A DNA stretch of 45,789 nucleotides, from positions 31,011-76,799 of the forward strand of contig PAJV01000025.1 in NCBI GenBank assembly GCA_002706765.1, written 5' to 3'. This DNA is from Gimesia sp. (GTDB lineage Bacteria; Planctomycetota; Planctomycetia; Planctomycetales; Planctomycetaceae). A program made the translations under genes and the position numbers. This document shows positions 1 through 45,789 of this stretch, piece after piece (the stretch's first letter is position 1; each line of letters opens with the position of its first letter). A model generated the notes under the pieces. It was not told where the DNA came from, ran no database searches, and worked only from the letters and a program-made list of their open reading frames with translations.

Positions 1-758
1 CCGACATCTACGTTCGTCATACGAACGGCATTAAATACTTCTCCCAGGCTTACTTTATTTGCTCGCATGGCGTCGGGGTCAACGTCAATTTGATATTCCT
101 GGACAAATCCACCAATCGAAGCGACTTCACTGATACCTTCCGCTGAATTCAGTGCGTAACGAACATACCAATCTTGCGTTGTTCTCAACTCGTGCAGGTC
201 CCAGCCTCCGACAACATTTCCGTCAGGATCATATCCTTCGAGAGTATACCAAAAAATTTGACCGAGGGCGGTTGCGTCAGGTCCTAGCGTTGGTTGAACG
301 CCTTCAGGGAGCGTTCCTGTGGGTAAACTATTGAGCTTCTCCAGAACTCGCGTACGGGACCAATAGAACTCGGCTTTTTCGTTGAAGATCACATAGATCG
401 TGGAGAAACCAAACATCGAGTAACTGCGGATCGTCTTGACCTCGGGGAGGCCGAGCAAGGCGACTGTGAGCGGATACCCAATTTGGTCTTCGACATCTTG
501 AGGTGAACGTCCCATCCACTGCGTGAAAACGATTTGCTGGTTCTCACCGATGTCAGGAATCGCATCGACCGGCACTGGATCGCGTGGCAGGCTACCTAAG
601 TCCCAATCGAATGGAGCCACCATCGCGCCCCAGACGAGGATTACAATCACCATCAACAAGACAACCAGTTTATTATTCAGGCAGAACCAGATAGTCTTGT
701 CGAGCAAAGAATGCGGCTCAGGTACTAGATTGGGATTTTCGGAATCAGTTACCATCAT
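1..758 (-). CDS. CusA/CzcA-type heavy-metal RND efflux pump, N-terminal part (runs off the window)
   Basis: This is the first ~252 residues of an inner-membrane RND pump that would export metal ions with the adaptor encoded just upstream. Translating the minus strand from ATG at 758 gives a short cytoplasmic start, then a membrane helix (LVVLLMVIVILVWGAMV) and the RND hallmark VDAIPDIGENQ followed by QDVEDQIGYPL, both typical of CusA-like pumps. Further on come FYWSRTRVLEKL and LGPDATALGQIFWY, as in the CusA porter domain. AGGAAAA lies just before the start codon. The gene begins 41 nt after the adaptor stop, so the two form an operon. The 3' end lies outside the window, so the transmembrane metal-specificity motif cannot be read here. 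Confidence 0.9.
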   Translation of the reverse strand, partial: MMVTDSENPNLVPEPHSLLDKTIWFCLNNKLVVLLMVIVILVWGAMVAPFDWDLGSLPRDPVPVDAIPDIGENQQIVFTQWMGRSPQDVEDQIGYPLTVALLGLPEVKTIRSYSMFGFSTIYVIFNEKAEFYWSRTRVLEKLNSLPTGTLPEGVQPTLGPDATALGQIFWYTLEGYDPDGNVVGGWDLHELRTTQDWYVRYALNSAEGISEVASIGGFVQEYQIDVDPDAMRANKVSLGEVFNAVRMTNVDV

Positions 759-799
759 TTTTCCTGTTGACATTCATGGACAGGGATGCCCTACGGTTT

Positions 800-3199
800 T
801 TAGTGACTATGTCCCTTATGGTTGGTGTGAGCTCCCTGTTTTTCCTTGTAGAACGAAATCAAGTTGACTCGATCCGCACACTTGAGCATTGTGGCTCCGA
901 AATAGGGATTTCTGATCTGGTCATTATTCTGGAGCCAAATCGCTCCACGCCCTTTGAATGCCATCGGACAATGCAGTTCGTAGAGAGGCCGATTATTTCC
1001 TACTTCAAACGTCTTTATAACGACCAAGACTTCTTCTGAAAGTAAAGTGAACGCTTCTCTCATCGATTTAATGTCTTTAGCCTCGATGACTTGATCTGTA
1101 ATCTTGCTGAGATTGCCAAATTCTTTCTGCCAAACTGTTAATGCTTTCTCATTCAGATGCGATGTTTGGATCGTACCGAGTACCTGACGCAACTTAGGAC
1201 CTGTTGCCAATGCAAGTTTTTCGTTACCTGATGCCAGGGAATTCGCTAGTGCAAAGTAAGTGTCTAACAACGGCAACAATTGATTCTGAAACTCGATGGG
1301 CACGTCGATCTTGATGATCGCTTGCTGATGGTTGCTGTGGGTCAGACCAAATTGCTCGCGAGCTCGCTGAATGTGTCGTTTTAGTTGAAGATAAATCCGA
1401 TCAGAATCTTGCAACGACGCGACATCACGTCCTTCAACTACGTCATTTGATAGTAACATTGAAAATTCACGCCAAAGCATTTCTACATGGCCTGTCAGTT
1501 GTTTTTTGTTGACTTGACTCAACTTCACTCCCAACTGATCAAAGGCTGCACGAATTTTTGCCAAATCGGCTTCTTCAACAGCCGTTGTGACACTATTGAA
1601 CGCATTTAATACTGCGTCAAGTTGTGAACGGAACTGGGAAGGCAACGTCATTTGCTGGCCTGCTGTTTCACCCTGCTGCGTTTTTTTCTCGCTCTTTGCG
1701 CCACCATGATCATGTCCGCCGCCGCCACCACCTTCGGGTGTCATCATTGACGGCTTGGCGGAAATTTGCAGAGCGCTGTCTAGCTTGAAGTTACCGTTGG
1801 TGACGACAAGGTCTCCTTCCTTTAGTCCGTTTCTTACAAGGTAGTACGCACCTGCACGCGGGCCTAACACAATTTCACGGCCTTCAAATGTAGGTTCTTT
1901 CGCAGTAGGAATTTCAACATATACAATTGCTCGTGTACCAGTGAGGAGTGCAGCCGATACTGGAATGACAAGTGGTTTCGGTTTGTTTTCAGGATTGCCC
2001 ATAACGTCACCTAATGTCTCGGCCCGAACTAATGGCATGCCACAGATATCGCAGTTTCCAGGTTCGTCCTTGACAATTTCAGGATGCATAGGACTAATCC
2101 ACTTTCCCGTAAGATCTTCATCTATCACGCGTCCTCCCGAAGCGAGTTGTGAACGTACTACGGCACGTACAAACATTTCTGGTTTGAGCTTGCCATCCTT
2201 GTTAGGCACATTGACTCGTACTTTGACAGTTCGGGTATCCTTGTTTAATACAGGGTCAATAAACGCAATGCGGCCCGTAAAAGTCTCGCCTGGGTATGCT
2301 TCAGTTGTGAATTCCACTTTTTGCCCGTAGTGGAGCCAAACCAAATCAGATTCGTAGGCATCGAGTTTAACCCACACCTGATTCAAGTCAGCAACAGTAT
2401 AGATTCGATCTCCAGTGCGCACGCGGTCTCCCTCTTGCCGCAGCTTTTCGATTATGACGCCGCCAATCGGCGAGAAAATGGTGATATGATCAGTCGGGGC
2501 ACCACGCTGTTCAATGTCTTTGATCTGTGAAGCTGACAAGCCAAGAAGCCGTAGTTTTTCACGTGCGGATGCGACAAGATCAATTGGTTGTACGAGTTTT
2601 GTGGAAGAGGAAGTGCGATCACGTTGGTATTTTAATGCCTGAATTAACTCCTCTTGAGCAGCATATAACTCTTCGCTATAAATGTAGACTAGATGATCAC
2701 CTTTCTTGACTTCGATACCAGTAAAATCGACATACAGCCGGTCGAGGCGGCCGGAAACCCATGCCGTGATATATGAGAGTTTTGTTTCGTCATATTCGAC
2801 TTTTCCGACCATACGTATTTCTGCTGTAACATAACGTCGCTCGACAGGTGTAGTCTCGATTCTCATCAACTTCCGCGCAGTGGGGCTGATTTTAATCGTC
2901 CGTATGCCGCCTGCTGATGTCGTGACAGGCACCAATTCCATACCGCAGATAGGACACTTACCTGGACCATCACGGCGAATCTGGGGGTGCATCGAACATG
3001 TCCAGATTTGAGACACATTTTTGTGCTCTGTATGAGTCTCACTGGATTTGGCTGAATTGACCGTCGATGAACTATCTTTCATTGACCATGCAATGCTGAA
3101 GCCGATTATTAGTAGAACGGCTGCCTGCCCTATCCATAACTTGCCAGTATGTTTGCCATAGATGCGACTCCACCAATTTCCTTGAAATGAATCATTCAT
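800..3199 (-). CDS. CusB-type efflux RND adaptor with two HMBD-like modules and DUF3347-like C-terminus
   Basis: This periplasmic adaptor (membrane fusion protein) links the RND pump to its outer-membrane channel. It has a membrane anchor (about 22-39) and then a heavy-metal-binding module at 66-91 (WTCSMHP...CPICGMEL). A HlyD/CusB barrel-sandwich core follows, with a second module inserted near 365-390 (ISPMHPE...CDICGMPL) that has lost the first cysteine. A Gly/His stretch (GGGGGGHDHGG) comes next, then about 270 extra helical residues. The last part carries HCPMA, WLQNNDQIRNPYFG and MLKCAD, features I recognise from DUF3347; the preceding ~110 residues may be a degenerate copy. At 799 aa it is much longer than E. 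coli CusB (~400 aa). It lies between the anti-sigma gene and the pump gene in one operon. Confidence 0.92.
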   Translation of the reverse strand: MNDSFQGNWWSRIYGKHTGKLWIGQAAVLLIIGFSIAWSMKDSSSTVNSAKSSETHTEHKNVSQIWTCSMHPQIRRDGPGKCPICGMELVPVTTSAGGIRTIKISPTARKLMRIETTPVERRYVTAEIRMVGKVEYDETKLSYITAWVSGRLDRLYVDFTGIEVKKGDHLVYIYSEELYAAQEELIQALKYQRDRTSSSTKLVQPIDLVASAREKLRLLGLSASQIKDIEQRGAPTDHITIFSPIGGVIIEKLRQEGDRVRTGDRIYTVADLNQVWVKLDAYESDLVWLHYGQKVEFTTEAYPGETFTGRIAFIDPVLNKDTRTVKVRVNVPNKDGKLKPEMFVRAVVRSQLASGGRVIDEDLTGKWISPMHPEIVKDEPGNCDICGMPLVRAETLGDVMGNPENKPKPLVIPVSAALLTGTRAIVYVEIPTAKEPTFEGREIVLGPRAGAYYLVRNGLKEGDLVVTNGNFKLDSALQISAKPSMMTPEGGGGGGHDHGGAKSEKKTQQGETAGQQMTLPSQFRSQLDAVLNAFNSVTTAVEEADLAKIRAAFDQLGVKLSQVNKKQLTGHVEMLWREFSMLLSNDVVEGRDVASLQDSDRIYLQLKRHIQRAREQFGLTHSNHQQAIIKIDVPIEFQNQLLPLLDTYFALANSLASGNEKLALATGPKLRQVLGTIQTSHLNEKALTVWQKEFGNLSKITDQVIEAKDIKSMREAFTLLSEEVLVVIKTFEVGNNRPLYELHCPMAFKGRGAIWLQNNDQIRNPYFGATMLKCADRVNLISFYKEKQGAHTNHKGHSH

Positions 3200-3369
3200 A
3201 ATCGGCCTTTATTCATCATGACAAACGGGTATTTTCTGTTCAAACATAGTATAGCCAATAAGATATAGGCTTTCTTTCGCTTGAGATTTGACCATCGAAA
3301 CTTATACATTCACAAGTCTGTTTGTGTTTCTCTTTGTTTGTCTTTTAAGAAATATACGAATTTGATTCA

Positions 3370-4227
3370 TCAATTCAGAACGGGCTGTTTTTTCTCATTC
3401 AACCATGAAATGATTTCGTTGACTTCAGCAACGTCCTGTACCCCAATCAATGTGATGTGACGCGACCCTTGTTTCCAACTGGCAGCGATTTGTTTATCTA
3501 ATTCAACCAGACAGCATTGCTTATCTTTACAATAGACTGAAATATTGGGCCTGTCCCCGAACCATTCTTTAGTTTCTTTATCGTCATGCTCAAAAATAGC
3601 CAATTTGCTGCCATCGTTTCGTTTACAGATAGATTGTACACAAGTGCAACACGGCATCTTGATGACATGAGTTGATTCAAGGGTATATTCGGCGGGCAGA
3701 CCGTTGGCAACGGATGGCCGGTAGCCTACTTGCTCGACCGCTCGATTAGGGTCAATGAGCTTGTTCTCGTACTTCTCAAGTAGAATCTGTTGAGCCACAT
3801 CAGGATCGCGGACAAATTCGTCAAGATAATGACCGAACTCTACTGTGAAATGATCATGATTACCATGAGTAAACCATGACTGATAAGTGAACCAGCTGAT
3901 TCCAACAGCAGTGAGGATTGTTGCTGCCAAAACAAACAACTTAGGAACCGAGAACGAAAGCCGATGATCATTATGAACTGGTTTGAGAATGGGATTTTCG
4001 CAGATAGACTGCTCGTCTAATTTCTGATTGATTTGACTCCAAATTTGTTGAGTTGGCACAGGCTCGCTGAGAACGCTGGCCATTCGCGAGAGTTTTTCGA
4101 ACCCAGTAAGTTCTCCTGCACATTTTGTGCAAGTGCCGATGTGTGCCGACACGCGGTCCCTTTGGTCATCTGCTAACTCGCCATCATAGTAGGCGGAAAG
4201 TAATTCTTGAACTTCGGAACAATTCAT
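3370..4227 (-). CDS. Zinc-finger anti-sigma factor with Cys-rich C-terminal (putative metal-sensing) domain
   Basis: This is the membrane-bound anti-sigma partner of the ECF sigma factor immediately upstream. The N-terminus is a ZAS/zf-HC2 domain with the HxxxCxxC motif (HIGTCTKC, about 31-38). A single membrane helix (LFVLAATILTAVGISWF) follows, then an extracytoplasmic domain. That domain holds two cysteine clusters, PCCTCVQSIC near 190-200 and CKDKQCC near 231-237, plus a His/Asp-rich patch after the membrane helix. The start MNCSEVQE is chosen because GGGAGC precedes it and it begins 1 nt after the sigma stop; a longer ORF would overlap sigma. I infer that the cysteines bind metal (Cu/Ag?) and release sigma to induce the downstream efflux genes. 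Confidence 0.85.
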   Translation of the reverse strand: MNCSEVQELLSAYYDGELADDQRDRVSAHIGTCTKCAGELTGFEKLSRMASVLSEPVPTQQIWSQINQKLDEQSICENPILKPVHNDHRLSFSVPKLFVLAATILTAVGISWFTYQSWFTHGNHDHFTVEFGHYLDEFVRDPDVAQQILLEKYENKLIDPNRAVEQVGYRPSVANGLPAEYTLESTHVIKMPCCTCVQSICKRNDGSKLAIFEHDDKETKEWFGDRPNISVYCKDKQCCLVELDKQIAASWKQGSRHITLIGVQDVAEVNEIISWLNEKKQPVLN

Positions 4228-4228
4228 G

Positions 4229-4804
4229 TTACGGCTCCCAACCCAGATCAGCAAGTTGCTGCTGTAATTCGCGTCGTGCGCGATTCAGCCGTGATCCAAC
4301 GGTTCCTTCTGGAATTTCCATGACTTCAGCGATTTCGCGATATGACAGACCTTGAACTTCACGGAGTACGAAGATTGAAAGCAACTCTGGCTCAACTCTT
4401 GATAGAGCCGCTTCCAATAGTTCCTTATGTTCTATACGTTCAAATTCAGGTTTATGTTGGCTCATCGGTTCATGTGTGAGATGTTGAAAATTCCAACGAC
4501 GTCCTTTTCTAAGGTGTTGAAGTCCTTCATTTATAGCAAGTCGATAAAGCCAAGTTTCAAACTTCGAGTGAGATTTAAACTGGTCTATCTTACGAAATAA
4601 TTGCAGAAATACTTGTTGTGTTACATCTGCTGCATCTTGTAGCCCAACCGTGCGAACCATAAGCCGGTAAACCTGCCTATGACACAATTCGTAGAGGCAC
4701 TGTTGTGCACTACGTTCTTTTAAACGACATCTTTCCAATAGGCCAGCATCAATTTCAGTCGCATCGCTAGCATACTTCAGTGTTGTTGTGTTTTTAGATG
4801 CCAC
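4229..4804 (-). CDS. ECF-type RNA polymerase sigma factor (RpoE-like)
   Basis: This 191-aa sigma-70 family protein has region 2 (DAADVTQQVFLQLFRKIDQF ... FETWLYRLAINE) and region 4 (FVLREVQGLSYREIAEVMEI ... GTVGSRLNRARREL). The short unconserved linker between them is typical of ECF sigma factors. It probably directs RNA polymerase to the promoters of the efflux operon and of itself. It is the first gene of a minus-strand operon (sigma, anti-sigma, adaptor, RND pump), and a 1-nt gap separates it from the anti-sigma start, so the two are translationally coupled. It has no Cys-rich tail like that of the CorE-type copper sigma factors; the cysteines here are in the anti-sigma protein. Confidence 0.93.
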   Translation of the reverse strand: MASKNTTTLKYASDATEIDAGLLERCRLKERSAQQCLYELCHRQVYRLMVRTVGLQDAADVTQQVFLQLFRKIDQFKSHSKFETWLYRLAINEGLQHLRKGRRWNFQHLTHEPMSQHKPEFERIEHKELLEAALSRVEPELLSIFVLREVQGLSYREIAEVMEIPEGTVGSRLNRARRELQQQLADLGWEP

Positions 4805-5196
4805 AGCAAGTAAGTTTCTTCATGGGATTTCAAAAATGAGCATGAAACAAAAGATTGCATCTTTAATTTACCCTGGTCCTAAGCAAAATCGCGATAATAA
4901 CTTATCATCAAAAATGAGATGTATTTCCACTAGCGCAGCGTAGCATACCATTTGGTTCAGAACAACTACGAACATTAATCTTAGATAAGTATTGATATGC
5001 TGTTTCATATTATTCGCCAAGTTAATATGAAGCTAAGGAGACTTCCGATCTGACAGAAATTCAATTCGTAAATCATCTAGAAAAAGAATTTCAATTTTCA
5101 TGAAGAAACTGTAGTGATTGTGTATCTAAACCAAGGTGCTGCAAAGTTGTTTTGTGGACATGGGTGTTTTCGTTTCTAAGATATACGAGGATTTTG
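4805..5196. other. Divergent intergenic region between sigma operon and YHS-like lipoprotein gene
   Basis: About 390 AT-rich bases lie between the divergently transcribed sigma factor and lipoprotein genes. The region must hold the promoters for both directions, but I could not identify a convincing -35/-10 pair or an operator palindrome by eye. I see no RNA gene or coding sequence in it. Confidence 0.5.
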
Positions 5197-5580
5197 ATGA
5201 AATTCACGGTTCCTTTCAGTCTCTTGGCAGTCATTTTTATTTCATTTTTCCTATTCGGTTGTGGTTCTGATCGTACTCAACCCACTGACTCAAACGCTCC
5301 TTCTACCAGTGATGGCCACGTTGATCACAGCCACCAGGGTATGAACGGACAAACTGACATGGAAAAAATGAACGTCGCGCTTGCGAAACTGTCTACAGAA
5401 GACGCAGCTTCAGCAGAGAAACAGCATGTTTGCCCTGTCTCAAGTAAGATGCTTGGTGTGATGGGATCACCTCAAAAAGTCGATGTGAATGGTCAGACAG
5501 TATGGATTTGCTGCAATGGCTGCAGAGACAAGCTGCTCAGCAATCCCGATGTATATCTCGCTAAGTTGAAAAAAGAATAG
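5197..5580 (+). CDS. Lipoprotein with YHS-like Cys-pair metal-binding domain
   Basis: This exported lipoprotein is about 127 aa. Its signal peptide ends in a lipobox (FLFGC), followed by a His/Met-containing linker (GHVDHSHQGMNG) and a compact C-terminal module: CPVSSKMLGVMGSPQKV ... VWICCNGCRDKL ... NPDVYLAKLK. The same module (CPV-x-LG-x-MG-x-P-x-KV, then CCxGC) recurs at the C-terminus of the adaptor at 12138-14099 and twice in the protein at 17657-18127. It is related in pattern to YHS and heavy-metal-binding domains. The start MKFTVPF is preferred over an upstream in-frame ATG because GAGGA lies about 7 nt before it. It faces away from the sigma operon. I infer a periplasmic metal (Cu/Ag) scavenging or delivery role. 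Confidence 0.85.
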   Translation: MKFTVPFSLLAVIFISFFLFGCGSDRTQPTDSNAPSTSDGHVDHSHQGMNGQTDMEKMNVALAKLSTEDAASAEKQHVCPVSSKMLGVMGSPQKVDVNGQTVWICCNGCRDKLLSNPDVYLAKLKKE

Positions 5581-5873
5581 TCAAAAAATTAGCAGTATTC
5601 ACGATTGAGTGTCATCGTCAGGCAAGATGAAGGGGATTTGAACATTGGATATTGAAAATTGCCCTTTCCTCAGACAGTCGGTGATTTTTCGTTCTAATTG
5701 GGTATTGTTGTATGTCAAGCGGTGATGAAATGCGTCCTGACAGTATCGACAAATGGTATTTAATTGATGAGAAGAATGCAGCGTTGCGTGAGCGATTAAG
5801 TCTTTGTGCAATTACCGAAAAGTCGGTTGCGATTATAAGACACAATGTGAATGATCAACGGGGGTGATGCCGC

Positions 5874-6026
5874 GTGAAATATTACGTTCACATGTTGGTA
5901 GGCTGTGTGCTGCCGTTTTTGCTGATTTTTATGTTACCTTTGTTTGGCGTCGGCGAAGGTGTGACTATGTTTGTTTTTGTAGTTCTCATGTTCGGATGCC
6001 ATTTATTCATGATGCGCGGGCACTAG
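5874..6026 (+). CDS. Small membrane protein, DUF2933-like
   Basis: This 50-residue ORF has a GTG start preceded by a GGGGG-containing ribosome site. It encodes two short hydrophobic segments (MLVGCVLPFLLIFMLPLFG and VTMFVFVVLMFGCHLFMM) ending in MMRGH. The C-x-L-P hairpin with a second helix ending in C-H-x-x-MM matches my memory of DUF2933 proteins, which often sit beside copper and mercury resistance genes. It is too short for a standard ORF caller. It precedes the DUF5676-like gene by 41 nt, so the three small genes at 5874-6448 look like one operon. Function is unknown; the Cys, His and Met residues suggest a metal-related membrane role. Confidence 0.6.
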   Translation: MKYYVHMLVGCVLPFLLIFMLPLFGVGEGVTMFVFVVLMFGCHLFMMRGH

Positions 6027-6067
6027 CATGGTGACGACAGACACTCAGACAGAAAGTGAGAAACCCC

Positions 6068-6352
6068 ATGCGTACTCTTAGTGTGTCACGGTTTGGATTC
6101 GCATTGGCGATGGGATCGGCGTTATCCTATATTGGTTGTGCACTCGTGATGATGACAGTCTCGCAAGATGTTGCCATTAACTTTTTCAACAGTCTCATGC
6201 ACGGCATCGACGTCACCACAATCATGCGTTGGGACATGCCGTGGTGGGAAATGATCGTGGGCGTCCTGGAGATCTTTATTCTGGGCTGGCTGTTCGGGGC
6301 AATCATCGCCGTGTTCTACAACGTTGGCGTGAAGGAAACGAAAGAGAGCTAA
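6068..6352 (+). CDS. DUF5676-like small membrane protein
   Basis: This protein of about 94 aa has a first membrane segment (FGFALAMGSALSYIGCALVM), a loop with FFNSLMHGIDVTTI, and a second membrane segment (VGVLEIFILGWLFGAIIAVFYNV). The HGID motif and the terminal GW-x-x-GA...YN pattern are what I associate with DUF5676. ATG 6068 is preferred over GTG 6056 because GAAAGTGAG lies ahead of it. Such proteins commonly accompany metal-efflux genes, but no biochemical role is known to me. It lies between two other tiny membrane proteins. Confidence 0.7.
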   Translation: MRTLSVSRFGFALAMGSALSYIGCALVMMTVSQDVAINFFNSLMHGIDVTTIMRWDMPWWEMIVGVLEIFILGWLFGAIIAVFYNVGVKETKES

Positions 6353-6355
6353 TCA

Positions 6356-6448
6356 ATGTATAATCACCAGGTATATACCTACGGAGTTTGGGGCCTCGTT
6401 ATAACAATGGTTCTGATCAGTGTATTCTTCATTGTACGATTCATTTGA
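6356..6448 (+). CDS. 30-residue putative single-pass membrane peptide
   Basis: This tiny ORF starts 3 nt after the DUF5676-like gene stops. It encodes MYNHQVYTYGVWGLV followed by ITMVLISVFFIVRFI, one hydrophobic helix with a short soluble N-terminus. The tight spacing and membrane character suggest a genuine small protein in the same operon, perhaps a subunit of whatever the DUF2933/DUF5676-like proteins form. I have no family match, and short hydrophobic ORFs can occur by chance. Confidence 0.4.
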   Translation: MYNHQVYTYGVWGLVITMVLISVFFIVRFI

Positions 6449-6492
6449 TTTTGTCCTCCTTGCCGATAAATCCTTTCGCTGCTAAAGAGATG

Positions 6493-7248
6493 CTAATGGT
6501 GTTTGTACCAGCCAGCCCCAAGGATGTCGTTCCAAGATGTTGTCTGGTGGCACTGGAAACATTGATCAACACGAGCGTGTGGCCGACCAGCAACGCGGGC
6601 TGAAATCATTTTGAAGTGCATCATGTAGTGACTGGGCGGTGCCTGGTGACATTGCGCGCAGTCCATTGAATTGGGGGATGGGTGTCGGAATTCGGCAATC
6701 ATCCACTTGTCCGTAGCGTGGCATTGAGCACAGTCTTGGCCGAAGAGTTGGAAATGGCGGTCATCGTTTGAGTGGCAGGTGGCACAATTGAGGGCCACTT
6801 CGTCTGGCGTTATGTTGGCGTGCGGTGGCACCCATAACTTCGACCAAGTCAGCAATTTGTTGTTTACATCATCATCCTTCAATTGGCGCATACCTATCTT
6901 GGCCAGCATCACGTGGTCCATACTTGTCGCACGTTTTCCTCGGCCTTGATGTTCCAAGTGGCACTCTTTGCAGCTACTGATACTGCCATGGAACGACGTC
7001 GGTTGCCGTTGCAAAAGAGACTCGTTGTTGGCATGGCAGACGATGCATTTCGACGTCTCGATGCCGGTGACCGATGTGTGGCATGCGGCGCAATTGTTTT
7101 CCAAATGCGCATGAGCGGCCGACAATTGGCCGGGTTCGGCCAAGCGTTGCCAGGTTGCGGGTTGTTTCAGCGCAGATTCGCTCGACGTCATGATCCACAG
7201 AACGACGAACAAAATGCTTGCAACAATGTAGATCCATTTGCTTTTCAT
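6493..7248 (-). CDS. Seven-heme c-type cytochrome, membrane anchored
   Basis: This 251-aa protein has an N-terminal membrane anchor or uncleaved signal (WIYIVASILFVVLWIM) and seven CxxCH heme-attachment motifs: CAACH, CIVCH, CKECH, CATCH, CAQCH (twice) and CFQCH. Additional histidines (SFHGS, EHQ, HFQLFG, HYMMHF) could be second axial ligands, as in class III or NapC-like multiheme cytochromes. It would carry electrons on the outer face of the membrane; donor and acceptor are unknown. It lies 8 nt after a TolC-like fragment on the same strand. Why it sits in a metal-resistance cluster is unclear; a periplasmic redox role toward metals is only a guess. Confidence 0.88.
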   Translation of the reverse strand: MKSKWIYIVASILFVVLWIMTSSESALKQPATWQRLAEPGQLSAAHAHLENNCAACHTSVTGIETSKCIVCHANNESLLQRQPTSFHGSISSCKECHLEHQGRGKRATSMDHVMLAKIGMRQLKDDDVNNKLLTWSKLWVPPHANITPDEVALNCATCHSNDDRHFQLFGQDCAQCHATDKWMIAEFRHPSPNSMDCAQCHQAPPSHYMMHFKMISARVAGRPHARVDQCFQCHQTTSWNDILGAGWYKHH

Positions 7249-7256
7249 GTGTCATT

Positions 7257-7577
7257 TCAGCCCTGCTTTTTCTTCTGTCGCTCACGTACGAGTCTGATTT
7301 CCACTTTCAGGCGATCTGACTGACTGCTCAGAATATCTGCCGCGGAACCATTCCCGGATTTATGTTTCGCCTCGGCAAGTTTCTCCAACTCACTCGCCAA
7401 CTTAATAGATCTCTCCAGCAGCTTGATCCGCTCTTCATGACTAGTGGCGAGTTCGAGTTTCACCAGCAGAAGTTGCTGACGCGCCTGTACAACAGACTCT
7501 ATACCAGTTTCTCCGTTGCGATAAGCTTCTGTTTGTACTCTTACAAGTTGCGAAAGTACGAGTTGACGCTTCTGCAA
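7257..7577 (-). pseudogene. TolC-like outer-membrane efflux protein, C-terminal fragment
   Basis: These 106 residues are almost entirely helical and heptad-rich (ARQQLLLVKLELATSHEERI, LASELEKLAEAKHKSGNGSA, LSSQSDRLKVEIRLVRERQ). This resembles the last helical hairpin of TolC-family proteins, especially the K-SGNGSAADIL turn. The reading frame stays open upstream of the TTG used here (residues like DREVQDYTKLSPSIVELL) and then meets a stop, with no ATG and no export signal. It therefore looks like a truncated remnant rather than a working channel. It could also be a short periplasmic helical protein translated from a non-ATG start. Confidence 0.5.
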
Positions 7578-7667
7578 AAGTTCAACGATGGACGGTGACA
7601 GCTTGGTGTAGTCCTGAACCTCACGGTCAGATTAAGTCTTAACTATTTCAGGTTTCTTTTTGCCCGG

Positions 7668-7754
7668 TTAGTGATGGTGTTTAGCACCGCTGCCAGGCTT
7701 GGTCGCACAGACAAACATCGCGTCATCACCACACTTCGAGCAAACATGGTTCAC
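7668..7754 (-). pseudogene. Short Cys/His tail peptide (CxxC ... KHHH), probable gene remnant
   Basis: A 28-codon minus-strand reading frame ends in HVCSKCGDDAMFVCATKPGS then GAKHHH and a stop. The CxxC...C and terminal His triplet look like a metal-binding tail. There is a GTG at its beginning but no ATG in frame, and the frame closes 8 codons further upstream. It could be the end of a decayed gene or a very small protein. I am unsure it is expressed. Confidence 0.3.
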
Positions 7755-7804
7755 TTCTTTGTTCTTTCCTTTGCCTTTTCATTGCCCGTAATGTACGGGG
7801 AAAA

Positions 7805-8095
7805 TCATACGACATCGACGAACCGGTTCAGCGTGCCGAAGTCATTCGGAACACATTTGGGGCATTCGTCCGAAGTCTGGCAGTTTGGCTCACAGCACCA
7901 CTGGCCGTCCACGACGAACTTATATTCACTCCTCCCGGGTGGTAATTTCAATTCGGTAGTCCAGTTACCTTTGCCGTCCGTTGTCATCGGTGTTGCATCC
8001 ATTTGCCAGTCATTGAATGTACCGGCCAAAAACACAACTTCAGCGTCTGGTGCGTGGCAGTTAAACTTCGTCGATTTTGTTTTTCGTTTTGACAT
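7805..8095 (-). CDS. Glycogen-binding (CBM48/AMPK-beta-like) domain protein
   Basis: This protein of about 96 aa is essentially one early-set carbohydrate-binding domain: FNCHAPDAEVVFLAGTFNDW ... MTTDGKGNWTTELKLPPG ... YKFVVDGQW, ending VPNDFGTLNRFVDV. The aromatic and FNDW/YKFVVDG positions fit CBM48/AMPK1_CBM. A small insertion with five cysteines (CCEPNCQ...ECPKC) lies near the C-terminus. The start MSKRKTKS is preferred over an upstream GTG because AAGGAAC lies just before it. Small proteins of this type are frequent in planctomycetes; the ligand and role are unknown. No export signal is visible, so it is probably cytoplasmic. Confidence 0.78.
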   Translation of the reverse strand: MSKRKTKSTKFNCHAPDAEVVFLAGTFNDWQMDATPMTTDGKGNWTTELKLPPGRSEYKFVVDGQWCCEPNCQTSDECPKCVPNDFGTLNRFVDVV

Positions 8096-8469
8096 AAAAC
8101 TGTTCCTTGTTACATTACAAGAGGGTTTTTCGTCGAGAGTCTTAATGATTTCAGAATCTACTTGGGTGGACTTTGTCTTTGCCACAGAGGTGATGATTTG
8201 CTTCCCACCCCCAATTGACTGCCAGAATCAGACCTGGCAGCATTCAAAGCTTTGGCAGCATTTTGAATCGCTATAGTTGGATGCCGTGACAAACAAATCA
8301 TTTGCTAAACGTGATCTCGTGCTTCTAGTTCACAAAATTCTGCTCATGGCAAATTACACGTTGCCGTAGCGGTGGTTATTGTTCGTATTCTTACTTATTC
8401 TTCATCTTGCTCTATAAAAAATTTAGTAACTATTCTCAGACCTTTTCCCGCGTGAGTGATGACTTAGTT
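8096..8469. other. Non-coding stretch between Spy-like and CBM48 genes
   Basis: About 370 bases lie between two minus-strand genes. An alternative GTG start for the CBM48 gene lies at 8185. I see no tRNA-like, repeat or mobile-element signature here. Confidence 0.4.
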
Positions 8470-9297
8470 CTATTCGCGCGCCCCCGTCGTCTGGTGATCC
8501 GGAGACAAGTTTCCGACGAGAGTTTGACGTTGTTCGTCAGTGAGAACCCTGGCTGCTTCCCCGACTGCTCGGATGTAGGCGATCCGCTTGTCGCTACGGA
8601 GTTTTTCGATTTCACGAATCTTGGTCTCAATCTTGGCCGCGGCGGGCGTATCGGAACTGGTTAACACCCAAAGTTCCTGCTCTGCCTCCGAAATCCAACG
8701 GTCAAATGTGGCCTGACCCAACAACACCTTTTCCTTGATTTGATTCAGCTTTACTTGTTGTTCTTGAGTCAACGTGATGTGCTGTGAATGGTCGAGAAAA
8801 AAACTGGTGGCGCCAATATGATAGATGTGCGATGCGCCGGCAAACCCAGGCAATGCCGACGGCATCTGCATCTGCCCTATGCCTTTCATCTGTCCCATCA
8901 TTGCCATTCCCGACATTCCTTTTCCATTCATTATTCCCATTTCAGACATTCGCTGCCCAGACATTGTTGCCATGCCCATGCCAACTTTTTTTCCCATACC
9001 TTTCCCCATCATGTCCTTCATCGGATTGCTTTTCATCCCGGAGCCCATTTTGCCATCGTGCTTTTGCTGTAACGTCATTTCGAGTTTCGCCACTTTGGTT
9101 TGTAAGTCTTGAATTTGAGCGGCTAACGATTGGTCACCGGTGGTTGACTTGCCTGAAGTGTGATTCGTGTGAGGACTACCTTTCGCTGTAGAACTTTGTG
9201 CGCAGACCGTCCTCAAACTGACTAAACTCAATAAGAAAAGGACTGCGACCAAAATCAAAACAATTTGAAAATTCTTGGTCCTTGTGGCGTAGTTCAT
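8470..9297 (-). CDS. Exported Met-rich Spy/CpxP-like periplasmic protein (metal sensor or chaperone)
   Basis: This protein of about 275 aa has a signal peptide (IVLILVAVLFLLSLVSLRTVCA), a coiled-coil piece (LAAQIQDLQTKVAKLEMTLQ), a long Gly/Met-rich segment and a C-terminal Spy/CpxP-like helical domain. The Gly/Met segment has about 19 Met in 65 residues near 83-148 (KDMMGKGMGKKVGMGM). The helical domain carries two LTxEQ motifs (LTQEQQVKLNQI and LTDEQRQTL). ATG 9297 is chosen because GAGGAG precedes it by 7 nt. Met-rich segments typically bind Cu(I)/Ag(I), so I infer periplasmic copper binding or sensing. The gene just upstream on the same strand is a pseudogene. Confidence 0.82.
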   Translation of the reverse strand: MNYATRTKNFQIVLILVAVLFLLSLVSLRTVCAQSSTAKGSPHTNHTSGKSTTGDQSLAAQIQDLQTKVAKLEMTLQQKHDGKMGSGMKSNPMKDMMGKGMGKKVGMGMATMSGQRMSEMGIMNGKGMSGMAMMGQMKGIGQMQMPSALPGFAGASHIYHIGATSFFLDHSQHITLTQEQQVKLNQIKEKVLLGQATFDRWISEAEQELWVLTSSDTPAAAKIETKIREIEKLRSDKRIAYIRAVGEAARVLTDEQRQTLVGNLSPDHQTTGARE

Positions 9298-9348
9298 AAT
9301 AACGCTCCTCATTCAACTGATTTTTAACTGAGAATTTAGACGGAAACC

Positions 9349-9696
9349 TCATTTATTTCTGATTTTCGAGCTTCGCCTTCGTGTTATCATGGTGTCTTTG
9401 GCAGCATCATGTTTGTATTCCGCATCAATCTATTTTAAGGCCAGAGAGAACTTGCTGTCGTGAGCATTGAGGATGGTCGCTTTCTAAGCCATTTCCTCTT
9501 GGGCCTTTAGCAGCAATCGCTGGAACGAAGTGCGAGCGGCCTTGCCTCGACTCTGACAAACAAAATCAATGAGATCTTGAATTTCTCATCCGTCTAGATC
9601 CGAAGGCACCAAGAAAGAACAGCAACTTCCTTGATGAATCCCCTCTCGTTTGTAGGTATTCAATTTGTCAAAATATGAAATAATGCTCTCCTTCAT
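9349..9696 (-). pseudogene. Decayed gene of unknown family with three internal stop codons
   Basis: On the minus strand, one frame of 116 codons reads like a real protein (MKESIISYFDKLNTY, HQGSCCSFLVPSDLDG, EIQDLIDFVCQSRGKAARTS, KATILNAHDSKFSLALK, IDAEYKHD) but contains TGA, TAG and TAG. No frameshift is needed to keep the frame from ATG to the final TGA. Each stop sits where Trp (TGG) would be plausible (DG-x-EIQD, EMA-x-KAT, ALK-x-IDAEY). It lies 51 nt upstream of the Spy-like gene. I do not recognise the family. Protein-like composition across the stops indicates a recently inactivated gene. Confidence 0.55.
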
Positions 9697-9739
9697 TGTC
9701 TGTAAGGATCGCCAGTATTGTTGGAGAGATCAGAAACAC

Positions 9740-10297
9740 TTACTTTTTGGGTGTGGTTTCCTTCTTACTATTGGCTAGTTCCTTAATTTCGAGTTTACGC
9801 ATCAGCGCTGCATGCTCAGCCATCGCTTTTTCCAGCTCTTTGGTGATGTCACTGCAGCATTTCATCCCAGCAGTTCGATCGAACGTGTCCATCTGGCATT
9901 CAGCGTGTAGTGTCTTGTGTTGTGCTGTTGCATTCGTTAGATGGTCTTCAATTACCTTTAAGCTCGCCAGGACTTCTTTATCTCCGGCGTACTCTTTGCG
10001 GATCGTGGCGAGTTCCTTTTTCGTAGCGTCGATATTCCGCCCGAGTTCTGTGGACTCTGACCTTGCCAGTTCTGGGTCGATGGTTTGAGCATCACGAGTA
10101 TAGTAATAGAGGTCACGAGAATAATCTCTCGCGTGACTCATGTTGCGCGATGAACGGAAAGTGCTCGACCCATAGTGAGGCTTTCCCATATATGGGCGCG
10201 ATCCCGGCGGGGCAAACGCCGACAGATCTTTTGACAATATCGCAGGCGCGACGATAGCAAAACAGATTCCTGCTAATAAGAGACGTGAGTGTTTCAT
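9740..10297 (-). CDS. Exported helical protein of unknown function
   Basis: This 185-aa protein has a clear signal peptide (LLLAGICFAIVAPAILS). It is followed by a Tyr/Ser/Arg-rich stretch (PYMGKPHYGSSTFRSSRN), then mostly helix to the Lys-rich C-terminus. The central part reads GRNIDATKKELATIRKEYAG and later ECQMDTFDRTAGMKCCSDIT, containing a Cys pair and an upstream Cys. GGGAGAAG lies just before the ATG. I do not recognise a named family. Location beside the Met-rich Spy-like protein suggests a periplasmic part in metal handling, but this is inference from context only. Confidence 0.72.
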   Translation of the reverse strand: MKHSRLLLAGICFAIVAPAILSKDLSAFAPPGSRPYMGKPHYGSSTFRSSRNMSHARDYSRDLYYYTRDAQTIDPELARSESTELGRNIDATKKELATIRKEYAGDKEVLASLKVIEDHLTNATAQHKTLHAECQMDTFDRTAGMKCCSDITKELEKAMAEHAALMRKLEIKELANSKKETTPKK

Positions 10298-10848
10298 GAT
10301 CTTCTCCCAAAAATATTTGAAATGTTAAATTGAACGCTATCGCTGGTATTGGATGCGTGATGATACCGGTTTCTTCACGACTTACTTTGAATTTGTAAAT
10401 ATCAGCTTTTTTTAGCTCACTTTGAAGAAATAGTGACCTGGCAACATTGAAATATAACTGCGGGAGAATTGGTCCATTTGGGTTGGCATAATCGACAGAA
10501 CGAACTTAAAGGGGCCATTCTATTTATGTAATGAATCGCCTCCCCTGATGATGGAAGTGATTGAAATGTAATGAGTTCAGATTCAGATTGGAGATTTTCA
10601 TCTCACCAGTTTCTGCATCGATTACATGATAGAGATGCAAGCGTAACCTCTATTGACTCTATGTCTGATTATGAAGATACTCCCGCAGTCTACCCAAATC
10701 TTTAGCATCTACATTTTTGCGACACATCCTGAAAAGATTGACGATTTCCAGATAGTTCGCCTGTAGTTCATTTCTGTATGGACCGATTTAAATGGATAGA
10801 AACTTCCTCGCTGACACAGGGCAGCAGAGAATAAAGGGTTTTTCTTTC
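10298..10848. other. Long intergenic stretch without a confident gene
   Basis: About 550 AT-rich bases lie between divergent genes. On the minus strand near 10665-10785 there may be a few dozen codons that read like a protein end, but I see no start codon and could not place it reliably. I see no RNA or mobile-element signature. Promoters for both flanking genes presumably lie here. Confidence 0.4.
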
Positions 10849-11340
10849 ATGTGGATGACTAATACAATCACGACTCGCATTTTGATCTGTCTAGCTATGC
10901 TGACAGTTCCATTGCAAGATCTACCTGCTGCTTCCTGTAACTGTAGCCTTGGTTGTTCTCTATCGTTCACGAACTGCTGTTGTTGTACGGGTGCACCAAT
11001 CTGCCATTGTGGAGAGGGTACAGAAATCACGACAGACTCTGCCTCTGGTTGTGAGTCACAGTCAGAAAAAGACGCCTGTTGTATCGAAACTCAGGCTGCA
11101 GAACCTGGTTCATGCTCTTGCGGGACAAACTGTCATTGTGGTAAGCAAAGCCAGCCCGTTAGTCCCCTTGTACCGTCATCAGACGCGAAAAATCCTTCCG
11201 AAAAATTGGTGAGCCTGTCACAGTTGACGGTGGTGACGACTCTTGTCGATCAGCCACCAAAATTGGGAAAACCTCGCTGTATTTCAGCATCTCTGGTGTC
11301 CCTTGATCGCTGCGTATCTCTTTGCCGCTTCACGCTATAG
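10849..11340 (+). CDS. Exported Cys-rich (metallothionein-like) protein
   Basis: This protein of about 163 aa has a signal peptide (ITTRILICLAMLTVPLQDLPAA) and then a Cys-rich first half: CNCSLGC, NCCCCTG, CHCGEG, ACC and CSCGTNCHCGK. It has about 19 cysteines after the signal in total. The second half is Ser/Pro-rich and ends RCVSLCRFTL. The start MWMTNT is chosen because AAAGGG lies upstream of it and because it places the signal peptide at the N-terminus. The Cys/His pairs suggest binding of soft metals in the periplasm. It is not a member of a named metallothionein family that I recognise. The next gene has a similar layout and C-terminal ending. Confidence 0.68.
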   Translation: MWMTNTITTRILICLAMLTVPLQDLPAASCNCSLGCSLSFTNCCCCTGAPICHCGEGTEITTDSASGCESQSEKDACCIETQAAEPGSCSCGTNCHCGKQSQPVSPLVPSSDAKNPSEKLVSLSQLTVVTTLVDQPPKLGKPRCISASLVSLDRCVSLCRFTL

Positions 11341-11575
11341 GTTAGTTTTAGCAATATCTTTACGCGCTGCTCACACGTCTGTTTTTTTTCCCTGCGCTAT
11401 CGTTTCGCAATCAGTAACAAATTTCTGATCGCATTAAACGATGCAAAGTCTTTAAAAATCCAGTATTAGGGTAGACCATGAGAATTGCTCAGCTTAGCGT
11501 GAACAGAATTCAGACTTGACTGTCGTAAGTCTGGGCCTTAAAACAAATGAAACTTTCCTTTTGACTGGTGTAGCG

Positions 11576-11965
11576 ATGTTTCCGTTTTCTATTCACTCAT
11601 TGACTTCCTGTGTGCTGGTGGCAGCAACTCTCTTCGGGGGAATTGTTCCGTTAGCGCAGGCTGGTAGTCATTGTGGTACTGAAGCGTGCTGCTGCTTACC
11701 CTTGATTGAAGCGGAATACAGTTGCTGCTCTCAATCATCTCATCAGCTGCAATGCCGATGTTCAGTCGAGAAGGAACTTCCTGCCGCTCCGGATGAAAAT
11801 CGTAGTTCACATGAACGTGAATCATCCCGGCGCGCAGCCGCACTGGTCGTCACGTTTGCTGTCTGCATGAAACAATCGCAAGCAGACGCTACGTTTGACA
11901 CCCTGCCATTCTCATTTCGGCCCATTCCTCGCCAGCAAGAGATTCTTTGCCGCTGGCTGATCTGA
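11576..11965 (+). CDS. Exported Cys-rich protein, second copy type
   Basis: This protein of about 130 aa has a signal peptide (SLTSCVLVAATLFGGIVPLAQA) followed by CGTEACCC, YSCCSQ and CRCSV clusters. It ends in RQQEILCRWLI, which parallels the RCVSLCRFTL ending of the previous Cys-rich protein. ATG 11576 is the in-frame start that places the signal peptide correctly; no strong ribosome site is visible. The two adjacent Cys-rich exported proteins lie just upstream of the second efflux operon on the same strand, so I infer periplasmic metal buffering. Low similarity and the missing ribosome site keep confidence moderate. Confidence 0.55.
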   Translation: MFPFSIHSLTSCVLVAATLFGGIVPLAQAGSHCGTEACCCLPLIEAEYSCCSQSSHQLQCRCSVEKELPAAPDENRSSHERESSRRAAALVVTFAVCMKQSQADATFDTLPFSFRPIPRQQEILCRWLI

Positions 11966-12137
11966 TCTCACGCCTTTGCTGTCTTTGTGCGCGCAGTTTG
12001 CCCCTGTTTTACAGTTGTATTAACACGCTCCAGAGTTGATGCGTTTTCGATTCATCAATCCCTGGCCAAAGTAAAACGGACAGACCCCATTTTCCTAAGA
12101 GATTACAGTTGGCTGAAACAATTCTGTTGAGGTTGGT

Positions 12138-14099
12138 ATGAATAATTCTAATAAAAGTGAGATCTGCGCTGTAGATAATGCAGCCTCTCAGCGCAAACAG
12201 GAGACACGCCATTGGTGGATTCGACTACTGGTACAACCAGCACTGTTTCTGCTGTGTGGGGCACTGTTGATCGCCGGACTGGGAGTCGCCCAGCAGATGG
12301 GATTTATTACTGCAGGCGGAGGAGGCCATAGTCACGGTTCTGCTCTCAGCAAAGCCATCAAATATATTTGTCCGATGATGTGCACCCCGCCTCAATCAGA
12401 ACCCGGCCGGTGTCCGGTGTGTGCAATGGAGCTTGTGCCCGCGACTTCCGATGGCTCGAACTCAGATCCCCGCGCAGTCCACATTGATCCCGCTGCCAGA
12501 CGGATTGCCAATATTCAAACCGCAACGGTCCAATCACTCCCTCTGACTCATACAATCCATTCCGTGGGTGAATTGGGCTATGACGAAGGCAACCTTAAAA
12601 CACTGTCTGCCTATGTGGACGGTCGTATTGAACGACTCTATGCCGACTTCACCGGTGTCGAAGTCAAACAGGGAGATCATCTGGCATATATTTACTCGCC
12701 CCTGCTTTATTCGAGTCAGGTCGAGCTGCTTCTGGCAAAAAAAGCGTTAAAGCACAGTCGCTCTGCCACACTTCAGCGGGTGATCCAGACTAACGAAAAT
12801 CTCTATCAGAGTTCGAAACAGAGGTTAGTCGAACTTGGCATGACAATGTCACAGATCGACGAAATCGAAAAAACGGGCACTGCTAATAGCCGAATGCATT
12901 TATGTGCCCCCATCAGTGGAACGGTGATCAAAAAACAGGCCATCGAAGGCCAGTATGTCAAAGAAGGTCAGGTCATCTATCAGTTGGCCGATCTTTCGCA
13001 GTTGTGGCTGATGCTCGAGCTGTTTCCTGAAGATGCTGCAGCGATCCGTTACGGACAGAAAGTCGAGGCGATTATCCAGTCTCAGCCCGATGAGACCATT
13101 TCCGGCCGTGTGGCGTTTATCGATCCTCAGGTCGATCCCCAGACTCGTACGGTGGGTGTGCGGATTGTGATACCGAATCTACAAGGACAGTTACGCGTCG
13201 GAGATTATGCACGCGCGACGATCTCCCTTCCTGCGGGAAGCAAAGCAAAGTCAAGCGGCATCTATGATTCCGAGTTAGCGGATTGTTGGATTTGTCCGCG
13301 ACATCCTCATATTATCGCCAAAGCCTCCGGTAAGTGCCCTCTGTCAGGCCAAGATCTGGTTCCCACGTCGCAGTATGGTTATGTGTCGCAGTCATTTGCT
13401 GAGAGTGAAGCGCTCACAGTGCCCCGCGATGCGGTTCTGATGGCGGGCGAACACAGTGTGCTCTATGTCGAAACCAAGCCAGGTCGCTTTGAGATACGCA
13501 ACGTCGTACTCGGTCCGATCTGTGGTGAGCAGATCGTGATCCTGAAAGGGGTGACACAAGGGGAACAGGTGGCGACCAGGGGGAACTTCCTGATCGATTC
13601 GCAGATGCAGTTGGCGGGTAATCCTTCTCTGATTGATCCGACTCGGGCCGAACCGCTGCCGGATGAAGGTCTGTCGGAAACGATGTTGGCCACGCTTTCG
13701 AAACTCCCTAAAACAGACCAAAAACTGGCCGAAAATCAACGGATTTGTCCGGTAACCATGATGTATCTAGGTTCGATGGGCGCACCTCCCAAAGTAGACG
13801 TGAATGGAGAAACTGTTTTCATCTGTTGTGAAGGCTGCCGCGAAAGTCTTTTGGAACATCCTCAGAAATATCTGGAAATAATCAAAACTGCAGATGCATC
13901 GAAGAATCAGTTCGACTCAGAGAATGATATGGAACTCCCCCCCCTGGATATGCCTGAAATCATGGAATTTGACGACAGCCTGCCCCCAATTGATATGCCT
14001 ATGGACATGGAAATAGAACACGAATCTTTGAAACTGAAACCACCACGGCCCGTCACACCACAAACAGCCGCCGGACAGAAAAAGAAGGCTCGACAATGA
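12138..14099 (+). CDS. CusB-type efflux RND adaptor with N-terminal HMBD and C-terminal YHS-like domain
   Basis: This 653-aa periplasmic adaptor belongs to the second efflux system. In order it has a membrane anchor (about 31-52), a Gly/His patch (GGGGHSHG), and a heavy-metal-binding module at 76-101. That module is the CPMMC variant (YICPMMCTPP ... CPVCAMEL) rather than CPMHP. The HlyD/CusB core follows (LSAYVDGRIERLYADFTG, YIYSPLLYSSQVELL). An atypical module lies near 383-410 (CWICPRHPH...CPLSGQDL), and a YHS-like domain near 534-582 (ICPVTMMYLGSMGAPPKV ... FICCEGCRES). The tail is Met/Asp/Pro-rich. GAGG precedes the start. Its stop overlaps the pump start (ATGA), so the pair is coupled. 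Confidence 0.92.
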   Translation: MNNSNKSEICAVDNAASQRKQETRHWWIRLLVQPALFLLCGALLIAGLGVAQQMGFITAGGGGHSHGSALSKAIKYICPMMCTPPQSEPGRCPVCAMELVPATSDGSNSDPRAVHIDPAARRIANIQTATVQSLPLTHTIHSVGELGYDEGNLKTLSAYVDGRIERLYADFTGVEVKQGDHLAYIYSPLLYSSQVELLLAKKALKHSRSATLQRVIQTNENLYQSSKQRLVELGMTMSQIDEIEKTGTANSRMHLCAPISGTVIKKQAIEGQYVKEGQVIYQLADLSQLWLMLELFPEDAAAIRYGQKVEAIIQSQPDETISGRVAFIDPQVDPQTRTVGVRIVIPNLQGQLRVGDYARATISLPAGSKAKSSGIYDSELADCWICPRHPHIIAKASGKCPLSGQDLVPTSQYGYVSQSFAESEALTVPRDAVLMAGEHSVLYVETKPGRFEIRNVVLGPICGEQIVILKGVTQGEQVATRGNFLIDSQMQLAGNPSLIDPTRAEPLPDEGLSETMLATLSKLPKTDQKLAENQRICPVTMMYLGSMGAPPKVDVNGETVFICCEGCRESLLEHPQKYLEIIKTADASKNQFDSENDMELPPLDMPEIMEFDDSLPPIDMPMDMEIEHESLKLKPPRPVTPQTAAGQKKKARQ

Positions 14100-17000
14100 T
14101 TCACAGCGTACTCGATTTTTGCCTCCGTCAACGACTCCTGATTGTACTACTGTCCGTTGCTCTGCTCGGTTATGGCTGGTACTCGGCGCAACAGGTTCCC
14201 ATCGATGCGATTCCCAATGTGGGCGAAAACCAGGTAATCGTGCTCACTGAATGGGCCGGACGGTCTCCGAAAGATGTGGAAGACCAGATTACATATCCAC
14301 TTTCGATTGCGTTACAGGCGGTACCGGGTTCCAAAAGTGTCCGTGGCAAAAGCATGTTCGGCTTTAGCTTCGTGCAGGTTACGTTTGACGATGATGTCGA
14401 TTTCTACTGGGCCCGTTCTCGTGTGGCAGAACAACTGACTACAGTCAACGGTTCTCTACCGGAGGGTGTGGTTCCAACACTCGCACCAGATGCCACTGCT
14501 TTAGGACAAATATTCTACTATGTGCTTGAGCCGCCAAAAGATATGGATCTGGCTGAGTTGAGATCGAAGCAGGACTTCTTTATTAAGTACGCGCTCCAGT
14601 CAGTAGACGGTGTGGCAGAGGTGGCTTCGATTGGCGGCTATGTGAAACAGTATCAGATCGAAGTTGACCCGGATGAACTCCGCTACCATAACATCCCGCT
14701 CAGCAAGGTAATTGATTCGGTCAAGGCATCAAACATCGACGTCGGCGCCAAGACCGTCGAGACGGGCGGGATGGAATTCATTGTTCGCGGCAAGGGTTTT
14801 ATCGGTGCGGATAAAACGGAACAGGAAACCATCGAACAGATCAACAGTACGGTGATCACCGTCAGCAAAGGCGTGCCGATTCGTATCAGCGACGTAGCCC
14901 AGGTCCAGACCGGTCCTGCCTTCCGACGCGGTGCCCTGGATTTTAATGGACATGAATCCGTGGGGGGGGTGGTGGTGATGCGCTATGGTGAGAACCCCCG
15001 TAAAGTGATCGAGCGTGTTCAGTCCAAAATTGATTCTCTGGAGACGGAGTTGGGTGGAATAAAAATACATGGCGTCTACGATCGGAGTGTCTTGATCGAC
15101 GAGACGGTTTCCACGCTGACCGAAGCGTTAATTCATGAAACGATCATCACCATCGCGGTTATGGTTCTGTTTCTGCTGCACATCCGCGCCAGCATCATTA
15201 TTGCCATCACACTGCCCATGGCGGTGCTGATGTCGTTCATTGCCATGAAAACTTTTGGTGTCGATGCCAATATCATGTCGCTGGCAGGTATCGCGATTGC
15301 GATCGGCACGATGGTCGATATGGGGATTATCATTCTGGAAAACATCTATGGCAGCCTGTCCGACTGGGAAGCCAACGGTTCTGCGGGTGGTCCCCAGCAG
15401 CGGCTGACCGTCATCCGTGATTCAGCCGCTGAGGTGATCCCCGCCGTAATCACCGCCGTCAGTACGACGATCATCAGCTTTCTACCCGTCTTTTTTCTGA
15501 CCGGCCGTGATCATAGACTGTTCGCTCCACTTGCCTGGACTAAGACGTTCGCGCTGGTGTCCAGCCTGATTGTAGCGGTGATCGTGCTGCCGATGCTCTG
15601 TCGGATCTTTCTCCGCAGTTCGCAAATCCCCCGCTGGGGACAACTGGCGGCAGGCGCGGGCTTAGGCTGTCTCACAGCCGCCCTCTGTTGGTTTGTCTGG
15701 GGAGACCACATCGCCGAAGGGTCGTCGTTGACCCTGTATGCGGCAACTGTCTTTGCTGCGGTAGCCGGTTTTCTGCTGGGCTGGTGGGTAACGTGCGAGA
15801 AAATTCGTTCCATGGAAGAGAATCCCGCCAGTCGTTTTGTGCGGTTTCTGTATGCGGGCCGGCTCAGGATGGCGCTACGGCATAAGCTGCTGATGCTCTC
15901 TATCCCCGCGATGATCATGGTTCTGGGGGCAGGCGCCTGGTTGGGCTTGCCGACGGTGTTACGTCCCCTGGAACAGGTCGTCTCGCTACTCGGAGCAGAC
16001 CTTAACGAGGTGCCCGGCTATGTGGATGCGAAACACTTTTTTACGGGACTGAAGTCGGATGACTGGATTGCCCTGGATGAAGGCAGCTGGTTCTATATGC
16101 CCAGCCTGTATCCAGCTGCCAGTTTCTCTCAGACGATGGAGATCTTGCAGGCCCAGGATACGTTGATCAAAGAGATCCCGGAAGTGCAAAATGTACTGGG
16201 TAAAATTGGTCGCGCGGAATCTGCACTCGACCCGGCACCAGCGGCAATGGTCGAAACTTATGTCATGCTCAAGCCCCGCGCCGAATGGCGGGAAGGGATA
16301 ACCGCAAGACAGATCTGGGACGAAATCAACAAAGTGGCTACCCTGCCGGGGGTAACACCGGCTTCACCTCTGCAGCCGATCGAAGGACGTGTCGTCATGC
16401 TGCAGAGCGGCATCAAGGCCTCAATGGCGATTCGGGTTTACGGCGACGATTTGGAGGGCTTGTCAAAAGCATCGCTGGCAGTCGCAAAAAACCTGAAGCA
16501 GAACCATTATGTCAACGCGGGAACCGTCAATCCCGACATTGTGATGGGCAAGCCTTACTATGAATTCGAAGTCGACCGGGAAGAAGCCGCCCGCTATGGC
16601 ATGACGACGATGATGGTAAATCAGATCGTGTCTGCCGGGTTAGGAGGAATCGATGTCACTACGACAGTGGAAGGTCGCGAACGCTACCCGATACAGGTCC
16701 GTTTTGAACGGAGCGTCCGCAAGGATCTGGATGATTTACGTCAGGTATCCGTGGTGACACACGGCGGAGATATTGTGCCCCTGGAACGTCTGGCAGACGT
16801 TACTACGACCTGGGGGCCAGGGGCGATTAACAGCGAAGATGCCCGTCTCGTTGCCCACGTCGCATTCTCTCCTTCAGGTGCTTCTGGGGATCTGGAAACC
16901 GTTGATGAGGTGATGTCTGCATTACGGGCTGCTCGGGAAAACGGGACACTGACCTTTCCCGATGGAAATTTCGAGTTACAGGCTGTGGGGTCGTTTCAGA

Positions 17001-17617
17001 ACCAGATCGAAGCCAACCGGCGACTGATGTGGATCATTCCCACAGTACTGCTGGTTAATCTGTTGATTATCTATTTGAGTTTTCAAGATCTGGCCATCGC
17101 GGCGATCGTCTTTTCGGGGATTCCGGTGGCCTTTGCCGGTGGAATGATTGCTGTAGCATGGATGGGCGTGGATATGAATACCGCAGTTTGGGTCGGATTT
17201 ATCGCTCTGTTTGGTATTGCGGTTGACGATGGCGTGGTGATGGCTACCTACATTCAGCAGACACTGAAACGCCGTTCGGTTACCAGCATCGCTGACTTAC
17301 GCGAAGCCATCTATGAAGCAGGGCTGAAACGCATTCGCCCTTGTGTAATGACGACGTTGACCACGATTTTTGCCCTGCTGCCAGTATTGATTTCGCAGGG
17401 GCGCGGGGCAGATGTGGCCCGCGCGATGGCACTGCCTGTGCTGGGTGGCATGCTGGTCGAACCTTTCACTACATTCATCGTCCCTACCATCTATTGTGCA
17501 TACCTGGAATTCAAAATTAGAGTGGGGCTGCAGGGACACGTGCTCTGTCAGGATCAACAACAGTCTGGATCGCAGAATTCGTCGTTCGATCCAGCACTTA
17601 CCGGGCCCGTTTCCTAG
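14096..17617 (+). CDS. CusA-like heavy-metal RND efflux pump (monovalent-cation type)
   Basis: This 1173-aa inner-membrane proton-driven pump begins with a membrane helix and VPIDAIPNVGENQ, then PKDVEDQITYPL. The porter domain shows FYWARSRVAEQLTTVNG and LAPDATALGQIFYYVL. The fourth transmembrane segment carries AIAIGTMVDMGIIILENI, close to the CusA/SilA (HME4) pattern, so Cu(I)/Ag(I) is the likely substrate class. A second repeat includes WVGFIALFGIAVDDGVV and RPCVMTTLTTIFALLP. An extra hydrophobic stretch near 500-560 (WGQLAAGAGLGCLTAALCWF ...) adds length over E. coli CusA (~1047 aa). It is coupled to the adaptor by a 4-nt overlap and followed by the double YHS-like protein. Confidence 0.95.
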   Translation: MIHSVLDFCLRQRLLIVLLSVALLGYGWYSAQQVPIDAIPNVGENQVIVLTEWAGRSPKDVEDQITYPLSIALQAVPGSKSVRGKSMFGFSFVQVTFDDDVDFYWARSRVAEQLTTVNGSLPEGVVPTLAPDATALGQIFYYVLEPPKDMDLAELRSKQDFFIKYALQSVDGVAEVASIGGYVKQYQIEVDPDELRYHNIPLSKVIDSVKASNIDVGAKTVETGGMEFIVRGKGFIGADKTEQETIEQINSTVITVSKGVPIRISDVAQVQTGPAFRRGALDFNGHESVGGVVVMRYGENPRKVIERVQSKIDSLETELGGIKIHGVYDRSVLIDETVSTLTEALIHETIITIAVMVLFLLHIRASIIIAITLPMAVLMSFIAMKTFGVDANIMSLAGIAIAIGTMVDMGIIILENIYGSLSDWEANGSAGGPQQRLTVIRDSAAEVIPAVITAVSTTIISFLPVFFLTGRDHRLFAPLAWTKTFALVSSLIVAVIVLPMLCRIFLRSSQIPRWGQLAAGAGLGCLTAALCWFVWGDHIAEGSSLTLYAATVFAAVAGFLLGWWVTCEKIRSMEENPASRFVRFLYAGRLRMALRHKLLMLSIPAMIMVLGAGAWLGLPTVLRPLEQVVSLLGADLNEVPGYVDAKHFFTGLKSDDWIALDEGSWFYMPSLYPAASFSQTMEILQAQDTLIKEIPEVQNVLGKIGRAESALDPAPAAMVETYVMLKPRAEWREGITARQIWDEINKVATLPGVTPASPLQPIEGRVVMLQSGIKASMAIRVYGDDLEGLSKASLAVAKNLKQNHYVNAGTVNPDIVMGKPYYEFEVDREEAARYGMTTMMVNQIVSAGLGGIDVTTTVEGRERYPIQVRFERSVRKDLDDLRQVSVVTHGGDIVPLERLADVTTTWGPGAINSEDARLVAHVAFSPSGASGDLETVDEVMSALRAARENGTLTFPDGNFELQAVGSFQNQIEANRRLMWIIPTVLLVNLLIIYLSFQDLAIAAIVFSGIPVAFAGGMIAVAWMGVDMNTAVWVGFIALFGIAVDDGVVMATYIQQTLKRRSVTSIADLREAIYEAGLKRIRPCVMTTLTTIFALLPVLISQGRGADVARAMALPVLGGMLVEPFTTFIVPTIYCAYLEFKIRVGLQGHVLCQDQQQSGSQNSSFDPALTGPVS

Positions 17618-17656
17618 TCGGGTCTGAATTCGTTTTTTAGTTTTAAGGAGAATATT

Positions 17657-18127
17657 ATGAAATGTATCAAAATGATTTTTGCACTGGCTGTCGTAGCAGG
17701 AACCGTAGTCTGTGGGCAGAACCTGTTAGAGGCACAACAACTACAGGCCGATGGAAAGCTAAGTCAACGCGATCAGTTACGTATCAAGGCCCAGCAGATT
17801 TGTCCGGTCTCGGGACAGAAACTGGGTAATCATGGTCAGCCAATCAAAGTCAATGTCGGTAAAGAATCTGTTTACCTGTGTTGTAAAGGCTGCTTAAAAA
17901 GCAAGGTCGACCCTCAGCACTGGTCGACCATTCATGGCAATTTTGCAAAAGCACAGCACATGTGCCCGGTGATGAAAAAAGAGCTGCCACAGAAACCGAA
18001 ATGGACCATTGTAGACGGGCGGATAGTTTATGTCTGTTGCCCTCCTTGTACCAAAAAGATCGCTGCAGATCCGGAAACCTATCTGAGCAAGGTCGACGAA
18101 TTGTATGCCGCGACATTACGTAAGTGA
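17657..18127 (+). CDS. Exported protein with two YHS-like Cys-pair domains
   Basis: This 156-aa protein has a signal peptide (IFALAVVAGTVVCGQNLLEA). Two tandem modules follow: CPVSGQKLGNHGQPIKVNVG ... VYLCCKGC (about 55-82) and CPVMKKELPQKPKWTIVDG ... VYVCCPPC (about 100-136). Both have a single Cys, a short beta segment and a CCxxC cluster, as in the lipoprotein at 5197-5580 and the tail of the adaptor at 12138-14099. AAGGAG precedes the ATG. The gene sits 39 nt after the pump gene, so it is probably co-transcribed. I infer a soluble periplasmic metal-binding partner delivering ions to the adaptor; CusF plays that role in E. coli but is unrelated in sequence. Confidence 0.85.
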   Translation: MKCIKMIFALAVVAGTVVCGQNLLEAQQLQADGKLSQRDQLRIKAQQICPVSGQKLGNHGQPIKVNVGKESVYLCCKGCLKSKVDPQHWSTIHGNFAKAQHMCPVMKKELPQKPKWTIVDGRIVYVCCPPCTKKIAADPETYLSKVDELYAATLRK

Positions 18128-18185
18128 GAGAAGCAATCTTTGCAGGCTTAAGAATACGTTACTTATTTCAGGTCGACTCCTGAGT

Positions 18186-18239
18186 TGGAACACCTGAATG
18201 ATTGAATGTTGCGCTAACAAACGACGCTCAGGTGTTCCA
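18186..18239. terminator. Inverted repeat downstream of efflux operon (possible terminator or processing stem)
   Basis: TGGAACACCTGA at 18186-18197 is exactly complementary to TCAGGTGTTCCA at 18228-18239, giving a 12-bp stem with a 30-nt loop. It lies between the double YHS-like gene and the RsbU-like gene. There is no clean T-run right after it, so it may be a weak terminator, an mRNA-stabilising stem or a protein-binding site. Confidence 0.4.
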
Positions 18240-18334
18240 TGGATTCTTTTGTAAAAGCACATATAACAAATTCAACTTTTAGCATTTTTATTCTGCTGTC
18301 TAATTTCATCATCGAATGAAGAATATTTAACATC

Positions 18335-19879
18335 ATGTCAGCATTATTTACCAGAATAACTGCCATTAAGAATAAACCTCGAACGATCAGGTTTCAGTTA
18401 CTGCTGTCCGTTAATATCACACTCAGTATCGCACTAATTTGTCTCTTGATATTGCAATATCATAGGGAGATGCAAAATGCGACAGATCAAATGCGAACCG
18501 GCTTGAATGATGAATCTATTGCGATTCAGTCCGCCGTTTCACATTTGATACAAGATCATAGTCATGGTGACGTCCAGGGGTATATTGATAGAGTCTGCTC
18601 GGAGATGCGAAAGTCGGCTTCTCCCGGTCATCAAATCATAGTTAGCATGCATGGCACTTACCTGAAAGCTGGAAATTCTTCTCCTGAGAGCAGATCAATA
18701 TTATCTCAATACGATTTTTCAAAACCACAATCGATTCAATGGAACGAATTCAGTCAACACCAGCTTGTCGTCGGACATCAGTCTGGTGAAGAAGCAAGTG
18801 TATTTGTAATTGAAACATTAAAAAATGTGCGCCGTGCGATACGAAAGAAGGTTCTAATTCAGCTTGCCGTCCTGGGAATATTAGGATTGTTGGCTGCTGG
18901 CATCGTCAATTACGTGCTGTTAAAGATTGTGGGTAGGCCATTAAGTCAATTGTTGAAGACAGTCGAAAATATAACTTCCGGACAATTAGGGGCTGTCGCG
19001 CCTTCCTTTTCCAGTAGTGAAATGAATCAATTATCAACGGCCATCAACTCCATGAGTATGTCATTAAAAGAAAATGATCGCGACCGTCATCACCAGATGG
19101 AAAAGGCACGAAAGATACAGCAGTATCTACTACCCCACGGCGTTCAGATTCCGGGTCTTGAAACAGCACATATTTTTGAACCGGCGGACAGCGTAGCTGG
19201 AGATTATTACGATTTTTTACCATTATCGGATGGATCATGGTTAATTTGCATAGCTGATGTAAGTGGTCACGGTGTTCCAGCAGCGATGGGAGCAGCAATG
19301 TTGAAATCACTACTATTAGCAGCTTCAGAAAAATCCCCCTTCGATCTGATCCGGATAATGAAAGAAGTCAATCGCCAGTTTGCGGCAACGATCCTACCAG
19401 GCAATTTTGCTTCGATGTTTCTTGCACGATGGAAACCTGAGTCGCGTGCTTTCTCATGGGTCAGTGCAGGTCATCTTCCTGGGATTCTGATAAGAGATTC
19501 CGGATCACTCGACTCTCTTAAAAGCACGGGGTTATTACTTGGACTAGATGCAAATGCTGATTGGGATCAAGTAGACACTTTTTTTTCCCCGGGTGATCGG
19601 ATTTTACTCTTCAGCGATGGCGTGACAGAATCTGCCAACTCTCAAGGCGGACTTTTCGGGTTAGCACGATTAACATCCTGGTTCTCTCTAGTAAATGAGA
19701 GGCCACTCATTATCGCTATCATGAAAATCAATGAAGTGATAGCTGAGTGGCGTTGTAATTCTTCACCGAATGATGACCTGACATTGTTGGCGCTAAAATG
19801 TGAATCGGTTCCCTATCTGAAAAATTCTGAACATCAGGCATCCACAGTTTACGAGGAAGTTCAGACTGTCTCTCAGTAA
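18335..19879 (+). CDS. Membrane sensor serine phosphatase, HAMP-SpoIIE/RsbU (PP2C) type
   Basis: This 514-aa signalling protein has a first membrane helix (LLLSVNITLSIALICLLILQ), an extracytoplasmic domain of about 120 residues, a second helix (LAVLGILGLLAAGIVNYVLL) and a HAMP linker (GRPLSQLLKTVENITSGQLG). The C-terminal SpoIIE-type PP2C phosphatase domain carries EPADSVAGDYYDF, IADVSGHGVPAAM, SAGHLPGIL, LLFSDGVTESAN and NDDLTLLALK, the conserved Asp/Gly metal-binding positions. Such enzymes dephosphorylate STAS-domain anti-anti-sigma proteins. No partner STAS or kinase gene is adjacent. Its position between RND pump and TolC genes suggests that it senses periplasmic conditions linked to metal stress. 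Confidence 0.92.
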   Translation: MSALFTRITAIKNKPRTIRFQLLLSVNITLSIALICLLILQYHREMQNATDQMRTGLNDESIAIQSAVSHLIQDHSHGDVQGYIDRVCSEMRKSASPGHQIIVSMHGTYLKAGNSSPESRSILSQYDFSKPQSIQWNEFSQHQLVVGHQSGEEASVFVIETLKNVRRAIRKKVLIQLAVLGILGLLAAGIVNYVLLKIVGRPLSQLLKTVENITSGQLGAVAPSFSSSEMNQLSTAINSMSMSLKENDRDRHHQMEKARKIQQYLLPHGVQIPGLETAHIFEPADSVAGDYYDFLPLSDGSWLICIADVSGHGVPAAMGAAMLKSLLLAASEKSPFDLIRIMKEVNRQFAATILPGNFASMFLARWKPESRAFSWVSAGHLPGILIRDSGSLDSLKSTGLLLGLDANADWDQVDTFFSPGDRILLFSDGVTESANSQGGLFGLARLTSWFSLVNERPLIIAIMKINEVIAEWRCNSSPNDDLTLLALKCESVPYLKNSEHQASTVYEEVQTVSQ

Positions 19880-20030
19880 ACAGAACCAGACATTACCTAA
19901 TCCGAAATATCGTTACGTGCGAATCCGGTTCACTCAAGATTTAGTAGTAATCTCTGTTTCGATCAAATCAATTTTACCGATGACAACTAATATGTGTCGT
20001 CATCGATCATAACACGGGGGGAGGCCAAGG

Positions 20031-21455
20031 ATGGCCATGAGGTATACAGTTCATTTTTTAAGCTTGTTTCTACTATTGAACGGTTGTAAATCTGCGCAGC
20101 AGATCCACGACCCCGGTTATGCTCAAGTTTCCCAGGCTGTTCATCAAGCCGCATACTCGCCGACTCAAGAGACAGTCAACCCAGTCGCCGCTGATCTGGA
20201 GGGCCCCCATTCGGTTGAAGAATATATTCAGTACGCATTATCTCAAAACCCGGATATCCAGGCTGCCCGAAAACGTGTCGAAGCCAATGCTTATCAAGTC
20301 CCTGTCGCTTCAAGCTTGCAAGACCCAAATCTGGGGATGACGTTTTATCCTGAACAGGTCCAGACCGCATCTGGCCCCCAGGAATTTGCCTTGAATATAT
20401 CCCAGAAGTTCCCAGCTCGAGGGAAACTGAATGCACAGGGAGAACTGGCTGAATCACAGACAAACGAGACAAGAGCCCAACTGGCAGCAGTCGAACTAGC
20501 CACAGTCGCTAAAGTAAAACGAGCCTATTACGAACTCTATTTTATTCAGCAGACTATTAATGTAACTGAGGCAGATAAACAATTATTAGTCGAGATTCGT
20601 GACGTAGCTAACGTACGTTACAAGACAGGAAAAGTCAGTCAGCAGGACTTGTTGCGTGCTGAACTGGAAATCTCGAATGTCGAAAATGAATTGATTCGTC
20701 TGGAACAAAAGCTAGTGAGTGGTCAGGCAAAACTTGCTCGTTTGTTGCATATTTCACCTCAGACAAAATTACTGGCACTCGAACATATCGAACCGGGATC
20801 TCTACCTGCCGACTTAGACTGGCTGCAACGTCAGGCAATAGCCTCTCGTCCTGAGTTGCATGCACAATTAGCAACACTCGAAAAAGACAGGCAAGCTCTA
20901 AACTTGGCGCGCCTTGCGTATAAACCGGATGTCACTTTGGGGGCCACCTGGATCGATGTCGGATCTACCGGTGTCAGTCCTGTTGCCAACGGAAACGATT
21001 CATTTTTAATCACGGCAGGAATTAACCTGCCGGTTTACAGAAAAAAGTTGGATTCAGCAGTTCGCTCCGCAGAGGCAAAAGCAGTATCAACGGCCCGAAC
21101 TTATGATTCATTGAAAGACGAAACACTTGAAGAAGTCGCGGACCTATTTGCTCAAGCCAAAAGCCAGCAGGATCTGTTAACTCTGTTCAGTGAAGATATT
21201 CTCCCCAAAGCCCGCCAGACACTGGAAGTCTCCAGCCAGGCCTATAACACCGGAGAAGTCGACTTTTTACAGTTGGTGGATAACTGGAGAGAATTGCTGC
21301 GGTTTGAGGTGAGTTACCTGAGGCTCGAAGCTTCATTAGGACAATCGCTGGCAGAATTAGAACGAGTCATTGGTGGAATTGATACCCAGGCTTTGCAACC
21401 CATACCGGCAGCACCTGAAGCTTTAGATAATTTACCTTTACCTGTAGAACCATAA
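20031..21455 (+). CDS. TolC/CusC-family outer-membrane efflux lipoprotein
   Basis: This 474-aa outer-membrane channel protein has a signal peptide ending in a lipobox (LLLNGC). Two repeats of helices and strands typical of the outer-membrane efflux protein family follow (SVEEYIQYALSQNPDIQAAR, VKRAYYELYFIQQTINVTEA, KTGKVSQQDLLRAELEISN). The second repeat contains YKPDVTLGATW and YNTGEVDFLQLVDNWREL. GGGGGAGG precedes the start. It most likely completes the tripartite complex with the adaptor and pump at 12-17.6 kb, with a phosphatase gene inserted between. The product is full length for the family. Confidence 0.92.
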   Translation: MAMRYTVHFLSLFLLLNGCKSAQQIHDPGYAQVSQAVHQAAYSPTQETVNPVAADLEGPHSVEEYIQYALSQNPDIQAARKRVEANAYQVPVASSLQDPNLGMTFYPEQVQTASGPQEFALNISQKFPARGKLNAQGELAESQTNETRAQLAAVELATVAKVKRAYYELYFIQQTINVTEADKQLLVEIRDVANVRYKTGKVSQQDLLRAELEISNVENELIRLEQKLVSGQAKLARLLHISPQTKLLALEHIEPGSLPADLDWLQRQAIASRPELHAQLATLEKDRQALNLARLAYKPDVTLGATWIDVGSTGVSPVANGNDSFLITAGINLPVYRKKLDSAVRSAEAKAVSTARTYDSLKDETLEEVADLFAQAKSQQDLLTLFSEDILPKARQTLEVSSQAYNTGEVDFLQLVDNWRELLRFEVSYLRLEASLGQSLAELERVIGGIDTQALQPIPAAPEALDNLPLPVEP

Positions 21456-21511
21456 TAGACAAGTTTTTACTGCAATCGAAATATACGAGGTTGCTATTGA
21501 AGGAGCTTAAG

Positions 21512-21766
21512 ATGGATAACGCTCAAAAGTGGATGCGCTGGTTCGCAACGCTGGGAGCGATCATGATGACAGGTTGCGCCTCGACTTACCACAGCTATTC
21601 TAATTGTGAGATCGACTGCCAGTACTGTGATCCTCCTCCACTAACCTATACCTGCTACGACAATTGTGTATGTCATTCCAGACAAGTCTCAGGCTACTTA
21701 GAGAGCCTGCCGCATCAGTATGAATCAGCGGATCATGGGAACGACAATGACGAACCAAGCAATTGA
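21512..21766 (+). CDS. Small Cys-rich lipoprotein
   Basis: This protein of about 84 aa has a signal peptide ending in a lipobox (MMTGC). A short stretch rich in Cys and Tyr follows (CEIDCQYCDPPP, YTCYDNCVCHS), then an acidic tail. ATG 21512 is preferred over an upstream in-frame ATG because GAAGGAG lies close before it. It follows the TolC gene by 56 nt and overlaps the next reading frame. I recognise no family. Seven cysteines in a small surface lipoprotein next to efflux genes suggests metal binding at the membrane. Confidence 0.65.
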   Translation: MDNAQKWMRWFATLGAIMMTGCASTYHSYSNCEIDCQYCDPPPLTYTCYDNCVCHSRQVSGYLESLPHQYESADHGNDNDEPSN

Positions 21767-22082
21767 CCGGGAAGTACACTATCGATTTGGTAAGTTCTCA
21801 TATTTACTTTGCTCTATACTGACATTACTGATAGGAACAGCCTTTACAGGTAGCAGTAGAGTCTCTGTGATTTTCTTCTGCCTGTTGTTTTCAGCGGTCC
21901 TGCTGACAGCAGTTATCTCAATTTGTCAGCGTCACAAGACATTAGGCATTGGTCTGACGATCGTATTCCTGATGCTGGCTATGAATGTCAGCAGTTTTCT
22001 TTTTCACAGTGATTCCCTAACGATCCTCCATAACATTTTGGTGATCATTTTCCTGGCGTTTGTCTTCTACCATGTGACCTAG
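21747..22082 (+). pseudogene. Membrane protein resembling the N-terminus of a two-TM potassium channel, cut by an IS
   Basis: The reading frame encodes four hydrophobic segments (YLLCSILTLLIGTAFTG, VSVIFFCLLFSAVLLTAVIS, LGIGLTIVFLMLAMNVSSF, ILHNILVIIFLAFVFYHV). This pattern is like the N-terminal domain of bacterial ion-channel-like proteins. The IS begins at 22075, so the last codons and the TAG stop come from the IS end, and the pore-forming C-terminal part is absent. The start at 21747 is preferred because GGGAA lies 5 nt before it. The potassium-channel assignment is from general pattern only; the truncation is direct. Confidence 0.55.
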
Positions 22083-22152
22083 CCCCCTTAACCGAGTCCA
22101 CCTGAAATGTGGTATTATTTCAATTTTGGACATAGTTTAGGGAGTATGAAAG

Positions 22153-22431
22153 ATGCCGAGAAAACGATTTACTGTTGAGCAGATTATTCAGAAGCTTCGT
22201 GAAGCGGAGGTCGAACTGGCTCGTGGCAAGACGATTGGCCTGGTCTGCAAACAACTTGGAATCACCGATCAGACTTATTACCGCTGGCGTAAGGAATACG
22301 GTGGAATCCGTACCGACCAGGCCAAACGACTCAAAGACCTGGAAAAGGAAAATGCACGCTTAAAGCGGCTACTGGCAGATGCGGAACTGGATAAGGCGAT
22401 CTTGAAGGAAGCCGCCTCGGGAAACTATTGA
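22153..22431 (+). CDS. IS3-family transposase OrfA (HTH protein)
   Basis: This 92-aa protein has a helix-turn-helix region (RFTVEQIIQKLREAEVELAR ... LVCKQLGITDQTYYRWRKEY). A leucine-zipper-like coiled coil (RLKDLEKENARLKRLLADAE) and the typical end ELDKAILKEAA follow. OrfA binds the IS ends. The frame ends at TGA 22429-22431, where OrfB continues in the -1 frame, so a fused OrfAB may be made by frameshifting. The intact frame here contrasts with the second copy, which has an in-frame stop. Confidence 0.92.
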   Translation: MPRKRFTVEQIIQKLREAEVELARGKTIGLVCKQLGITDQTYYRWRKEYGGIRTDQAKRLKDLEKENARLKRLLADAELDKAILKEAASGNY

Positions 22432-23333
22432 GCCCGGTCAAGCGATGTCAGGCTGTGACTTACGTTCGTAATACTTTGGGACCTGAGATCGTTTCTGAAC
22501 GCCGGGCCTGCCGCGTGCTGGGGCAACCTCGTTCCACTCAACGACGGGAGCCTTATCTGCCAGATGATGAACCACGCCTGGTGAAACGAATGATTGAACT
22601 GGCAACACAGTATGGCCGTTATGGATATCGGACAATCTGGGGGATGCTTCTTCTGGAAGGCTGGAAAGTGAATCACAAACGAATTGAACGACTCTGGAGA
22701 CGGGAAGGACTGAAAGTCCCAAAGAAACAGCCCAAACGGAGACGACTGTGGTTGAATGATGGTTCCTGTGTTCGACTGCGTCCCGGTTACAAAGACCATG
22801 TCTGGAGCTATGACTTCGTGCAGGACCGGACATCTGATGGCAGGAGTTTTCGGATGCTGGTGATCATGGATGAATACAGTCGAGAGTGCCTGTCGATTGA
22901 TGTCGCTCGCAGACTCAACAGTGAAGACGTCCTGGAGCGACTCAGCGACCTGTTCATTCAGCGTGGGACCCCGAATTACATTCGCAGTGACAACGGAGCC
23001 GAGTTCACGGCAAAGAAAGTGCGGAAGTGGCTTGAACGCGTGGATGTGAAGACCCTGTTTATTGAACCGGGAAGTCCGTGGGAGAATGGATATGTAGAAT
23101 CATTCAATGGAACCTTGCGGGATCAGCTGTTGAATGGCGAAATCTTTGACACACTGCTGGAGGCAAAAGTGTTGATCGAACGCTGGAGAAGGGAATACAA
23201 TACGATCAGGCCGCATAGTTCGCTGGGCTATCTACCACCTGCCCCGGAGGCAATCGCCCCTTGTTTGCCAGCTTCCGCTACGCTACAGCTGGCAAACAAG
23301 GATACTGATAACCACTTAGGAACTGTAACATAA
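22428..23333 (+). CDS. IS3-family transposase OrfB (DDE integrase domain)
   Basis: This 301-aa integrase-type transposase has an N-terminal HTH_21-like part (GRYGYRTIWGMLLLEGWKVN, RIERLWRREGLKVPKKQ). The rve core follows with the catalytic DDE residues in YDFV, RSDNGAEF and NGYVESFNG, then the conserved IRPHSSLGYLPP. It starts at TTG 22428, overlapping the OrfA stop by 4 nt in the -1 frame. The last ~30 codons cover a 15-bp perfect hairpin, so the C-terminal tail is probably not functional protein sequence. Confidence 0.92.
   Translation: MSPVKRCQAVTYVRNTLGPEIVSERRACRVLGQPRSTQRREPYLPDDEPRLVKRMIELATQYGRYGYRTIWGMLLLEGWKVNHKRIERLWRREGLKVPKKQPKRRRLWLNDGSCVRLRPGYKDHVWSYDFVQDRTSDGRSFRMLVIMDEYSRECLSIDVARRLNSEDVLERLSDLFIQRGTPNYIRSDNGAEFTAKKVRKWLERVDVKTLFIEPGSPWENGYVESFNGTLRDQLLNGEIFDTLLEAKVLIERWRREYNTIRPHSSLGYLPPAPEAIAPCLPASATLQLANKDTDNHLGTVT
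23259..23301. repeat. 15-bp perfect hairpin inside the transposase tail
   Basis: CCTTGTTTGCCAGCT at 23259-23273 is exactly complementary to AGCTGGCAAACAAGG at 23287-23301, with a 13-nt loop. It ends about 60 bases before the IS right end. A comparable inverted repeat occupies the same place in the other IS copy. Confidence 0.75.
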
Positions 23334-23363
23334 CAACTGGTACCGTTCGTGGGGGCAGGTCAG

Positions 23364-23801
23364 ATGCTGCTGACCCAGTCAGTTGCCTTCGGCCACTCTC
23401 ATGGAAGCAACCTGCCTGCAGGGCATGATTTACGCGCGCATATTCATCTGAATAAATCATCCATTGATGACTCTCACGGCCACGTTCATCACTATGAGGC
23501 TGATAAACACAGCCACCAGGATGACCACCATAAGAGCTCTGAAAATCAGGGCTTTCCACAGTTTACTAGTTCATCTGATCACGATTCCTCTGCGATCTAT
23601 CTTAATAGTATTGATGTGATCTCAGGTACGCGTTCAACTCTTAAGACGGAAATCAAAGTCCTGTTTCAATGGGACATCATCGGATGCAATTCATCTTTTG
23701 AATTTCCGCAACTCACAGAAACCGAACGATCGGTATTTGACTGCGCGCCCCCTGATTCTGGTTCCCCGCTCTTTGTCCGCCACCATGCTTATTTAATATA
23801 A
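23364..23801 (+). pseudogene. His-rich exported protein, N-terminus removed by IS insertion
   Basis: The frame begins 2 nt after the IS end and reads MLLTQSVAFGHSHGSNLPAG, the tail of a signal peptide plus a mature start. A His/Asp-rich segment follows (HDLRAHIHLNKSS, SHGHVHHYEADKHSHQDDHH), and the end is SPLFVRHHAYLI. The charged beginning of the signal peptide is missing, as expected if the IS cut it off. The histidines suggest metal (Zn/Ni/Co/Cu) binding. I do not know the family. ATG 23364 could still start translation, but export would probably fail. Confidence 0.5.
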
Positions 23802-24005
23802 GCATAGAACTCTTCGCAGACAGTATCACAAAATTAGGTTGGTACGTCCTGCTCTCTGCTTTTGGCGTTGACTAATTTCGCGATTCTTCTCAGGACAAAT
23901 CCTGAATGATTTGCGGAGAATTCTGTCGATTCGACCCTTTGTTTATGGTCGGACTATCTCTCTGTTCATTTTTTCAAATCTTCGCATGATGCGAAGGAGG
24001 TCTTT

Positions 24006-25451
24006 ATGCGCCCGTTACTTACTGCGGTTCTGCTTGGGATTGGTCTGTTCACGGAAAGTTGTGCCAGCTCCTCATATTCGACTGGTAAAGCAATGATTTC
24101 TGACGCGACTTCCGAACGGGAAATTCCCCAGGAAGCAACCATTCATCAGGTCAGACATATCAACCCTGATTTGAAGAACCCAAACGATGAATTAGTACAA
24201 ATCAACCTCACAGACACATCATCTCAGGTCAGCAAACCAACGGAGACACAAACGCTTGGTCTTCCAGAGTTGATTGACCTGACTCTTGATAGTAATCCTC
24301 GTCTGGCAGAGGTATCCTGGGCAATCGAAACAGCTCGAGGCCGGGCTATTCAGGCTGGATTGTATCCGAACCCGACTGTGAGCGTGACAGGTAATGAGAT
24401 CAGTGACCGGACCGGTCCAGGGGGGATTTGGACGGCGTATGCGGGCCAGGAATTTGTCACAGCCAACAAACTGGATTTGGATCAGGCAGCCGCACTCAAA
24501 AGGGTGGATCAGGCCTCGCTCAACTTGATGACGGAACGCTTTCAGGTCTTTACGAAAGTACGGCAAGCGTACTTCGAAGCCTTAACTCTTCAAAAACGGT
24601 CAGATATCCTTTCGAACCTGGTAAAGCTTGCAGAGCAATCGGTCAATAATTCAAAAGCTCTGGTTAAAGCTAAAGAAGCAGCCGAGCTGGATGTCATACA
24701 ACTCGAAGTTGATTTGGAACGTTATCGTGCAGACCTGGATGCGACGAGAAAGGCGTTGCCAGGGGCGTATCGAAAACTGGCTGCCAGTGTTGGTATTCAG
24801 GACATGCCTATTAAGCATCTTTCAGGTGAACTCGATCTTGCTCTAGAGGATTATAATCTGGATCAGGTCAGCACTTACGTGCTCAGTATCCACCCTGAAA
24901 TCAGATCAGCACAAATTGGAGTTGAGCATGCCCGCTTGATCTTGCAACGAGCCAAGGTGGAACCAATCCCCAATATTACTGTGGGTACGGGATACACTCG
25001 CCAGAGCCAGAACCGGTCCGATGACTGGGACATCGGTTTTAGTGTTCCTCTCCCGCTTTGGAACAAAAATCAGGGAAACATATTGTCTGCCGAAACAAAT
25101 ATCAATGTGGCAATGAACCAAACGGAGCGTGTACAGAATGAACTGATGGATCAACTTGCGATCGCTTATTCAGCTTATGCTTCCGCACGGGAACGGGCTG
25201 AACGTTACCAGGTTTCAATCTTGCCGAAGGCTCAACGAACTTATGAACTTTCAATGGTAGCATACCAGGGAGGACAGTTTGAGTACCTACGTGTACTGGA
25301 AGCACAACGATCTGTAGCTGAAGCCAATCTGGAATTGATTCGCTCCATGAGCGAGATGTGGCTGGCTGCCAGCGAAATTGCAGGACTGATGCTGGAAGAT
25401 CAGTGGCCTTTAGCTCCTGTCCCTCCCTTACCTGAAAAGGAACAATCATGA
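24006..25451 (+). CDS. TolC/CzcC-family outer-membrane efflux protein
   Basis: This 481-aa protein is the outer-membrane channel of the third efflux system. It has an N-terminal signal with a possible lipobox (LFTESC), then the two repeats of the family (LPELIDLTLDSNPRLAEVSW, FTKVRQAYFEALTLQKRSDI, KAKEAAELDVIQLEVDLERY). Further motifs are IPNITVGTGYTRQSQ, FSVPLPLWNKNQGNI and YQGGQFEYLRVLEAQRS. AAGGAGG lies 7 nt before the start. The stop overlaps the adaptor start by 4 nt, so the genes are coupled as in CzcCBA operons. Length and motifs are normal for the family. Confidence 0.93.
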   Translation: MRPLLTAVLLGIGLFTESCASSSYSTGKAMISDATSEREIPQEATIHQVRHINPDLKNPNDELVQINLTDTSSQVSKPTETQTLGLPELIDLTLDSNPRLAEVSWAIETARGRAIQAGLYPNPTVSVTGNEISDRTGPGGIWTAYAGQEFVTANKLDLDQAAALKRVDQASLNLMTERFQVFTKVRQAYFEALTLQKRSDILSNLVKLAEQSVNNSKALVKAKEAAELDVIQLEVDLERYRADLDATRKALPGAYRKLAASVGIQDMPIKHLSGELDLALEDYNLDQVSTYVLSIHPEIRSAQIGVEHARLILQRAKVEPIPNITVGTGYTRQSQNRSDDWDIGFSVPLPLWNKNQGNILSAETNINVAMNQTERVQNELMDQLAIAYSAYASARERAERYQVSILPKAQRTYELSMVAYQGGQFEYLRVLEAQRSVAEANLELIRSMSEMWLAASEIAGLMLEDQWPLAPVPPLPEKEQS

Positions 25452-26890
25452 AGAAACTTCTTCAAATAGTGAAACCCATTCTGGCAATCGGGATCGTTGC
25501 GATATTGATTGCTACCGGCTATTTCACGCGTGACAATTGGTTGCCGCTTTTAGAACAAAACAAAACCGCCAGATCGGATAACGTTTCTACTGCTTCAACC
25601 AAAGCAAGCGATAAGAAAAACGCAGCTTCCGAGCAGATTATTCTATCAGACCAGGCGATTGCCAATCTGGGCTTGCAGGTCAAATCAATACAGCCTGAGA
25701 CCTATTGGAAAACGCTACAGGTCCCGGGCATGGTAGTGGATCGACCCGGTCGCAGTGATCGAGGGATCGTTTCTCCTGTAGATGGAGTGGTCGACAAAAT
25801 GAATTATTTTCCAGGCGACACAGTCCACCCTGGGGATGTGCTCTATACGATCCGCATCCTGAGCGAGTCTTTGCAACAGACCCAGTCGAAACTGTTTAAA
25901 GATACGCAAGACATCAAACTCGCCGAAGCAAAAAAGAAACGCCTGGAATCTTCAGGAGGAGCAGTCCCCGGTGCCCGGATCATTGAAGTCGCTAGTGAAA
26001 TCACGCGACTGAAAGTGGCAATCAAAGGGTATCGTCAGGAACTGCTTAGTCGAAGTTTTACACAAAATCAGTTGAACGAAGTAGCTGCAGGTAATTTCGT
26101 CAAAGAACTGAATATTCTCGTTCCCTCTCAAGCTAGCGAATCCAAACCATTGGGGACCTCTGTCGTGCTGCAGGCGACTGGTGAGGAAGTAAAACTGGAC
26201 TCCCCCCCCTCCTTTGAAGTTCAGGAATGCAAAATAGATCTAGGCCAACAAGTCAGAACCGGTCAAATGTTGTGTTTGCTGGCAAATCATCAGTTGCTGG
26301 CAATAGAAGGTCGGGCATTTCGAGACGAAACACAACTTCTTGAACAAAGTGTCAAAGCCGGTTGGCCAGTTGAAGTGGACTTTCAGGAAAACGCGATCGC
26401 AGACTGGCCTCCCGTTAATCAGACTTTCTGGATTCAATATCTGGCAAATGTCATAGATCCCATTAATCGTACCTTTGCGTTTCGTATGGCGTTGGAAAAT
26501 CAGTCTAGAGTTGTGAAACAAGATGGAATGACCCAGATACTCTGGCGGTTTCGTCCAGGTCATAAAGTCCGCATCTTGATCCGGGTCGAAAAGCTCGAAA
26601 ACGTCTTTGTACTTCCCACGGATGCCGTTGCCCGCGACGGAGCTGAAGCATTTGTTTTTACCCAGAACGTAAATACGTTTCAACGCAAGGCGGTTCGAGT
26701 CCTGGAGCGAGACCGACGCTATACCGTCATCGCGAATGATGGATCGCTCATGCTTGGTTCGTTTGTAGTACAGAGTTCTGCCGAACAGTTGAACCGTATG
26801 TTGAAGTCCTCATCAGGAGACGACTTACCAGAAGGCTACCACATTCACGCCGATGGCAGTCTCCATAAGAACGAAGACGAAGGGAATTAG
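25448..26890 (+). CDS. Efflux RND transporter periplasmic adaptor (CzcB-like)
   Basis: This 480-aa membrane fusion protein has one N-terminal membrane helix (ILAIGIVAILIATGYFT) and a biotinyl-lipoyl-like and barrel-sandwich core (GIVSPVDGVVDKMNYFPGDT, ILSESLQQTQSKLFKDTQDI). Later segments (VFVLPTDAVARDGAEAFVF, LGSFVVQSSAEQLNRML) match the adaptor beta domains. It has no N-terminal heavy-metal-binding module, unlike the two other adaptors in the window. The end (YHIHADGSLHKNEDEGN) is His/Asp-rich. It is coupled to the TolC gene (ATGA) and 9 nt precede the pump gene, which indicates a single operon. Confidence 0.92.
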   Translation: MKKLLQIVKPILAIGIVAILIATGYFTRDNWLPLLEQNKTARSDNVSTASTKASDKKNAASEQIILSDQAIANLGLQVKSIQPETYWKTLQVPGMVVDRPGRSDRGIVSPVDGVVDKMNYFPGDTVHPGDVLYTIRILSESLQQTQSKLFKDTQDIKLAEAKKKRLESSGGAVPGARIIEVASEITRLKVAIKGYRQELLSRSFTQNQLNEVAAGNFVKELNILVPSQASESKPLGTSVVLQATGEEVKLDSPPSFEVQECKIDLGQQVRTGQMLCLLANHQLLAIEGRAFRDETQLLEQSVKAGWPVEVDFQENAIADWPPVNQTFWIQYLANVIDPINRTFAFRMALENQSRVVKQDGMTQILWRFRPGHKVRILIRVEKLENVFVLPTDAVARDGAEAFVFTQNVNTFQRKAVRVLERDRRYTVIANDGSLMLGSFVVQSSAEQLNRMLKSSSGDDLPEGYHIHADGSLHKNEDEGN

Positions 26891-26899
26891 GAGAATACC

Positions 26900-29800
26900 G
26901 TGCTCAATTCAATCATCCGACTCTCACTAACCCATCGAACGCTGGTGCTTGCCGCCTGCGTCGTTGTCCTGGCTTATGGGGGTTATTTAACGACAACCTT
27001 ACCTATTGATGTGTTCCCAGATCTTGATCGACCTCGAGTCGTGATTCTAACAGAGTGTCCTGGCATGTCTTCTGAAGAAGTCGAAACGCTGGTTACTTAT
27101 CCAATAGAAACAGCGATCCTAGGGGCAAACGGGGTTGAAGATGTCCGCAGTCAATCCAGTCAGGGCATGAATGTCATTTACATCGAGTTCAGTTGGAAGA
27201 CGGAACCTCGGTACGCTCGACAGATTGTGTCAGAGCGTCTGGCAAATGTACCGATGCCACCAGGCATCCGTCCGATTATGACACCTCAGGCATCCATAAT
27301 GGGGCAGATTCTGCATGTTGGAATTCATCGCAGAAAGGGGCCACAAGGTGGAAAGTTGACTGCGGTTGGGCAGACGGGATTACTGGCAGAACGCACAGGA
27401 AACGAAGCAAGTCCTGAACTGACCGTTTGGAATCCGGTGAATCGAAACGATCTCAGCTTGTGGAAGAAAATTGAAGTCGAGAATCCCAAATGGGATGAGA
27501 CAAACCCTGGGCGTGATGTGGCATTTGTCTGGAATAAACGGTCCTATGACGTTATTTTCCCGACTCCTCTCGAAGAACGAATGGATCTGCGTACGACCGC
27601 GGACTGGTTAATCAGACCGCGACTACTGAAGCTGACTGGCATTGCTGAGGTCATTGTCATGGGCGGTGATGAGAAGCAGTATCAGGTTCTGGTTGATCCC
27701 ATCAAGTTGCAAGAATATAACGTATCACTTCAGGATGTTGAGGCCGCTGTCCAGTCAAATAACCTGAATGCCAGTGGTGGGTTTATAATCGGAGGCCAGA
27801 CAGAACGTTCCGTGAGGGTGATTGGTCGTCTTGGTGCTCTGACAAGCGACGTCCTGGATGAGCTCCGAAAAGCCCCTGTCAAAATGAATGGAGACCGTGC
27901 CGTACTTTTATATCAGGTGGCACAAATCGTGGAAGGGCCGGCTCCCAAACGGGGCGATGCCAGTATTGATGGACATGCCGGTGTGGTTATTACAATTGTC
28001 AAACAGCCACATGCTGACACCAGAAAACTGACTGACGACGTGATGGCAGCTTTGAGTGATGCAGAATCAACGCTACCTGCCGATATTGTGATCAATACCA
28101 GCCTGTTTCAGCTCAAGAGTTTTATTGACCGAGGAATTTACTACGTCGAAGAAGCGCTTGTCATAGGAGCCATTCTTGTCGTGATCGTGCTGTTCTTGTT
28201 TCTGCTGAATTTTCGCACGACATTCATCACGTTGACAGCCATTCCATTGTCGCTGGTGATTACAACTCTGGTATTTCGCATCGTAGGGGTCATGTCTGGG
28301 ACAGAATTATCAATCAACGTAATGACCCTGGGGGGAATTGCAGTTGCCATTGGCGAACTGGTCGATGATGCCATTGTGGATGTGGAAAATATCTTTCGAC
28401 GCCTGGGAGAAAACAATTTAAATCCCCATCCTAAACCTGCCATTGTGGTCGTGTATGAAGCCAGTCGAGAAATCCGCTCTGCCATCGTCTTCGGGACAGC
28501 AGTCGTTGTCCTGGCCTTTATGCCTCTATTTGCTTTGTCCGGTGTGGAAGGTCGCTTGTTTATCCCATTGGGAATTGCCTATATCGTTTCAATTCTGGCT
28601 TCTTTACTGGTCTCACTGACTGTCACACCGGTACTCTCTTACTACCTCCTGCCTCAAGCAAAGGCAACTCACGCCCATCAGGATGGGCGGTTACTACGAG
28701 TGCTGAAATGGGGAGCGAGTTTCCTGATTCGATTCAGTATGCGGCGGGCAGGCATCCTATTGGTTTTGACCTGGGCACTCGTTGGTTACAGTGTCTGGGA
28801 ATTGTCAAAGTTGGGAGCTGACTTTCTTCCCAAATTTGATGAGGGAAGCGTTCAAATCAATGTATCTTTACCTGGCGGATCGTCGCTGAAAGCATCAAAC
28901 GAGGCATCCTCACTGATTGATTCGCAACTTGTCAAACTACAGAAGTCTGCAGAAAATCCGAATGGTCCCGTATTGCACTTTTTTCGCAGGACAGGTCGAG
29001 CAGAGCTGGATGAGCATGCTCAGCCAGTCAACGTGGGTGAATACATATTGACGATGAACCCAGACTCAGACCATGGTCGGGATGAGTTTCTGGATACGCT
29101 ACTCTCTGATTTGCGCTCAAATGTACCAGGGGTTGGGATTGAAGCGGAACAACCCCTTTCTCACCTGATTAGCCATATGCTGTCCGGAGTGAAAGCCCAA
29201 GTCGGGATTAAGCTGTATGGAGACGACCTCGACAAGCTGCGCGAGTTGGCAGGAGAAGTTCGCGATGCGATCACTGATATACCTGGTGTGACACCTCCCA
29301 TTATCGACCCACAGGAACGGGTAGATGAGTTACATGTAGTCCTGAAACCTGATGAGCTGGCTTTCTTTGGGCTGAGTCGGGAATACATAGCCGACTTCGT
29401 ACAGACTGCGTTGAAAGGCGAAGCAGTATCGCAAGTCTTAGATGGTCAGAGACGTTTTGACCTTGTGATTAAACTCAACGAAGAGCATCGCTCAGATCCT
29501 TATAATCTGGGTGAACTACGTATTGATCTTCCCGATGGGCGGGGGCAAATACGTTTGCGAGAAGTGGCCAACTTCCCAGGTTCAGCCAGTGGACCAAATT
29601 TGATCAACCGAGAAAACGTCAGGCGCCGTCAAACAATCCGTTGTAATGTCTCAGGACGTGACCTCGCCAGTGCAGTCTCTGAAATTGAAGAACGGGTGCG
29701 TGCTCAAGTCGCATTGCCAACCGGTTACTTTGTTGAGTTTGGGGGGCAATTTGAAGCTCAACGGTCTGCTACGTTTCTGATTACAATACTGGCGGCAGTT

Positions 29801-30325
29801 TCAGTCGCCGGAATATTTATTGTTCTCATGATGCTTTATCCGTCAGCACGGATCACGTTTCAGATCCTGAATGCCATTCCGACTGCTTTTATTGGTGGTG
29901 TCTTCGCACTAGTATTAACCAACCAGACTCTTACCGTGGCTAGCATGGTAGGATTCGTATCTCTGGGGGGAATTTCTGTGCGAAACGGCATCCTGTTAGT
30001 GACACACTACTTTCATTTAATGGATGAAGAAGGGGAAGCGTTTAGTCAAAATATGGTGCTGCGGGGAAGTTTGGAAAGGCTTGCTCCGGTCCTGATGACC
30101 GCCTTGACCGCCGGTATTGCTTTGATTCCTCTTGTGGTAGGTGGTAATAAACCAGGGTTAGAAATTTTATACCCTGTCGCCACTGTGATTTTAGGAGGTT
30201 TGGTAACCTCAACGTTTTGCGAATTTTTTATTCACCCCGGCTTATTCTGGAAATTCTCGGGGAAAGATGCCGAACGACTGGTCCGTAGTAAAAGCTCTGA
30301 TGAAGAACTGCTGCGATCTGTATAA
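26900..30325 (+). CDS. Heavy-metal RND efflux pump, HME5-like
   Basis: This 1141-aa proton-driven pump starts at GTG, with TAGGAG upstream. The opening is LPIDVFPDLDRPRVV, and TM4 carries IAVAIGELVDDAIVDVENIF. The E-L-V-D-D...VDVEN pattern is what I recall for the HME5 class of heavy-metal RND pumps, different from the CusA-like pump at 14-17.6 kb. Within the first porter domain, about 85 residues (around 143-230, e.g. RRKGPQGGKLTAVGQT and VWNPVNRNDLSLWKKIEV) look like an insertion compared with CusA. The second half includes SMVGFVSLGGISVRNGILLV. The substrate is unknown; divalent cations are possible. Confidence 0.93.
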   Translation: MLNSIIRLSLTHRTLVLAACVVVLAYGGYLTTTLPIDVFPDLDRPRVVILTECPGMSSEEVETLVTYPIETAILGANGVEDVRSQSSQGMNVIYIEFSWKTEPRYARQIVSERLANVPMPPGIRPIMTPQASIMGQILHVGIHRRKGPQGGKLTAVGQTGLLAERTGNEASPELTVWNPVNRNDLSLWKKIEVENPKWDETNPGRDVAFVWNKRSYDVIFPTPLEERMDLRTTADWLIRPRLLKLTGIAEVIVMGGDEKQYQVLVDPIKLQEYNVSLQDVEAAVQSNNLNASGGFIIGGQTERSVRVIGRLGALTSDVLDELRKAPVKMNGDRAVLLYQVAQIVEGPAPKRGDASIDGHAGVVITIVKQPHADTRKLTDDVMAALSDAESTLPADIVINTSLFQLKSFIDRGIYYVEEALVIGAILVVIVLFLFLLNFRTTFITLTAIPLSLVITTLVFRIVGVMSGTELSINVMTLGGIAVAIGELVDDAIVDVENIFRRLGENNLNPHPKPAIVVVYEASREIRSAIVFGTAVVVLAFMPLFALSGVEGRLFIPLGIAYIVSILASLLVSLTVTPVLSYYLLPQAKATHAHQDGRLLRVLKWGASFLIRFSMRRAGILLVLTWALVGYSVWELSKLGADFLPKFDEGSVQINVSLPGGSSLKASNEASSLIDSQLVKLQKSAENPNGPVLHFFRRTGRAELDEHAQPVNVGEYILTMNPDSDHGRDEFLDTLLSDLRSNVPGVGIEAEQPLSHLISHMLSGVKAQVGIKLYGDDLDKLRELAGEVRDAITDIPGVTPPIIDPQERVDELHVVLKPDELAFFGLSREYIADFVQTALKGEAVSQVLDGQRRFDLVIKLNEEHRSDPYNLGELRIDLPDGRGQIRLREVANFPGSASGPNLINRENVRRRQTIRCNVSGRDLASAVSEIEERVRAQVALPTGYFVEFGGQFEAQRSATFLITILAAVSVAGIFIVLMMLYPSARITFQILNAIPTAFIGGVFALVLTNQTLTVASMVGFVSLGGISVRNGILLVTHYFHLMDEEGEAFSQNMVLRGSLERLAPVLMTALTAGIALIPLVVGGNKPGLEILYPVATVILGGLVTSTFCEFFIHPGLFWKFSGKDAERLVRSKSSDEELLRSV

Positions 30326-30371
30326 GAATGTAATACACGTAAACTAATTCTATCATGTAAAGGAAAACGAA

Positions 30372-30869
30372 ATGATGTACACAAAATCGCTGGGCTTATT
30401 CTTGGCAGCTTTACTCGTCACAGGTTGCTCGGACAAAGGCACTACCGACACTCCGAAAACTGAAACTGTGCAGCCCGAAAAACAGAATGAAGCTACCAGC
30501 ACCGAAGAACATGCACCACACGGTTCAGGCCCCAATGGTGGGGTGGTGTTTGATCTGGGAAAATATCACGCCGAATTCACAGTGGATCACCCCAAGCATG
30601 AATGCATGATTCTTTTCATAAGTAACGACGAGAAAACGCCGGTAGCGGTTACAGCAACAGATCTGACGTTAACCACAAAAGAGACAAAGACAGAAGAGGG
30701 AAAAGTAGTTCCCCCTATGACAGTGAAACTAGTTCCCCAGGATGAAACCGACGGGAAGGCAACGAAATTCGTCGGCACAGATCCTGGCATCGGTAATGTT
30801 GCCGATTTTGAAGGCACGGTTCTTGGTGAGGTTGATGGCAAGCCCTCTCAAGGTGAATTTAAAGAATAA
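30372..30869 (+). CDS. Lipoprotein of the third efflux operon, unknown function
   Basis: This 165-aa lipoprotein has lipobox LVTGC after a short signal (LGLFLAALLVTG), a Lys/Glu/Thr linker and a His-containing start of the folded part (HAPHGSGPNGGVVFDLGKYH). Beta-strand-rich sequence follows (CMILFISNDEKTPVAVTATD). The HG-x-x-GG...YHAE pattern resembles a short domain found in front of some planctomycete efflux adaptors. AAGGAAAA precedes the start. The gene follows the pump by 46 nt and is followed by a terminator-like hairpin, so it is probably the last gene of the operon. It may bind metal ions for the pump; this is an inference. Confidence 0.75.
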   Translation: MMYTKSLGLFLAALLVTGCSDKGTTDTPKTETVQPEKQNEATSTEEHAPHGSGPNGGVVFDLGKYHAEFTVDHPKHECMILFISNDEKTPVAVTATDLTLTTKETKTEEGKVVPPMTVKLVPQDETDGKATKFVGTDPGIGNVADFEGTVLGEVDGKPSQGEFKE

Positions 30870-30900
30870 ACTGTCCGGTGATAATGATGGTTTCCATTGA

Positions 30901-30934
30901 GGTCGCCGCCTCCGGTAAAACGGCAGCGGTGGCC
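30901..30934 (+). terminator. Likely rho-independent terminator of the third efflux operon
   Basis: GGTCGCCGC (30901-30909) pairs along its whole length with GCGGTGGCC (30926-30934) using two G-T pairs, and an inner CCG/CGG pair extends the stem. It is followed by TTT, a short T-run. It lies 32 nt after the lipoprotein stop. Confidence 0.5.
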
Positions 30935-30991
30935 TTTGGATGCAGTCGAGTGCTCAAATACATAAATACCCTAATTTGATGAAAGTAGATA

Positions 30992-31339
30992 ATGTACTAT
31001 CTTCTCAAAGTTCTGCTCACTGCTGGGTTGGTAGTTGCTGTATCGGAAATATCCAAGCGTAGCTCGCTTTGGGGGGGAATTCTCGCTTCGTTGCCACTGG
31101 TCTCTTTTCTTGGAATAATATGGTTATATATCGACACAGGGAGTACTGAGAAGGTTTCGGAACTTTCAAAAAGTGTATTCTGGCTAGTCCTACCGTCATT
31201 ATCTTTTTTCCTCATGCTGCCTTTTTTGCTTAAGAAAGGAATGGGCTTCGGTGCCAGTTTCGCATTTTCAACCATGGTTATGATTGGTTTCTATCTGGTC
31301 ATGATTATCTGTTTAAAGAAACTGGGAATTCATACTTAG
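30992..31339 (+). CDS. DUF3147 family membrane protein
   Basis: This 115-aa integral membrane protein has about four helices: LLKVLLTAGLVVAVSEISK, WGGILASLPLVSFLGIIWLY, SVFWLVLPSLSFFLMLPFLL and ASFAFSTMVMIGFYLVMIIC. The pattern E-I-S-K-R-x-S-x-W-G-G-x-x-A-S-L-P matches DUF3147 as I know it. It is probably a separate transcription unit because a terminator-like hairpin lies between it and the efflux operon. Its role is unknown. Confidence 0.8.
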   Translation: MYYLLKVLLTAGLVVAVSEISKRSSLWGGILASLPLVSFLGIIWLYIDTGSTEKVSELSKSVFWLVLPSLSFFLMLPFLLKKGMGFGASFAFSTMVMIGFYLVMIICLKKLGIHT

Positions 31340-31611
31340 TGCGATCCGAGCAGCAATTGATTTCTAGGGGTTGAATTTCAAAAGCTGTTAAGTTTAAGAA
31401 AAACTCATTTGCCCAAAATTTGCTTACGAATCTTGTTTAACTCCAATTAACCATGAATCTCATCAGGATTGGCATCAACAGAGAATTTGATGAATCCATT
31501 AAAAGTTGTAAATGCTTAAATATAAATACGTTGCGTATTTTATAATAAGAATTGAATCAAACATGGTTGTGTCTTCCAGCACGTTTGATTCAATCTAATA
31601 TGGGAGATTCA
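31340..31611. other. AT-rich non-coding stretch ahead of the island junction
   Basis: About 270 bases carry no gene. A short inverted repeat (TGATTCAA...TTGAATCA type) lies in the second half, with ATTGAATCAAACATG near 31550 and CGTTTGATTCAATC near 31583. It lies just ahead of the tRNA-like fragment. Confidence 0.35.
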
Positions 31612-31664
31612 AAACCCTCGGTTTACGAAAGCGAAGGTTGCAGGTTCGAACCCTGCGGGGTGTA
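31612..31664 (+). tRNA. tRNA 3'-part (partial; possible Arg-ACG), probable attachment-site remnant
   Basis: The sequence contains a perfect T-arm, GCAGG-TTCGAAC-CCTGC (31639-31655), followed by GGGGTGT and A as an acceptor 3' strand. Before it lies a stretch that can be read as an anticodon arm with loop TTACGAA (anticodon ACG, Arg), though the stem would contain one mismatch. No complementary ACACCCC 5' acceptor strand or D-arm is present upstream, so the 5' half is missing. This is what integration into a tRNA 3' end leaves behind. Confidence 0.55.
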
Positions 31665-31835
31665 ATGATTAATGATTTAAGTCAAAACGGCTCCGCCACA
31701 TGTCCAAGGACATGTCCAGCGGAGCCGTTTTGCGTTCCCGAACTGGCCGAACTCGTGGCTGCTTGGCCCGAGCTTCCCGAAGCGATACGAAAATCCATTC
31801 TTGCCGTGTTCGAGGCATCTCGCTCAATTCAATGA
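31638..31835 (+). pseudogene. Short ORF with integrase-tail-like ending, overlapping tRNA remnant and palindrome
   Basis: The downstream half of this 65-codon frame (ELAELVAAWPELPEAIRKSI then LAVFEAS) resembles the short helical tail I associate with the C-termini of planctomycete phage-type integrases. The first half is simply the tRNA remnant and the palindrome read in frame. I therefore see this as the remaining end of a lost recombinase gene rather than a real small protein. The integrase link is from pattern memory only. Confidence 0.3.
31683..31732. repeat. Large nested palindrome (14-bp and 8-bp perfect stems)
   Basis: CAAAACGGCTCCGC (31683-31696) is exactly complementary to GCGGAGCCGTTTTG (31719-31732). 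Inside it ACATGTCC (31698-31705) is exactly complementary to GGACATGT (31708-31715), leaving only AA between. It lies about 20 bases after the tRNA remnant. It could form a cruciform or be a recombinase or regulator site; the tiny inner loop does not favour a normal terminator. Confidence 0.8.
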
Positions 31836-31920
31836 TATTTGACGAACTAATGTTGGCCACCATGTGTCACTCTACCTAGATTCTGTTTTGAAGTATCTGA
31901 CCACTAATACGAAATAAAAC

Positions 31921-31986
31921 ATGAATATCAGTGATTTAGCTCCGGCCAACGAATCTACTCGCGTTCAAGCACTGTTGATCAACTGA
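31921..31986 (+). pseudogene. First 21 codons of an unknown gene, cut by IS copy 2
   Basis: A frame starting at ATG 31921 reads MNISDLAPANESTRVQALLI and N, then stops at TGA, which is the first three bases of the IS end at 31984. The sequence looks like an ordinary protein start, but the gene cannot be followed on the other side of the IS and I do not recognise it. Confidence 0.3.
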
Positions 31987-32012
31987 CAGGCCCCCCATTT
32001 CCGTACCAGTTG

Positions 32013-32906
32013 TTATGAGATCTTTAGGGTATCAGCAGTGTTTCTCTGGAAGGCGGACGGAGTCCGACTGGAAGAGATACACTGCTGCGAAAATTGTCTG
32101 GGGGTGAGGTAGCCCAGCGAACTGTGCGGACGAACCTCGTTGTAATGTTGCTTCCAGGCCTCTGTCTGCCGGCGGGCGGCTCTCAGGTTTTCAAACACCT
32201 CACAGTTCATGAACTCGTCCCGGACATGGCTGTGGAAACTCTCGGCGTATCCATTCTCCCAGGGACTGCCCGGTTCGACATACAGCGTTCCTACGCCGAT
32301 CTGTTTCAGCCAACTGCGAATTGCCTTGGACAGGAACTCACTGCCGTTGTCGCTGCGAAAGTGCTCCGGCACGCCGTGAGTTGGGAACAGCTCCGCCAGT
32401 TGGTTGATCACATCCTCGCTGGTGATGTGTCGGTCCACCTTCAAGGCCAGGCACTCCCTGGTATACTCGTCTATAATCGAGAGCCACTTGAGCGTGGTCC
32501 CAGTTTCTGTCCGATCAAAAATAAAATCGCAGCACCACACGTGGTTTTTCCTTTCTGCTCGATGGCGATGGCAGGCATTCGCCCCCGTACCCAGCGCACG
32601 TTTTTTCCTCTGTTTCCTGGGGACTTTGAGCCCTTCTCGACGCCACAAACGATAAATGCGTTTGGGATTCACCTTCCAGCCGGCCGCCTGCAGCATCCTG
32701 CCGATACGTCGATACCCGAAACGGGGATGCTGGCGCACCAGTTTCAGAATCTGCTTCAGCAGAGCGGCTTCATCGTCAGCAGGAACCGCCTGGTAGCGTT
32801 GGCTGGAACGAGGCTGACCCAGAACCCGGCAGGCTTTGCGTTCGGAAACGTCGAACGTCTGCTGCAGATGCTGGACGGCCTGGCGTTTGCGAGAAGGGCT
32901 TACCAG
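32013..32906 (-). CDS. IS3-family transposase OrfB (DDE), copy 2
   Basis: This integrase-type transposase of about 297 aa reads from CTG 32906 in the -1 frame relative to OrfA (SPSRKRQAVQHLQQ, KACRVLGQPRSSQRY, then HPRFGYRRIGRMLQAAGWKV). A GTG at 32738 is internal. The catalytic residues lie in CDFIFD, RSDNGSEF and NGYAESFH, followed by VRPHSSLGYLTP. The core looks intact, but the OrfA part needed for a fused OrfAB has a stop codon. The final ~25 codons coincide with an inverted repeat. Confidence 0.85.
   Translation of the reverse strand: MVSPSRKRQAVQHLQQTFDVSERKACRVLGQPRSSQRYQAVPADDEAALLKQILKLVRQHPRFGYRRIGRMLQAAGWKVNPKRIYRLWRREGLKVPRKQRKKRALGTGANACHRHRAERKNHVWCCDFIFDRTETGTTLKWLSIIDEYTRECLALKVDRHITSEDVINQLAELFPTHGVPEHFRSDNGSEFLSKAIRSWLKQIGVGTLYVEPGSPWENGYAESFHSHVRDEFMNCEVFENLRAARRQTEAWKQHYNEVRPHSSLGYLTPRQFSQQCISSSRTPSAFQRNTADTLKIS
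32033..32087. repeat. Imperfect inverted repeat in the transposase tail of IS copy 2
   Basis: CAGCAGTGT (32033-32041) is complementary to ACACTGCTG (32079-32087). The pairing continues after a mismatch with TCTCT/AGAGA and an inner CGGAC/GTCCG. It is placed like the 15-bp hairpin of IS copy 1, about 50 bases from the IS end. Confidence 0.6.
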
Positions 32907-33178
32907 TTTCCCTCCGCGATTTCCTTGAGCATCGCTTTGTCCAGCTCCGCCTCGGCGAGCAGCTTCTTGAGCCGGGTGTTTTCCTGTTCCAGTTCTCTCA
33001 GGCGTTTGGCCTGGTCCATCCGTAGACCACCGTATTCACGACGCCACTTGTAGTACGTCTACTGGTGGATCCTCAGTTTTTTGCACATCAGGGGAATCGT
33101 CATCCCCTGGGCGAGATGGACTTCAGCTTCCCGGAGTTTCGAAATGATCTGTTCGGATGAATGATGCTTGGTTGGCAT
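32900..33178 (-). pseudogene. IS3-family OrfA with in-frame TAG, copy 2
   Basis: Starting from ATG 33178 the frame gives a typical OrfA (SEQIISKLREAEVHLAQGMT, YYKWRREYGGLRMDQAKRLR, ELDKAMLKEIAEGNW) of 92 codons, the same length as in copy 1. Codon 40 is TAG (33059-33061), placed within HQ-stop-TYYKWR where copy 1 has DQTYYRW. Only the first 39 residues would be made, enough for part of the HTH, so the element is probably inactive unless complemented by copy 1. Confidence 0.8.
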
Positions 33179-33284
33179 GTTCGCCTCCTCCTCAATTGGT
33201 CCAGAATCCTGAATAGTATATCAAGTTCTGGATGCGGTTAAGGGGGGCACGTCATACTGGCTGTCAATTCATTGGAATCAGACA

Positions 33285-34805
33285 TCACTCAGTGTCCTCC
33301 TGCGAACTGCCCATCTTCGAGTCGTCCTTGGGAAAAAGCAGCTTCTCCACTTCGTCACTTCTTACTGCCTGTTTGATCTCGGCCATCTTTCGTTGGAGTC
33401 TTTCGATGATTAGTGTGTCCGATTCGTCAGTGAAAGCGAACACGCGGACCGGACCGGTTCGTCCGACTCTGTTGAACTGCCCAATGCGCGCGTCCAGTGT
33501 TGCTGGATTCATCGGGAGATCGTAGAAGATGACGGCAGAGACTTCTGGAATCGGCAACGACATGGCGGACGTAGTTATCAGGATACCGCCTTTGTGGCTG
33601 AAATCGCTGACGGATTGCTCCTGCTCCGCGTACGACATACTCCCAGTGACTACGACTACGTGGGGATGATGCTCGCTTAACGCGCTCTCCAAATACGTTG
33701 CTGTATTGACGTAACTGGTAAAAATGCAGACCCTTCGATCTCTGCTGGCTAAGACTCCGAGTGTATTTAGTAGTGAAACCAAAGAATCATACTTGGAGTC
33801 CGTGCTGACATCTTCCAACGACTCCAGCAGAACCGTAATACGATCAGCGAACTCCATTAACGCCCGTTCATAAAAACCGGGTTCTGGGTCACATACTTCG
33901 TCATCAGACCATAGGTTGGTGTCGTCGTTGTGAAGAAATTCATCCAGCCCATGAGCAATCTGATTCCTCCGATGTCGCATTCGGTTGAGAAGTTGCTCTA
34001 GAGCGAACAAACTTGATGAAGCTGTTTTAACGAGTTGAGTCCCAATTAATCGGCCTTGCTGACCATAACCTGCGATTACTTGCAAGGAATCCTGTAACTG
34101 GGAAAGCAAAGCCGCCTCGTCAGGTTGCCGCTTGTGGCTGATCCATTCAATGTAAACTTCAGGAAGTATTGGATTGCCATCTTTGTCACGAACCGTATCC
34201 CGTGACCAAACCGTAGTTTCAACGTCGTTGAAGAGTGGATTCTCTGTCTCTTTAACCGTTAAGGTCTCGAGCAAGATCTGCATATAGAGCACACGCATCT
34301 GAGGACAGTGTTCAACCAGTGCAGTAACGACTTGTTGTCGTTGCGTTTGTGGCGCGAGTTGATGTGCCTCGTCTACAACCAAAAGGTCCCACTGAGTCTG
34401 CATTAGGAATTCCGCGATTTCCGGGCGTTTTGCAAAATCGATGGACATAACAACAACACCTATTTGACTCCAAAGTGAGTCCGTCCTGCTTTGAAGTGAC
34501 TCCAGCTCCCGCAGACGCCGTCGATCCACATATTCGCACGCAACATCCGTGTTAGAGCGGTGGATCATTTCAACCCATTGATGGGCCAAGGCTGTCGGTG
34601 CGAGGACAAGAACTCGTTTTGCTTGTTCATGTGCTGCTGTATAGCCGACGATTGAGCTGCCAACAAATCCCTTTCCAAGTCCGGGGAGACTCGTGAGTAA
34701 ATGCTTTCGTTCAGAGCCCGCTGCGAGAAACTTTGCTGCAAATTCCGATTGGTGCGGAAAATAGCCAAGATTGCCAATGAATGCGTCTAAGTTTTCTGTG
34801 CTCAT
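33285..34805 (-). CDS. SF2/SNF2-like helicase with degenerate motifs (candidate defence-operon component)
   Basis: This 506-aa protein has the layout of a DEAD/DEAH-type superfamily 2 ATPase. It has a Q-like entry (YFPHQSEFAAKFL), motif I (SLPGLGKGFVGSS, 39-51), motif Ia (RVLVLAPTALAHQW), motif II DEAH (VVDEAH, about 141-147), and in the C-terminal half VCIFTSYVNTATYLE, GGILITTSAMSLP and motif VI (QFNRVGRTG, near 441). Motif I has GKG where GKT/S is expected. The usual motif III SAT is replaced by MQILLETLT, so ATP hydrolysis may be altered. A strong AAAGGAGGTG precedes the start. It overlaps the CBS-HEPN gene stop by 4 nt, so the two are translationally coupled. Confidence 0.85.
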   Translation of the reverse strand: MSTENLDAFIGNLGYFPHQSEFAAKFLAAGSERKHLLTSLPGLGKGFVGSSIVGYTAAHEQAKRVLVLAPTALAHQWVEMIHRSNTDVACEYVDRRRLRELESLQSRTDSLWSQIGVVVMSIDFAKRPEIAEFLMQTQWDLLVVDEAHQLAPQTQRQQVVTALVEHCPQMRVLYMQILLETLTVKETENPLFNDVETTVWSRDTVRDKDGNPILPEVYIEWISHKRQPDEAALLSQLQDSLQVIAGYGQQGRLIGTQLVKTASSSLFALEQLLNRMRHRRNQIAHGLDEFLHNDDTNLWSDDEVCDPEPGFYERALMEFADRITVLLESLEDVSTDSKYDSLVSLLNTLGVLASRDRRVCIFTSYVNTATYLESALSEHHPHVVVVTGSMSYAEQEQSVSDFSHKGGILITTSAMSLPIPEVSAVIFYDLPMNPATLDARIGQFNRVGRTGPVRVFAFTDESDTLIIERLQRKMAEIKQAVRSDEVEKLLFPKDDSKMGSSQEDTE

Positions 34806-35662
34806 TGCTGCACCTCCTTTTGTCGGGCTTCAGCAGTGCGGGCTTTTCTTAGCATCCATTCACGATTGGCAGCAAGCGTTTCGTATTCCTCAACCGTGAT
34901 CTTTCGCCGGAAATGGAAAATGACGTTGCGAACGTCACGGAGTTGCTCCAATTTGGCTCGTGTTCGTACACGATTGCCTCCAAAAAACGGCTGGAAATGA
35001 TCCCATCGTCTTCCGTCTCCGACAATTTGGATGTAGTCGTTGAAAGTCATCGCATGAAGTTCAGTTGGCATTCGCTCTACATCGTATTTGTCTTTCAGGC
35101 ACTCGTGAGCACAGGCAGAGAGTGTGTCTCCGTCGACGGCCATTTGCATTAGTGCACGAAGTGCTAGTTCAACTTCGCCGATCAGGACAAAGGGGCTGGC
35201 CACACGGTAGAGATATCTCAGGATGTCCATTGCCGTGACTATCCCCTGCAATTGATCAGGAGCACCAACGAGAACAGAATCGCTGCGATCAATTACATCG
35301 AACCACTCCACAAATTCATCTGTAACATGTGCAAACTTTGGCTTTGAATCCATACACTCTTCGACCGTAAGCTCAAGTGGATCAAGCTTCCGATTCTTTG
35401 TAGCCACACGTCCGAGAGAAATAACGGAGCGTGTAAACGTCTGGTACGAAAACAGCCCCAGCACTTCCTGCCCAACGACGACCGGAACTTGCGAGTACCC
35501 ATGTTGTTCCAGCAAATCTAGTGCATCGGTGATAAGCATTTCAGGTTCAACCGTGACAAGCTTCTGCGAGTCCGGAATCACGCTATTGACGCGATGGAAT
35601 AGCTCCGTGACCGTTGTTGCCGAGTTCACAGACGTCGGGATTGGTTCTCTTGGATTTTCCAT
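34802..35662 (-). CDS. CBS-domain and HEPN (Swt1-like) fusion protein, putative nucleotide-gated RNase
   Basis: This protein of about 286 aa has two CBS repeats in its N-terminal half (QKLVTVEPEMLITDALDLL ... QVPVVVGQEVLGLFSYQTF, then VEECMDSKPKFAHVTDEFVE ... GIVTAMDILRYLYR). CBS pairs normally bind adenine nucleotides. The C-terminal half is helical (ELALRALMQMAV, MTFNDYIQIVGDGRRWDHF) and ends with RDVRNVIFHFRR near 241-252, an R-x4-H motif as in HEPN RNases. The order resembles the Swt1-type HEPN. ATG 35662 is preferred to 35689 because GAGGAA lies upstream. Coupled to the helicase gene and 94 nt from the ATPase gene, it is the likely effector of the operon. RNase activity is inferred. Confidence 0.8.
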   Translation of the reverse strand: MENPREPIPTSVNSATTVTELFHRVNSVIPDSQKLVTVEPEMLITDALDLLEQHGYSQVPVVVGQEVLGLFSYQTFTRSVISLGRVATKNRKLDPLELTVEECMDSKPKFAHVTDEFVEWFDVIDRSDSVLVGAPDQLQGIVTAMDILRYLYRVASPFVLIGEVELALRALMQMAVDGDTLSACAHECLKDKYDVERMPTELHAMTFNDYIQIVGDGRRWDHFQPFFGGNRVRTRAKLEQLRDVRNVIFHFRRKITVEEYETLAANREWMLRKARTAEARQKEVQQ

Positions 35663-35783
35663 TGGATGTGACTCATTCCTCAATTTCATTTGAGGAGCCT
35701 GAAAGGGTTCGGAAAACGATGTCGAGAAGATTACGATAGTAGTTCATGGGCAATACAGTTTTTCGGATCGATTTTTTTGTCCG

Positions 35784-37808
35784 CTAATCCTTGTCAAACA
35801 AATCTGGTTGGGCATCTGGGTTTGCAGCGTGGAGCTGTTTGCCAAATAGGGGACCAACGTCAACGCCGAGTCTTAGGCGTGTTGTACTCTTTTTCTCGAG
35901 TTTTTGCGGGGGTGGTGTGGTTGTTGTCACGATATATTGAAACGGGGCTGTTGAATTCTGTTTGCGTAGTTCGTCGGCTATGTCGGAAACGCAGATTAGG
36001 AAGCGGCGGTAGATTTGGCCGCCGAGGTCGGCTTCGCGGGGACTGTCGTGCATCAACAGGCCGGGATGTTGGGCCGCGCCAATAGCGCCCATGACCAACA
36101 CGGTGAGATCGGCGATCAGGATGGACAGTGTCTCAAATGCTTCACCTGAAAGATTCTCGCCTCGAAAAATGCGAAACTCGATGCCGTCTCTGGTGAGGCT
36201 GATACGTCCTCGAAATTCTTTGGACAGCGTTGTACGGATCAGAGACTCGAAGACTGCGCGAAGACCATCAGCAAGTTGGTCCTGCTCTTTGATCAAGTCG
36301 GTGAGCTTCTGTTTGGCAGCTTGCTCTTCTTTATCGATCTTGTTCTGGCGTTTCACCAGCTTAGCAAGTTCAGAATCGTCTGTGTTCCCGTCACGCAGAT
36401 TCTCCCACTCAACGATTCTGGCCAGTATTGATTCGAGATCGATTATTTGCCGATCCGTTGCCAGACGCTGGTCGTTCAGCTTTTGCTGTTGCTTCAATAG
36501 CTTGTCCAACGCGCCCTGCAGTTTCTCCAGCATCTTGGCCCGTCGTTCAATCTTTGATTTGATCGCGGCAGCAGCTTGCTCACGTCCTGCCGTTGTTGGC
36601 AGTGTTGATTTTTGGGTATCTCGTATTTGGTCGCCAAGCTTTGTCAGTTGTTGCAGCGCGTATGAGCAGTCGCCAATTGAAATTTGGCCGTAGCGGCAAA
36701 TCGACAACCCGGCTTCCTTGATTCCTATTTCGAGTTCCCGCAGTTCCTTGATCGATTCCAGAAGTACACAGGTGCCATCGTCAGAGTTGGCGACTGCAGC
36801 TTGTTCCTGTGCCTGTAGTTCGGCTGGCTCCTGTAGAGCGATGCTGGCAAGATTGATTTGTCGACCGAGCGAAATCAGTTCTATGTCTCGATCAGTTTGC
36901 TTTGTTTCGAGTCGGTTGATTTGCAACTCAATTAACCTTGGCAGACTAAACAGCTCACCTTCATTGAGCGACGCGGTCATGGCCTCAGAAATATCGAACT
37001 CATCTCTCAGTCTACGACGAAGGTTGCGAGCCCAATAATCTGGTTCCTTTTGTCGCTCAGCAATTTTTAATTTTAGGTCTGACTGTTCTGTAGTGATGTC
37101 CAGCAGCTTGTGCTGTAACTTGGATTCGGCATCGGGCAGTAATCCCAACACCGAACGCAGTGTCCTGTAAGCGTCGTCCTTCTGGATGTTCGGTGGGCCG
37201 GAATCACTGCGCGGCGAACGCCATTGCCAGAGACTTTGATAGCGGGCTTCCTGATCGCGTGTACACATTGCCAGCAGGTGACCCCATTGCAGCGAAGCAC
37301 CACCGGGCAGCACGGAATCACTACGGATGCCTTTAAGGCATGCAGCCTCCAGTATTTTGCAGTATGTATTGAAGGATGCCTTGGCCGGACGGTCTTGGAT
37401 TAGTTTCTCAATCGTGGCATTGGCTTGGGCACAGTCGGCGCGTTGTTTGGCAAAGGGACGAAGCACTGCCCATCGCTGACCGTTGATATGCACTTCTACT
37501 GCAACGAAGCCGTCGGGAAAGGTGTGGTGGATTTCTTTGACGGCGTGGTTTTGCCCGTAGCTGGATTCCCCGAGGCAATAGCGAATCAATCGGCAGAGTG
37601 TCGTTTTGCCAACGCCGTGCCCCGGTTCGAGGGTGTCGGTTTCAGTCTCGTCTTCAATTCCCCATACGATATTGATACCGGTGACGAGCTTGATCGACTC
37701 ACGAATAAGTGTTGGCGGATCGAGCGATTCGTACAGGTCGATGCGACTGACCCAAACCAAGGGCTCGGTTCGTATCGTTTTCTTGATGCCGTATCCCAGT
37801 ATTGCCAT
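35784..37808 (-). CDS. SMC/DUF2326-like ABC ATPase with long coiled coil
   Basis: This 674-aa protein has Walker A GHGVGKTT at 63-70 near the N-terminus and a long coiled coil through the middle (LDITTEQSDLKLKIAERQKE, IKSKIERRAKMLEKLQGALD). The C-terminal ABC half has a signature-like LSGEAFETLS near 551 and a Walker B-like PGLLMHDSPREA near 581. This N- and C-terminal split by coiled coil is the SMC/Rad50 layout; the start resembles DUF2326 ATPases of ABC three-component (ABC-3C) systems. It starts 6 nt after the small upstream protein, so they are coupled. I infer a DNA- or phage-sensing ATPase; the exact family needs a profile search. Confidence 0.85.
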   Translation of the reverse strand: MAILGYGIKKTIRTEPLVWVSRIDLYESLDPPTLIRESIKLVTGINIVWGIEDETETDTLEPGHGVGKTTLCRLIRYCLGESSYGQNHAVKEIHHTFPDGFVAVEVHINGQRWAVLRPFAKQRADCAQANATIEKLIQDRPAKASFNTYCKILEAACLKGIRSDSVLPGGASLQWGHLLAMCTRDQEARYQSLWQWRSPRSDSGPPNIQKDDAYRTLRSVLGLLPDAESKLQHKLLDITTEQSDLKLKIAERQKEPDYWARNLRRRLRDEFDISEAMTASLNEGELFSLPRLIELQINRLETKQTDRDIELISLGRQINLASIALQEPAELQAQEQAAVANSDDGTCVLLESIKELRELEIGIKEAGLSICRYGQISIGDCSYALQQLTKLGDQIRDTQKSTLPTTAGREQAAAAIKSKIERRAKMLEKLQGALDKLLKQQQKLNDQRLATDRQIIDLESILARIVEWENLRDGNTDDSELAKLVKRQNKIDKEEQAAKQKLTDLIKEQDQLADGLRAVFESLIRTTLSKEFRGRISLTRDGIEFRIFRGENLSGEAFETLSILIADLTVLVMGAIGAAQHPGLLMHDSPREADLGGQIYRRFLICVSDIADELRKQNSTAPFQYIVTTTTPPPQKLEKKSTTRLRLGVDVGPLFGKQLHAANPDAQPDLFDKD

Positions 37809-37814
37809 CGCCTA

Positions 37815-38396
37815 TTACCCCTGCTTTACAATCAGTTCCATTCGCTGTGTCTTGATATCGTTCGCCGCTTTCTGATCGCTTTCACTTGCGGAAGTGTCCG
37901 TCGCCAACAATTCGGCGGCTCGTTGCGTTGCCTTGACGACGAGCTTCCTCAACGACTTGGATGTCTTTGGTAGCGTCTTCCGCACTTCGTCAAAACCACC
38001 ACCAGTTGTAAGTCTGTTGTCGGACAGGTCGAGCGAACGGTTGGCGATCAAACAACTGACCATCAATCGCCATGGCGGTTTGCCGCCCGAGGACGAGGTG
38101 AGCTCGTCCGGCAGCGACTTGATGGCGCGAGTCAGCTTGCTGCGATCTTCACTCGGGAGCAGTGTTCGGCAACGCTCTGTTTGCATCACCAAAAGCAGGA
38201 AGTCCAGATAGAAGTGAAGCCTCAAGCTGGGTTGGAACGCAACCGCATCCATCAAGTAAGCACAGAGCGACTTATCCAGATCATTCGTTGGGAATGCGGG
38301 GTCGATTTCGTTGTACGTCGATTTCTGTTCTGCGACCAACACCGGCTGAGTATCCAGCAGTTCGTTCTCGAACAGTGAAGCTCCAGTTGGCTGCAC
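37815..38396 (-). CDS. Small helical protein upstream of SMC-like ATPase (ABC-3C middle-component-like), N-terminally truncated
   Basis: This protein of about 193 aa is mostly helical (DLDKSLCAYLMDAVAFQPSL, LHFYLDFLLLVMQTERCRTL, PPWRLMVSCLIANRSLDLSD). It lies 6 nt before the SMC-like ATPase gene on the same strand. Paired small proteins of this kind are the middle components of ABC three-component systems, so this is my tentative call. The reading frame stays open upstream of the GTG used here with a Lys-rich stretch (AEEVASGIHGKESTKKAKRK) and ends at a stop near 38503. The original start appears to have been lost at the junction with a UvrD fragment on the opposite strand. Confidence 0.6.
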   Translation of the reverse strand: MQPTGASLFENELLDTQPVLVAEQKSTYNEIDPAFPTNDLDKSLCAYLMDAVAFQPSLRLHFYLDFLLLVMQTERCRTLLPSEDRSKLTRAIKSLPDELTSSSGGKPPWRLMVSCLIANRSLDLSDNRLTTGGGFDEVRKTLPKTSKSLRKLVVKATQRAAELLATDTSASESDQKAANDIKTQRMELIVKQG

Positions 38397-38491
38397 CTTC
38401 GCATTCTTCTTGGGACCTTTCCGCTTCGCCTTCTTTGTTGACTCCTTACCGTGTATGCCAGATGCGACTTCTTCGGCGTGGCGTTTATGGT

Positions 38492-38797
38492 TACGAAGAT
38501 ATTATTCCAGCGATGACGGTTCATAAGAGTAAGGGGTTGGAATTTCACACAGTTGTCTTTCTTGGATTAGAAGATTCGCAACTTTGGAACTTTGCTAGAC
38601 AATCAGAGGAAGAGATACGCGGATTTTTTGTTGCGTTTTCACGCGCCATCCACCGTGTAATATTCACATTTTCTGATAAACGAGATGGGAAATACGGTCG
38701 ACCTGAGCGTCAGAGCCAAAGAAAAATTAAAGACCTTTATTCACTTCTGCAGAAAGCAGGAGTAAAGACGATTAATTGTCGAGACGATAGTGATTGA
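38492..38797 (+). pseudogene. UvrD/Rep-type helicase, C-terminal fragment
   Basis: The frame contains the SF1 helicase motifs MTVHKSKGLEF (motif V) and FFVAFSRAIHRVIFTF (motif VI), the usual C-terminal end of UvrD/Rep/PcrA-like helicases, followed by about 45 residues to the stop. Nothing like the Walker A part is present upstream: the sequence there is coding on the opposite strand for the small helical protein. A longer open frame from 38162 exists but is antisense to that gene. The fragment was therefore joined here by rearrangement. Confidence 0.75.
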
Positions 38798-38800
38798 CTT

Positions 38801-38923
38801 ATGATACCCGCCGGAGAACAGAGAATCCTGCGTACCCTGGGTGTGATCGAGTATGTCCAGGAGATTCAGTCTGAACGACGGAGACCTCGTACCAGAAGAT
38901 CAAAGAAGAAAACACCTCAATGA
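38801..38923 (+). CDS. 40-residue basic peptide, unknown (probable remnant)
   Basis: A short frame starts 3 nt after the UvrD fragment ends and reads MIPAGEQRILRTLGVIEYVQ, then ends in a highly basic tail (RRRPRTRRSKKKTPQ). It resembles a gene end rather than a start, and I recognise no family. The protein-like first half and DNA-binding-like tail are the only reasons to list it. Confidence 0.25.
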   Translation: MIPAGEQRILRTLGVIEYVQEIQSERRRPRTRRSKKKTPQ

Positions 38924-39001
38924 TTAACTTCTGATAGTTCTCTGGCATCCAGAGAGAGCAACCTGGGTGAGGTTCCAACATCTGCCGCGGATAACCTGGA
39001 T

Positions 39002-39178
39002 TTAAAAGCAGAGAGGATGAAGAAAATGCGAATTCGGAATTGACATTTCCTGAGGTGATATATCTCGTTCCAGTCGCAGACGCTTGACTTCTTCACGCAG
39101 CTGTTTGAGTTCTTCGTTCTCGGTATCACTTTCCGGCTGGGAAAACTTTGCCTTCCAGCGATGAATTAACTTCTCAAA
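39002..39178 (-). pseudogene. IS3-family OrfA remnant
   Basis: On the minus strand, directly after the recombinase stop, a frame reads FEKLIHRWKAKFSQPESD, then EELKQLREEVKRLRLERDI, the helix and zipper part of a different IS3-family OrfA. It then loses similarity (expected LKKA) and ends at a TAA near 39002. No OrfB follows. It is a third, unrelated IS trace in the island. Confidence 0.55.
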
Positions 39179-39830
39179 TCGACTTGAGAATGACTTTTAA
39201 CTTCTGTATCTCTTCAGCAGATAACAGAGGCATCATATCGACCATTTCGTTTCTTACATCTTTAACCTTGAGCTTTTCTGAAACCTCCGACGCAGCAGCC
39301 TGGGCAGCCTTAGTCGCACCATAGAACTTTTCAGTCGTCGAAAAATCTCGGTGTCGTAAAATGACTTTGAGCGTTTCTGCTGAGATCCCTGCGTTGATCA
39401 GACGGTGAGCACAACCCCGTCTCAGATCGTGGGCAGTGGCATATTTTAGACGGCGTCCTGTTTCTTCATCTGGCTGCTGAACGATGATCCGGGCCTGCTC
39501 ATCAATCTGAGCAATGATTCGGCTGACTCGGTCCGTTGACAGCCGTTTCTCCGTTCTCTGAGCTTGTCTGCTGGACTGCTTCTCAGCCCGTTTTCTGAGT
39601 TTCGTAATGGCGTCGGAAGCAATCTCCCCCTGATGCTGATTGAATTCGATTTTGCGTTTGATTTTCGCTTTGCTGAGCCAGTTTCGGATGGTGGTATCAG
39701 AAACCCCGCAGGCTCGGCCGATGGCAGTATTGCTGTACTGTTCTGCCAGCCTGGTGAGATCCCGGTTAGTTGGTCTGAACCATTGGCTGTCTGTTTCGAT
39801 TTGATATTCCATCGGCTGTGGGTTAACCAC
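39174..39830 (-). CDS. Tyrosine recombinase, C-terminal catalytic part with internal HTH
   Basis: This 218-aa frame carries the second half of a tyrosine recombinase: HDLRRGCAHRL (the HxxR motif) and ILRHRDFSTTEKFYG (second His and the nucleophile Tyr). Before these catalytic motifs lies a helix-turn-helix-like segment (NRDLTRLAEQYSNTAIGRAC, VSDTTIRNWLSKAKIKRKI). The first half with the first catalytic Arg is in the adjoining frame at 39837-40505, in the same reading frame, separated only by TGA and two codons. It starts at a GTG that is probably just internal to the original gene. Without suppression of the stop this protein lacks the first Arg and would be inactive. Confidence 0.75.
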   Translation of the reverse strand: MVNPQPMEYQIETDSQWFRPTNRDLTRLAEQYSNTAIGRACGVSDTTIRNWLSKAKIKRKIEFNQHQGEIASDAITKLRKRAEKQSSRQAQRTEKRLSTDRVSRIIAQIDEQARIIVQQPDEETGRRLKYATAHDLRRGCAHRLINAGISAETLKVILRHRDFSTTEKFYGATKAAQAAASEVSEKLKVKDVRNEMVDMMPLLSAEEIQKLKVILKSI

Positions 39831-39836
39831 CCAGCC

Positions 39837-40505
39837 TCACCGGTCTTTTTCAGGAACCTGGTCAAGCAGTTCTTGTAAACCAGGCAACATCGGGATTTCC
39901 TGGTTTTTGCGGTTCTTTTGTGTTGAGGGGATCACGATTGTGGGATGCAAATCCTGACGGTCCGGCCAGACGGGATGTATCTTCCGCACATCATCCCAGG
40001 AAAAGTTCATCAGATCACTGATGCGAAAGGCACTCTCCCAGAGTATCTGTAAAACGAATTTCCAGGAATCTGCCGGTTGCTTACCTACGACTTCAGGAGT
40101 GGCCTCGAGCGTTTTTTCAAATTCTTCATCGGTCACCGGCCGCCCTTTCATCACATCGTCCACACTCAGTTTAGTGAGAGGAAGGACCTTCCGGATCCAG
40201 TCATGACGATAGCAGTACCGCACGAATGCCATGATCGCTTCCATCGTCGAGTTGACTGTCGTCGGAGCCCGATAATCCTGCCGGCTTTCTTCGCCTGCGA
40301 GCAGCTGGTCCTGTAAATACTCCAACGCCGTCAGGGTTGTGTATTCTTCGATGTTTCCATTCTCCGGAAGTTCCTGTTCCTTCCGCTGATTTTCCAGGAT
40401 CCGGCCAGCTATCCCAATCCGAGACATAGAATTATCTAATGATTTATTCCGGAAACGTTTTTTGCAGTGTTCATAATAATGTTCCACACAATCCTGCCAG
40501 TTCAT
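39837..40505 (-). CDS. Tyrosine recombinase, N-terminal part (gene interrupted by in-frame TGA)
   Basis: This 222-aa frame has a core-binding domain (DCVEHYYEHCKKRFRNKSLD, TTVNSTMEAIMAFVRYCYRH) and the start of the catalytic domain with the first Arg (ILWESAFRISDLMNFSWDDV), then IPMLPGLQELLDQVPEKDR and a TGA. Continuing in the same frame past the stop (GWVVNPQPMEYQI) gives the rest of the recombinase. The protein-like frame also continues upstream of ATG 40505 (VARSTPAPEPQEETEYLSD) to a TGA, so the original start may also be damaged. It is probably the integrase of the element whose end lies near 40.8 kb. Confidence 0.75.
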   Translation of the reverse strand: MNWQDCVEHYYEHCKKRFRNKSLDNSMSRIGIAGRILENQRKEQELPENGNIEEYTTLTALEYLQDQLLAGEESRQDYRAPTTVNSTMEAIMAFVRYCYRHDWIRKVLPLTKLSVDDVMKGRPVTDEEFEKTLEATPEVVGKQPADSWKFVLQILWESAFRISDLMNFSWDDVRKIHPVWPDRQDLHPTIVIPSTQKNRKNQEIPMLPGLQELLDQVPEKDR

Positions 40506-40880
40506 ATCACTCAGGTATTCAGTCTCTTCCTGAGGCTCCGGGGCAGGGGTGGAACGTGCGACTGGATTTCCAGGGCTTGCGTGATTACACCTTCAGACTC
40601 AATGTGGCGACCATTCAATAATCGCTCACGACACTCGCGCAACTGGAATTGGAGTCACGTTTCACGACACTTCCTGTGCCGGTCGATGTGGAAACGTGAT
40701 AAATATTCTGCATCTTCTTTGTTACTACTAATTTTAGTAAGGTCTATCTAAGATGTAGCAAAATGTAGTTAATTCCACGGGATTTGCCTGAATCGACCCA
40801 AATTGCGCTGAATTGTGAAATGCCGTGTTTCATGATAAATACTCTGAATTAGGGGGTGAAAAGCTATTGTCAGCAAAATC
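40506..40880. other. Island end: non-coding stretch between recombinase and truncated sulfatase
   Basis: About 375 bases follow the recombinase start. They contain an AT-rich part with a short direct repeat (ATGTAG...ATGTAG near 40750) and then meet the broken sulfatase frame. An attachment site is expected here but cannot be identified without the matching copy. The first ~90 bases contain open-frame sequence that may be a lost recombinase N-terminus. Confidence 0.4.
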
Positions 40881-41072
40881 TTAATTCTTATCGTCCGCAA
40901 GGATATAGATAATATTGGGATCACTGTTTTTTTCCGCGGCTTGAGCTGTATTGGAGAAGCCTGCCGCGACACAGACGGTTACCAGCATCAGGCAGAAGAT
41001 CGCGCATCGGTAAAATCGGTCTGCAGTCCCTGTGTTGAACTGGCGCTGGGAAAAATAAGTAACAGTCTGCAT
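40881..41072 (-). pseudogene. Sulfatase, N-terminal fragment with signal peptide
   Basis: From ATG 41072 (AGAGGAG upstream) the frame gives a signal peptide (CAIFCLMLVTVCVAAGFS ... AQAA), then EKNSDPNIIYILADD, the conserved start of arylsulfatases (normally followed by LG and the metal-binding Asp motif). It diverges after ADD and stops at once. Only ~63 residues of a ~450-600 aa enzyme remain, so it is a remnant, most likely broken by integration of the neighbouring element. Its site of breakage marks a probable island boundary. Confidence 0.72.
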
Positions 41073-41344
41073 GGCGGCTCCTCTAAAGGAATGATCCGGG
41101 TATTCGGAATGGTTCCTTTCAGTATCAGCTGCGCGAACCACCGGGTCAAGTCAGAGCCCCCCGCCGGAACCGCTGTCTGACTCCAAACTCCAGGTCAAAC
41201 ACATCGGCTTCGTTGCCGATTTGAGCACACTGGTTCATCATGACGATAGCCATACAAGCAGTAAGAGGGGACATGGCAAGACTCTCCGAAGTGAAAACCG
41301 CGATAGTCGTTGGACACGTGGAGTGCCATCAGAGGGGAGCTCTT

Positions 41345-41371
41345 CAGTTATAGGTACCCGACCCCTTTATT
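41345..41371. repeat. Short dispersed intergenic repeat, copy 1
   Basis: CAGTTATAGGTACCCGACCC followed by CTTTATT resembles the sequence at 44763-44790 (CAGTTATAAGAACCCGATCC then CTTATTC). It overlaps the last codons and stop of the SulP gene on the minus strand. Two copies within 3.5 kb suggest a genome-wide repeat. Confidence 0.4.
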
Positions 41372-43613
41372 GTCCGGCGGTGTTGTATTCATCAAACAGT
41401 TCAACGTAACCGCTGTCGTCGTGGTAGAGGGCGCCTGCGACCCGCAGGGTACCTTCCTGGACTCGATTTCTGATCGGTTCGCTGGAGTTCAGGATTAACT
41501 CGATTGAATACAGAATATGATGGCGGTTTACTGAGTACGACATGTCCGGTCGCGCGGGGAGTGAATTCGCTTCCGGTGGAAATGATGACGCATCATTGAT
41601 TGATTCGGTCAGTTGATTGAAGACATCATCCAGATGTGTTGAATCGTCACCCTGATTACCGGAGCCGATGGACCTCTGATCGAGAGAGCTTCGAATGGCG
41701 CGGCAGTGAGTGTGTCCCATGACCAGCAGCAGCGATGTGTTGGCAATGATACAACCATACTCCAGGTTCGTTACCACTTCCGGATCAATGACATTACCGG
41801 ACACCTGCACGCTGCAGGCATTGCCTGGTCGCAGATCAAAGATCGATTCCACATTCATATAGCAGTCGCTGCAGCTTAATATTGTCACGAACGCATTAGA
41901 AATATTCAGCGAATCCTGGATATCCTGAATTGATTCGCCCCTGGTCAGTATGCCGGAGCGAAACCTTTTGTTCCCTTCACGCAGGAGAATGATGACATCA
42001 TCAGGGGTGAGCTGTCCCTGGAGTTCCCCCGCGGTGTAATCAATCGTTTGGATTTCATCGATCAGATCATAACTCTTGCGAAAGCCGCGCAGGCTTAAAT
42101 GAATGCCTCGTGCGGGAGCCGTGATGTTCTGAAATTCTGACAGCATCGTCAGGACATCCGGGTCAATATAATCCGTTTTTCGCGCATCAATGACGACGTA
42201 ACCGCCTTGAGGAATCTCCAGCAGAGCCCTTTCGATGGCAGCCCGATTAAAAAAACTGACCTGGCTGGCCAGTTCAATCCGCATGATTTCTCCCCCCACA
42301 TGCTTCTCCAGAATGCGGTGCAAGGGACTTCTCATATTGCTGTAGAGAATGAAACTGACACTCGTTGCCAGCCCGGTCAGGATGCCTGTCAGGATGTCTG
42401 CTACCACGATCGTGACGGCTGTAAACGAATAGGGAATAAACTGATAGCGTCCCGCCTGGTACATCTGTCTGATTAAATTCGGACTGGCGAGCTTACAGCC
42501 GGTCACCAGCAGAATCCCTGCGAGGCAGGCTAGAGGTATCAGATTGAGAAACTGAGGGATGAGCAGAAAACATCCCAGCAGGAGAAAACCGTTCATGATG
42601 GCAGAAAACTTGGTCTGGCCTCCCGAATTGATGTTGAGCGAACTTCGGACGATCACGGAAGTCACGGGCAGTCCGCCGAGCAGGCCGGCAGTAATATTCC
42701 CACAGCCCTGGGCAAACAGTTCCCGGCTGCGGGGGGAATGTCTCTGTCGCGGATCCAACCGGTCGACGGCTTCCAGGTTCAACAGAGTCTCAAGTGAGGC
42801 GACGATCGCAATCGTGATCGCCGCCACATACACTTTTGAATCAGCCAATGTTGAAAAATCGGGAAACAGCATGATCTGATCAAGTGCTTCCAGGCTGCTG
42901 AAGACTGGCACCTGAACCATTCCAGCACCGCGAATGTGCCAGGCTGGTCCCAGTCTCACAAATATCAGCTGATTGATGGCAACGGCGACGGCAACCACGA
43001 TCAGAGGGCCGGGAATGGGGAACCCCTTGAGCAACTGAATTCGGTCCCAGATCAAGAGCAGAATGATCGAAAAAATACCGATGGTCATCGCCCCCGCATG
43101 CCAGGGGACGACAGCGAGTGAAACGAGGTCATGAAAAATATTCTGGTTCATCAGTTCTGTAAAGGAAATATTTTTTCCCAGTGGAATATCGTATCCAACC
43201 AGGTACGGAAACTGTTTCAGTATGAGTAACAGACCGATTCCTGTCAGCATGCCTTTGACGACACCGGAAGGAATGAACATGGAAACAAATCCCGCCCGAA
43301 GCAGACCGGCAATGACCTGGATCAGACCGGCGAGTGCGACCGCCATCAAAAATGATTCGAAAGATCCCAGCAGCGCAATCTGGGTTGAGACCACAGCAGT
43401 CAATCCGGCAGCAGGACCACTGACGCTTGTCTGTGAGTGACTGAGCGTACCCACGACAATTCCCCCAATGATCCCTGAAATGAGGCCGGAAATCAGAGGG
43501 GCATTCGAAGCCAGGGCAATTCCCAGGCAGAGCGGGAGTGCTACCAGGAAAATGACCAGGCTGGCAGTCAGGTCGCGGCGCAGACTGTCGGCCAGGGTTG
43601 TTTGTCGAGACAT
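41367..43613 (-). CDS. SulP-family transporter with STAS and beta-carbonic-anhydrase-like domains
   Basis: This 748-aa protein starts with a SulP membrane domain of 10-14 helices (residues ~15-430; TASLVIFLVALPLCLGIALA, VSGPAAGLTAVVSTQIALLG). A STAS domain follows (about 440-530; GGYVVIDARKTDYIDPDVL), then a C-terminal beta-carbonic-anhydrase-like domain (about 545-735; LSCSDCYMNVESIFDL ... SGNVID ... VMGHTHCRAI). Such fusions are thought to couple anion (bicarbonate or sulfate) transport to CO2 hydration. The Cys, His, Cys zinc ligands are present, but the usual CSDSR motif reads CSDCY, losing the Asp-Arg partner Arg. It lies outside the metal and island regions and is probably a resident gene. 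Confidence 0.93.
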   Translation of the reverse strand: MSRQTTLADSLRRDLTASLVIFLVALPLCLGIALASNAPLISGLISGIIGGIVVGTLSHSQTSVSGPAAGLTAVVSTQIALLGSFESFLMAVALAGLIQVIAGLLRAGFVSMFIPSGVVKGMLTGIGLLLILKQFPYLVGYDIPLGKNISFTELMNQNIFHDLVSLAVVPWHAGAMTIGIFSIILLLIWDRIQLLKGFPIPGPLIVVAVAVAINQLIFVRLGPAWHIRGAGMVQVPVFSSLEALDQIMLFPDFSTLADSKVYVAAITIAIVASLETLLNLEAVDRLDPRQRHSPRSRELFAQGCGNITAGLLGGLPVTSVIVRSSLNINSGGQTKFSAIMNGFLLLGCFLLIPQFLNLIPLACLAGILLVTGCKLASPNLIRQMYQAGRYQFIPYSFTAVTIVVADILTGILTGLATSVSFILYSNMRSPLHRILEKHVGGEIMRIELASQVSFFNRAAIERALLEIPQGGYVVIDARKTDYIDPDVLTMLSEFQNITAPARGIHLSLRGFRKSYDLIDEIQTIDYTAGELQGQLTPDDVIILLREGNKRFRSGILTRGESIQDIQDSLNISNAFVTILSCSDCYMNVESIFDLRPGNACSVQVSGNVIDPEVVTNLEYGCIIANTSLLLVMGHTHCRAIRSSLDQRSIGSGNQGDDSTHLDDVFNQLTESINDASSFPPEANSLPARPDMSYSVNRHHILYSIELILNSSEPIRNRVQEGTLRVAGALYHDDSGYVELFDEYNTAGQ

Positions 43614-43854
43614 GGCGGGTTATCTCCGGACAATTACCTGTCTTCAGAGTGGATTTTCAGGGTTGAGGTTTCTGGTTTGTGTGTCTGAATCATACAAAGT
43701 TTATGACTGCAGCGATATTCTGACAGGCGGGAAAACCAGTGACACAAAGATTCGACATCACCAAAACAGGCCTGGAATGATTTGATCTGATCTTGTCTTG
43801 CAGGGGTCACATTTGATAGACCACTTCTTGCAGGAATGCATCTTTGCGTGTGAG

Positions 43855-44238
43855 ATGAGCGCCCCATTCTGGATTTATTGTTTTACAGGCAGATTTTTCT
43901 TAATCGTCATTGCAGCAACTGGGATCAGTATTTTGATGAGTTTTGTTCAGTCACTTGAAATAGATCAGATCTTCAATCTGGCCGAAGCGATACTCTGGAT
44001 TTCCATTTCGTCTGTTTTTCTCTTCCGCCTTCGTCACACTAAGAGAAACAGAGACTTATCGATCACTTGTATCATCGCATTTGCTCTATTCGGAGTCTCC
44101 GATTTCATCGAGGTATCCACGCGGGCATGGTACCAGCCTGTTTCACTGTTCATTCTGAAAGCCTGCTGCGTTTCGACACTTGTCACTGTATTCATCATCT
44201 ACGACAGACGTCGAAAGAATCACCCTGAAGTGAAATAG
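43855..44238 (+). CDS. Small integral membrane protein, unknown function
   Basis: This protein of about 127 aa has four hydrophobic helices (FFLIVIAATGISILMSFVQS, ILWISISSVFLFRL, SITCIIAFALFGVSDFIEVS, SLFILKACCVSTLVTVFIIY) and a basic tail. ATG 43855 is preferred to an upstream TTG; no strong ribosome site is visible at either. I recognise no family. It is divergent from the SulP gene and convergent with the YnfA gene. Confidence 0.6.
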   Translation: MSAPFWIYCFTGRFFLIVIAATGISILMSFVQSLEIDQIFNLAEAILWISISSVFLFRLRHTKRNRDLSITCIIAFALFGVSDFIEVSTRAWYQPVSLFILKACCVSTLVTVFIIYDRRRKNHPEVK

Positions 44239-44287
44239 GGGATAGGTCTTAACGAAATAGAGTCCTGACCCCTTAAATCTTTCCGGG

Positions 44288-44611
44288 CTAAGGACGCGGA
44301 CCGAACAGAATGAGCAATGCGCCGCAGAGGCAGATCGTGGCTCCCAGGATATCCCAGCGATCTGGTAGTGTCTTCTCAACGGCCCAAAGCCAGATCAGTG
44401 ACGACAGGATGTAGATACCTCCATACGCGGCATAAGCCCGACCCGCATGAGACGAATCGATTCTGGTGAGTGCGTACGCAAAAAATGCCAGCGACAACAT
44501 TCCAGGTATCACCCAGAATGGACTTTTTGATTGGCGAAGCCAGATCCAGAATGCAAAGCAGCCCCCGATTTCAGCGAATGCAGCCAGAAGGTACCAGAGA
44601 ATCGATTTCAT
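44288..44611 (-). CDS. ynfA: UPF0060 (YnfA family) membrane protein
   Basis: This 107-aa four-helix membrane protein starts [20 protein letters not shown]. It continues with [20 protein letters not shown] and [20 protein letters not shown], the conserved core of the UPF0060/YnfA family (small multidrug-resistance-like fold). Length is exactly as expected. E. coli YnfA-type proteins have been linked to drug or cation efflux, but the function is not well established. The gene is monocistronic here. Confidence 0.9.
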
Positions 44612-44762
44612 GCTGACGAATATATCCCGGTTGAATTGCGAAAGATAGTGCTCACATCTGCAGACGATCTGCCCGCGTCATGATCGTCACTGACATCCCC
44701 TTGGAAATGGACGTCTTTTCGGTTGCAGCGTATGATTGCTGTCAGAAAGTGTAAAAAGGGGG

Positions 44763-44790
44763 CAGTTATAAGAACCCGATCCCTTATTCT
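44763..44790. repeat. Short dispersed intergenic repeat, copy 2
   Basis: CAGTTATAAGAACCCGATCC then CTTATTC matches the repeat at 41345-41371 at most positions. It lies upstream of the small ORF at 44822. Confidence 0.4.
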
Positions 44791-44821
44791 TGGCTTGGTG
44801 GTGTGTCACTGTTTGGTGGGT

Positions 44822-45094
44822 ATGTCGATTATGTTAAAAGTACTCGAGCTAGAAAAAGTGAATGGTTTTACTTACAAATGCAGTGTTTATTGGAATGGTC
44901 AAAAATATCTGTTTTCGATGATAGTCAAGCAACCGATGCCAATGGTGAGGTCATTGGAGTTTGTTAGCCTTTCTGACGAGATTGAATTTAGTTTAACGAA
45001 TGCCGATGAATACAGAGCTTTTTTGAAATTGTTTTGGAAATATGTAGATGGTGAAACCATTTATCTACCATGCGAAGTAGAATCAGACTGGTAA
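44822..45094 (+). CDS. Small soluble hypothetical protein
   Basis: This protein of about 90 aa has alternating charged and hydrophobic residues (VLELEKVNGFTYKCSVYWNG, YLFSMIVKQPMPMVRSLEFV, DEYRAFLKLFWKYVDGETIY). No signal or membrane segment is seen from the ATG at 44822; an ATG at 44831 is equally possible. The longer frame from 44723 includes the repeat element and is not favoured. Family unknown. Confidence 0.5.
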   Translation: MSIMLKVLELEKVNGFTYKCSVYWNGQKYLFSMIVKQPMPMVRSLEFVSLSDEIEFSLTNADEYRAFLKLFWKYVDGETIYLPCEVESDW

Positions 45095-45119
45095 TTTACT
45101 GTTCCGAGAGATTCATACG

Positions 45120-45653
45120 TCAGTTCAATTTTGCTTCGCGTAGTCGCACGAGCAGGCTGCTGAGGCCTCTGGAACCGAACAGGAGGAATAACCCTACGGC
45201 CAGTTTACAGAACAGACCAAAGATCTGTGCCTTGAATTGCACGGGCATCTGCGACAGATGACTCATGTTCTCCCACTGCGTCATCTGGAACACGACATTT
45301 CCGATCTCGGGAACCGTCAATGACAGGACCAGAATTCCGACTCCCGAAAAAATCACCGACTGCACCTGCATGGCGGTCATCGAACTCAAGCCGTTATCAA
45401 TGGTCGTTCCCGGTAACAGGTGGTTGACAATTTTTTCTGCTCCACACCAGAGCAATCCCCCGGCAAACAGATAAAACAGGAATGGCACCAGTTGATAATA
45501 GATGATGCTGGTTTCAGGCAGCGTCGGCGTTATCATGTTCGTTTTCCATGAAACAAAAAACAGGGTAAACGAGGAGACAGCGTAGATTGCTTTTACAATA
45601 TAAAACAGTCCCAGCAGTCGGCAGCCGATAAAGGCAACTTCTTCTTTTTTCAT
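45120..45653 (-). CDS. Four-helix membrane protein, unknown function
   Basis: This 177-aa membrane protein has four hydrophobic helices (LLGLFYIVKAIYAVSSFTLF, QLVPFLFYLFAGGLLWCGAE, VIFSGVGILVLSLTVPEIGN, IFGLFCKLAVGLFLLFGSRG) and a short basic C-terminus. AGGA precedes the ATG. I recognise no family. It converges with the small ORF at 44822-45094. Confidence 0.65.
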   Translation of the reverse strand: MKKEEVAFIGCRLLGLFYIVKAIYAVSSFTLFFVSWKTNMITPTLPETSIIYYQLVPFLFYLFAGGLLWCGAEKIVNHLLPGTTIDNGLSSMTAMQVQSVIFSGVGILVLSLTVPEIGNVVFQMTQWENMSHLSQMPVQFKAQIFGLFCKLAVGLFLLFGSRGLSSLLVRLREAKLN

Positions 45654-45789
45654 CAGTCCTGTTTCCTTCCTGAAAAGTCCACGTTCTGCACTAGTGCTTT
45701 GTCAAGCTAGAAATTGAGGGTTGGGGGTGTTGTTGACGTGCTCCGTTGTCGCACTCTCGTGATATCTATCAACCCAAAATTTAAAAATG
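45654..45789. other. Window end, possible left end of another element
   Basis: The last 136 bases contain no gene that I can read. A stretch beginning ACTAGTGCTTTGTCAAGC followed by a G/T-rich run (GAGGGTTGGGGGTG) resembles the kind of sequence seen at the ends of planctomycete insertion elements, but there is not enough sequence to decide. Confidence 0.2.

Follow-up and report, generated by a model that had tools for sequence, protein, structure and literature searches.

DISARM class 1 systems consist of DrmD, DrmMI, DrmA, and DrmB. For ARMADA type I, the available part of the description (Bell et al. 2025, PMC12458937) gives YprA, a BrxHII-like SNF2 protein, and a PglX-like methyltransferase, and in its main text, as available, a word search for "SMC," "ABC ATPase," "CBS," and "HEPN" gave 0 occurrences of each. 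"SMC" likewise has 0 occurrences in the main text of the structural study of DISARM (PMC9142583). DS-11 is described, in the portion of PMC13092281 at hand, as a tested one-protein CBS-HEPN anti-phage system that is protective alone; gating by an adenine nucleotide was proposed there, and the roles of Y157, at the reported ATP-contact site, and of the HEPN R-N-x3-H motif come from that source. HEPN fusions and backup HEPN effectors have already been noted in Hma/DUF499 BREX-related systems, according to excerpts of PMC12839542.

The window, a 45,789-nucleotide stretch of Gimesia sp. DNA, carries four minus-strand open reading frames (ORFs) at 37815-38396, 35784-37808, 34802-35689, and 33285-34805, encoding 193, 674, 295, and 506 amino acids and separated in that order by a 6-nt gap, a 94-nt gap, and a 4-nt overlap, just as the initial annotation had them. 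Its domain calls (SMC/ABC, CBS, HEPN, and SF2/SNF2) were upheld by profile searches and structure prediction. It was also right about a defense setting. The parts come from defense loci of known kinds (ARMADA, DISARM class 1, Hma, and DS-11), and we infer a defense function for the set. The SMC, CBS-HEPN, and pseudo-helicase genes are full length against their relatives and free of frameshifts, and they look intact. Because the source genome is available as a 78-contig draft assembly, genes missing from it may be unassembled. We are highly confident that the four ORFs are the remnant of a methyltransferase-based locus, and we consider it probable that this was, more specifically, an ARMADA/DISARM-class immune locus of which the 3' part remains, with the module roles proposed below.

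The first ORF, which the initial annotation took for a gene of its own encoding a small helical protein, is a gene fragment. The called ORF begins with GTG at 38396, and the frame stays open beyond it to a stop at about 38501. The feature as we delimit it, 37815-38501 on the minus strand, is what remains of the C terminus of a PglX/DrmMI-like DNA methyltransferase. The open frame upstream of the GTG encodes a linker similar to the DrmMI C terminus in locus L026, and the folded tail domain spans approximately residues 36 to 192 of the called ORF, with an AF2 model of pLDDT 87.5 and pTM 0.80. ORF 1 is 42% identical to part of the C terminus (residues 1393 to 1545) of the 1,555-amino-acid methyltransferase of L033, 35% identical to its counterpart in L034, linker included, and 38% identical to the HsdS C terminus in L032. 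By sequence, then, ORF 1 represents the C-terminal end of a DNA methyltransferase of the DISARM/ARMADA type (PglX/DrmMI-like). A hidden Markov model seeded with the window, L032, L033, and L034 detected the tail domain in 26 of 80 SMC loci (the best 80 of 102 relatives): at the end of a methyltransferase ORF in 23, at the end of HsdS in 1, as a separate 123-amino-acid ORF in 1, and as a 259-amino-acid remnant, resembling ORF 1 of the window, in 1. In the remaining loci among these 80, the domain may be undetectable or absent. As sole query across the phylum, ORF 1 matched the window alone (1/392), and single-sequence searches therefore miss the tail family. The rest of the methyltransferase was not found in the source genome, where the DrmMI model reached only 51 and 21 bits elsewhere. 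We also considered whether its missing half lay on other contigs and rejected this; the two candidates (L029 and L030) gave weak, partial matches only.

The second ORF (35784-37808, minus strand) encodes an apparently intact SMC/Rad50-like ABC ATPase of 674 amino acids with an ABC head, a coiled coil, and an apex that holds two conserved cysteines, C371 and C381 (C-x9-C). With its AF2 model (pLDDT 88.8) as the query, Foldseek returned YydD (1.1e-17), LmuB (3.1e-14, 9uxh_F), and Rad50 (2.2e-11). The PADLOC LmuB model matched the protein at an E value of 4.5e-16 (57 bits); when 40 family members were scanned with a PADLOC LmuB model, 39 matched at E≤1e-5, including the window protein. We surveyed the neighborhoods of the best 80 of 102 confirmed relatives (L032 to L111), to which all of the following counts refer. 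A methyltransferase lay directly upstream of the SMC gene in 65 of the 80 loci, 60 of them directly adjacent by script and 5 (L064, L067, L089, L095, and L103) in which the SMC start was called too far upstream. Within approximately 1 kb the number rose to 68, with the addition of L044, L053, and L057 (gaps of 1,013, 486, and 909 bp). The context was of the ARMADA type, with YprA/DUF1998, SNF2, and a methyltransferase and without DrmA, in 46 loci (40 from the strict script, with L044, L053, L067, L089, L095, and L103 added), and DrmA and DrmB matches indicative of DISARM class 1 occurred in 6. A Methylase_S protein (type I HsdS) preceded the SMC gene in L032, L079, and L093, and L034 had a methyltransferase remnant upstream, like that of the window. 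Four loci (L073, L076, L078, and L106) offered only 0 to 958 bp of upstream sequence, the upstream ORFs of L078 and L106 having no Pfam match, and in four others (L075, L091, L094, and L102) none of the reference methyltransferase families was found. From these neighborhoods, the SMC gene of the window is seen to sit in its family's usual place, behind a methyltransferase.

In a midpoint-rooted FastTree phylogeny of 79 tips (L109 and L073 left out), the SMC proteins with a domain-bearing partner formed one clade (26/26 tips, support 1.0), in which the window protein was sister to L033 plus L032 (type I), followed by L034 (DISARM). The methyltransferase of L033 is 74% identical to that of the ARMADA-type locus L022. 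Co-occurrence of tail domain and SMC was tested in 14 ARMADA-type loci, a set picked by the SNF2 gene, not by SMC, with L022 added; L147 and L152 to L155 were not evaluable, their contigs ending in, just after, or before the methyltransferase. Among the 9 evaluable loci, 7 were without tail domain and SMC and L024 had both. L025 speaks against the pairing, as a diverged SMC is present there and the tail domain was not detected.

The third ORF (34802-35689, minus strand) encodes a CBS-HEPN protein of 295 amino acids, a divergent relative of DS-11. It matched the NCBIfam model NF053863 (DS11_antiphage) with an E value of 6.7e-32 and 110.8 bits, below the cut-off of 260, and the E. coli relative in L123 scored 351.7 bits. 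The CBS pair and the R-N-x3-H HEPN motif (R254-N255-VIF-H259) are kept, and Y65 aligns with DS-11 Y157, a position that is aromatic in 6/6 aligned sequences. Orthologs of the window protein stood at 78% and 71%. The record of the E. coli DS-11 region carries no annotation. The CBS-HEPN gene accompanies the SMC gene in only 1 of the 80 loci (best 80 of 102), and the two are thus not obligate partners; that second, distant locus (L024/L042, one genome) is also the nearest to the window in composition, with a methyltransferase bearing the same tail, an SMC, a 317-amino-acid gene, and CBS-HEPN. A scan of genome contigs with the window CBS-HEPN protein alone gave 26 pattern matches, of which 0 were confirmed. 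On plasmids, 7 of 11 CBS-HEPN records were viewed, one of them (H6) without annotation, and none had an annotated SMC or SNF2-methyltransferase set adjoining; in record L133, the CBS-HEPN relative is preceded by an SNF2-type helicase and followed by a cytosine methyltransferase.

The fourth ORF (33285-34805, minus strand) overlaps the CBS-HEPN gene by ATGA and encodes an SNF2/BrxH-like protein of 506 amino acids. The initial annotation's helicase-like protein stands as an SF2/SNF2 relative, but the motifs expected of an active enzyme are lost: Walker A reads GKG and not GKT, motif III (TATP) is absent, and motifs V and VI are altered, with DEAH kept. It is accordingly called a pseudo-helicase here. 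The two genes recur as a cassette in an ARMADA-type locus, where they follow the methyltransferase, and within an Hma locus, and the ATGA overlap is found in all three loci, the window included. The pair shows coding constraint (pN 0.13 to 0.38 versus pS 0.79 to 0.84); dS is saturated, and selection after truncation therefore cannot be judged. A plasmid search for the pseudo-helicase gave 227 records, with general SNF2 proteins as the matches, and in viral contigs the A2 query found 0 matches and the A3 query 4 distant SNF2 matches.

At the 5' end of the set, the last approximately 94 codons of a GajB-like UvrD helicase (38495-38797, plus strand; GajB PDLC00103, E value of 1.3e-32, model positions 518 to 610 of 612) abut the break in the methyltransferase, and this fragment marks the junction where the upstream part of the locus was lost. 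Beyond it lies a tyrosine recombinase split into two ORFs (39174-40505, minus strand), with PF00589 in the 39174-39830 half only. At the other end, an insertion element that is IS3-like by eye (31990-33250, minus strand, ends approximate and likewise read by eye; rve and HTH_21 in the ORF at 32013-32738) ends approximately 40 bp past the stop of the pseudo-helicase gene and may have cut off further downstream genes; a stretch related to it lies 10 kb away (22180-22435). The initial annotation placed the set between IS copies, which holds for one side, where there is one IS3-like element, but not for the other, where the split recombinase lies. The left breakpoint of the variable segment falls at 31576-31645, up to which two close relatives match the window and beyond which they diverge. 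The breakpoint looks by eye like a tRNA 3' end, and a tRNA-borne island was considered and rejected: ARAGORN detected tRNAs in none of the three sequences examined (the window, L137, and L138), and between 31300 and 41400 the only direct repeat reported was one 18-nt pair at 40201 and 41238.

The tight spacing on a single strand, together with three of four ORFs of full length, would suit a self-contained new defense operon made of a regulator (the small helical protein), a sensor (the SMC), an effector (CBS-HEPN), and a helicase, as the initial annotation had proposed. We rejected autonomy of the operon on the ground that ORF 1 is the tail of a methyltransferase. The survey of co-occurrence likewise went against it, since no other locus searched carries all four genes, CBS-HEPN is rare beside the SMC gene, and what stands upstream of that gene in the 80 loci (best 80 of 102) is a methyltransferase in 68, HsdS in 3, a remnant in 1, too little sequence in 4, and none of the reference families in 4. 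This reading is already largely refuted and extremely improbable. Nearly as improbable is membership in an ABC-3C or Lamassu system, with an ABC ATPase, a middle component, and an effector, even though the SMC fold is nearest to YydD and LmuB and the LmuB model matches nearly all family members scanned. The fold search with ORF 1 did place 9uxh_D, a 170-amino-acid chain of the Lamassu complex, at rank 4, but at an E value of 0.62 that match is not significant. The likeness of the first pair to ABC-3C, suggested by the initial annotation, found no middle-component or effector-domain match: 0 of 26 tail-domain sequences (ORF 1 and 25 aligned relatives) matched a Pfam middle component at E≤0.1, hhalign of the tail against MC3 gave 0.4% versus 0.2% for an unrelated control (the MC3 alignment holding two sequences only), and the CBS-HEPN protein, without an effector C-terminal domain, matched only CBS in Pfam at E≤1. 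In contrast, two of three small neighbors of LmuB-family genes in the same phylum matched ABC-3C MC3, the third (L141) matching nothing, and the one larger neighbor scanned matched CTD7. With no match to a middle component, an ABC-3C effector domain, or LmuC/LmuA in these searches and the LmuB-like ATPase alone present, this membership was rejected.

A third reading holds that the set is dead debris, with nothing expressed or useful and with frames that are open because the truncation is recent. The loss of the 5' end at a junction with another broken defense gene, the insertion element at the 3' end, the split recombinase nearby, and the absence of the set from other loci are all consistent with it. 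Three ORFs without a frameshift argue the other way, as does DS-11, for which the available part of PMC13092281 indicates that a lone CBS-HEPN protein can protect. We regard debris as unlikely, well below the reading of the set as an immune-locus remnant and well above the two readings just discussed.

We return to the favored reading, a truncated immune locus built on a methyltransferase. Before truncation, the tail domain would have served as the docking site for the SMC ATPase on the methyltransferase (on HsdS in relatives); gene order and co-occurrence suggest such docking, a proposal on which we are evenly divided. Thus docked, the ATPase, DNA-clamping and Lamassu-like, would work alongside the modification enzyme and the helicases in scanning or marking DNA. 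For the CBS-HEPN protein we propose the part of a back-up effector that cuts RNA once the main system fails, under the control of an adenine nucleotide, a mode of gating also proposed for DS-11; this role is about an even call. The pseudo-helicase may be the adaptor of this effector and take the docking place of an active SNF2 helicase. Because the genome was found to hold neither the bulk of the methyltransferase nor the SNF2 helicase, modification-dependent restriction should be lost. The pair of CBS-HEPN and pseudo-helicase is whole and may act alone, as DS-11 does, although we lean toward doubting that it is still active here.

More broadly, and quite tentatively, the SMC, together with a dedicated docking domain fused to the end of the modification subunit, may be a portable module grafted onto three separate platforms (ARMADA type I, DISARM class 1, and, by way of HsdS, type I restriction-modification), with the DS-11-like CBS-HEPN protein and its conserved inactive SNF2 adaptor as a nucleotide-gated, RNA-cutting fallback cassette for ARMADA and Hma; the window would keep both after loss of the host system. 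If so, the SMC module would give methylation-based systems a sensor of DNA structure or DNA ends. An SMC ATPase wired to the methyltransferase, as in many such loci, or to HsdS, as in a few type I systems, would be a direct candidate for a check of self versus invader in ARMADA and DISARM that goes beyond methylation. The CBS-HEPN protein with its inactive SNF2 partner suggests how a nucleotide-gated RNase could attach to different DNA-based systems. The locus also warns that an oddly composed but tightly spaced "operon" can be what truncation has left of a larger system.

The available portions of the ARMADA, DISARM class 1, Hma, and DS-11 descriptions do not name the SMC, the tail domain, or the pseudo-helicase as components. 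The methyltransferase tail and the position of the SMC gene recall ARMADA type I, but the window is without YprA, SNF2, and most of the methyltransferase: scanning of the window ORFs that surround the set showed no YprA/DUF1998 helicase, the ARMADA SNF2 model PDLC02853 had no match at E≤1e-100 in the 78-contig draft, the pseudo-helicase being a degenerate SNF2 of a family other than BrxHII-like, and of a PglX-like methyltransferase only the C-terminal tail was found. For DISARM class 1, 6 of the 80 SMC relatives (best 80 of 102) stand behind DrmMI, or behind its remnant in L034, and of its components only the methyltransferase tail lies beside the set, with no DrmD, DrmA, or DrmB among the window ORFs scanned. 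The solved folds and PADLOC models closest to the window SMC are those of Lamassu LmuB and YydD-type ATPases, with an LmuB-like ATPase present by model (E value of 4.5e-16) and by fold (3.1e-14), but sequence similarity is weak (57 bits), the neighbors of the SMC family are methyltransferases or HsdS and not LmuA/LmuC, and ORF 1 and the CBS-HEPN protein match no PADLOC model at E≤1. No Hma core gene is in the window set, yet in L023 the CBS-HEPN/pseudo-helicase cassette lies between HmaB and HmaC of an Hma/DUF499 BREX-related system. The CBS-HEPN protein differs from E. coli DS-11 in its approximately 26% identity, in being without the N-terminal approximately 100 amino acids, in scoring below the NCBIfam cut-off, and in being paired with a pseudo-helicase, but it shares the CBS pair, HEPN with R-N-x3-H, and an aromatic residue where contact with ATP was reported. 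Although the window SMC has C-x9-C and matches PbeC only at an E value of 0.009, the CxC-type ABC ATPases (PbeC, Dnd-linked), as described in the available part of PMC10853773, resemble it in size, in their apex cysteines, and in their links to DNA modification.

The four minus-strand open reading frames (ORFs) at 33285 to 38396 have the coordinates and spacing reported in the initial annotation; as an operon the set is ordinary, and as a fossil it is informative. Pfam, NCBIfam, and PADLOC scans identified P0001 (33285 to 34805) as an SF2/SNF2-like helicase and found CBS domains and a DS-11-like match across most of P0002 (34802 to 35689). P0003 (35784 to 37808) matched the PADLOC profiles LmuB (4.5e-16) and PDC-M68B (9.7e-13), and no convincing Pfam family was found for it (best E value, 0.028). 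P0004 (37815 to 38396) had no match in the Pfam, NCBIfam, or PADLOC scans. Scans and alignments thus bear out the proposed SMC-like, CBS-HEPN, and helicase-like genes; the small helical gene does not stand, since P0004 is, judged by sequence comparison, the tail of a methyltransferase.

No stop interrupts the P0004 frame upstream of its GTG codon until about 38501, and the added stretch is similar to the linker near the DrmMI C terminus in locus L026. On a planctomycete contig (L033) encoding an SMC protein 52% identical to P0003, the folded domain of P0004, here the tail domain, lies within the C terminus (1393 to 1545) of a 1,555-amino-acid methyltransferase and is 42% identical to P0004. 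That methyltransferase shares 74% identity over positions 1 to 1387 with the 1,377-amino-acid methyltransferase of L022, which stops where the tail would start and has no SMC gene behind it. The tail domain forms the C terminus of a type I specificity subunit in L032 (38% identical; HsdR and HsdM precede), and in L034 it is a 259-amino-acid remnant resembling that of the window, followed by SMC, DrmA (two ORFs), and DrmB. An iterated HMM seeded with L032, L033, L034, and the window found the domain in 26 of 80 SMC loci, and absence elsewhere may reflect failed detection. In 23 of the 26 it is the last part of a methyltransferase ORF, the others being the HsdS of L032, a separate ORF (L053), and the L034 remnant. 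The AF2 model (pLDDT 87.5) shows helices and a wing-like hairpin. Foldseek gave no match at an E value of ≤0.001; many top matches were winged-helix regulators such as MarR proteins, and a 170-amino-acid chain of a Lamassu complex, ranked fourth (E value, 0.62), is no more than a lead. A comparison of sequences with ABC-3C MC3 was negative.

Abutting P0004 at 38495 to 38797 is what remains of a plus-strand GajB-like UvrD helicase gene, its 3' end of ∼94 codons (PADLOC GajB E value, 1.3e-32). The GajB homology starts near 38495, a few bases from the end of the methyltransferase frame, and we therefore take 38495/38501 as a probable deletion or recombination junction between two abutting fragments; an intact parent of the window's locus was not found. 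About 40 bp separates the P0001 stop from the end of an insertion element that carries an rve-type transposase ORF and looks IS3-like by eye. On the left flank, the closely related genomes G028 and G030 match the window as far as 31576 to 31645, beyond which they diverge. The segment is therefore a variable region holding at least two broken genes. A minus-strand tyrosine recombinase gene at 39174 to 40505 is split into two ORFs, with a Phage_integrase match in the C-terminal half only. The window also carries two heavy-metal-type RND efflux clusters (12138 to 30325; HlyD_D23, ACR_tran, and OEP domains) and, on the minus strand at 41367 to 43613, a sulfate permease family protein with a fused carbonic anhydrase domain. 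Over 26900 to 31339, G030 and G028 share 98% identity with the window, versus 73 to 81% for other genus members with long matches, which suggests recent transfer.

SMC relatives were sought with a five-sequence alignment whose sources included L026 (flanking DrmD, 1,068 bits; DrmMI, 1,294; DrmA, 1,017) and L027 (DrmB, 264 bits). There were 102 confirmed relatives, of which the best 80 were kept; their record titles point to several bacterial phyla and one archaeal MAG. A DrmMI/PglX-like methyltransferase gene lies directly upstream in 65 of the 80 loci and within about 1 kb in 68. DUF1998/YprA and SNF2 genes are also present, with DrmA absent, in 46 (the ARMADA type I set), DrmA and DrmB matches occur in six (DISARM class 1), and in three the SMC gene follows a Methylase_S protein. 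The commonest distances from methyltransferase to SMC, by called starts in the 60 loci scored as adjacent by script, are −17 nt (22 loci) and 12 nt (8 loci). Of 81 family sequences, all have H-x-x-G-K-T and 80 have the Walker B aspartate; one apex cysteine occurs in 75 and the other in 80. The AF2 model of P0003 (pLDDT 88.8) combines an ABC head with a long coiled coil whose turn bears the cysteines, and its closest solved folds are YydD (1.1e-17), LmuB (3.1e-14 and 1.6e-12), and Rad50 (2.2e-11).

In ARMADA-type loci the SMC gene is an option, not a constant. Selection by the SNF2 profile PDLC02853 (E value of ≤1e-100) gave 13 of 392 phylum genomes and, with L022, 14 loci, nine of them evaluable and five interrupted by contig ends. 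Both the tail domain and an SMC gene occur in L024; the SMC of L025 is diverged, and no tail domain was detected with it; the other seven evaluable loci (L022, L028, L146, and L148 to L151) have neither. An SMC tree with 79 tips groups all 26 tail-domain tips in a single clade (support, 1.0), where L033 plus L032 are the sister group of the window and L034 comes next. Because ARMADA-like, type I, and DISARM contexts adjoin one another there, we read SMC plus tail as a module apparently transferred between host systems, a reading taken from the tree. The type I locus, L032:3132-12031 of Planctomycetes bacterium Pan216, encodes HsdR, HsdM, the tail-bearing HsdS, and then SMC; L079 and L093, with HsdS and SMC, fall in a different SMC clade.

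Of 169 other family genomes, two encode an orthologue of P0002 (78% and 71% identical; loci L022 and L023), and six more gave weaker matches (E values, 5e-12 to 5e-4), including G003, with the gene in L028. The CBS-HEPN gene lies behind an ARMADA-type methyltransferase in L022, between HmaB and HmaC in L023 (HmaA, 1,779 bits; HmaB, 1,560; HmaC, 1,448), and within ARMADA-type loci in L028 and L024. This L022 locus (2781 to 7827) also holds a ZacB match (2e-176), FRG-domain and DUF6361 genes, and a 320-amino-acid gene without a Pfam match. Relatives were found by tblastn on 11 plasmid records. Of seven neighborhoods viewed, one was without annotation, and, that one and L133 aside, these seven had no annotated adjoining SMC or SNF2-methyltransferase set. 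On L133 (8891 to 12870), a Haloferax larsenii plasmid, a full-size SNF2-type helicase gene (998 amino acids) precedes the relative by 221 bp, and a cytosine methyltransferase gene lies downstream of it. In L126:44-4690 (genome G359), the CBS-HEPN gene (1889 to 2827) is flanked on one side by a 568-amino-acid gene with a weak AAA_16 match and on the other by a gene encoding AAA_15 and OLD-like TOPRIM domains, possibly another platform for this protein.

CBS-HEPN fusions were already noted in 2013 (excerpt of PMC3710099). The DefensePredictor paper (excerpt of PMC13092281) describes DS-11 as a system made up of one CBS-HEPN protein, reports that defense is lost on Y157A or HEPN mutation, and proposes an unknown adenine derivative as the regulator. 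Our comparison sequence was an E. coli protein passing the DS-11 cutoff (351.7 bits), assumed to be the tested protein; agreement of the residue number under its longest start supports this assumption. P0002 Y65 aligns with its residue 157, which is Y or F in all six aligned sequences, and P0002 retains the HEPN R-N-x3-H motif.

In P0001 and in the related proteins of L022 (54% identity) and L023 (41%), motif I reads GKG rather than GKT, motif III lacks TATP, and motifs V and VI are altered; DEAH is retained. The SNF2 proteins of L022, L024, L028, and L026 are without these changes, and the L023 HmaA, cut at motif I by a contig end, falls outside the comparison. The gene overlap with CBS-HEPN is ATGA in all three loci, and pN for the pair (0.13 to 0.38) is far below pS (0.79 to 0.84), with dS saturated. 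We infer that P0001 is an adaptor with its ATPase function lost.

In an intact locus, helicases and methyltransferase would carry out ARMADA-type modification-based restriction; the four-gene ARMADA type II protected E. coli without cell death (excerpt of PMC12458937). The role of the tail would be to bring in the SMC ATPase, which, by analogy with Lamassu, would act as a clamp that inspects DNA. A nucleotide-gated RNase would be the contribution of the CBS-HEPN and pseudo-helicase pair. The window would then retain this second layer whole, with the first, restriction, broken. A word search found no "SMC," "ABC ATPase," "CBS," or "HEPN" in the ARMADA paper (PMC12458937, main text) and no "SMC" in the main text of the DISARM structure paper; the SMC component is unreported within the literature searched and could have been described elsewhere. 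As a contrast, in three LmuB-family loci from the window's phylum, the small neighbor had no match in L141 and matches ABC-3C MC3 in the other two, and the sole larger neighbor scanned matches CTD7.
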